Of a stretch of 35,474 nt of DNA, positions 1 to 35,474 are shown one piece after another (positions within the stretch are counted from its first letter, which is position 1; every line of letters begins with the position of its first letter). Under the pieces are notes generated by a model that had not been told where the DNA came from, ran no database searches, and saw only the letters and a program-made list of their open reading frames with translations. The position numbers and the translations under genes are program-made. Source of the DNA: an uncultured Nitrospira sp. (lineage in GTDB: Bacteria > Nitrospirota > Nitrospiria > Nitrospirales > Nitrospiraceae); the NCBI GenBank assembly GCA_902500775.1, contig CABVRZ010000033.1:1-35474 (forward strand), given 5' to 3'.

Positions 1-65
1 ATGACGTATTCGCCTACGCCACCTTAGCACACGGCGATAAGGCAAAAATCGGGGGGAAAGCATGA
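1..65 (+). CDS. amoA: Ammonia monooxygenase subunit A, C-terminal end only (partial)
   Basis: A reading frame enters from the left edge (codons from base 3) and stops at the TGA at 63-65. It gives a 20-residue tail beginning DVFAYA and ending KIGGKA. The stop overlaps the amoB ATG at 62-64 as ATGA, the arrangement expected for translational coupling. In known amo operons the order is amoC-amoA-amoB, so the gene directly upstream of amoB should be amoA, and AmoA/PmoA proteins end in a tail of the same general form (D-V-x-A-Y/F...). AmoA is the membrane subunit widely used as the marker of ammonia oxidisers. Identity rests on the neighbour and a short tail only; the start lies outside the window. 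Confidence 0.65.
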   Translation, partial: DVFAYATLAHGDKAKIGGKA

Positions 66-1321
66 ACGCCAAACAAGCCTTTAAACGATGGGTTTTGGGC
101 TTCTGCGGAGTTGCGACACTGGCGTTCACGCCTGTGGTTGATATGACTCCTGCATTTGCTCATGGAGAGCGCTCGCAGGAACCATTCCTGCGGATGCGAA
201 CTGTGAACTGGTACGATACGGAATGGGTTGGTAAGTCGACAAAGGTTAACGATGTAACGGAGTTACGTGGCCGGTTTCACTTGTCGGAAGACTGGCCTCG
301 TGCAGTCGTGAAACCGCATCGTACGTTCTTGAACGTAGGGTCTCCGAGCTCGGTCTTTGTTCGTCTGAGCTCAAAGATGAACGGTGTTCCGATGTTCAAT
401 TCGGGCCCGCTCGATATCGGTGGCGATTATGAATACGTCGTTAAGCTCAAGGCCAGACTCCCAGGCCACCACCATATTCACCCGATGCTCGCGATCAAGG
501 AGGCCGGTCCGGTCGCTGGTCCGGGTGGGTGGATGGATATCACGGGTCGTTATGAAGATTTTACGAACCCAATTAAGACTCTCACTGGCGAGACATTCGA
601 CTCTGAGACCATGGGTGGCATGACGGGAGTTATGTGGCACCTTTTCTGGGTGGTAGTCGCATGTTTCTGGGTAGGTTGGTTCATGATTCGGCCAATGTAC
701 CTGGTTCGTGCTCGTGTCCTCGCAGCGTACGGAGATGAGATCTTGTTGGATCCCATTGACCGTAAGGTTGGTGCGGCACTTCTTGTGTTTGTTTGCGTGG
801 TTGTGGTTGTTGGGTATTTGGCGGCTGAATCTCGGCATCCAATCAGTGTTCCTTTGCAGGCAGGTGAAACCAAGGTCAAGCCGTTGCCTGTGAAGCCGAA
901 TCCATTGGCTATCGAAGTGACCCACGCTGAGTACGATGTTCCAGGTCGTGCACTGCGTATGAATCTTCATGTGACCAATAATGGTACCCAGCCGATCAGC
1001 ATCGGAGAGTTCACTACGGCTGGTATTCGGTTTACCAATAAGGTTGGTGCAGCCAAGGTGGATCCAAACTATCCGCCAGAGCTGGTTGCAAGTGCCGGGT
1101 TGACCATGGATAAGGAAGGTGCAATTGCGCCAGGTCAAACGCTCGACATTAAGCTGGAATCAAAAGACGTTCTGTGGGAAGTGCAGCGGTTAGTGGATAT
1201 TCTCCACGATCCGGATCAGCGCTTCGCCGGGTTGTTTATGTCCTACTCCGATAGCGGTGAAAGGTACATCAATCCGGTCTGGGCTCCAGTTCTTCCAGTC
1301 TTCACGAGATTGGGAGCATAA
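62..1321 (+). CDS. amoB: Ammonia monooxygenase subunit B
   Basis: This 419-aa protein is the periplasm-facing subunit of the copper enzyme that oxidises ammonia to hydroxylamine. A signal segment ends near residue 33, leaving FAHGE with His34 at the mature N-terminus. A histidine cluster HHHIH lies at 136-140. Together these match the N-terminal His plus HxH copper ligands known for AmoB/PmoB. Two membrane helices follow (about 189-209 and 239-258), then a second cupredoxin-like domain from about 280 to 419. Length and domain order are normal for the family. The start is the ATG overlapping the preceding stop, with a G-rich stretch (51-56) just upstream as ribosome site. The gene is last in its operon, because a strong terminator follows within 30 bases. 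No amoD or amoE follows. Assignment to the comammox-type branch is by recalled likeness and gene context. Confidence 0.95.
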   Translation: MNAKQAFKRWVLGFCGVATLAFTPVVDMTPAFAHGERSQEPFLRMRTVNWYDTEWVGKSTKVNDVTELRGRFHLSEDWPRAVVKPHRTFLNVGSPSSVFVRLSSKMNGVPMFNSGPLDIGGDYEYVVKLKARLPGHHHIHPMLAIKEAGPVAGPGGWMDITGRYEDFTNPIKTLTGETFDSETMGGMTGVMWHLFWVVVACFWVGWFMIRPMYLVRARVLAAYGDEILLDPIDRKVGAALLVFVCVVVVVGYLAAESRHPISVPLQAGETKVKPLPVKPNPLAIEVTHAEYDVPGRALRMNLHVTNNGTQPISIGEFTTAGIRFTNKVGAAKVDPNYPPELVASAGLTMDKEGAIAPGQTLDIKLESKDVLWEVQRLVDILHDPDQRFAGLFMSYSDSGERYINPVWAPVLPVFTRLGA

Positions 1322-1348
1322 TAAGCCTAGTGCAGGATCAGTAGAAGG

Positions 1349-1389
1349 CCGGTCCGTCTTATCTAGCGATGAGGCGGGCCGGTTTTTTT
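1349..1389 (+). terminator. Rho-independent terminator after amoB
   Basis: A 10-bp stem, CCGGTCCGTC (1349-1358) with GGCGGGCCGG (1373-1382), includes two G-T pairs. It has a 14-base loop and is followed by seven T residues (1383-1389). It lies 28 bases after the amoB stop, so it marks the end of the amo transcript. Confidence 0.9.
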
Positions 1390-2076
1390 GTTTACCTATT
1401 GTATCAGCAGTTTTACCCTCACACTTCTGGAGAATACCGAGTGATAAGCAGCTTGAATACAGCTTTTTTATGAATGAGATGCAAGGTACACACGAATCTT
1501 CTAATCCGTTTGAAAAGGGTGGTAGGTAAATCGGAGGATTCTAATCACTACTGTGAGAGCGAGTATTCGCTGGGAGGATGTACCTAAGATATCGTGAATA
1601 CGGCAGGAGAATGCTTATTCCCACTTAACCTGAAACCTTTCTACCTAGCACAACATCTCCAGGAAAACTGACAGTTTCCGCTAAATACGAAACCAAGCGC
1701 CTTCTGTCACCACATAACAGTTTCTTGAAGTCGAATATGGTGGCGGCTGTCGAGGAGCCCATGATAACAGCATCGGCTACTTCAAGACCCAGGGTAACTG
1801 TATGAGAATGCCGATAGAGAGCAGCAGCTAAAACCAGACTTACTGATCCGGTCATGAACGAATGCATAGTATGACCTGAGACAAGGCTCTACTCATGAGC
1901 CTTTCAAGAGACAGAACACGCACTATTTGATGGTCGGCTTAGTATGTCTGGAGAAGGTTAATTAGTTGGCTAACGCCTCAAGACATCGTGCCAGAGGCCC
2001 TTGGCCCTTCCAAGCTGAGAAGGACCAAGGAGTGAACCTCAGATGCAAGCCACCGATTTGATCATACATTCTCTTG
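1390..2076. other. Gene-poor gap of about 690 bp after the amo operon
   Basis: No convincing gene is visible. The best frame is an 80-codon one on the minus strand at 1625-1867 (starts MHSFMTG). It has a hydrophobic beginning but no clear ribosome site and no family I recognise, so I leave it uncalled. Base composition is more AT-rich than the flanking genes. A hairpin at 1999-2030 is listed separately. The gap may hold decayed sequence. Confidence 0.5.
1999..2030 (-). terminator. Hairpin downstream of the delta-60 lipoprotein gene
   Basis: CCTTGG-C-CCTTC (1999-2010) pairs with GAAGG-A-CCAAGG (2019-2030), with one internal mismatch and an 8-base loop. It lies 46 bases past the stop of the minus-strand gene at 2077. 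It has no T tract on either strand, so it could be a weak terminator or an mRNA 3'-end stabiliser. Confidence 0.4.
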
Positions 2077-3510
2077 TCATGGGAGTGAGAGAGAGAACCG
2101 GACGACTTGAGCGTCATCATTGTTTATTGGACTGCTTTCCGTGGGCGGCACGCCCTTCCAGCCTACTCCAACTGCACTCGTCAGATCGAGAGAGAGGGTG
2201 AGCCCAAAGAGGGCGTCGTTGGGGCCTCCGAAATCAAGAAGGGCCACACCATTACCGTTCAGTTTTGTGTCACGTCGACCATTAGGAGTGAGCAACACCA
2301 CGGCAGCATCTTGTGATGTGGTAGTCGGCTTACCTTGCCCGACAATAAGCACACGCTGGTCCGGCAACACCTTTAGGGTTCGACTTCTGTCGTCTTCACT
2401 TGCGACATCGATGGCAGCTACACCTCCGTCTCCATAGGTTCTGTCCCACTCTCCATTTTCTAAGAATCGGGCGCTGATAATATCCACTGTACCGGTTGAC
2501 GTATCGCGCCCATAGCCGGCGATGATGAGGTTCTGTCCCTGAAAGGCCACGTCATAGGCCTCAGCAACGAAGGCCAATAAGGCGACGTTTACTACACCGT
2601 CTCGGCCAAAAGTGGAATCCAATTGTCCATTAGGGAGCAGTCGAAACAGGACGGTCGTAATCACCCCGGCATCGGAGGTATGACCGCTCACGACGATCTT
2701 CCCGTCAGCTTGCACGATTGCGGTTCGTGGATTATCAACTCCTGTTCCAACATCCAGCGTCACGAGGCCGTTTGTGCCGAATGTCGGATCCACTGTGCCA
2801 CTCGCCGTTAATTTCACGACTGCATAATCGCTGTCGGTACGACCAGGGCCATCTGCACGTTTCCCACCGATGACTAAGAGTTCGTTTCCTGGCAACAACG
2901 TGAGGCCCCAGGCAGTATCACCTCGAAAGGAAGTGCCGGAAGCGGTTCCGGTACTGAGATCGAGACGAGTAATGCCGATCGTACCGAACGTTTGATCCAA
3001 TTGCCCCGTGGGATTGAGACGAACAATGGCAATATCGGTGTCTCGCGCCGCGTCTCCGGTCGCCGCCGTATCATGCTCGATCAGCCCAGCAACCACGATC
3101 TTGCCGTCAGACTGGACAATAACCGACCGAGCAAGCTCAGCTTTCTTACCCGCACCGACCGCAACGTTAACGGTGGCAATTCCATTTGCCCCAAACGTGG
3201 TATCGAGCCCACCAGTTGCCCCGAAACGCGCAACTGCCATCTGACTGTCATCACCGACGGTTGTGAACCCTGCTGCGTAATACTGATGCTCTGCTGTTGA
3301 GGTGACGGCAAAGAAACGGTCTGCTTCTGTTGGTGAAAGTGGAACTGACAATATGTCGCTGTTTAATGTAGCGGGAGTTGATGGACTGGGACTTTGAGTA
3401 GCATCATCGCTACTACATCCTGAGATGCTAAAGGTGACAGTCAGACAGAATAGTCTGGCAATGGTTGGGAAATAGTGAGACGACGCTGGCTTCGCAATAT
3501 TCAATCTCAT
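2077..3510 (-). CDS. Delta-60 repeat (DUF5122) beta-propeller lipoprotein
   Basis: This 477-aa protein is probably exported and lipid-anchored: the signal peptide ends in a lipobox with Cys32 (SISGC). The rest is about six to seven copies of a roughly 55-60-residue unit. Each carries a core such as NGQLDSTFGRDGVV or SGTVDPTFGTNGLV followed by a segment of the form 'qsDGKIVVaG'. This is the signature of the uncharacterised delta-60 repeat family, thought to fold as a beta-propeller. No catalytic motif is visible, so a binding or structural role in the envelope is inferred. The start is well set: AAGGAG lies six bases before the ATG at 3510. It is monocistronic, with large gaps on both sides. 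Its substrate is unknown. Confidence 0.85.
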   Translation of the reverse strand: MRLNIAKPASSHYFPTIARLFCLTVTFSISGCSSDDATQSPSPSTPATLNSDILSVPLSPTEADRFFAVTSTAEHQYYAAGFTTVGDDSQMAVARFGATGGLDTTFGANGIATVNVAVGAGKKAELARSVIVQSDGKIVVAGLIEHDTAATGDAARDTDIAIVRLNPTGQLDQTFGTIGITRLDLSTGTASGTSFRGDTAWGLTLLPGNELLVIGGKRADGPGRTDSDYAVVKLTASGTVDPTFGTNGLVTLDVGTGVDNPRTAIVQADGKIVVSGHTSDAGVITTVLFRLLPNGQLDSTFGRDGVVNVALLAFVAEAYDVAFQGQNLIIAGYGRDTSTGTVDIISARFLENGEWDRTYGDGGVAAIDVASEDDRSRTLKVLPDQRVLIVGQGKPTTTSQDAAVVLLTPNGRRDTKLNGNGVALLDFGGPNDALFGLTLSLDLTSAVGVGWKGVPPTESSPINNDDAQVVRFSLSLP

Positions 3511-3657
3511 AGCACTCCTTTTTTATGGTCCTGCTAGGGCTTTCTCATTCTGTTGCCTGGTTTGTGGGAATCGTTGTCAGCTGCCCATTGTCTGGAGGCT
3601 CCTTTCTGACGCGTCCATCCTGTAAAACCTTTGAGGCCTATCTCAGCTTGGACCAAT

Positions 3658-3701
3658 GCAAAAACACAGAGCCCATGGCTGGTGAACAACCATGGGCTCT
3701 G
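3658..3701 (-). terminator. Rho-independent terminator, minus strand
   Basis: A perfect 12-bp inverted repeat, CAGAGCCCATGG (3667-3678) with CCATGGGCTCTG (3690-3701), has an 11-base loop. Read on the minus strand, the stem is followed by TGTTTTTG. It therefore serves leftward transcription from the peroxidase gene (and the small ORF at 3859-4056 if real). Its stem resembles that of the terminator at 6704-6740. Confidence 0.75.
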
Positions 3702-3858
3702 GACTCGCAGTCCTTTGGCCGCGTCTGTGCCGATCAGGGGCTTACCCGGTTATCTGTTGTTTAAATTGCGTTCTTGGGGGTCCACTTCTAGCTCTGGGCT
3801 CGCTTCAAGACGCCAACAGATTTCGAAACTGCCAGGTTCGCGCGCGTATTAAAAATAA

Positions 3859-4056
3859 TTATGAGTCTGGAAATCTTCTTAGCCACGCTTTCAATCGTCG
3901 GGTTCGCATTGACTGCGCAAGTCCTCTGGCTTGTCCTCGTTGCCGTTTAAGACATCGGCACTTAATGCACCACAGTTGGGGATTCTCATGACGGACCGGT
4001 CCGTGGCAGCGCAGGCACGTCATGATCCGCGAGGAAGAGTCGAGTTGAAGTTTCAT
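3859..4056 (-). CDS. Possible small zinc-ribbon protein
   Basis: This is a 65-codon frame with two metal-binding-like knuckles: CLRCH near residues 14-18, and CIKC about 15 residues later, followed by RCLK. A basic C-terminal half follows. The pattern C-x2-C...C-x2-C preceded by 'MT' resembles the short zinc-ribbon proteins common in this kind of genome. CLRCH also matches a c-type haem motif, but there is no signal peptide, so haem attachment is unlikely. The ribosome site (GGGGTAGGT) before the ATG is weak. It lies just downstream of, and in the same direction as, the peroxidase gene. It may be a real small gene, a remnant or chance. Confidence 0.3.
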   Translation of the reverse strand: MKLQLDSSSRIMTCLRCHGPVRHENPQLWCIKCRCLKRQRGQARGLAQSMRTRRLKAWLRRFPDS

Positions 4057-4093
4057 CGGTTTGACCTACCCCAGGAGCCTGTACGTCTGTTGC

Positions 4094-5824
4094 TTACTGG
4101 TAGTCCTCGTTGAGTGAGTTCAGGAATGCCACAAGAGTGGCAACATCGGTGGTTTTGAGGGCGATACCGTGAAGCTGGTTTGCGCCATTGCGAAGTGTTC
4201 CTGCACGAGCTTGAGCTGAGATGTCGATGTAGAAATCGATCACGTCCTTCAGTGTGTCGAATTGACCGGTATGCATGAACGGAGTGGAGTGTGCTAGATC
4301 GCGCAGGCCTGGAGTCTTGAATCGCGCAATCGCTCGATTCAAGAGGTCGCTTTGAGAGGCAGTACAGGGTTGCTCCCCATCGCAGAGCAGGTTGCGAATC
4401 TTCTCTTGTGGCGTTGGCATGTCGGGATTAGCAAAGGCGTTCCATAGGCCGAGGTCGGTCAAAGTCGTGCCGGCTGAGGGGATGGCTCGGAATCGTTCGC
4501 TGGCTTGCGGATGTTGTTCAGTAGCCGGGAGATCGTCGGTGGTTCGGGTGGCAAGCGTAGGAATGGCCAGGTTCATGAAAGCGCCGTTCCCATGGCCGGG
4601 AATCCCGTCATATTCCTTCTGAGTTGTCCCGGTATTATGGGCCTTGAAATCCGTGAAGTTTGGCGCTGCGTGGCAGGCGATGCAGTTGCCGATGGCGCCT
4701 GCGCTAACCTCAGCTGGAGAAGCCGGAAGGGTTGCCGGTTCTGCGAGAAACATCTTCAAGCCAGCGAGCTCGGTCGCGCCGAACTGGAACGTCTGTGTAT
4801 GGAACTGAAATTGTCCGTTGGGTCGGTTGGGATTAGTCGTGACGAATTGTGGAGTAAAGCCTGGCGCTGTGATGAGCGCTCGCAGTCGTCGGCTGTAGGA
4901 CAGTTCTGACTCATTTGCATCGGGCTGCTGCGGCAGACCGTTGACTGTCAAGAAGATATCGAACGGCGAACGGATCAGCGCTCCGCTCTCTTCGGTCTGT
5001 GAAAACCGGAGTCCGTTAACATAGGCAGCCACCACGCGGACAACGGCGTCGAAAATTTCTTGGTCGGTTCCTGATCCAATGAACGTACGAAATTGAGGCG
5101 GGAGCTGCAACTCTTCAGGGATGTTTGGATTTGTGCCGGTAAACAGAATGCGATAGGAGAGGCCGGTATCCGTCAGATCGAAGGAACCATCATCGTCACG
5201 AACGACGTTAGCAATATGTTTGAGCGCTTGGGCCTTCTCACCTGGTAGCCAGCCGAAATTTCGACCAGTGAAGGTGGCGGCAATCAGCTCCTCCATTGTG
5301 TTGAATTCCCCGTCGAAGTGGAATAGGACCCCACCGGGTCGATCGAGTGCTGCGTTGACGAGCGGAGGCGAATTGCGGACGGCAATAGTCTTGCCGTCCG
5401 CTCGGGCCGGGACGGGGCTGCGACGAGCAAAATCTGCATAGGTCCGCATGCCGCCTCCAGGCGCATCAAGAACGTCGTCGACCAAATGACAGGCACGGCA
5501 ATTCATGGACAACCCCTTGAAGGGACCAGGAGCAATTGGTGCTCCGAGGGTTTTGACAGTGTTGACGACGCTGTCATCTATATTGGGATCGTTGGCATTG
5601 CCTCCGTTGTCCAGGAATATTTTGAAAGCTTGAGCAAATCTAGTTTCCAGAAACAATCGCTCACCGAGTGCCTCTTCAGCCCCAGGCGTTCCGGTATCGG
5701 AGATCGGTGGGGGTGACGTCTGAGTGTCAGAACCGGAGCAGGAGATGAGTCCTGTGAGGAGCATGAATAAAGAGAGGAGGGCAAAGGAGATCTTGAATCG
5801 AGATGAGGTCAGGTGGGGATTCAT
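4094..5824 (-). CDS. Di-haem cytochrome c peroxidase / MauG-family lipoprotein
   Basis: The 576-aa product has a lipoprotein signal ending in Cys29 (GLISCSGS), so it should be anchored in the envelope facing the periplasm. Two c-type haem attachment motifs are present: CRACH at 109-113 and CIACH at 381-385. Later motifs include 'TPGLRDLAHSTPFMHTGQFDTL', a hallmark of the C-terminal half of the di-haem peroxidase/MauG group. Family members reduce H2O2 or carry out related oxidations with electrons from small cytochromes. This one is longer than a classical bacterial peroxidase (about 320-350 aa), with inserts in the first half, so its true substrate is uncertain. I chose the ATG at 5824 because GAAAGGAC lies upstream and the signal peptide begins there. 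An in-frame upstream start would add 19 unlikely residues. Confidence 0.88.
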   Translation of the reverse strand: MNPHLTSSRFKISFALLSLFMLLTGLISCSGSDTQTSPPPISDTGTPGAEEALGERLFLETRFAQAFKIFLDNGGNANDPNIDDSVVNTVKTLGAPIAPGPFKGLSMNCRACHLVDDVLDAPGGGMRTYADFARRSPVPARADGKTIAVRNSPPLVNAALDRPGGVLFHFDGEFNTMEELIAATFTGRNFGWLPGEKAQALKHIANVVRDDDGSFDLTDTGLSYRILFTGTNPNIPEELQLPPQFRTFIGSGTDQEIFDAVVRVVAAYVNGLRFSQTEESGALIRSPFDIFLTVNGLPQQPDANESELSYSRRLRALITAPGFTPQFVTTNPNRPNGQFQFHTQTFQFGATELAGLKMFLAEPATLPASPAEVSAGAIGNCIACHAAPNFTDFKAHNTGTTQKEYDGIPGHGNGAFMNLAIPTLATRTTDDLPATEQHPQASERFRAIPSAGTTLTDLGLWNAFANPDMPTPQEKIRNLLCDGEQPCTASQSDLLNRAIARFKTPGLRDLAHSTPFMHTGQFDTLKDVIDFYIDISAQARAGTLRNGANQLHGIALKTTDVATLVAFLNSLNEDYQ

Positions 5825-5895
5825 GGCGTAGTCAGTCCTTTCATCAGCGTATTGTCTGTTCGGCGTTATTCCAACATCCAAAGCCTAAGCGATCA

Positions 5896-6681
5896 TCATT
5901 TGTAGGCAGCAAGGAGCCCCGGGAGGCGGGGCTCCTTGCCTAGAAAAGTGGGAGGGGTGGGGCCTCCCACTTCCAGACCGGCGTAGGTTGTACGCCGGTG
6001 GTAAGGTGTGATGGATTCAAGGGTTGTCCCCCTGATGAGTTCAACAAGGGCGTCCACCACCAATGGGTCAAATTGCGTGCCTGAGGCGACCTGCATGATG
6101 CGGAGTGCAATACGATCACGCAAAGATCGATTAGGGGTCTGCGGAACCGCAATGGCCTGGAATGCGTCGGCTATCGCAAGGATTCGTGCACCTAATGGGA
6201 TGAATTCTCCACGAAGCCCATACGGGTATCCTGATCCATCCCATTGTTCGTGATGGTGGGCAATGATCACGGTGGCCTCACGAAGAAATAGAAATGGTTC
6301 AAGCAGCGTGGCGCCGAGTCGCGGGTGATTCTGAATCGTCACATAGGAGTCCGGGCTCAGCTCCGCTTGCTTCTTCTGGAGACGCGCAGGAAGCATCAGC
6401 AGGCCAATATCGTGGAGCAGGGAGGCCAATCTCAATTGATGTAGAGCTTCGTCAGATAGGTGTAAGCCCTGTCCGATGCGATGGGCAAGAGCCGCCGTCT
6501 CTTCGCCATGTCCCGCTTGCCAGGGGAGAAGCCGATCCAGTTCTTTCGTGACTTGACGAACGAGAATGCTTTCAAGATCGTGTCTAGAGGTCGACGAAAG
6601 GGTGAGTCGGTCGATTTTCTTGAGCATGCTTTGAATGGTCGCAATAGCTGGCCGGATTTGAACTGTACAATTGGTGCACAT
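5896..6681 (-). CDS. HD-GYP domain protein (putative cyclic-di-GMP phosphodiesterase)
   Basis: This 261-aa cytoplasmic protein has no membrane segment and no receiver domain. The HD-GYP core covers roughly residues 55-215. It shows HGEETAALAHRIG, then SLLHDIG (the HD pair), NHPRLGA, IAHHHEQWDGSGYPYGLRGE and ARILAIADAF. The metal-binding His and Asp positions appear kept and the GYP loop is intact, so hydrolysis of cyclic-di-GMP is plausible. Two departures are visible. The usual Lys after HDIG is Leu (HDIGLLMLP), and the D-A-L of the usual ADVYDAL segment reads QAI. The first 50 residues include CTNC and are not recognised. AAGGAGA ten bases before the ATG at 6681 supports the start. A 13-bp perfect hairpin lies in the last codons. 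Confidence 0.85.
   Translation of the reverse strand: MCTNCTVQIRPAIATIQSMLKKIDRLTLSSTSRHDLESILVRQVTKELDRLLPWQAGHGEETAALAHRIGQGLHLSDEALHQLRLASLLHDIGLLMLPARLQKKQAELSPDSYVTIQNHPRLGATLLEPFLFLREATVIIAHHHEQWDGSGYPYGLRGEFIPLGARILAIADAFQAIAVPQTPNRSLRDRIALRIMQVASGTQFDPLVVDALVELIRGTTLESITPYHRRTTYAGLEVGGPTPPTFLGKEPRLPGLLAAYK
5909..5939. other. Perfect 13-bp inverted repeat inside the 3' end of the HD-GYP gene
   Basis: GCAAGGAGCCCCG (5909-5921) pairs perfectly with CGGGGCTCCTTGC (5927-5939) around a 5-base loop. It overlaps the last 14 or so codons (…EPRLPGLLAA…). There is no T tract on either strand. It could act as a transcription-end or stability hairpin that has been absorbed into the coding sequence. 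Confidence 0.6.
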
Positions 6682-6694
6682 GATTGTGTCTCCT

Positions 6695-6740
6695 TAAAAA
6701 CGAAGAGCCCAGAACCACTCTTCTCGTGATTCTGGGCTCT
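6695..6740 (-). terminator. Rho-independent terminator of the envelope flavin cluster, minus strand
   Basis: An 11-bp perfect stem, AGAGCCCAGAA (6704-6714) with TTCTGGGCTCT (6730-6740), is followed on the minus strand by TCGTTTTTAAGG. It ends leftward transcription from the genes at 6789-9997. It also lies just before the HD-GYP start, so that gene needs its own promoter or read-through. Confidence 0.8.
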
Positions 6741-6788
6741 GGGCTGATAGCCGCTGGCCGCTAACAAGGTCTGGATCTGAACTGGACG

Positions 6789-7307
6789 CTACGACTCTTG
6801 TGGGCGTTTCCCTCCCATGAGAGGTTGTCCAAGGACCCACATTTCATACAGAGGAACGATCATCATGACGAGAAAACTCAGGGTCATCAGCAAGTCGCCA
6901 GTGAGCATGGAAATGACGAATATGGGGGAGACATAGTTGATGAGCCAGGGAGACACCAGATCAAGCATGACTCCACCAAAACCGCCCCAGGTGACAATGG
7001 CCTTGAGGGTATGGCTGGTATTGGTCAGGTACATCACGTGAATGAGAATCATGAACACGACCGGCATGGTAAAGAGATGAAAGTGGGTGATTTCAGCCAA
7101 CTCGCGAAACGACATGGGTTCTCCAAATGTTGCGTCCGATCCACGATAGTGTTCTGCAATGCCTTGTGGTGATAAACCCGTCATGCTGTGCGCCCAAAAA
7201 AATGAGAAACAAAACCCAACGAACATCAAGAGTAAGAATAAGGTATAGAGCAACCGAATATGCCGATCAGAGTCACGAAGTCTAAATTTCTGGTTAAAGT
7301 TTCGCAT
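6789..7307 (-). CDS. Multi-pass membrane protein with conserved-looking histidines
   Basis: I do not recognise a named family. The 172-aa product has about four membrane segments (roughly 19-39, 78-95, 103-122 and 127-155). Several histidines sit in or next to them: His40, His75, His77, His90 and His99. A set like this can bind haem b, but that is only a suggestion. It directly follows the FMN-binding protein gene and precedes the shared terminator. It may therefore be the membrane electron carrier or partner of that flavoprotein. The start is uncertain. The ATG at 7307 gives a natural basic N-terminus (MRNFNQKF) 25 bases after the previous stop. A TTG at 7343 would overlap the upstream gene by 11 bases and add 12 residues. 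Confidence 0.7.
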   Translation of the reverse strand: MRNFNQKFRLRDSDRHIRLLYTLFLLLMFVGFCFSFFWAHSMTGLSPQGIAEHYRGSDATFGEPMSFRELAEITHFHLFTMPVVFMILIHVMYLTNTSHTLKAIVTWGGFGGVMLDLVSPWLINYVSPIFVISMLTGDLLMTLSFLVMMIVPLYEMWVLGQPLMGGKRPQES

Positions 7308-7332
7308 AGCTGGGACGCGAGGTCCGCTTCGA

Positions 7333-8004
7333 CTAATTGCCAAATATCGACGGGAAAAATCCCTTGTCCTTCTTGGCGGTTACCGTGTCGCTGCCGATCC
7401 CTGCCGGCTTCAGATAAAATTCGTCAACCAGCACCAATGCTCGTTTGATGCCTGCACTCATCGACCGGACTGACATCGTGGCGCCGGAGATATTAATGAT
7501 GTCTTTGTTGATCCGAACTGGGTCAAGAACGGATTTCCCTTCATATTGCGCATTGAATCGCTTCTGCCGAACCTCGCTGCCACGTGCTTCACGAAATACG
7601 AGGAGCTCTACATCGGAAACTATGCCCTTGTTATCCACACCAACCATATAGGTCATAGGTTTGTGTTTGCCGATCGTATTCTGGACGAGTGCATAGCCAT
7701 CGATTTGTGATCCGGTCTCTCCGATATACACCTCAAATGAGTCTTCAGGAAACTTCCAGCCGATCCGTTCCTCGATCAACGACTTTTGTTCTGGATTCAA
7801 CTTGACGGTTTCTTTGCGAACTCGTTCGGACTTTGGAAACATGATTTTGAGGCTTTCTTCCTCGTTCAGATAGACCTCAGCCATGCTCATTTCCTGATCT
7901 GTGAGGAACCGTTTGAGGTCATTGTCCCAAATGCGTTCAGCGCCGAGCACCAGAGTCGGTATCAGGGATAGGGCAATGCAGGAACAAATGAGGCGTGTGG
8001 TCAT
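7333..8004 (-). CDS. Exported FMN-binding domain protein
   Basis: The 223-aa product has a Sec signal peptide (first 21 residues, ending LVLGA) and a C-terminal FMN-binding domain at about 100-195. The key segment is SGATMS at 173-178. In NqrC, RnfG and related proteins, FMN is attached by a phosphoester bond to the Thr of such an SGAT motif, here Thr176. Related domains act as periplasmic electron carriers. The residues between (about 25-95) are not recognised. Its ATG (8002-8004) overlaps the stop of the upstream lipoprotein gene as ATGA, so the two are probably translated together. The likely modifying enzyme is the ApbE protein encoded at 11038-12078. Electron donor and acceptor are not evident. 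Confidence 0.85.
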   Translation of the reverse strand: MTTRLICSCIALSLIPTLVLGAERIWDNDLKRFLTDQEMSMAEVYLNEEESLKIMFPKSERVRKETVKLNPEQKSLIEERIGWKFPEDSFEVYIGETGSQIDGYALVQNTIGKHKPMTYMVGVDNKGIVSDVELLVFREARGSEVRQKRFNAQYEGKSVLDPVRINKDIINISGATMSVRSMSAGIKRALVLVDEFYLKPAGIGSDTVTAKKDKGFFPSIFGN

Positions 8005-8456
8005 GGGATGACCTCGCATCCGTTCTCTTTAATGCGCGTGTTGAGTTTGTTCGTGATCTCTTCCATGACTTCTTCTGAAGGCTCGACCGGCCACCACCTG
8101 GTCGCCTGTTGGGTTGCTCCGCCTCGGGCATGCCAACGCTGCCTGATTTCGAGTACATTCACAAATGATCGTCCATTGTCATTCTTGATGACAACCGTGA
8201 GACGGGCTCGTTCGCGGTTGCCGAATCCCTCTCGCCCGAGGATCCCGTAGGGCTGCTTCTTTCCTTCCATCTCAACCCACCCGGTCTCGATGGTTCCCGC
8301 CATCTTATTTTCCGATGTGATTGCATAGTCCTTCATGGTGTCCAAGGTCGCGTCCCATGCGGTGTTGTAGGGGCAGACAAATGAGTGGTCACGGCCACCA
8401 CTCAATGATGCACAGGCTGTTAACACTAAAAACGGAAGGAAAAGAATTACACGCAT
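8001..8456 (-). CDS. Small lipoprotein of unknown function
   Basis: The 151-aa product has a short lipoprotein signal with Cys15 (LVLTAC), so it should be anchored in the outer or inner membrane. The rest is a single small domain: CPYNTAWDATLDTMKDYAI is followed by beta-strand-rich sequence. This is reminiscent of the small envelope domain that starts with '…d.aWdavl..l…' in several uncharacterised lipoproteins. No catalytic residues are apparent. It lies between the porin gene (60 bases upstream, past a strong hairpin) and the FMN-binding gene, with which it shares an ATGA overlap. It therefore probably works with the flavin cluster. Confidence 0.75.
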   Translation of the reverse strand: MRVILFLPFLVLTACASLSGGRDHSFVCPYNTAWDATLDTMKDYAITSENKMAGTIETGWVEMEGKKQPYGILGREGFGNRERARLTVVIKNDNGRSFVNVLEIRQRWHARGGATQQATRWWPVEPSEEVMEEITNKLNTRIKENGCEVIP

Positions 8457-8480
8457 GAGTTGTTCCTATCCTGTCATGGT

Positions 8481-8510
8481 GGGGGAGGCCGGCTTTTACC
8501 AGCCTCCCCC
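8481..8510. other. Strong hairpin between porin and lipoprotein genes
   Basis: GGGGGAGGC (8481-8489) pairs with GCCTCCCCC (8502-8510). The stem extends by two more G-C pairs after one mismatch, leaving a 6-base loop. There is no T tract on the minus strand. It is more likely an mRNA-stabilising or partial-termination hairpin, lowering expression of the genes after the porin, than a full terminator. Confidence 0.65.
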
Positions 8511-8515
8511 TGCTC

Positions 8516-9997
8516 CTAAAAATACGTGGCTGCTGAAATTACAAATGCACTATCATGAATACGCTGGTCGCCGTTGTTGGGATTGGTTGTCTTCGGCATG
8601 TACTGATAGCTCATCTTGATGACGGCGTCCTCGACCGGACGGTAATTCAGCCCAAACGAGATTTGTTCAATCTCGCCACCATTTTCTCCTTTGTTCGCCA
8701 GGTTCAGATTGACTCGGTCATAGCGAATGACGGCTGTGAAGGTTGAGCCTTCGCCAAACCGTTTTGGAGCAAGTTTCGTCAAGAACGAGGGCATGAAGTG
8801 GTAATTGCCCTGAACATAGAATCCCATCAATCGCTCAGGGGGGCCAGCTAAGGGGTTCAGAGAGAAGGGAGAACCAGTGAGCAACGATCCTGGGGCAAAT
8901 CCTCCAAAGGTATTTCCAGGAATGGCCCGGGAGTTTCCTCTGGCATGTGCCCAGGCTGCTTCACCGATCAGTTCGAAGGGGCCCTTTTGAAGGGTCCAAT
9001 CGACCGCGAAGATGCTAAGCGGATTATAACTCGTCGCAGATTGGTTGCCGAAGTAGCCTGATCCTGCCACTTCCACACCGAGCATGGGGCTGAAGGCCAG
9101 ACGGCCAGACACCGCTTTGCCGTTATTGATGTCGAGTCCGTCATCAGATCCACATTTGCGTTGGCGAGAGTTCTTCGTACCATTGAATTCCGTGACGCGA
9201 GGTTCTCCATCGCCGTTATAACCGCAGGGACCGGTCGTAAAGTACACTTCGTAATCGAGTTTCCCCGTTCGGCCTGGGTAAAATGTGCCGTACAAGCCAG
9301 CACCTGTTTCAGACATAGTCGAGGGAATGACCAGTCGACTGACGATCGGACGATCCGTCAAGTCGTTGAGTGGAGAGTCATGCAAAAGGTTGAACTTGCC
9401 GAGTGGGATGAGGACGATACCTCCTCGTATATTCACCTTTTCATTAACCAGGTAGTCAATATGTGCAAATTCCAGGCTGATTTCCACATCGTTCGTTGCT
9501 CTGATCCCATGTTCGATCTCGAGCTCTGATGCAAATTTGAGATGTTCGGTAATATCAGCATAGATGAACGGGACGAATCGTTGCTGGTCGAATCCATTGG
9601 TGGTTCCACCATCTCGCCCTGATTCAAGCACAGAGTTTCGATGAGCACGATATTGAATGTCGAAGTATCCACCGACGATCGCCTTGGGAAACGAGACGAA
9701 CGGTTTGGCATACACAAGTCGACCTGATCCGCTTGACCCGAAGGATAGTGGATCCTGGCGGTCTGCACGACGTTCCTTCCCGACTTCCGGAAGGGAACCA
9801 ATTCCTGGTTCAGCGGTTGGCACAGTTCCCTCACGGCGTTCGGGGGGCAATTCCCGTCGCTCACGTTCTTGCAGGCGCTTTTCTACTGCCTCATCGACCA
9901 ATTTCCGAATTTCCTCTGGAGTCAAGCTCTCTGCCAGTACCGGCATGGACGGTAAACTGAAGAGTAGAAGAGCCCCGAGGAGTAACCGCATCTTCAT
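8516..9997 (-). CDS. Outer-membrane porin (beta-barrel) with N-terminal coiled coil
   Basis: The 493-aa product has a signal peptide (cleavage near VLAES, residue 22). A charged helical stretch follows (about 23-58, rich in Glu and Arg, e.g. EAVEKRLQERERREL). The long beta-strand-rich domain that follows ends in Tyr-Phe (AATYF), the aromatic C-terminus typical of outer-membrane barrels. Repeated features such as FVPFIYADITEHLKFASELEIEHG and the strands near the end resemble phosphate-selective-porin (OprP/OprO)-like barrels. Solute specificity cannot be read from the sequence. AAGGGAGG lies about six bases before the ATG, a strong ribosome site. It is the first gene of a minus-strand unit continuing to 6789. 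Confidence 0.8.
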   Translation of the reverse strand: MKMRLLLGALLLFSLPSMPVLAESLTPEEIRKLVDEAVEKRLQERERRELPPERREGTVPTAEPGIGSLPEVGKERRADRQDPLSFGSSGSGRLVYAKPFVSFPKAIVGGYFDIQYRAHRNSVLESGRDGGTTNGFDQQRFVPFIYADITEHLKFASELEIEHGIRATNDVEISLEFAHIDYLVNEKVNIRGGIVLIPLGKFNLLHDSPLNDLTDRPIVSRLVIPSTMSETGAGLYGTFYPGRTGKLDYEVYFTTGPCGYNGDGEPRVTEFNGTKNSRQRKCGSDDGLDINNGKAVSGRLAFSPMLGVEVAGSGYFGNQSATSYNPLSIFAVDWTLQKGPFELIGEAAWAHARGNSRAIPGNTFGGFAPGSLLTGSPFSLNPLAGPPERLMGFYVQGNYHFMPSFLTKLAPKRFGEGSTFTAVIRYDRVNLNLANKGENGGEIEQISFGLNYRPVEDAVIKMSYQYMPKTTNPNNGDQRIHDSAFVISAATYF

Positions 9998-10112
9998 CGG
10001 TATCCTCCCTTATAAATGATGTTGTAGTCTGACTCGGGACTCGACGGTCTCTGGTCTTTCGGGTAACTCGTATGGATAGACTCGGTGCGCATGCTTCCTG
10101 TATGAGGTAAGA

Positions 10113-10292
10113 CTAAGTAGAGGCGGTTCCCCAACCTTCGATTGAGGAGAAAGGGATCACGACAATGCGCTTGCATCGCTTACACTTGAGCTCCAGCCCT
10201 TGTCCGCACACTTTGGCGATTAATTGGCCGCACTCGCACCGGGTCTCAAGAGTCTGAGAGCTGTCGGCTATGGAAGCTTTTGCACAGGTCAT
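10113..10292 (-). CDS. Small zinc-ribbon protein, Com-like
   Basis: The product is about 59 aa. It has two zinc knuckles: RCECGQLIAKVCG, and CKRCKRIVVIPF about 15 residues later. This matches the Cys4 ribbon of phage Mu Com, a translational activator, and of many short bacterial relatives that have no phage context. Nucleic-acid binding is therefore inferred. No Mu-like genes are nearby, so the gene is not evidence of a prophage. The start is unsettled: ATG at 10292, or GTG at 10307 adding MARVY. Neither has a good ribosome site. It lies upstream of the porin gene in the same direction and is divergent from the lipoprotein gene at 10424. Confidence 0.65.
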   Translation of the reverse strand: MTCAKASIADSSQTLETRCECGQLIAKVCGQGLELKCKRCKRIVVIPFSSIEGWGTAST

Positions 10293-10411
10293 ATACACAC
10301 GAGCCACTGGTTTAAGTGAAATTGAGAACGATTATTAATATCTCGACCGATGTTCTCCTGTCAAGGGGTTCATGCATGCCGGCGCAATATGTCTTTTGGG
10401 AATGTCTGGCT

Positions 10412-10423
10412 TATAATTTTCTT
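10412..10423 (+). promoter_or_regulatory. Possible -10 box placed for a leaderless transcript
   Basis: A perfect TATAAT (10412-10417) ends six bases before the ATG at 10424. With normal spacing, transcription would start at or next to that ATG, and no Shine-Dalgarno sequence is visible. No good -35 box lies at the usual distance. Confidence 0.35.
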
Positions 10424-11038
10424 ATGAAAACACCAAGTTTATTAAAGAGATTGCTGTGCGGTCTGTTGTTGCTCGGCATATCTGGGTGTGTCACGGTAGT
10501 ATCGTCCCAAGTCGAGCCGGATCAGATAGACGGCAATCTGGTCGTCGGACGAGTTATCACGACCCTGCATGGGGAACGGGCCAGACGGTATTTGCCGCAG
10601 TTGCGGTCGATTGAATTGGAAAATCAAAACACATCACAGCGTTATCAGATTGAGATTGACTCGGGCGATGAATATTTTACGATTGATTTGTTACCTGGGC
10701 GATATCGACTCACCCGAGTCCAGATCAGCGAGGGAGCGTTTAGGTCGATGGCTGATATCTCGGGGACGTTTTCAGTGGATTCCGGAGTCGTCACCTATGT
10801 TGGGACCTGGCGATTTATGGTCGACTCACCGCGTTATGGGAGGATGGTGGTGCTCGCCATGAATACCGATACACAGGACACAGCTGCAATGAAAGATTTT
10901 CTGGTGAAGCGGTATCCATCCGTCAGTGAGCAGCGTTTTCTCTCCCACATACCTGATCCTTTCCGTACTGAGGCTCGTCTCTACGAGGTCATGCCGTATC
11001 CACGCTATCCCAGATATTTCCGTAGGCATTGGTGGTAA
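10424..11038 (+). CDS. Lipoprotein of unknown function next to apbE
   Basis: The 204-aa product has a lipoprotein signal with Cys22 (LLGISGC). The mature part contains a beta-sandwich-like stretch, with 'IELENQNTSQRYQIEIDSG' leading to 'IDLLPGRYRLTRV'. That is the pattern of carboxypeptidase-regulatory-like/Ig-like carrier domains. A Tyr/Arg/Pro-rich tail ends in RRHWW. No enzyme motif is visible. I chose the ATG at 10424 because the lipoprotein signal begins there; a frame extended to 10316 would put 36 odd residues in front. Its stop overlaps the apbE start (TAATG at 11036-11040), so the two genes are probably co-translated. It may localise or assist the flavinylation step. Confidence 0.75.
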   Translation: MKTPSLLKRLLCGLLLLGISGCVTVVSSQVEPDQIDGNLVVGRVITTLHGERARRYLPQLRSIELENQNTSQRYQIEIDSGDEYFTIDLLPGRYRLTRVQISEGAFRSMADISGTFSVDSGVVTYVGTWRFMVDSPRYGRMVVLAMNTDTQDTAAMKDFLVKRYPSVSEQRFLSHIPDPFRTEARLYEVMPYPRYPRYFRRHWW

Positions 11039-12078
11039 TGCTGAGGATGACAATGGCGATCCCGAGGTCGACGGTAGTGCATAGCCTACTCTGTGGTCTT
11101 ATTATGAGTGTGGCGGTTGGGTGCACAACGATGCAGCCGACAGCTCAACCTGGGATAGTTACGCGTACACAGATGCATATGGGCACGTTGGTGACCATCA
11201 CGGCGGTGGGGGCTAACGCGGACAGTGGTCATAAGGCAGTGCAGGTAGGTTTTGATGAGATCAAGCGGCTCGAACGGCTCCTAAGCACCTGGCGAGCTGA
11301 CAGTGAACTTTCCCATGTGAATTCAGAGGCAGGGCATCGGCCAGTACAAGTGAGCCAGGAGACCGTAGAGTTGGTGACTCGAGCCCTTGAAATGGTAGAG
11401 CTGACGGCAGGTGGGTTCAATATCGCTCTTGGTCCGGCTATCGACATCTGGAGTGTGACTGAGCGGGAGCACATTCCAGATCAGGAAGAGTTGCAACGAC
11501 TGAAACCTCTGGTGGATTGGAGGGATGTTCAGGTCAATAGAAAGACAGACACGATTTATCTTCCTCGGAAGGGCATGCGGATTGATATTGGCGGAATTGG
11601 GAAGGGGTACGCGGCGGATCGGGCAGTAGAGGAGATGAAACGAACAGGGGCCACGGGTGGAGTGGTCGCCCTCTCGGGGGACATTAAGACGTTTGGTGTA
11701 CTCCCAGATCGAAAGGGGTTTCCGGTCGGGATTCGACATCCGCGTGAAGAAGGAACGGTGATGGCCGTTCTCGATTTACACGATGAAGCGATTTCGACAG
11801 CTGGTGACTACGAGCGATTCTTTGAGCGTGACGGAATTCGGTACCATCATATTCTCGATTCTCAAACCCTTCAACCAGCTCGTGGATGCCAGAGTGTGAC
11901 CGTAATCGCCAAGGAGGGGACTGTGGCTGACGGATTGGATACGGGGATTTTTGTATTGGGACCAGAGCGGGGGATGGCGCTCGTGGAACATTTGCCTGGT
12001 GTAGAGGCGATCATTGTCGATGCAAATGGGACTATGATGGTGTCCTCAGGGCTTCGTGATCGGTTGCGCGCGCCATGA
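11038..12078 (+). CDS. apbE: FAD:protein FMN transferase (ApbE), lipoprotein
   Basis: This enzyme moves FMN from FAD onto a Ser/Thr of an exported target protein. The 346-aa product is a lipoprotein (Cys29 in SVAVGC) acting in the periplasm. Family landmarks are present in order: MGTLVTITAVG; LERLLSTWRADSELSHVN; FNIALGPAIDIWSV; MRIDIGGIGKGYAADRAV; VVALSGDIKTFG; RYHHILDSQT; and TVADGLDTGIFVLG. The last holds the Asp-rich Mg/FAD-binding region. Length is normal for ApbE. The start is taken at the ATG overlapping the upstream stop; a TTG at 11029 and ATGs at 11047 and 11053 are alternatives. The obvious substrate is the SGAT-bearing FMN-binding protein at 7333-8004, about 3 kb away on the opposite strand. 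Confidence 0.93.
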   Translation: MLRMTMAIPRSTVVHSLLCGLIMSVAVGCTTMQPTAQPGIVTRTQMHMGTLVTITAVGANADSGHKAVQVGFDEIKRLERLLSTWRADSELSHVNSEAGHRPVQVSQETVELVTRALEMVELTAGGFNIALGPAIDIWSVTEREHIPDQEELQRLKPLVDWRDVQVNRKTDTIYLPRKGMRIDIGGIGKGYAADRAVEEMKRTGATGGVVALSGDIKTFGVLPDRKGFPVGIRHPREEGTVMAVLDLHDEAISTAGDYERFFERDGIRYHHILDSQTLQPARGCQSVTVIAKEGTVADGLDTGIFVLGPERGMALVEHLPGVEAIIVDANGTMMVSSGLRDRLRAP

Positions 12079-12092
12079 GGTGACGTAGCTGC

Positions 12093-12959
12093 TTATCGGG
12101 CCATCTTTAAATCATAACTGATCGCGAATTTTACCGATATCTGAGGGCGTTCAAGCAGACGAACAAGTTTCACTGGCGGGCCGTTTCTGACGTCTTCCAA
12201 CGCAACCTGGTCCAACGTTGCATTCCCCGAACCCTTGGCGATGTGCACATCGCTTAGCGAGCCATCGGCGTGTAAGATCGCGACCAGTGTGACTCTCCCC
12301 TCGATTCCCTCAGCACGTAATGTTGCCGGGTAGCGTTTGTCGAGACCCTCAATCCACTGCGCCATAAGAGTGGCGAGCCATCCATAGTCGACACTGGTCG
12401 ATCGCTGTGTACCAGCTGATGCCACCTGACTGTTCGATGCAGAGGAAGCGTCAGAAACGGGGGGGGTATCTGGCGGTGATACGGGTGATTCACTCATATT
12501 GGTATGAGGAACGACTGTGTGCTCAGGCGATAGCTCCGGCTGAGATGTTGAGGAAGTTGGTAGCGGAGAGATCGACGGCGGTGTCATAGGCTCATTGGGA
12601 AGCGGTTCTATTTGCTGAGGTGGTGGAGCGAGTTCGGTTATTGGTACAGTGGGTGAACTGGTAGCCTGTTGAACCGGTGGTCCTGCTGCATGCGTACGTT
12701 TGGCTGGAAGTGTGGGTGATGGGTGTCGCAACGTCGCTGGGACCGGTTGTTCCTGAGGTGCTGCAGCTTGTCCTGAAAACAGCGCAGGCGTCTCCATCGC
12801 CACGTCCCATTGGAAGGGGGCTTCCTGTGGGGCTAGATGGATATGCTGGGAAAACATGATGGCGGCAATGACTGCTCCGCCATGCAACAGGCAAGAGAGC
12901 AGCCAGCCGGTTGCCATGGTGTTGGACGCATTCGAGGTACGCTGTGGGATCCGTTGCAT
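12093..12959 (-). CDS. tonB: TonB energy transducer
   Basis: The 288-aa product spans the periplasm and passes proton-motive energy to outer-membrane receptors for iron complexes. An N-terminal membrane anchor (about 16-38, GWLLSCLLHGGAVIAAIMF) carries the conserved His in the SxxxH arrangement (SCLLH). A long Pro-, Ser- and Thr-rich linker (about 60-185) follows. The C-terminal TonB domain (about 195-288) contains YPATLRAEGIEGRVTLVAIL, DGSLSDVHIAKGSGNATLDQVAL and RPQISVKFAISYDL. It is the last gene of exbB-exbD-tonB; its ATG overlaps the exbD stop (TAATG). Its 3' end converges on apbE with a 14-base gap and no visible terminator. No TonB-dependent receptor gene is present in the window. Confidence 0.92.
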   Translation of the reverse strand: MQRIPQRTSNASNTMATGWLLSCLLHGGAVIAAIMFSQHIHLAPQEAPFQWDVAMETPALFSGQAAAPQEQPVPATLRHPSPTLPAKRTHAAGPPVQQATSSPTVPITELAPPPQQIEPLPNEPMTPPSISPLPTSSTSQPELSPEHTVVPHTNMSESPVSPPDTPPVSDASSASNSQVASAGTQRSTSVDYGWLATLMAQWIEGLDKRYPATLRAEGIEGRVTLVAILHADGSLSDVHIAKGSGNATLDQVALEDVRNGPPVKLVRLLERPQISVKFAISYDLKMAR

Positions 12960-13333
12960 TACAGCCGAATGACCTCTAGGCTCACCTGCTGAAAACCCAA
13001 ACTGCGGATCTCATCGACAAGGGCCACGAATTTTTCCAGTACGATCACTTTATCAGCACGGACAAGCACGGCTGACTCGCGTGGTTGTGTGCTGAGCGCA
13101 GCTGAGAGGCCTTGATCTGCAACGGGTGAGTCGTTGACAAAGAGCTTCCCTTCCCCTGTCACTGACACCACGATGGGCACGTCCTTCCGATCGCCGACCT
13201 CTTTCGCCTTGGCCAAATTGACGGGAATCTGGCCGGTGCTGATGAATGTCGCGGTCGTCAGGACGATGACGAGCAGGACCAACATGACATCTACCAGCGG
13301 GATGACGTTGATTTGATCAATGTTCCGATCCAT
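12959..13333 (-). CDS. exbD: ExbD/TolR biopolymer transport protein
   Basis: The 124-aa product is the single-span partner of ExbB in the proton-driven TonB motor. The N-terminal segment DQINVIPLVDVMLVLLVIVLTT carries the essential membrane Asp (VDVMLVLL, Asp15 region). A periplasmic domain with the pattern '…VVSVTGEGKLFVNDSPV…' follows, then the 'LVRADKVIVLEKFVALVDEIRSLGFQQVSL' type ending. Length is typical. Its start overlaps the exbB stop by 17 bases and its stop overlaps the tonB start, so the three genes form one translational unit. Confidence 0.93.
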   Translation of the reverse strand: MDRNIDQINVIPLVDVMLVLLVIVLTTATFISTGQIPVNLAKAKEVGDRKDVPIVVSVTGEGKLFVNDSPVADQGLSAALSTQPRESAVLVRADKVIVLEKFVALVDEIRSLGFQQVSLEVIRL

Positions 13334-13748
13334 GTTGTGCCTTATATTCGGTCAGAAGTTCGGTGACGCGACGGCGGAGTAGGTTATTCATCACGACGCA
13401 AGGAATCGCGACCAATAGACCGACGGCGGTCGCCTTCAGTGCCAGGCTTAACCCAATCATAATCGTGTTGACTGCCATGGTTCCAGACGTTCCCATCGTA
13501 TGGAACGTCAACATGATACCAAGGACCGTTCCAAGGAGGCCAATATAGGGGGCGTTGGCGGCAACAGTCCCAATGATCACCAGTCGTTGTGTGAGGGTAA
13601 TTTCCAGCAGCTGCGCGTTGGAAAACTGGGAGAAGTTAATACGTTTATAGAAGAGCCACCGTTCGATGGCCACCGCCACGCACCACACACTGAGCACCAG
13701 TAAGAGGCCAATAACCCCGTAATCAATGACATCTTTCAATGCGTCCAT
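13317..13748 (-). CDS. exbB: ExbB/TolQ/MotA-family proton channel, short type
   Basis: The 143-aa product has three membrane helices (about 10-30, 58-82 and 97-125). It shows the ExbB signature TVAANAPYIGLLGTVLGIMLTF followed by LSLALKATAVGLLVAIPCVV. It forms the proton channel with ExbD. It belongs to the short ExbB type (about 140 aa; classical ExbB is about 240), which usually partners small ExbD/TonB sets in chemolithotrophs and epsilon-proteobacteria. AAGGAG seven bases before the ATG at 13748 fixes the start. It lies 109 bases after fbpC in the same direction, so it may be read from the iron-transport operon or from its own promoter in that gap. Confidence 0.92.
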   Translation of the reverse strand: MDALKDVIDYGVIGLLLVLSVWCVAVAIERWLFYKRINFSQFSNAQLLEITLTQRLVIIGTVAANAPYIGLLGTVLGIMLTFHTMGTSGTMAVNTIMIGLSLALKATAVGLLVAIPCVVMNNLLRRRVTELLTEYKAQHGSEH

Positions 13749-13857
13749 CGCAACTCCTTCTATTGTGGAACGGTGCTCAAGGTGGGTGGGGTTGGGGATC
13801 TCAGTGACTGTTCATCCATGCCAGATCTGAGGGGAAGCTGTCAATCTCCACATGCAG

Positions 13858-15003
13858 TCAGTTTCTGCCTGTGTCGCTAGGGGCGAGGGGGTGTTCCGTC
13901 TGAAACAGCACGGTATGGGTTGCTGAAACACGGAGTTCGACAGACGTGCCTTCTTGGTAGACGCTGGTTGAGCTCTCACTACTATGGACAATCTGACCGG
14001 AAGGAAGTTGAACAGTGTACAAATTTTCAGATCCGCGGAACTGCCTCGCCACGATTTGTGGTGCGGCAGATTTATTGGGGAGGAGATGCACGTCGTCTGG
14101 GCGAATCATGACAGCAACATGGTCTCCTTCCGAACCATTGATCGTATTGGGGAACTCTCCCAGTTCGGTGTGAACGATGCCCCGTTGAATCTGGCCAGGA
14201 ATGAAGTCGGCTTGACCGACAAAGTCGGCGACGAACCGTGTGGCAGGAAGATGGTAAATCATTTCCGGAGAGTCCATTTGTTCGAGCACGCCCTGGTTCA
14301 GCACGGCAATACGATCGGCCATCGCAAAGGCCTCGTCATGGTCATGCGTGACCATGATGGTGGTGGTGTTCATCTGTCGTAACAGGGCGTGGACCTCCTG
14401 GCGCATGCGACTGGCCATATCGGGGTCGAGGTTGCTGAACGGCTCATCGAGGAGCAGTACAACCGGACTCTGTACTAACGCGCGTGCCAGGGCCACACGT
14501 TGCTGCTGCCCGCCGGATAGTTCGTGGGGGTATCGGTGGTCGAATCCTTCCAAGCCGGTGAGCCGCAGCATGTCCTGGACTCGCGATGTCCGCTCTGTTT
14601 TGGGTAGATGGCGAAGGCCGAAGGCGATGTTGTCCGCCACGCGTAGGTGAGGAAAGAGCGCGTACTCTTGGAACACCATGCCTACTCGGCGGGCTTCGGT
14701 GGGCAGGGTTTCTAAGGGGGAAGAGACTACTTGACCCGATAGAACAATTTGTCCAGCCTGTACCGGCTCCAGTCCGGCAATGGCCCGCAGAACGGTGGTT
14801 TTCCCACAGCCGGACGGTCCAAGCAGGCAGAGGATCTCGCCTTCTCTGGCGGAGAATGAAATGTCGCAAACTGCCGGTCGATTTGCGTCATAGGCACAGG
14901 AGACGGAGCGAAGCTCCAGGATCGATGCCGTCTGAGCGAAGCGGTGGGTGCGGCTTTGGGAGTGGTCGGCATCCATCGGTCTGGGCCATGCTGGTGCATT
15001 CAT
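13858..15003 (-). CDS. fbpC: Ferric iron ABC transporter ATP-binding protein
   Basis: The 381-aa product hydrolyses ATP to drive uptake through FbpB. Visible motifs are Walker A GPSGCGKTT at 62-70, the Q-loop (MVFQEYALFP), the signature LSGGQQQRVALARAL, Walker B VVLLLDEPF with SNLD, and the switch His in TTIMVTHDHDEA. A C-terminal TOBE-like regulatory domain (about 265-375) follows. The whole matches the Fe3+/spermidine-type importer ATPases. The first 28 residues before ILELRSVSC are non-conserved, so the real start could be the inner ATG at 14976. It lies nine bases after the fbpB stop, in one operon. Confidence 0.9.
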   Translation of the reverse strand: MNAPAWPRPMDADHSQSRTHRFAQTASILELRSVSCAYDANRPAVCDISFSAREGEILCLLGPSGCGKTTVLRAIAGLEPVQAGQIVLSGQVVSSPLETLPTEARRVGMVFQEYALFPHLRVADNIAFGLRHLPKTERTSRVQDMLRLTGLEGFDHRYPHELSGGQQQRVALARALVQSPVVLLLDEPFSNLDPDMASRMRQEVHALLRQMNTTTIMVTHDHDEAFAMADRIAVLNQGVLEQMDSPEMIYHLPATRFVADFVGQADFIPGQIQRGIVHTELGEFPNTINGSEGDHVAVMIRPDDVHLLPNKSAAPQIVARQFRGSENLYTVQLPSGQIVHSSESSTSVYQEGTSVELRVSATHTVLFQTEHPLAPSDTGRN

Positions 15004-15012
15004 AAGAGTTTC

Positions 15013-16596
15013 TTATGCCGCGCGCCAATCGCGGGAGATCAACAAGGCGAGGGCGGGTAGACCGACAAGCACAATCAAGAGAGCTGAGGGAGCCGCCAGT
15101 TGGTAGTACTCTTCACTCGCCTCGAGCCAAACGCGGATGGCCAGCGTGTCAAACCCCACCGGGCGGAGCAAGAGTGTGGCCGGAAGTTCTTTCATGGTCT
15201 GAAGAAAGATGAGCACCCATGCGACGATGACGCCGTTACGTATGAGTGGCAGCGTGACATGTCGCACGGTTTCGCGAGCGCTCAGGCCTAACGTACGTGC
15301 CACTTCTTCCAGGTTCGGCGTAATTTGCTGGATCGATGGTTCCAGCGATTGGAGGCCAGCCGGGAGAAAATGGAGCACATAGGCAAGGATCAACACCAGC
15401 ACGGTTCCATAGAAGAACGGCACAAGTTTGAGGCAGAGGACCAGCACGGCGAGTGCGGCTACTGGTCCTGGTAACACGTAGCCGGCATAGGCGGCCTGGA
15501 GGCAACCGGTGTTGAGCCACGAGGGTTTCCGACTGGCAAGATAGGCCAACGGCAGTCCGGCCAGCACAGCGGCCGTGGCAGCCAGAGTCGCAAGCAAGGC
15601 GCTGTTCCACACAAAGTCGAAGAATCGTGCATCGAGCGTGGCGAGGGCATCAGGAGAAAAACTCCATGCAATCAGGAGAACCACCGGGACACCGAAGGCC
15701 GCTCCCACGATCGCGGCTAGAGACGCGGTCAGGCCTACGGTTTGGAACCAATTGCAACGGATTCGCTGCGGGGCGCGGTAACGACCGGCGGTTTGGTAGA
15801 AACGACTCTTGTGACGAAACCAGCGCTCAGTTATCAAAAAGAGGAGTGCAAGAACGACCAGCAACACACTCAAGATACTAGCAGCCTGGTTGTCTAACTG
15901 TCCCGTCATTTGTTGAAACACGGCATAGGTCAAGGTTTGGTAGCGCAACAGCGATACGGCGCCGAAGTCGGAGACCACGTAGAGGATGACAAGCGCGACA
16001 CCAGCAACGATCGACGGTCGCAACAGCGGGAGGGTAACAGCGAAGATTCTCCGCAAGAGAGAGGCACCACAAGTACGGGCAACTTCTTCAAACGACACGT
16101 TTAGGTTCAGGAGCGCGTTGCGGGTGAGTAGGTAGATGAACGGGAACGTATCAAGCGCCATGACTACGGTGACGCCTAAGAAACTTTGGGGCGAGAAGAT
16201 TCTCGCCTGAGGGCCGGCCAGTATTTGCCAGAATTGCTCAACCGGACCACCGAATCCCAAGAGGTAATTGAAGATGTAAGCAGACACGTACGTCGGCATG
16301 GCCAGTGGAAGGACGAGGGCAACTTCCCAGAGCCGGCGTCCAGGAAACTCAAATCGAGTGACGATCCATGCGGTCGAGACACCCAGACCAAGCGCGAGGA
16401 GTGCAACAGCACCAGCCAAGGCACTCGTGTTCCAGAGGAGCTCAGGTACACGAGTCGTCCAAAGTCGATACCAGACGTCTGAATCGGCCGAGAAGGCCAG
16501 GGCCATGATATAGATCAATGGGAGGAGAGTCAGCGCCGCGCTGGCTACCGCAGCCAGTTGGAGAGATGAGAGGGTTGATGAGCGTACGGCAATCAC
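15013..16596 (-). CDS. fbpB: Ferric iron ABC transporter permease (fused double domain)
   Basis: The 527-aa product is an inner-membrane protein with about twelve helices. It consists of two homologous permease halves, the FbpB layout in which one chain makes the whole channel. Each half carries the cytoplasmic EAA loop that docks on the ATPase: EEVARTCGASLLRRIFAVTLP in the first half and EEVARTLGLSARETVRHVTLP in the second. It starts at a GTG (16596) preceded by GAGAGAG. Spacing is 13 bases from fbpA and nine bases to fbpC. It transports Fe3+ delivered by FbpA into the cytoplasm. Confidence 0.92.
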   Translation of the reverse strand: MIAVRSSTLSSLQLAAVASAALTLLPLIYIMALAFSADSDVWYRLWTTRVPELLWNTSALAGAVALLALGLGVSTAWIVTRFEFPGRRLWEVALVLPLAMPTYVSAYIFNYLLGFGGPVEQFWQILAGPQARIFSPQSFLGVTVVMALDTFPFIYLLTRNALLNLNVSFEEVARTCGASLLRRIFAVTLPLLRPSIVAGVALVILYVVSDFGAVSLLRYQTLTYAVFQQMTGQLDNQAASILSVLLVVLALLFLITERWFRHKSRFYQTAGRYRAPQRIRCNWFQTVGLTASLAAIVGAAFGVPVVLLIAWSFSPDALATLDARFFDFVWNSALLATLAATAAVLAGLPLAYLASRKPSWLNTGCLQAAYAGYVLPGPVAALAVLVLCLKLVPFFYGTVLVLILAYVLHFLPAGLQSLEPSIQQITPNLEEVARTLGLSARETVRHVTLPLIRNGVIVAWVLIFLQTMKELPATLLLRPVGFDTLAIRVWLEASEEYYQLAAPSALLIVLVGLPALALLISRDWRAA

Positions 16597-16609
16597 AGCT
16601 CTCTCGGTG

Positions 16610-17677
16610 TTACCGCATTCCCACTTGTTCGATCAGTCGCAGGGTGGGTGCTCGGAGTTCGGCAAGTTTGGCCAACGGCACCATGGCTGCCCGAAAACTC
16701 TTTCGCTCGACAAGCGCGGGATCGGCTTGAACCTCGGGATGGAGCGGGTACTCCTTGTCGAGGTCGGCGAACATCTTTTGACCAGCCTGTGCCACGAGGA
16801 ATTCGACGAGCAGTTTAGCCTCTTCCATGCGAGGCGTATGTTTCAAGACCCCGATACCAGCCACGTTCATAATGGCCCCCATCCCACCTTCTTGTTGGTC
16901 AGGCATCAAGACAGCGAGCGGCGCAGTCGGTTGTGTGGAGAGATGTCGATAGACGTAGTAGTGATTGACGATCCCCAGCGCGACTTGACCCTTGGCAACC
17001 GCCTCGACGATCTGGGAACTTTTTTGGTAGACCTGCGTGCCGGCATTGTCACGAAGCCCCTCGAGGAATTTCTTGGTGCGATCATCACCGAGACTGGCCC
17101 GGATCACGGAGACGCCTGCTTGCAGATACTCGCTGCCGGCGTTTGGAATGGCGACTTTCCCCTTCCACGTTGGGTCGGCCAAGTCTAGCAACGACTTGAT
17201 CTGGTCCGGCTTCACGATTGCGGTGTTGTAGGTGATGATCCAGAATCGGCCTGACAAGCCGATCCAGCTGTTATCCGTTGCGCGGAATTGAGGAGGAATT
17301 GCGCGCTCAACCTCTCGCATGCTCAGCGGGCGAAACAGTCCGGCCGTACGGGCGAGTTCTAAACTCCCAGCGTCATTCGTGATAAAGACGTCGGCTGGGC
17401 TTCGGTCGCCCTCCGCTTTCATTCGATTCACCAGTTCCGTCGTGCCGGATGACAACAAGGCGATGTGTATGTTGGTCTTCCGGGTGAACTCATCCAGAAC
17501 CGGTTTAATCAATCGTTCCGCTCGGCCCGAATAGACGGTCAGCTTATCCGCCGCAGTTGCGACAGTTGCGAGAATCATTGATAAGAACAGGACTGAACAG
17601 GCAACTGTGATACCGATGAGTCTGCAGTAAGGGATGCGAGGAGTGGTATGAGGGGTCTTGTGACAGGAACACGTCAT
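16610..17677 (-). CDS. fbpA: Ferric iron-binding periplasmic protein
   Basis: The 355-aa product captures free Fe3+ in the periplasm and hands it to FbpB. A signal peptide ends near residue 43 (TVATAAD). The mature protein begins KLTVYSGRAERLIKPVLDEF, typical of this transferrin-like binding-protein family. Later stretches DVFITNDAG, LADPTWKGKVAIPNAGS, and GIVNHYYVYR with its paired tyrosines are in the region that supplies iron ligands. I chose the ATG at 17677, since AAAGG lies ten bases upstream; a TTG at 17698 is possible but unsupported. It is the first gene of fbpABC and has a Fur-box-like palindrome 42-56 bases upstream. Confidence 0.92.
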   Translation of the reverse strand: MTCSCHKTPHTTPRIPYCRLIGITVACSVLFLSMILATVATAADKLTVYSGRAERLIKPVLDEFTRKTNIHIALLSSGTTELVNRMKAEGDRSPADVFITNDAGSLELARTAGLFRPLSMREVERAIPPQFRATDNSWIGLSGRFWIITYNTAIVKPDQIKSLLDLADPTWKGKVAIPNAGSEYLQAGVSVIRASLGDDRTKKFLEGLRDNAGTQVYQKSSQIVEAVAKGQVALGIVNHYYVYRHLSTQPTAPLAVLMPDQQEGGMGAIMNVAGIGVLKHTPRMEEAKLLVEFLVAQAGQKMFADLDKEYPLHPEVQADPALVERKSFRAAMVPLAKLAELRAPTLRLIEQVGMR

Positions 17678-17718
17678 GATGGACCTTTGTACAATCAAGA
17701 TGCGGAGAGATTTGAAAT

Positions 17719-17733
17719 TGATAAGCTATATCA
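17719..17733. promoter_or_regulatory. Fur box upstream of fbpA
   Basis: TGATAAGCTATATCA fits the 7-1-7 Fur consensus TGATAAT-x-ATTATCA at 11 of 15 bases. It lies within a slightly longer palindrome, TTGATA-N5-TATCAA (17718-17734). It lies between fur (ends 17761) and fbpA (starts 17677). The simple reading is repression of fbpABC, and perhaps exbBD-tonB, by iron-loaded Fur. Confidence 0.7.
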
Positions 17734-17760
17734 AAAAGATACCAGAAAGGATTCGGATGG

Positions 17761-18192
17761 TCAATGACGGCAACGGGAGCAGAGTCCGTAGAGTTCGAGC
17801 CGGTGGGTGGTAATGGTAAAGCCGTTCTTGGTCGCAACTTCTTCTTGCAGGCGTTCGATATCGCAGTTTTCAAATTCGACAATTTTGCCGCAGCCGGTGC
17901 AGATAAGATGGTCGTGATGGCCCTTATGAGACACGTTATCGTACTGGGTCTGTGTCCCAAAGTGTCGAGCTTGAGCCAAACCCGCTTCGCAAAACAGATT
18001 GAGGGTCCGGTAAATGGTTGCCAGTCCGAGATGGGGATCTTTGCGGGCCAATTGATGGTACATTTCCTCGGCCGTAATGTGCTCTTGTCTCAGAAAGGCG
18101 TCGAGGATCAGCTCCCGCTGGCGAGTGAATTTGAGTTGGTGTTTCCCAAGGTGCTCTTTCAGCACGCCCATTTCTCTAGCATGTTTAGACAT
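17761..18192 (-). CDS. fur: Ferric uptake regulator (Fur family)
   Basis: The 143-aa product is a metal-sensing DNA-binding repressor. The N-terminal winged helix includes FTRQRELILDAFLRQEHITAEE and LGLATIYRTLNLFCEAGL, the latter being the recognition helix pattern. The dimerisation half carries GHHDHLICTGCGKIVEFE, with the His-rich regulatory site and the first structural CxxC. It ends in LCSRCRH with the second CxxC. The sequence cannot separate Fur from PerR or Zur with certainty. The iron-transport operon next door and the Fur-like box between them favour Fur. The ATG at 18192 follows GGGAGG at a long spacing of 14 bases, and that site can fold into a hairpin. Confidence 0.9.
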   Translation of the reverse strand: MSKHAREMGVLKEHLGKHQLKFTRQRELILDAFLRQEHITAEEMYHQLARKDPHLGLATIYRTLNLFCEAGLAQARHFGTQTQYDNVSHKGHHDHLICTGCGKIVEFENCDIERLQEEVATKNGFTITTHRLELYGLCSRCRH

Positions 18193-18206
18193 AGTAGCCA
18201 GCCAAT

Positions 18207-18220
18207 CCTCCCAGGGGAGG
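18207..18220 (-). promoter_or_regulatory. Possible ribosome-site-masking hairpin before fur
   Basis: On the minus strand CCTCCC pairs with the GGGAGG Shine-Dalgarno sequence of fur, forming a 5-6 bp stem with a 2-4 base loop. It could limit translation of fur. Confidence 0.3.
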
Positions 18221-18349
18221 CATTAAAAACGAAATGAAGCAGTGGGTCAAGAGTCTTCCTCTGGGCCAAAACCATAGGGTCAGGTCGCCTTTGACGGGTG
18301 CTTTCATGACTGTCTATAGTGGGATCTTTGATTGCATGGTGGGGATCAG

Positions 18350-18946
18350 GTGAGAACACCCAGCCAGATACTTGTGGACCGTGCGCTTCTGCTCTATATC
18401 CTACAGCTTGCTGAGCCTCATGGATTATTGAGTGACGTCAAGCTCCAGCAGCTTTGTTTCTTGTGCGAGCTCCAAACCTTCGCCAAAGGGGTCAGGGCAC
18501 TCCATTTCGAGTTTTTCCGGTTCGCCTACGGAGCCTTCAGTAAAGAACTTGATAATGATCTGACATCCCTCCGTCGGAAAGGCCGGGTTGAAAACTTCAC
18601 CGTCTCGGATCAGGTGAAGGACGAGGCGATCCCATTGCTGCTCACAGCAATCGAGGGACTGGAAGCCAACGAACAGGTAAAAGAGATTATTGAGGCCGTT
18701 GTCGCGACGTATGCCCAACAAGACAGTGGGATGATCACGAACTCAGTCGAGGCGGTGCAGCTGAGTACGCCCCAGGATCCTGAACTCAAAATCCCGATTC
18801 GGGATATCGTGTTCCACACGACGTTACTTGTGCCGCATCGGATCGAAGTTCGAGCGGAATTTACCATTCCTTCCGGTATCGCACGAAAGCTCAATACGGC
18901 GATGGGGTACGAGGCCAGACCGGCCTGGGATACTCAGAGTTGGTAG
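18350..18946 (+). CDS. Panacea/DUF4065-like protein
   Basis: The 198-aa product has an N-terminal helical domain, LLLYILQLAEPHGLLSDVKLQQL, followed by CELQTFAKGVRALHFEFFRFAYGAFSKELDNDLTSLRRKGRV. The pattern 'k.LqkL.fl.....fr...yGp.s.el...l..L...G.v' is that of DUF4065/Panacea (SocA-like) proteins, some of which act as antitoxins. The C-terminal 80 residues are unrecognised. No toxin partner is apparent: the neighbours are divergent fur and a convergent peptidase. A solitary housekeeping or regulatory role is therefore equally likely. The GTG at 18350 is chosen because GGGGA lies about five bases upstream; a TTG at 18332 is possible. Its 3' end overlaps the carboxypeptidase gene by 13 bases. 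Confidence 0.6.
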   Translation: MRTPSQILVDRALLLYILQLAEPHGLLSDVKLQQLCFLCELQTFAKGVRALHFEFFRFAYGAFSKELDNDLTSLRRKGRVENFTVSDQVKDEAIPLLLTAIEGLEANEQVKEIIEAVVATYAQQDSGMITNSVEAVQLSTPQDPELKIPIRDIVFHTTLLVPHRIEVRAEFTIPSGIARKLNTAMGYEARPAWDTQSW

Positions 18947-20466
18947 AGCTCGCCGTATTTTTGTTCCACGTAGTTGAGGAAGGGCTCCGGACGGAGCGAG
19001 GCGCCTGTGACCCGTTCAGCCAGATGGGCTGGAGTGAACATCCGCCCCCAGCGATGGATCTTCTGCTCCAACCACCGGCGCAGGGGGATCAATTGTCCTG
19101 CTGCAATCTCGTCTTCAAAGTTCGGGATCTCCAACTTGGCCTGCTCAAAGAATTGGACGGAATAGAGGTTGCCCAAGGTATAGGTCGGGAAATACCCAAA
19201 GGCGCCAAACGACCAGTGAACGTCCTGCAGCACGCCTTCCGAGTCGGATGGCGGGACGATTCCCAGGTACTCCTTCATTTTCTGATTCCAGACGGCAGGG
19301 AGCTCTTCTGGCTGAGTCTTGCCTTCCACCAGTGCTTGTTCAATCTCAAACCGCAACATGATGTGGAGGTTGTAAGTCAACTCGTCCGCCTCGACACGGA
19401 TCAAGGAGGGCTTCACACGATTGATTGCGGCATAGAAGCGATCGACATCCATCCCGTGCAGCTGGTCGGGGAAGGCCTGTTGTAAGATGGGGTAAAAGAA
19501 TCGCCAGAACGGCCGAGAGCGGCCGACACAATTCTCCCAGAGACGGGATTGACTCTCATGGATGCCCAAGGAAACCGAGTCACCCAGCGGCGTACCGAAA
19601 TGGCGCTGATCAAGACCCTGGTCATACAATCCGTGACCGCCTTCATGGATACAGCTGAACAGGCAGGATTGGAGTTCATGTTCATGTACGCGGGTCGTGA
19701 CGCGCACATCGGTCGGATGAAACGAGGTCGTAAAGGGATGGGCCGAGAGGTCCAGTCGGCCACGCTCAAAGTCATACCCCATGGCCGTTAAGACCAATCG
19801 TCCAAACTCCAGCTGACGACTGTGGTCATAGGAGTGGTGAAGGACACTGTCGTCGATCCGGACTCGACTGTGAGTGATCTTTTTCAACAGCGGCACCAGG
19901 CGAGTCTTCAGCACAGTAAACATTGGCTGGAGCGTCGCAATAGTCGCGCCTGGCTCATACACATCCAATAAGGCGTTGTAGGGTGAGCCCTGATAGCCAA
20001 GGTACTCCGCTTCGTCACGTTTGAGCTGGAGTACGGTTCGAAGATTTGGAAGGAACATCGAAAACTTGTTGTGCTGCTTGGCCTCCGCCCAGACCTGTTG
20101 GGCGAGGGAGCATTCTCGACTGAGCTTCATCACAAAGTCCGATGGGAGTTTCTTGGCGCGGCTGAAGTCCCGCCACACTTCTCGTAACAGCGACCGGGAG
20201 GGTTCATCCCACGATTCGCCTGGCTGTTCAGCGGCATGACCGGTCGCGGGATCTATCCATTGGGACAAGAGGGACTGGACCTCTGATGAAACGAATTTCT
20301 CATGGGCGATGCCTTGAAGCACCGCGATCTGTTCAGCCCGTGCTTCTCCTCCGCCGGCCGGCATATAGGTTTCCTGATCCCAAGAGAGCACCGAGGCGGC
20401 GCTATTGATTCGTTGAATTTCAAGGAGCTTCGTCCTAAGCGGTTCCAACGTCGCAAGGGTTTTCAA
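18934..20466 (-). CDS. M32-family metallocarboxypeptidase (Taq type)
   Basis: This 510-aa cytoplasmic zinc enzyme trims amino acids from the C-terminus of peptides. The zinc site HEGGH is at 274-278, with the downstream Glu-bearing segment SLGIHESQSRLWENCVGRS that supplies the third ligand. The N-terminal ASVLSWDQETYMPAGG and the family signatures VRVTTRVHEHELQSCLFSCIHE, PSLIRVEADELTYNLHIMLRFE and DVHWSFGAFGYFPTYTLGN are all present. Length is normal. The start is a TTG at 20466, well supported by GGGAGG a few bases upstream, with no ATG nearby. It is monocistronic. Confidence 0.95.
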   Translation of the reverse strand: MKTLATLEPLRTKLLEIQRINSAASVLSWDQETYMPAGGGEARAEQIAVLQGIAHEKFVSSEVQSLLSQWIDPATGHAAEQPGESWDEPSRSLLREVWRDFSRAKKLPSDFVMKLSRECSLAQQVWAEAKQHNKFSMFLPNLRTVLQLKRDEAEYLGYQGSPYNALLDVYEPGATIATLQPMFTVLKTRLVPLLKKITHSRVRIDDSVLHHSYDHSRQLEFGRLVLTAMGYDFERGRLDLSAHPFTTSFHPTDVRVTTRVHEHELQSCLFSCIHEGGHGLYDQGLDQRHFGTPLGDSVSLGIHESQSRLWENCVGRSRPFWRFFYPILQQAFPDQLHGMDVDRFYAAINRVKPSLIRVEADELTYNLHIMLRFEIEQALVEGKTQPEELPAVWNQKMKEYLGIVPPSDSEGVLQDVHWSFGAFGYFPTYTLGNLYSVQFFEQAKLEIPNFEDEIAAGQLIPLRRWLEQKIHRWGRMFTPAHLAERVTGASLRPEPFLNYVEQKYGELYQL

Positions 20467-20563
20467 ACCGACCTCCCTGTCGCTGTGCTAAAAAGGTGAT
20501 GATCGTGTCTTGCGCAGTGTACGCAGAGACCGCGCGTTTTTCAAACGACTGGGAGGATATATC

Positions 20564-21208
20564 ATGAAGCCGTTAGTCATGCCTGAGATCGAAGCCTATG
20601 CCGAAGCCCATTCCATATCGGAGTCGTCGGTTTGTCGTACGCTGCGCGAAGAGACCCATCGGACCATAGAGTATCCACAGATGGTCGTTGGGCCATTGGA
20701 AGGGGCATTCCTCAAAATGATGACGCAGGTGGTTGGGGCCAAGCGCGTCCTCGAGATCGGTATGTTTACCGGCTACAGCGCGCTCTGTTTTGCCGAAGCC
20801 TTGCCGGATGATGGAACGGTCATCACGTGTGAGATTGATGAGAAGTCCGCAGCGTTAGCTCGGCGCTATATCGCCCAGGCGCCGTTTGGAAACAAGATCG
20901 AAATTCGCATGGGGCCGGCCCTCGACACGATGAGGGATCTCACTGGTCCATTCGATCTGATCTTCATTGATGCGGACAAGACGAACTATCTGAATTACTA
21001 TCGGCGGTCGCTCGACTTGCTGGCCTCAAACGGCGTGATGTTGATCGATAATGTGCTCTGGAGCGGCGAGGTGCTGAAACAGTCGCCACCCGACGAATCC
21101 ACCGCCGCGATTCAGGAGCTCAATCGCACCGTGGCAGCGGATCCACGCGTCAGTGCCGTGCTGGTGACGATTAGGGATGGGATTTTGGTGGTGAGAAGGG
21201 CTGGATAA
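20564..21208 (+). CDS. SAM-dependent O-methyltransferase (caffeoyl-CoA/catechol type)
   Basis: The 214-aa product has a Rossmann-fold methyltransferase domain. The SAM-binding loop is VLEIGMFTGYSALCFAEAL, followed by GTVITCEIDEKSAALARRYI. The metal/active-site stretch is LIFIDADKTNYLNYYRRSLDLL, and it ends GVMLIDNVLWSGEV. This is the methyltransferase-3 family, which methylates small phenolic substrates with a divalent metal; the actual substrate here is unknown. The ATG at 20564 is preceded by GGGAGGA, a strong ribosome site. It is transcribed divergently from the carboxypeptidase gene and is the last ordinary gene before the accessory region. Confidence 0.92.
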   Translation: MKPLVMPEIEAYAEAHSISESSVCRTLREETHRTIEYPQMVVGPLEGAFLKMMTQVVGAKRVLEIGMFTGYSALCFAEALPDDGTVITCEIDEKSAALARRYIAQAPFGNKIEIRMGPALDTMRDLTGPFDLIFIDADKTNYLNYYRRSLDLLASNGVMLIDNVLWSGEVLKQSPPDESTAAIQELNRTVAADPRVSAVLVTIRDGILVVRRAG

Positions 21209-21286
21209 AACGCTTACATCTGGTATGTGTGCAAAGAAGATCAGAGTTTGATCACCTCCTGGTAGTTACCATGTCCTATCCGTACA

Positions 21287-21302
21287 GAATCCATATTGAT
21301 AC
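21287..21302 (+). repeat. 16-bp element GAATC-N6-GATAC, copy 1
   Basis: The sequence GAATCCATATTGATAC is the first of two direct copies spaced 21 bp start to start, about two helical turns. Two more copies lie beyond the second accessory gene, at 27773 and 27795. Confidence 0.6.
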
Positions 21303-21307
21303 ACCCT

Positions 21308-21323
21308 GAATCCAATTCGATAC
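21308..21323 (+). repeat. 16-bp element GAATC-N6-GATAC, copy 2
   Basis: The sequence is GAATCCAATTCGATAC. With its flanks it forms a 19-bp match (CCT in front) to 27770-27788, with a single mismatch. Confidence 0.65.
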
Positions 21324-21479
21324 TGATGGTAAGGGGCTGCACCCAGCATACTCGGGCATTACACAATAGAAATAGTACGCAACTTACACATTACTCATAA
21401 GTGCTGCGTGATTCGGAACTGGCTTCCTTGACAGTATTCGCCCTGGCACCGTTATTGCCTGTGGGGAATATCATAAGTG

Positions 21480-21509
21480 TTGACCACAAAGACGTGTAGT
21501 ACGTAGAAT
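21480..21509 (+). promoter_or_regulatory. Sigma-70-like promoter for the TIR-STAND-WD40 gene
   Basis: TTGACC (21480-21485) and TAGAAT (21504-21509) match the -35 and -10 consensus at five of six bases each, with an 18-base spacer. Transcription would start near 21516, giving a leader of about 75 bases. Confidence 0.5.
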
Positions 21510-21590
21510 TCTGCGCGCTGTTCCTGTAAGCACAAACCATGCTGGTTTGATTCATGGGTGCGGTCAGTCTGGCTACCAGGAAGCTAGCCA

Positions 21591-24500
21591 ATGCCAAAAA
21601 TTTTTATCAGTCACTCCAGTAAGGATAATGCGAAGGCGCTCGCTGTTGTGCAGTGGTTGGAGCAAAACGGCTGGACGGATACCTTCCTGGACTTTAGAGA
21701 CCTTGCCGCTGGAGAACTGTGGCAAGACGCATTGAAAAATGCTGCGGATCGGTGTGAGGCGATTCTGTTGTTGGTGTCACTAGCCTGGCAGGAGTCAAAG
21801 TGGTGTCAGGATGAATTCCAGCATGCGCAGCGTCTGTGCAAGACTATTTGTCTACTGATTATTGAACCTATTGCAATTAAATCTCTTTCTCTGGAGGTCA
21901 CGGCTAAATGGCAGCTTTGTGACTTGGTGACAGGTGATGATCAACAATGCTTTGAAGTTGCTCATCAAAAAGTTCCCAATACCGTGGTGTCTCTGTCTGG
22001 CGCTGGACTAAGGAGTTTGAAGCAGGGACTTCTGAAGGCAGGACTCGATCCCTCGGTTTTTCCCTACGATCCTACCCGTGGGCCCTATCGTGGGCTTAGA
22101 GCGCTAGAAGCCGAAGATGCAGGGGTGTTCTTCGGGCGAGAAGCTCCGCTCATTCGAGGCTTAGATATGCTACGACGGATGACGGACGAATGTGAGCATC
22201 TCTTTGTCATTTTGGGTGCGTCGGGAGCAGGGAAGTCATCTTTTTTGCGTGCCGGCCTTTGGCCACGACTCAAGCGAGATGAGCGGCATTTCCTTCCCTT
22301 GCCGGTCATTCGACCTGAAAGGGCTGCCATCAGCGGGCAAACTGGTCTTATGAAGAGTCTTGAAAAGACATTTCGTGAATTCAAAATAGAAAAAGCCCGG
22401 GCGACGTTATGTGCGACTTTGGCAAAGCCGGAAGGCCTGGTTGAACTCGTTGTCGAATTACAGGCAACTGCTCAAAAAATGCTAGGCCCGGGGGCGGTTG
22501 AGCCAACCATTGTCATCGCTATTGATCAAGCCGAAGAACTCTTTAGATCAGGTAATAGTGATGAGGCCACTCAAATACTCGATCAGCTCGGCGTACTCAT
22601 TGGTCAAACTGGAAGTGCGCACCCAGAAATGCCTGTACCGCGCGTCATTGTGATCATGGCAATACGCTCAGATTCGTACGAGGAGTTACAGACGGCTGCG
22701 GCATTAAAAGGACTTCGCCAGACCCCATTCAGTCTGCCACCACTTGCTCTAGCCGAGTACAAAATGGTGATAGAAGGCCCTGCTGCACGTGCTACGGCAG
22801 CAGGACAAACACTCACCGTAGAGCCAGCACTAACCGAGCAGCTGTTGCGAGATGCGGAAGGTGCAGACGCATTACCGCTGCTAGCCTTTGTTCTGGAAAA
22901 GCTGTTGGTCAGACACGGATCAGATGGAGATTTGCTTCTGAAAGAATACCATGCGCTGGGGGGGCTCCAAGGATCCATTGAGGCAGCAGTGACCCAAGCA
23001 TTCAACGACCCGGAGAAGAATCCAACTATTCCCGCTGACGAGACTGTACAGCGCATGCTCTTACAGCAGGCATTCCCCTCGCTTGTCACGCTCGATCAAG
23101 ATTCAGAAAAGCCAAAGAGGCTTGTGGCGACGTGGGCAACCTTGCCCACAGAAATCCAACCACTCTTGGAGCGACTAGTTGAGGCACGGTTGCTCACGAA
23201 AGACCGTCGAAAAGTGGCGGATGGAGAAGAAGAGGTGGTTGTAGAAGTGACGCATGAGGCCTTGTTGCGTCAATGGGGGATCCTTACAACATGGCTCAAA
23301 CTGGATGGAGCCAACGTAAAGTTGGTTGATTCCGTTCGGCGAGCCACTGCCGAGTGGCGCAAGGCGCAACATGTTGAGAAGTCGGAGATTGAAACCTGGT
23401 TGATCCATGATGGCGAGGCTCTCGCAGATGCGGAGCGACTCCTGAGCTGTCGCGATTACGATAGTCGGTTTGGTGCAGATGAACGAGACTATCTCAAGGC
23501 CTGTCGGGAAAAGGTTCAAGCAGCGCGAGCGGAACGTGTGGCACAACTGACTCGCATTGCAAGAGCACAGGAGTGGACCAAGGTGTTGCTTGGAGCTATT
23601 GCGATCGTTCTTGTTGTGGCAGGGGTCTTGATTATCAAGCAAGCAAGAGAATTACAGAGACAGACATCACGAGTATATGCGTCGGTCGCCAAGTCGATGG
23701 GAGCTGAAGGGAGATATGATCAGGCATTACGAATGGGTGTCTTGGCTCTGCAGAACACAGATTTGTTGGAGCGGGTTGAACAAGAAGCGGTTGAAGCAGA
23801 GTTGTCACGCCTATCCTATATGTCTGCCCAGATTAGCAAGATTCATGGTCCTGGGGAGGTGGTTACGGGGATGTTCAGTGCGGATAGAAAACAAGTTGTA
23901 ACAACGTCAGAAGACAACATTGCTCGTGTATGGGACGTTAAGACAGGGACGGAATTGGTTGCGCTTCCCCATGATGATAAGGTGCGGGCAGCGACGTTTA
24001 GTCCTGCTGGTCGACGCTTGGTAACTGCATCAGCGGATAAGACCGCTCGGGTGTGGGATGTCGAGACAGGGAAGAAGATTGCCACCTTGCCCCATGGCGA
24101 GGAGGTGGAGATGGCGACCCTCAGCTTTGATGGGAAACAGGTGGTGACGGCATCAGGGGATAAGACGGCTCGGGTGTGGGATATTGAGACAGGGATGGAA
24201 CTGGTCGTTTTGCCCCATGAAGACAAGGTAAGGGCTGCAACATTTAGCTCTGATGGGAAACAGGTGCTGACGGTCTCCTGGGACAATACGGTTCGAGTTT
24301 GGATTGTAGAGACTCAAAAGGTGCAGGCAATCCTGCGTCATGGTGTTCCAGTGGCGGCAGCGGCATTTAGCCCAGATGGGCGACAGGTCGTGACGGTTTC
24401 GTGGGTTGAGAACTCAGCTCAAGTGTGGGACGTTAAGAGGGAGAAGGTGGTTGCGAATTTGCAGCATGACGATACGGTGGAGGCGGCGACGTTCAGTCCA

Positions 24501-25709
24501 GATGGCTCGAAAGTAGTGACGGCGTCAAGAGATAAGACGGTACGGATATGGGAGGTGGCGACTGGAAGGTTACTTGCGACGCTGCGCCATGACGACATCA
24601 TCGTAACGACTCCATTTAGCCAAGACGGCCAGCAGATCGTGACGGTGTCAGGGCCAATGGTTCGTGTCTGGGAGGTTGCGACGGGCAAAGAACTAGCCAT
24701 CTTGCGCCATGGGGCCAAGGTAGTGACCGCCACATTCAGCTTAGATGGGCAACAGGTCATGACCGTTTCAGAAGACAAGACCGTGCGGATGTGGGAGATG
24801 GTAAGGGGGAGGGTACTGGCAACATTGAAAGATGATGGCAGAGTGGAAACAGCAGTCTTCAATCCTGATGGGAAGCAGGTGCTAACGGTATCAGAAGACC
24901 AAACGGTCCGAGTGTGGGATATCGAGGCAATGAAAGAGCTGGTGACGCTGTCTCACGATCGCAAGGTCGAGGCAGCGACATTTATCTCTGACGGCCAACA
25001 GATGCTGACGGTGTCGGGGGCAGTGATTCGTGTGTGGGATGTGGTAACAGGGAAACTTGTCAAAACGATGCAATCTACTGCCGACACGGAGGTGGCAGGG
25101 GTGAGCCCAGATGGGCAATGGATGGTGACAGTGTCGAATTCAGTAGCCCGAGTGCGTGATATTTCAACCGGTGCTGTGCTAGCAAACCTGCATCACAATG
25201 ATAAAGTCGTCTCGGCGAACTTCAGTTTTGATGACCACCAAGTGGTGACGGCATCAAAAGACGGAATGGTCAGAGTATGGGACCGTAAGTCTGGAAGAGA
25301 ACTGGTGAGACTGCGCCATGACCATAAGGTAGTGGCGGCGATGCTCAATAGAGACGGAAGGCAGGTTGTGACAGTGTCAGCGGACAAGACCGCCAGGGTG
25401 TGGGATCGCGAATCAGGCACAGAACTGGTAAGACTGCACCATGATAATAAGGTGGTGGCAGCGGTGTTCAATGCGAGCGGGACGGAGATTCTGACGGTGT
25501 CAGAGCACAAGGTTATCCAGGGATGGGACGCCCCTTGGGTAATGCGCTACCATGCGCAAGAATTAGTAGGGAAGGTTTGCCGTGAGAAATTGAGTGGGGC
25601 TCGCCTTGTGACGGAAAGTGATGTAGAGGTTTCACCGGTGCTGAGTGGGCGAGTTGGAGAAGATGTCTGTGTGCCCAAAAGCTGGATGCCGCGAATTCTT
25701 CTTTGGTAG
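21591..25709 (+). CDS. TIR-nSTAND NTPase-WD40 protein (putative immune/signalling receptor)
   Basis: The 1372-aa product has four parts. Residues 1-120 form a TIR domain (KIFISHSSKDNAKALAVVQW ... FLDFRDLAAGELW), a fold that in bacteria often cleaves NAD+ or serves as an adaptor. Residues about 165-560 are a STAND-type NTPase of the nSTAND1 group. It opens with PYRGLRALEAEDAGVFFGRE and has Walker A GASGAGKSS at 209-217, Walker B IVIAIDQAEELF at about 307-318, and VVEVTHEALLRQW near its end. A single membrane-type helix follows at about 664-686. Residues about 750-1325 hold 14 WD40 blades with endings such as VWDVKTG, VWEVATG and VWDRESG. The natural reading is WD repeats sensing a ligand, STAND oligomerising, and TIR acting as effector. 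GGAAG upstream supports the start. The next gene follows 70 bases later. Function in phage defence is an inference. Confidence 0.92.
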   Translation: MPKIFISHSSKDNAKALAVVQWLEQNGWTDTFLDFRDLAAGELWQDALKNAADRCEAILLLVSLAWQESKWCQDEFQHAQRLCKTICLLIIEPIAIKSLSLEVTAKWQLCDLVTGDDQQCFEVAHQKVPNTVVSLSGAGLRSLKQGLLKAGLDPSVFPYDPTRGPYRGLRALEAEDAGVFFGREAPLIRGLDMLRRMTDECEHLFVILGASGAGKSSFLRAGLWPRLKRDERHFLPLPVIRPERAAISGQTGLMKSLEKTFREFKIEKARATLCATLAKPEGLVELVVELQATAQKMLGPGAVEPTIVIAIDQAEELFRSGNSDEATQILDQLGVLIGQTGSAHPEMPVPRVIVIMAIRSDSYEELQTAAALKGLRQTPFSLPPLALAEYKMVIEGPAARATAAGQTLTVEPALTEQLLRDAEGADALPLLAFVLEKLLVRHGSDGDLLLKEYHALGGLQGSIEAAVTQAFNDPEKNPTIPADETVQRMLLQQAFPSLVTLDQDSEKPKRLVATWATLPTEIQPLLERLVEARLLTKDRRKVADGEEEVVVEVTHEALLRQWGILTTWLKLDGANVKLVDSVRRATAEWRKAQHVEKSEIETWLIHDGEALADAERLLSCRDYDSRFGADERDYLKACREKVQAARAERVAQLTRIARAQEWTKVLLGAIAIVLVVAGVLIIKQARELQRQTSRVYASVAKSMGAEGRYDQALRMGVLALQNTDLLERVEQEAVEAELSRLSYMSAQISKIHGPGEVVTGMFSADRKQVVTTSEDNIARVWDVKTGTELVALPHDDKVRAATFSPAGRRLVTASADKTARVWDVETGKKIATLPHGEEVEMATLSFDGKQVVTASGDKTARVWDIETGMELVVLPHEDKVRAATFSSDGKQVLTVSWDNTVRVWIVETQKVQAILRHGVPVAAAAFSPDGRQVVTVSWVENSAQVWDVKREKVVANLQHDDTVEAATFSPDGSKVVTASRDKTVRIWEVATGRLLATLRHDDIIVTTPFSQDGQQIVTVSGPMVRVWEVATGKELAILRHGAKVVTATFSLDGQQVMTVSEDKTVRMWEMVRGRVLATLKDDGRVETAVFNPDGKQVLTVSEDQTVRVWDIEAMKELVTLSHDRKVEAATFISDGQQMLTVSGAVIRVWDVVTGKLVKTMQSTADTEVAGVSPDGQWMVTVSNSVARVRDISTGAVLANLHHNDKVVSANFSFDDHQVVTASKDGMVRVWDRKSGRELVRLRHDHKVVAAMLNRDGRQVVTVSADKTARVWDRESGTELVRLHHDNKVVAAVFNASGTEILTVSEHKVIQGWDAPWVMRYHAQELVGKVCREKLSGARLVTESDVEVSPVLSGRVGEDVCVPKSWMPRILLW
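23850..25540 (+). repeat. Tandem WD40-coding repeats (14 units of about 120 bp)
   Basis: The sequence repeats with a period of roughly 117-129 bases, each unit ending in a codon pattern for VWD/VWE. Several neighbouring units share long stretches, for example 'GTGACGG-TCA-GA-AAGAC' variants. This points to recent internal duplication and continuing scope for unit gain and loss. Confidence 0.75.
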
Positions 25710-25779
25710 GAAGTGTGATCGCACCCTCTTTGTATCATATAGAAGCCAAGCTGGCTGATTTTACCGGGAACAAGTTCTT

Positions 25780-27756
25780 GTGAAACCTCACGCGTTTGTC
25801 GCGATGCCGTTTGGCCTGAAGAAGGACGGCCAGGGTAACGAGATCGATTTCAATCGGGTCTATGCGGAACTGATCAAACCGGCGTTGGAAGCGGCGGGCT
25901 TGGAAGTGTTCCGAGCTGACGAAGAAGAGCGGGCCGGCGATATTCGAACGGACATGTTTCAAGAGTTGCTTCTGGCCGACTTGGTTGTTGCGGATCTCAC
26001 GCTCGACAATCCTAATGTCTGGTATGAGCTTGGGGTGCGCCACGCCCTGCGGGCTCGCGGTGTGGTTCTGATCAGCGGCGGTCGGGTCCCGACAGCATTT
26101 GACCTCTATACCGATCGTAAGCTGCGGTACTCCACTAAGAACCAAGGGCCTGATCCGGAGACGCTGGAACAGGATAAAACGAAGCTCACGGACATGGTGA
26201 AGGCAACGATGGAATCATGGCAGGGCCGTAAGGTCAGCCCCGTCTATAATCTGTTGCGAAATCTACAGGAACCGGACTGGAAGTCGCTTCGCATCGGTGA
26301 TGTGCAGGAATTCTGGGAGCGGTATGACGCGTGGGAAGAGCGTATAGAATTGGCTCGAAAGGCCAGGCAGATCGGGGATGTATTGGTGCTTGCAGATGAA
26401 GCACCGATTGCGGCCTTTCGGGCCGAGGCTTGGATCAAAGCCGGTGAGACACTGCGAAAGACAGGACATTTTACATTTGGACTGGAGCAACTCGAGCGAG
26501 GTCTTGCGGTTGAGCCGCGTAACATTCGAGGGCTGAGGGAGAAGGGTATTTGTCTCCAACGGTTGGCGATTGAATGCAAGCCAGGATATTCATTGGATCG
26601 TGCAAGGGCACACTATCAGGACGTGGTGGATGTATTTCCGAATGATACAGAAACATGGGCCTTGCTTGGCCGTGTGGACAAAGACGCATGGGTGTCAGCG
26701 TGGCATCAGCCTAATAAAAAACTGGAGCAGATGAAAGAGGATGCGGCCTACGAGGATGCATTGCTCAGGGCCGCCATTGAGAGCTATGCGATGGCCTGTC
26801 GCCGCAATCCTGGTCATTATTATTCAGGGATCAATGCCGTCACACTCATGCAGCTCTATCGATATCTGACAAGCGATCAACGGTACGACAGGGAGATGGC
26901 GGCAATGGCTGGGGCCGTTCGCTTTGCTGCAGAGATGGAAGGCGACCCCGACCAGGCATTCTGGTCTAAGGCCACGCTTGGTGATCTGGAAGTTTTGGTG
27001 GGAAGGCCAGAAACGGTCAGTTCTGCTTATAGGGAAGCCATTGCCAAGAACGACAAGGATTGGTTTGCGCTGAATTCCAGCTTGGCGCAGCTTTGGCTGT
27101 TGAGGGATCTTGGGTTCAAGCCGGAGAACGTTGAGGCTGGCATATCAGCATTTGATCGAGCCTTACAGAAATTGGCGAAGCCTGAGGACAATTGGCTGCC
27201 TCGGCAAGTGTTCCTCTTCAGTGGGCACATGATCGATAAAGAAGGCCGGCAGCCACCGAGGTTTCCTGAAGAGAAAGAAGCAGCGGCTATGCAGAAAATT
27301 GCTCAGGTCTTACAAGAACTCGGCGCGAGCTCGCAGGATCTGGCCCTCACGCAAGGTGCCTGTGGCGGCGATCTGCTTTTCACTGAACAATGCCAGCAGA
27401 GAGGTGTGAAGGTGCAGTGGCTCCAACCGGTTGCCGAGCCGAGTTTTATCGAAGAATCTGTGGTGTGTCGTGGCCAAGATTGGCGAGATCGCTATTGGGC
27501 GGCTAAGGAAAAGCTCGCCGTAGAAATTCGTTCGGCTCCGGAGCAGCTCGGCCCACCTCCCGCTGATACAAATCCATACGAGCGCTGCAACTTGTGGCTG
27601 CTGTACACCGCACTCTCATATGGCATTCGACGAGTTCGGTTCGTCTGTCTATGGGACGGGAGCGAGGGCGACGGTCCTGGCGGCACTGCGCATATGTATC
27701 AAGAAGTGAAACGGCGGACAGGGCAGGTCACCTGGATTGATAGCCGCATGCTCTAG
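25780..27756 (+). CDS. TIR-like / TRAFs-binding-type TPR / SLOG-like protein
   Basis: The 658-aa product has three parts. Residues 1-110 resemble the TIR-like/deoxyribosyltransferase-like effector domain. The pattern is HAFVAMPFG, VYAELIKPALEAAGLEVFRADEE, DMFQELLLADLVVADLTLDNPNVWYELG, with the conserved Glu in the WYELG segment. Residues about 150-470 are helical TPR-like repeats of the type annotated as MAP3K TRAFs-binding (DUF4071). Residues about 480-658 start VFLFSGHMIDKEGRQPPRFP and contain LALTQGACGGDLLFTEQCQQRG. This is reminiscent of the SLOG/LOG-like nucleotide-sensing fold. The start is a GTG at 25780 with GGGAA upstream. It lies 70 bases after the TIR-STAND-WD40 gene, likely in the same transcript. 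A nucleotide signalling or NAD-consuming role is inferred from the families. Confidence 0.8.
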   Translation: MKPHAFVAMPFGLKKDGQGNEIDFNRVYAELIKPALEAAGLEVFRADEEERAGDIRTDMFQELLLADLVVADLTLDNPNVWYELGVRHALRARGVVLISGGRVPTAFDLYTDRKLRYSTKNQGPDPETLEQDKTKLTDMVKATMESWQGRKVSPVYNLLRNLQEPDWKSLRIGDVQEFWERYDAWEERIELARKARQIGDVLVLADEAPIAAFRAEAWIKAGETLRKTGHFTFGLEQLERGLAVEPRNIRGLREKGICLQRLAIECKPGYSLDRARAHYQDVVDVFPNDTETWALLGRVDKDAWVSAWHQPNKKLEQMKEDAAYEDALLRAAIESYAMACRRNPGHYYSGINAVTLMQLYRYLTSDQRYDREMAAMAGAVRFAAEMEGDPDQAFWSKATLGDLEVLVGRPETVSSAYREAIAKNDKDWFALNSSLAQLWLLRDLGFKPENVEAGISAFDRALQKLAKPEDNWLPRQVFLFSGHMIDKEGRQPPRFPEEKEAAAMQKIAQVLQELGASSQDLALTQGACGGDLLFTEQCQQRGVKVQWLQPVAEPSFIEESVVCRGQDWRDRYWAAKEKLAVEIRSAPEQLGPPPADTNPYERCNLWLLYTALSYGIRRVRFVCLWDGSEGDGPGGTAHMYQEVKRRTGQVTWIDSRML

Positions 27757-27772
27757 CCTGTAAGGATTACCT

Positions 27773-27788
27773 GAATCCATTTCGATAC
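27773..27788 (+). repeat. 16-bp element GAATC-N6-GATAC, copy 3
   Basis: The sequence GAATCCATTTCGATAC differs from copy 2 at one base. It lies 16 bases after the stop of the TIR-like/SLOG gene. Confidence 0.65.
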
Positions 27789-27794
27789 AGGGGT

Positions 27795-27810
27795 GTATCC
27801 TTTTCGATTC
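27795..27810 (-). repeat. 16-bp element GAATC-N6-GATAC, copy 4 (inverted)
   Basis: On the minus strand it reads GAATCGAAAAGGATAC. It is inverted relative to copy 3, with six bases between them, so GATACA-GGGG-TGTATC forms a small palindrome at the centre. Confidence 0.55.
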
Positions 27811-27931
27811 TCTATCCTCTATTCGTTCACGTCATCATTGACCTAAGTTTTGCTCCCTTCAGACTTCCAGCAAACCTGGGAATGCTGTATTCTCCCTTCC
27901 TGTAGTACGGCCTAGGTGTGACATCGTGCGC

Positions 27932-28003
27932 GTCATTTTCCACATGCGGAGTGGCAAGGTGTTTGCTCATCTAACACGTAGGAGACCAGAGTCGTTTTCC
28001 ACA
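27932..28003 (+). repeat. Two direct copies of GTC(A/G)TTTTCCACA
   Basis: Copies lie at 27932-27944 and 27991-28003, 59 bp apart. The core TTTTCCACA fits a loose DnaA-box pattern (TTWTNCACA). They lie just before the lipoprotein gene of the caspase/CHAT cluster and could be operator sites instead. Confidence 0.4.
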
Positions 28004-28045
28004 CTCTGACAAGTCGTACACGTGAGTTGGAGAGAGGAGGGGAGG

Positions 28046-28933
28046 ATGGGACAGGTGGGATGGAAGATCGGCTGGCCGTCAGTCATGAGTCTGGTTCTGG
28101 CCGTGACAGTGTCCGGCTGCGGGCTCACGGCCAAGCAAAAGGCGGCGCTCGACAGCTTTGCCGCTGCGACTCAAGAGTTTTCGAGCAGTGCGCAAAGCGA
28201 ATTTCAAAAGAACCGCCAAGATGTGATCGAGATGAATCGTGTTCGATTCGAGCTCGGCGATGAGAAGGTTCCACTCAATGAATTGGATCGACTCCTGACG
28301 CGCGAGCGAGTCCAAACCAGGCTGACGGCGCTCCAAACGCTCGAAGACTACGCCGGATTGCTGCGCAAGCTGGTCGGAGCCGTACCGGAAGGAGAGTTGC
28401 TCGAAGCCGGCCATAGTTTCGTCTCGAACCTTAGAAGTGTGAAGGGCGTCTCGTTCTCAGACGAACAGGCGGAGGGGATCGGGAAAGCCGTCGCCGCCGT
28501 GGGGGGGCTCTATGTGGAGTACAAACGAGCCCATGCAGTTCGGGAGGTGATCGAAACAGCCAATCAACCGATCTTGTCAGTCATCAACCTGGTGAAGCGT
28601 GATCTTGATCCGAACGAATCGGGATGGAGTGCCGGGTACAAGTTGACGGCGTCGAAGTTGGAGAAGCATGCGCTCACTGTTGGGGGCCCGGTTCCTCCAC
28701 AGGATTTCGCATCCAAGTCGCTCGTATTCAAGGCGCAAGCCATGGCAGCGGAACGTACGACTCGGTTCGACCTTGTCTCGTCAGAACTCATGGGCCTGGC
28801 GTCAGGGGTTGCCGAGGCCCAGCAGAACCTGCTGCAGGTCCTGAATACCTCCGATTTCAATGCGGAAAATGTGCATCAGTTTGCCAAGAAGGTTCGAGAG
28901 TTTAAGTCGATCTACGGCTTACTCCACAACTAA
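28046..28933 (+). CDS. Helical lipoprotein, first gene of the caspase/CHAT cluster
   Basis: I do not recognise a family. The 295-aa product has a lipoprotein signal with Cys25 (TVSGC). The rest is predicted almost wholly helical, with heptad-like stretches (AALDSFAAATQEFSSSAQSEFQKNR; RERVQTRLTALQTLEDYAGLL). Its overall shape suggests a membrane-anchored scaffold or sensor in the periplasm. The ATG at 28046 directly follows a purine-rich GAGAGGAGGGGAGG with AGGAGG at good spacing; a GTG at 28022 is less likely. The next gene follows 29 bases later, then the caspase gene, so co-expression is likely. How a periplasmic lipoprotein would talk to proteases without visible signal peptides is unclear. 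Confidence 0.75.
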   Translation: MGQVGWKIGWPSVMSLVLAVTVSGCGLTAKQKAALDSFAAATQEFSSSAQSEFQKNRQDVIEMNRVRFELGDEKVPLNELDRLLTRERVQTRLTALQTLEDYAGLLRKLVGAVPEGELLEAGHSFVSNLRSVKGVSFSDEQAEGIGKAVAAVGGLYVEYKRAHAVREVIETANQPILSVINLVKRDLDPNESGWSAGYKLTASKLEKHALTVGGPVPPQDFASKSLVFKAQAMAAERTTRFDLVSSELMGLASGVAEAQQNLLQVLNTSDFNAENVHQFAKKVREFKSIYGLLHN

Positions 28934-28962
28934 TTGCTCAACCGTGTAAGGAGACATAGGTC

Positions 28963-29391
28963 ATGCCGAGGCGACCGAAGAAAACAATGAAACCCAGAAG
29001 GACCAAGACTCGACGCACAACTAAACAACCCAAGAAAGCACGCCGTTCAAAAGCACGAGTCCTTACTCGAGGGACCGAACGGCCCGCATCGATCGTACCT
29101 GAGTTGATGAGGGTGCTGGATCAGTTGCTCAGGCTCATGCGAAAGACGAAAGATTCTCAGCAGCTCGAGCAATTGGGTGACCAACACAGCGCGCTTTCGG
29201 AACAGGCTGAGCAGTTGATCGACCATCAAATCACGGAGACGACGGCTCAATATCAGGCCGCGATCGAAGGGATACAAGAAGCGTCCGAAAGCATTGAGAA
29301 GGCCATCACGGGCTTGGAGTCAGTCAAAACGGTCATTCGTCAAGCTGCGAAAGCGGTTGAACTTGCAGGAAAGGTTGCCGCCATGGTGTGA
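28963..29391 (+). CDS. Small protein with lysine/arginine-rich tail and helical coiled coil
   Basis: The 142-aa product is unrecognised. The first 42 residues are very basic, with Lys/Arg/Thr/Pro runs such as RRPKKTMKPRRTKTRRTTK, like histone H1-type tails. The remaining 100 residues form a long amphipathic helix or coiled coil (LMRVLDQLLRLMRKTKDSQQL ... ESIEKAITGLESVKTVIRQA). The basic tail could bind DNA, RNA or acidic lipids, and it is rich in bonds cleavable by an Arg/Lys-specific metacaspase. This makes it a candidate substrate of the next gene's product. GGAG upstream of the ATG and spacing of 29 and 38 bases to its neighbours support a shared operon. Confidence 0.7.
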   Translation: MPRRPKKTMKPRRTKTRRTTKQPKKARRSKARVLTRGTERPASIVPELMRVLDQLLRLMRKTKDSQQLEQLGDQHSALSEQAEQLIDHQITETTAQYQAAIEGIQEASESIEKAITGLESVKTVIRQAAKAVELAGKVAAMV

Positions 29392-29429
29392 GCCGTCCCT
29401 ATCACGGAGCAGATTGAAAAGGAGGAGTT

Positions 29430-30266
29430 ATGGCGAAACGAGCGGTGCTCATCGGAATCAATAAGTATCAGGTTCCTGGATCGGATCTGAACGGATGCGT
29501 CAACGATGTGAAAAACTTGAGCGGGGTGTTGAAAACCTATTATGGCTTTGCCGACAAGGACATTACGACGCTGACTGACCTGAAGGCGACAAAGAAGGCC
29601 ATGCAGACGGCGATTCAGAAGCTGATCGTCGGTGGGAAGAAAGGCGATACCTTGTTGCTCCACTATTCGGGGCATGGTTCCAATGTACCGGACGACAATG
29701 GAGATGAAGCGGATCACCGCGATGAGATTCTGTGTCCCACGGATTTGGACTGGAAAGATACCTTGCGTGACGACTGGCTTCGGAAGATCTTCAACAAACT
29801 TCGGAAGGGCGTGAGCCTCACCGTGATCATGGACTGTTGCCATTCCGGGACGATCACGCGCGCCATCCTCCCGCCGGATGCGCCCGTGCGGGAACGGTTC
29901 CTCCCGTGCCCGCTCGATTTCATGGCGACGGAGTCGGGGCGGAAGCTTCGAGGAACCGTTCGTGGGCAGCTGACGAAGGCATCCAAGGGCAAGAGCCGAA
30001 AGAGCGATATCGTCCATGCCGAGATCCCTGAACGGTTGATCACCGGCTGCCGGTCGACTCAGACCTCCGCCGACGCACATATTGGCGGGACCTATAACGG
30101 GGCCCTGACCTATTACCTCGTTGAGTCGATCAAAGAAACAGAGGGCAGGCTGACCTATCGAGAATTACACCGACGAACTACGGCGAAACTCAAGGCAGAA
30201 GACTTCGACCAGGTTCCTCAGCTGGAAGGACAGCGCACGTCGTTTGATCGCCAGTTTCTGAGTTAG
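29430..30266 (+). CDS. Caspase-family cysteine protease (type I metacaspase-like)
   Basis: The 278-aa product is essentially one C14 peptidase domain. KRAVLIGINKYQVPGSDLNGC opens it, with strand 1 and the metacaspase 'ALxIGINxY' pattern. The catalytic His82 is in LLHYSGHGS. The catalytic Cys137 is in VIMDCCHSGT. Acidic residues DDNGDEADHRDE follow the His and may form the S1 pocket or bind calcium, as in metacaspases that cut after Arg/Lys. RLITGCRSTQTSADAHIGGTYNGALTYYLVE is the C-terminal subunit. There is no signal peptide, so it should act in the cytoplasm. AAGGAGG precedes the ATG. Bacterial proteases of this kind are known as executors or activators in immune modules; the targets here are unknown. 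Confidence 0.93.
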   Translation: MAKRAVLIGINKYQVPGSDLNGCVNDVKNLSGVLKTYYGFADKDITTLTDLKATKKAMQTAIQKLIVGGKKGDTLLLHYSGHGSNVPDDNGDEADHRDEILCPTDLDWKDTLRDDWLRKIFNKLRKGVSLTVIMDCCHSGTITRAILPPDAPVRERFLPCPLDFMATESGRKLRGTVRGQLTKASKGKSRKSDIVHAEIPERLITGCRSTQTSADAHIGGTYNGALTYYLVESIKETEGRLTYRELHRRTTAKLKAEDFDQVPQLEGQRTSFDRQFLS

Positions 30267-30384
30267 GGAGGAGAGCAGGCAACGCGTCTCGAGTGTGTCA
30301 TATCGGTCAGTCGGCACGGCCGTATGACGAAGGAAGTGTGCCGAGCGGTGGGGAGTGACTCTATTGGCTGAGGGGAGGGCCACG

Positions 30385-33300
30385 ATGAAGTCGGCACAAA
30401 CGGGGTCGACGCTCCAAGTCTCCGTGGTGCACGGAGATCTCAATCATACCAACCATCCCATCCTACTTGGCCATTACCAAGGGGACACGATTGCAGGGGC
30501 GGAACGCGTCGTGGACAAAATGGTCGTTGGCGCCTTATCCCAACGGTACCACTTGGGCTGCTATCCAGGACGAAACGGGACCGCCGCCGTGGCGCTGGCT
30601 CCGTCGAATGAGATTCAGCGATCCCTGGGCGTCCAGCATGGCGCCATTGTGATCGGACTCGGCCAATGGGGTGAATTGACGCCCTCAGCACTGACGCAAG
30701 CCGTCTCGCAGGGCGTCATAGAGTATTGTTTGCATATCCACCAGTGCCGTAGCGCAGCGGAACCATTGGAGGAATTGAAAGGACTCGTGATCAACAGCCT
30801 GTTGATCGGGTCGAATACGTCGGCGAACATTGCGGTCGAGGATTCGGTGAATGCCATTGTGCGGGGAGTGGTCCTGGCGAATCGTGCCCTCACCCATAGT
30901 TCCGCGGAGGCACAAGGCCCCAGGCTTCCACGGGTGGTTCATGTCCAGTTTATCGAGCGGTTGCTGGATGTCGCGGTCGAAGCAGCCAAGGCGGCGCATC
31001 GCGTCAAAAAGCGGAGTGCACGCGAACTACAGGCAGCCATTCAGATCGAACCCCGCTTGAAGAAAGGCAAGGGCGGTCAGACCAGACTGGTGCCGCCCAG
31101 CTCGAAAGGCTACTGGCGTCGCTGGACCATCGCTGCAGTTCAGGACGCGCCACCTCCACCTCCGATGAGTCTGCCTGCCGTGCTGAGGGACCGCCTCCGC
31201 ACCGTGCTACAGGATGATCAAAGCCATGATCCGAAAGTCTATCGCGCCCTGCTCGATCTGGCCTTAAGAGACTGCGATCTGACGGCGCCCCGTCCGCACA
31301 AACTCCGGTTTCTGGCCCTGTCGGATCGAGCGAGAGCCGAGGCGACACTGCAGGACAATCAATCCGACCTGATCGAACAACTGATTCAACGCTCGATCAC
31401 CACCCAGATCTTCCATCAGGACATCGCGAAGACACTGTTCGAACTCTTGATTCCGCTGGACCTGAAAGAAAGTCTCCGCAGCCTCGAAAACGTCGTATTC
31501 ATTCTCGACAATGTCACGGCCAACTATCCCTGGGAACTGATAAGCGATGCGGATCAGTCTTATGAGCAAACGCGGCCTCTGTGTGTCCGAATGGGGATGA
31601 TCCGACAGCTGCAAACCGTCGGCTACGACAACCATGCCCGAGACACCACCTCCCGCAATGCCTTGGTCGTTGGAAATCCTCAAACCCCACTCAATTATCG
31701 CGATCTGCCTAATGCCAAAGCAGAGGCTCAACGTGTGGCCGCGCTGCTGGAACAAGCCGACTATCGAACAGAATACACGTCGACTCGTCTCAGGGCCGAG
31801 GAAGTCTTGAATCAACTCTTTGCCCAACCCTATCGCATCATCCATATTGCTGGTCACGGGTATTATCACGAAGGGGACGCAGAGACGACAGGGACCAAGT
31901 CCGGCGTCGTCCTTAGCGGCGGGATCTTTCTCACCGCGGCAGAAATCGCGCAGCTCGATCCGATCCCGGAATTGGTGTTCTTGAATTGTTGCTACTTGGG
32001 ACAGATCGATCGTAACGCCCCGAATACGTTGGCGGCGAACAAGTTGGCTGCCAGTATCGCGGGTGAGTTGATCCGAAAAGGCGTGCGCGCAGTGGTGGCG
32101 GCAGGTTGGCCGGTCGAGGATGAGCCGGCGCTGTGTTTTGCAGAATCGTTTTACCGGGACCTGCTCGCCGGTCAGCCTTTCGGCCGGGCTCTGAAGGAAG
32201 CCCGGTCCAACACGTGGAAGAACTTTCCGTCTTCCAATACGTGCGGAGCCTATCAGGCCTATGGCGATCCTGATTTTTGCCTGACCAGCAACGACAGGTC
32301 TAGTCGTGGCGACGGTGAGGATGAAACGGTTGCTGCGGAGGAAGTGTTGATTCAGCTGGACAGTCTCTCGGCGCAGCTCACCGGTACCAAGGACGCAACG
32401 GCAAGGGGACGGTTGCGTGAGGTCGAGCAACAATGCCCGTCGGAGTGGCTCAAACAGGGAAACATACAGGAACGATTCGGCGTGGTATATGGCGAGCGCG
32501 AGCTGTTCGCTGAAGCCGTTGAGCACTATAAGCAGGCCGTCGAGTGCGAGGATGTCTCGAGCCCTGCGACGCTGCGTGCGGTCGAACAATGGATCAATCT
32601 GACGGTACGTCAGGGAGAACAAAAAGGCGACCAGGAGATCATCAAAAAAGCAATCGACCGAGGCGAACATCTTCTCGACATCGCAAAGACGCCGGAACGC
32701 CTAAGCATCATGGGGAGTGCCTATAAGAAACTGGCACAGTTTGAACCTGATCCTGTCCAAGCTCGATCCTATTTGGAACAGGCGGCCGCCTATTATCATG
32801 AAGCAGCCTGGAGACGACAGCAAGAGGGGACGGCCGACCCATACCCGATCCTTAATGCTCTGGTTGTTGAGGCCCTCCTCGGACGGAAGACCGGAGATGA
32901 GCTCGAGCCGTCACTGGCACAGTGCGAGGGCTTCGCGCAGCAGCGTTTCTGTGCGGATCGGATCACATGGGATGCCGTTACGGTAGCGGATGTCGCGCTG
33001 ATCAGAGCCTTCGTGCGCCATGTCCTGCTGAAGGAGCAGGAAAGCCTCGTGCGGACTTACCGATCGGTATTTGCGGAATCATCGGCAAGCCAGAAAGAAC
33101 AGAATTCGGCTCTCACACAGATGAAGTTTATGCGAGAGATGGTCAAGAAAGTACCGCATGCCGATCGTGACGCGAGTGCGTCGGCCATAGAGGCACTTGA
33201 TGCGATTGTGACACAGTTACGGCCCATGGAACCGCTCTCGGCGAGCCCAGTCAAGCCAACATCTACTGGGACTTCCAGACAGCCGCGGCGCTCGAGGCCG

Positions 33301-33405
33301 TTGCCAAAATCGCTCGGACAAAAGAAACCAACGCGCAAGGACGTGGAGCGTCGGTCCATCCATCGAAAGGGGAAAGCGGGCAAGAGGCGACCGACGTTGT
33401 CGTGA
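30385..33405 (+). CDS. CHAT-domain protease fused to an unknown N-terminal domain and TPR-like C-terminus
   Basis: The 1006-aa product has a CHAT (caspase-HetF-associated) protease domain at about residues 420-640. Catalytic His491 lies in HIAGHGYYHEG, and Cys536 in FLNCCYLGQ. The closing motifs are GVRAVVAAGWPVEDEPA and ACGAYQAYGDPDF-like, as expected. The N-terminal 230 residues (HPILLGHYQGDTIAGAERVV ... HGAIVIGLGQWGEL) are unusual for CHAT proteins. They faintly recall a macro-like alpha/beta fold, which is inference only. Residues about 660-880 are helical, TPR-like. The last 45 residues are strongly basic (KSLGQKKPTRKDVERR). I chose the ATG at 30385, preceded by GGGAGGG; a GTG at 30355 is possible. 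It probably partners the caspase encoded 118 bases upstream. Confidence 0.88.
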   Translation: MKSAQTGSTLQVSVVHGDLNHTNHPILLGHYQGDTIAGAERVVDKMVVGALSQRYHLGCYPGRNGTAAVALAPSNEIQRSLGVQHGAIVIGLGQWGELTPSALTQAVSQGVIEYCLHIHQCRSAAEPLEELKGLVINSLLIGSNTSANIAVEDSVNAIVRGVVLANRALTHSSAEAQGPRLPRVVHVQFIERLLDVAVEAAKAAHRVKKRSARELQAAIQIEPRLKKGKGGQTRLVPPSSKGYWRRWTIAAVQDAPPPPPMSLPAVLRDRLRTVLQDDQSHDPKVYRALLDLALRDCDLTAPRPHKLRFLALSDRARAEATLQDNQSDLIEQLIQRSITTQIFHQDIAKTLFELLIPLDLKESLRSLENVVFILDNVTANYPWELISDADQSYEQTRPLCVRMGMIRQLQTVGYDNHARDTTSRNALVVGNPQTPLNYRDLPNAKAEAQRVAALLEQADYRTEYTSTRLRAEEVLNQLFAQPYRIIHIAGHGYYHEGDAETTGTKSGVVLSGGIFLTAAEIAQLDPIPELVFLNCCYLGQIDRNAPNTLAANKLAASIAGELIRKGVRAVVAAGWPVEDEPALCFAESFYRDLLAGQPFGRALKEARSNTWKNFPSSNTCGAYQAYGDPDFCLTSNDRSSRGDGEDETVAAEEVLIQLDSLSAQLTGTKDATARGRLREVEQQCPSEWLKQGNIQERFGVVYGERELFAEAVEHYKQAVECEDVSSPATLRAVEQWINLTVRQGEQKGDQEIIKKAIDRGEHLLDIAKTPERLSIMGSAYKKLAQFEPDPVQARSYLEQAAAYYHEAAWRRQQEGTADPYPILNALVVEALLGRKTGDELEPSLAQCEGFAQQRFCADRITWDAVTVADVALIRAFVRHVLLKEQESLVRTYRSVFAESSASQKEQNSALTQMKFMREMVKKVPHADRDASASAIEALDAIVTQLRPMEPLSASPVKPTSTGTSRQPRRSRPLPKSLGQKKPTRKDVERRSIHRKGKAGKRRPTLS

Positions 33406-33477
33406 TGAACACAACAAGACGGTAGATCGTGGGAGCCATGTTCAACATATTGCCGGCAGTCGCTGGTACATGAGTCA

Positions 33478-33612
33478 AGCAGGCTGCTGAAAACCCCTTC
33501 GTTCATCCGTCGAGAGCCTCAGGACGAACGGGGCAGCCATGGAAACTATTGAGGTTCTCCGTTCGTGCTGAGCTGGTCGAAGCACAGAGATTGAGTTTGT
33601 CAGCACCCTGCT
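33478..33612. repeat. 135-bp REP/MITE-like palindromic element
   Basis: The ends are imperfect inverted repeats: AGCAGGCTGCTGAAAAC (33478-33494) against the reverse complement of 33596-33612, 14 of 17 matching. Inside are inverted copies of a motif of the form CGTTC-(A/G)-T-CC-(GT/TG)-...-GGACGAACGG. This resembles a widespread intergenic palindrome of the form 'CTTCGACAGGCTCAGGACGAACGG'. It lies between the CHAT gene and the next gene, with no coding capacity of its own. Confidence 0.65.
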
Positions 33613-33633
33613 CGTCATCAAGGAGGATGTCAG

Positions 33634-34410
33634 ATGAAGAAGACAGTGACCCCCCAATCCGCTCGTGAATTCATCAATGCCGCGAAGTTGCCGTTCCCGA
33701 CTCGTGGGGCCGTTGACGGCAGTCGAGAACTCATCGACTTCAACGCGCAGAAGACCCAGACCATGGTCGTGGCATCGGATGTCGTATCCTTCGTGAAAGG
33801 CGTATCGACCGAACGGCGGCAAGATATCGTCAATTCCAGTCTGCTCGCCCAGTTGGTGGCCAGTAAACAGGTGCCGGATCGGACGAATGTCACCCAATGG
33901 TACAAGGCCTATTTCGAGGTCCTGCAGAATATCGGATGGGTTATTCAAGACCACAGCTTCTCCTCTTACTCGGAAGAAGCGAATGGCCTGGAAGCGCACG
34001 AAGCGATCCTCAAAATCGCCGGAGCCTTCCTCGGAGGCACACCGGCGGCCCTGGCCATCGTGATGACGACGCTCGAAGCGTTGAAATCGATGGACGCCAG
34101 CAAGCCTTGGATGACCATCTTCGACCGCGAGACCAAGCATGCCAATACCGGACACTTCCAAATTGCCTTGGCCGAACAGGGGGACAACGACCAATTCATG
34201 GTCTCGCTGATGGCGTTCAGCTTGAAGGCCCAGTCGAGCTTGACACAGATCCTCTTCTTCAAAATTCGTAAGGACGAGGTACAGCTGGAGAAGTGCACAG
34301 GGAAGGTGACGAGTCATGACGAAGTGCTGTCGAGCGTTCGAGATCAGGTAAAGCAAAAGCTTGCGGCCCATACCAGTCAATATATCGCGAAGCTTCCAGA
34401 TCTCGGGTGA
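33634..34410 (+). CDS. Unrecognised 258-aa protein, candidate effector or protease target
   Basis: I do not recognise this 258-aa protein. There is no signal peptide and no clear membrane helix. A helical first half (REFINAAKL, WYKAYFEVLQNIGWVIQD) leads to a moderately hydrophobic stretch around 128-150 (LKIAGAFLGGTPAALAIVMTTL). A beta-rich part follows with QIALAEQ, FMVSLMAFSLKAQSSLTQILFFKIRK and VQLEKCTGKV. A helical tail ends at YIAKLPDLG. Alternating strands around a small hydrophobic helix can be seen in pore-forming proteins, but no gasdermin or other toxin motif is visible. AAGGAGG is placed eight bases before the ATG. It lies 228 bases after the CHAT gene, across a palindromic element. 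It is the best candidate for the system's effector purely by position. Confidence 0.7.
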   Translation: MKKTVTPQSAREFINAAKLPFPTRGAVDGSRELIDFNAQKTQTMVVASDVVSFVKGVSTERRQDIVNSSLLAQLVASKQVPDRTNVTQWYKAYFEVLQNIGWVIQDHSFSSYSEEANGLEAHEAILKIAGAFLGGTPAALAIVMTTLEALKSMDASKPWMTIFDRETKHANTGHFQIALAEQGDNDQFMVSLMAFSLKAQSSLTQILFFKIRKDEVQLEKCTGKVTSHDEVLSSVRDQVKQKLAAHTSQYIAKLPDLG

Positions 34411-34524
34411 AGGTCTTGTACAGGTGACGCGGTCTATTTCATGAGCGCTGATACGGGAGCGCGATGGCGTCACCGGCGCATCTCAAAAGATTCGTCTGAG
34501 CCGAAGTTGATCGGATATCACGGG

Positions 34525-35474
34525 ATGTTTTTTCTTCAACGACATCGTGGAGGCAGGGGCGGCATTATAGCCTATGCACTCAGCTGCAGTATCGCGTTCG
34601 CAAGCCTGGTTCAACCGGCGCTCGCAGCGGTGGCTGCCGTCGATCCGAAGGCGGAAGTGGCCGCGGCGTTGTACGCGGCTTCGGCCACGCAGGCGGCGGC
34701 CGAACGAGCGGCGGATGCCAAGCTGCAGGCGCAGCGCAACGAGATCGACACTCTGCGCACCCAGGTGCATGCGGGAGCGGCGCAACATCGAGCCGAACTG
34801 ACCGCCGCGGAAGAGAAATACGTGGCTGAGTTGGCCGCGCGTGATCGAATCTACGCGCAAGAGATCGCCGTCTTCCGCAAGGCAGTTGAAGACATCGCGG
34901 CGACGCCGGAAGGAGCCGTCGCCTTGGCACGGTTCAACGCCGGAGACGAACCAGGCGCCCTGCTCGTCTTGGACCAGCTCCGCGCCGCTCACGATGCCGC
35001 CCGGAAAAAACGGGTCGATCTGGAAAGCGCAGTGGAAGCCAGGCGCATTGCCACGCTGGCGCTGGAAGCCCGGACCAAAGGCAAGCAGACCACCGCGCAG
35101 GTCATCACGCGGTACGAAGAAGTTACACGGCTGGATCCGGGCGTCCATTGGGACTGGATCGAGTTGGGGCGCCTGTATCATGCGATCGGCAACCTCCCAG
35201 CTGCGTTACGGGCGGCTCACGCATCGACCAAGACCGCGGCAGACGATCGAGACCGCTCTGTGGCTAACAGCGCAGTCGGCGACGTGTTGGTGGCGCAAGG
35301 GGACCTGCCCGCGGCGCTGACGGCCTATCGCGCGAGTCTCGGCATCCGGGAGACTTTAGCGAAACGCGATCCGGGGAACAGCGAGTGGCAGCGGGACCTG
35401 TCGGTCAGTCACGACCGAATCGGCGACGTGTTGGTGGCGCAAGGGGACCTGCCCGCGGCGCTGACGGCCTATCG
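34525..35474 (+). CDS. Secreted TPR protein with 48-aa repeats (3' end outside window)
   Basis: A frame stays open from 34411 to the right edge. The start is uncertain. The ATG at 34525 gives a signal peptide of about 33 residues ending in LVQPALA; an ATG at 34441 would add 28 residues in front of it. The mature part begins with an Ala-rich helical coiled coil (AALYAASATQAAAERAADAKLQ ... RDRIYAQEIAVFRKAVED) and then TPRs (ELGRLYHAIGNLPAALRAAH). From 35277 it holds a 48-residue unit, GDVLVAQGDLPAALTAYRAS then LGIRETLAKRDPGNSEWQRD, whose second copy begins before the edge with identical DNA over 54 bases. TPRs of this class mediate protein contacts, and in CHAT neighbourhoods often serve as the sensor. 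G+C content is higher than in the TIR pair. Confidence 0.75.
   Translation, partial: MFFLQRHRGGRGGIIAYALSCSIAFASLVQPALAAVAAVDPKAEVAAALYAASATQAAAERAADAKLQAQRNEIDTLRTQVHAGAAQHRAELTAAEEKYVAELAARDRIYAQEIAVFRKAVEDIAATPEGAVALARFNAGDEPGALLVLDQLRAAHDAARKKRVDLESAVEARRIATLALEARTKGKQTTAQVITRYEEVTRLDPGVHWDWIELGRLYHAIGNLPAALRAAHASTKTAADDRDRSVANSAVGDVLVAQGDLPAALTAYRASLGIRETLAKRDPGNSEWQRDLSVSHDRIGDVLVAQGDLPAALTAY
35277..35474 (+). repeat. Start of a 144-bp tandem repeat array
   Basis: The 54 bases from 35277 recur without a mismatch at 35421-35474, a period of 144 bp (48 codons). The second copy runs off the window, so the array length is unknown. Confidence 0.85.

Follow-up and report, generated by a model that had tools for sequence, protein, structure and literature searches.

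A conserved flavin and predicted cytochrome b module in an iron island of Nitrospira, with a proposed role in Fur-controlled iron assimilation

The window, i.e. the whole stretch of 35,474 nucleotides analysed here (contig CABVRZ010000033.1, from an uncultured Nitrospira sp.), contains an iron island. Its members are a porin operon, ApbE, the TonB-ExbBD genes, an Fe(III) importer resembling FbpABC and the only Fur of the genome. The six genes picked out by an earlier sequence-only reading (MEM, FMN, LP1, POR, LP2 and ApbE) were all recovered as open frames in their places, and the identities proposed for the FMN_bind protein and ApbE hold, with Pfam scores above the cut-offs (PF04205, 34.2 bits; PF02424, 277 bits). 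A small Cys4 protein, a Fur-box-like site and Fur come in addition to that reading. The features are as follows (coordinates, strand, description, basis).

6789..7307, minus: MEM, membrane protein of four helices, predicted to be cytochrome b-like (AlphaFold model and family alignment)
7333..8004, minus: FMN, exported FMN_bind (RnfG-like) protein (PF04205, cut-off 22)
7477..7488, minus: SGAT flavinylation motif of FMN (sequence motif)
8001..8456, minus: LP1, lipoprotein with a DUF3576 match (PF12100, 26.3 bits, cut-off 25; lipobox-like LTAC)
8516..9997, minus: POR, N-terminal helix and 16-strand OprO/OprP-like porin (predicted structure and structural matches)
10113..10292, minus: 59-aa Cys4 (zinc-ribbon-like) protein (first frame downstream of the Fur-box promoter)
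10318..10342, no strand: Fur-box-like 25-mer (consensus match and conservation)
10337..10364, minus: sigma-70-like promoter TTGACA-16-GATATT, toward the porin operon (-10 inside the 25-mer)
10424..11038, plus: LP2, lipoprotein (lipobox-like ISGC)
11041..12078, plus (open frame listed from 11029): ApbE, FAD:protein FMN transferase (PF02424, 277.2 bits, cut-off 25.6)
12093..13748, minus: TonB, ExbD, ExbB (TonB_C for TonB; gene order kept in relatives; ExbD and ExbB are putative assignments from sequence)
13858..17698, minus: FbpC-FbpB-FbpA-like iron ABC importer (ABC_tran, permease match, FbpA PDB relatives)
17761..18192, minus: Fur (sole PF01475 match of the genome)

The FMN protein combines the two marks of an FMN_bind-type ApbE substrate, an [S/T]GA[S/T] site and a PF04205 score over the cut-off, while ApbE exceeds the curated PF02424 cut-off that marks flavin transferases. 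Numbered from the ATG at 8004, SGAT occupies residues 173-176, and the earlier designation of Thr176 as the flavin site is thus correct. The concern that orthologues might lack the motif was not borne out, since 83 of 84 FMN frames carry it or its close variant (SGAT in 62, TGAT in 21, neither in one). RnfG is found among the relatives of the FMN protein in PDB sequences. The FMN_bind domain with an S/T-G-A-T site is common to RnfG/NqrC flavoproteins and the FMN protein, which differs in that no other Rnf or Nqr gene was seen in its cluster and in that its matches to NCBIfam RnfG models fall below the cut-off. ApbE shows no lipobox by a simple lipobox pattern. Sister lineages encode ApbE and FMN_bind as one fused chain (all five cases checked by Pfam). 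Because the motif and the neighbourhood are conserved and the two domains are fused in these lineages, it is very likely, as had been proposed, that ApbE flavinylates this FMN protein.

The histidines of MEM in the window (16, 40, 53, 75, 77, 90 and 99) include the five singled out earlier (His40, His75, His77, His90 and His99). Among 101 distinct Nitrospirales MEM proteins, H40, H53, H75, H77 and H90 are present in all, and H99 in only 48. Across the wider family (29 aligned sequences), H75, H77 and H90 are the sole invariant histidines, and E72 is invariant too. The AlphaFold model (pLDDT 87.7) has helices at 15-43, 67-93, 99-125 and 128-157. MEM matches no family in Pfam or NCBIfam; a scan of 29 members at E<=1 returned 11 Pfam families, none of them a known flavinylation-linked carrier (NapH-, MsrQ- or PepSY-like, DsbD, NQR/RNF-like, DUF4405). 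Foldseek comparison of the model with solved structures gave nothing at E<=0.001. VIA matched MEM to cytochrome oxidase bundles at Z 7.9 or lower, values usual for helix packings that many proteins share, and these matches were read in that way; two PDB sequence matches (E 0.024 and 0.24) were judged to be chance. That neither Pfam nor solved structures give a match counts against haem in MEM, which is predicted from the invariant H75, H77 and H90. MEM is probably a di-haem b protein acting as a homodimer, and is a candidate addition to the known classes of flavinylation-linked carriers, from a family that has no Pfam model.

The best structural matches of POR are OprO and OprP (Z 27.4 across 312-319 residues), and 17 of 30 POR relatives match Porin_O_P at E<=0.01. 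The 16-strand barrel predicted for POR is shared with these porins, from which it differs by its 13-17% identity and by its location in an iron island instead of among phosphate genes. The sequence-only reading suggested that a flavin pathway takes electrons through the envelope, serving respiration or extracellular electron transfer. In favour, one operon combines an FMN_bind protein with histidines in the membrane and a barrel in the outer membrane; MEM paralogues bearing a CxxCH motif do adjoin c-type cytochromes. However, the multihaem cytochrome that accompanies the barrel in porin-cytochrome conduits is missing: CxxCH is absent from all six proteins scanned (MEM, FMN, LP1, POR, LP2 and ApbE). 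Since the porin is moreover OprO/OprP-like, a conduit of this kind fits poorly. The Fur-box-like promoter, the iron importers and the receptor found in the slot of relatives (see below) also speak against such a route, which is very improbable.

The Fur-box-like site agrees with the E. coli-type consensus at 14 of 19 positions. The 25-mer is conserved in 91 of 105 loci, and in these its core holds 1.2-2.0 bits per base, versus about 0.1-0.4 in most flanking bases. At an identity of at least 20/25, it is found in 78 of 83 loci, 74 times between POR and ApbE. A Fur-box-like site at the promoter is the mark of a Fur regulon, and Fur would bind the 25-mer. As the 25-mer is unique genome-wide and a relaxed Fur pattern shows no enrichment over the control (19 matches versus 15), the remainder of the Fur regulon is not visible. 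A conserved Fur site upstream of FbpA was rejected, the sites there being weak (best 10-14/19) and uneven across loci. Fur-box-like control would also suit iron-sparing redox maintenance, whereby a flavin path replaces a periplasmic cytochrome c path at low iron, with no role in uptake; substitution of flavin for haem is proposed in PMC8238504. This explanation, which leaves the porin, the exchange of importers and the receptor in the slot unaccounted for, has very little likelihood.

In the window, the best PDB relatives of FbpA are Fe(3+)-binding proteins (7li0, E 3.1e-50), with YY aligned to YY; close solved ferric-binding relatives and tandem tyrosines would place it with FbpA/FutA. Neighbours were counted over 83 of 105 distinct loci, after exclusion of 22 in which the porin side extended for less than 6.5 kb. 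MEM and FMN are adjacent in all 83, POR is retained in 82, the divergent ApbE in 82 and FbpC in 70, and TonB, ExbD and ExbB adjoin the module in 65-71. This conservation of gene order is far above chance; a break-up of the cluster, which would have spoken against the earlier reading, was not observed. Fur adjoins the module in all seven distant loci L078-L083 and L085, and is visible in five of the 14 further ones (L209-L222), where L219 and L220 have no iron genes in view. The importer type varies, with FTR1 in L081 and L213, FeoB in L085 and FbpABC-like systems elsewhere. FeoB as the importer of the genus was discarded, with no match over the cut-off in 39 Nitrospira genomes; elsewhere there is a protein of some 690 aa with an FTR1 domain. 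The cluster had been attributed to an ammonia oxidiser. Candidatus Nitrospira defluvii is a nitrite oxidiser. Its genome (FP929003.1) has the module, which is found throughout the order, and the amoB-bearing L248 is without it; a link to ammonia oxidation is therefore rejected.

Genomes without the module still carry the iron island. Thirteen are MEM-negative; FMN is also missing from these, and 11 retain FbpA (G393, with MEM masked by a run of N, was counted as positive, and a weak FMN match in G009, 23% at E 4e-4, was scored as absent). A full TonB-dependent receptor occupies the slot of the module in 8 of the 11 MEM-negative loci retrieved. On the FbpC tree, the module/receptor state changes three times, a count that excludes L245, L254 and L255, at or near contig edges; a partial receptor is visible in L255. 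A simple swap was rejected: comparison of L046 with L249 places the receptor also beyond the HD gene, and 3 of 105 loci have both, so module and receptor are not strict alternatives. It could be argued that the module is a ferri-siderophore reductase of the FoxB/HiuB kind, serving receptors encoded elsewhere, energised by the adjacent TonB-ExbBD, with an incidental porin. The frequency of TonB-ExbBD beside the module, the three loci that also hold a receptor and the HiuB precedent (PMC12424826) favour this proposal, but wherever a receptor fills the slot (eight loci) the module is missing, and the window has no TonB-dependent receptor of that family. It is unlikely, if less so than an envelope electron route or redox maintenance.

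The iron neighbourhood and the promoter indicate iron assimilation, rather than ammonia oxidation or an electron conduit, and the case for an iron role of the module is strong. Our main reading, to which we give a probability of roughly 0.6, is Fur-controlled iron assimilation in which an OprO/OprP-like porin, a predicted cytochrome b and a covalent FMN free iron. From gene content and order, motif, promoter and box, domain fusion, importer exchange and the receptor in the slot, all read in the DNA itself, we infer the following course for Fur binding, flavinylation, haem, electron donor, iron reduction and POR cargo. Under iron scarcity, Fur would leave the box, and the porin operon (Cys4 protein, POR, LP1, FMN, MEM) and lp2-apbE would be expressed. 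POR would let small ferric chelates into the periplasm, and ApbE would couple FMN to Thr176. MEM, with haem ligands H75/H77 on the periplasmic side and H90 on the cytoplasmic side, would take its electrons from the quinols of the membrane pool and pass them to FMN, which would reduce chelated Fe(III), the released iron going to the adjoining FbpABC-like importer. Since the latter is of Fe(III) type, a reductase upstream requires release and recapture of iron, which counts against this course. A bolder proposal is that MEM defines a class of its own among membrane electron carriers, four-helix homodimeric cytochromes b feeding a periplasmic covalent flavin, and forms with the OprO/OprP-like porin a reductive iron route doing the work of a TonB-dependent receptor, one Fur-controlled slot of the chromosome being filled by either, depending on the Nitrospira. 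The fused ApbE of sister lineages would load flavin in cis in the cytoplasm, and Tat would export the loaded domain. This proposal is tentative, and we would rather bet against it in full.

Nitrospira rank among the major nitrifiers, and their main enzymes demand much iron. The literature that we found says little about its acquisition in these bacteria, and the module offers a directly testable account in a hard-to-grow order. This account rests on a conserved module, its own Fur-box-like promoter, a membrane family foreign to Pfam and what looks like exchange for a TonB-dependent receptor. Our literature searches found nothing on flavinylation or ApbE in Nitrospira, on a Nitrospira FMN-binding protein with a porin, or joining porin, flavinylated or FMN-binding domain, iron and TonB-dependent uptake; the word "Nitrospira" is absent from the main text, as distinct from the supplements, of PMC8238504 and PMC10979944. 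Flavinylation genes and iron transporters co-localise according to PMC8238504. The PepSY-, MsrQ- and P19-associated clusters described there share with the module ApbE, an FMN_bind-type substrate, a membrane carrier and a link to iron transporters or Fur. The module differs in that MEM lies outside their membrane families by Pfam, a porin replaces the receptor, and importers are FbpABC-like, FTR1 or FeoB instead of VIT1. DUF4405/FezC cytochromes, of which FezC is proposed to form haem sites as a homodimer (PMC10979944), are likewise small membrane proteins whose invariant histidines are few and whose genes neighbour those for flavinylation or iron; they have six helices, whereas MEM has four and a haem that is predicted, and no Pfam match connects them. 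With FoxB/HiuB, as presented in PMC12424826, the module would share a Fur-regulated reduction of ferric iron in the periplasm that is linked to TonB-dependent uptake, but it has a separate FMN protein, a usually receptor-free locus and no PepSY domain that we could find.

As for the smaller components, LP2 is detected by BLAST in 40 of 83 loci, and the motif of the Cys4 protein is present in 95 of 101 distinct loci. Assignment of the latter to Com-type zinc ribbons (PF10122) was rejected, the window protein being unmatched at E<=0.1; a distant relative scores 15.2 bits, under the cut-off of 22.9.

The six genes on which the sequence-only reading was built are all open and positioned as it had claimed. 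A small Cys4 gene, a regulatory site and the sole Fur gene of the genome, which it did not name, lie in the same island.

Features of the window
6789-7307, minus: MEM, four-helix membrane protein
7333-8004, minus: FMN, exported FMN_bind protein
8001-8456, minus: LP1, lipoprotein
8516-9997, minus: POR, porin
10113-10292: 59-aa Cys4 protein
10318-10342: regulatory site
10424-11038, plus: LP2, lipoprotein
11041-12078, plus: ApbE
12093-13748: TonB, ExbD and ExbB, continuing the island
13858-17698: FbpC-FbpB-FbpA-like importer
17761-18192: Fur

FMN_bind and ApbE both exceed their Pfam cut-offs, and Thr176 is indeed the last residue of SGAT. Among solved structures, FbpA is nearest to Fe(3+)-binding proteins (7li0, E 3.1e-50), and its tandem tyrosines align with theirs. 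It is very probable (about 0.85) that the module, i.e. the POR-LP1-FMN-MEM operon and the divergent LP2-ApbE pair, serves an iron role.

MEM was found by protein search in 41 of 59 genus genomes, including G027 with merely a weak, longer paralogue, and a profile search detected the family or its paralogues in 150/395 phylum genomes. The 121 MEM loci fetched gave 105 distinct ones (repeats dropped by MEM DNA), 83 of them with at least 6.5 kb on the porin side. In these 83, MEM and FMN are always adjacent on the same strand, LP1, POR and divergent ApbE each occur in 82, and LP2 in 40. ExbD (71), ExbB (70), FbpC (70) and TonB (65) are also frequent; the counts for FbpB (58), FbpA (18) and Fur (12) are held down by locus ends. 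Among 84 FMN frames, 62 carry SGAT, 21 TGAT and one neither, and the motif threonine is invariant across 13 aligned sequences, with identity down to 26%. Orthologues thus keep both the motif (83/84) and the gene grouping on which the sequence-only reading depended. Six loci (L039, L041, L093, L047-L049) hold two diverged POR versions (~80% and 44% to the window POR); in some, LP1 or FMN is present twice as well. A gene for a di-haem MauG/MbnH-like protein with two CxxCH (window 4094-5881) often adjoins the flanking HD gene and the module (54/98 loci, repeats still included).

In distant relatives, Fur adjoins the module in all seven of the first loci (L078-L083, L085) and can be seen in 5 of 14 further ones (L209, L210, L213, L216 and L221 among L209-L222), several of which stop at contig edges. 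No iron gene is visible in L219 or L220, which counts against a universal link between module and iron. The importer beside the module is FbpABC-like in the order Nitrospirales and in L082, FTR1 in L081 and L213, and FeoB in L085. Iron assimilation finds its strongest support in this constant part beside iron importers that vary. An FTR1-domain protein of ~690 aa is encoded elsewhere in the Nitrospira genome (G000:C45:3267-3965), and FTR1 matches occur in 20/39 genus genomes.

ApbE and FMN_bind form a single protein of ~500 residues in L078, L079, L081, L082 and L213, and a pattern scan found fused frames in 8/9 loci. A twin-arginine motif (RRR or RRQ) separates the domains in seven of the eight, L216 having just RRL.

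ApbE-FMN_bind fusions with an inter-domain twin-arginine motif
L078:7498-9000
L079:5110-6630
L080:7943-9463
L081:8395-9903
L082:9232-10755
L213:8630-10168

These six frames have no obvious signal ahead of ApbE. It is possible that the fused proteins are loaded with flavin in the cytoplasm and then exported by Tat.

Fourteen genus genomes appeared MEM-negative; 13 remained after G393, where MEM is masked by N, was dropped. No FMN orthologue was found in these 13 (one weak 23% match), and 11 retain FbpA. The 11 loci fetched from them (L245-L255) retain TonB-ExbD-ExbB-FbpC-FbpB-FbpA-Fur, and in eight the gap between HD and TonB is taken by a TonB-dependent receptor that is full-length in domains, Plug and barrel both scoring above cut-off. 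On a quick FbpC tree (47 rows; eight receptor loci), module and receptor states require three changes, and grouping the eight receptor loci together is rejected (p-AU 2.7e-52). Strict alternation of module and receptor is ruled out by 3/105 MEM loci that also have a receptor of this family, including L035, with the receptor beside ApbE; in L046 it lies on the far side of HD. The zinc-ribbon-like Cys4 protein, whose frame comes first in the porin operon, occurs in 95/101 distinct MEM loci and beside the receptor in 7/8 receptor loci (L246-L252), and therefore belongs to both versions of the island. One distant relative of it is weakly Com-like.

The regulatory site, the 25-mer GAAATTGAGAACGATTATTAATATC, fits an E. 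coli-type Fur consensus at up to 14/19 positions in the window. It is found at >=20/25 in 78/83 loci, 74 of these in the POR-ApbE gap, and in 91/105 once short loci are admitted. Core columns reach 1.2 to 2.0 bits; flanking ones mostly hold ~0.1 to 0.4, and up to 0.8 just downstream. Sixteen bases further on, a second conserved block, TGTCAAG, provides the -35 element (TTGACA) of a promoter on the minus strand, and the -10 (GATATT) falls within the 25-mer. The layout is that of a repressed promoter, facing the Cys4 gene and then the porin operon. With <=3 mismatches allowed, the exact site is single-copy in the genome, and a more permissive Fur pattern gives no genome-wide excess (19 vs 15 in the control), so that a wider Fur regulon is not seen.

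Neither Pfam nor NCBIfam has a family that matches MEM, and no solved structure matches it (Foldseek, E<=0.001). Its AlphaFold model (pLDDT 87.7) has four long helices, the first two joined through a short helix. E72, H75, H77 and H90 are invariant in 29 aligned family sequences. The positive-inside rule predicts an inside N-terminus, which would bring H75 and H77 close to the periplasmic face of helix 2, with H90 close to its cytoplasmic face. As all three histidines are on one helix, haem binding would require a homodimer, the arrangement proposed for FezC (PMC10979944). Longer paralogues (~250 residues) share the HxH helix, adjoin c-type cytochromes and carry CxxCH in the helix 1-2 loop (L050, L051, L084, L086, L088, L089), which would face the periplasm; this suggests that the superfamily works in electron transfer. 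Outer-membrane-like proteins with CxxCH near the N-terminus are adjacent in L050, L051 and L086, as is a small cytochrome c in L050 and L051.

The POR model (16 strands, pLDDT 73) best matches OprO and OprP (Z 27.4, rmsd 3.2-3.4, 312-319 residues), and CxxCH is absent from every module protein; a porin-cytochrome conduit is thus unsupported. A reductase mechanism is somewhat favoured. Iron limitation would derepress the operon, POR would let in ferric chelates, ApbE would attach FMN at Thr176, MEM would hand it quinol electrons, and the reduced flavin would release iron to the inner-membrane importer. A difficulty for this mechanism is that the window encodes an Fe(III)-type importer, so that freed Fe(II) would need re-oxidation or binding as Fe(II). 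FutA-type proteins bind both iron states.

Co-localisation of flavinylation genes with genes for iron transporters has been reported, along with five classes of membrane carrier (PMC8238504), to which DUF4405 and FezC were added (PMC10979944). HiuB has been described (PMC12424826), and iron genes of Ca. N. defluvii have been listed (PMC7005843). The portions of these four papers considered here do not describe the module.

Farther along the window (21591-33405, by eye), a stretch encoding a TIR-like/WD-repeat protein with caspase-like and CHAT-like proteins resembles a cluster for defence or signalling.
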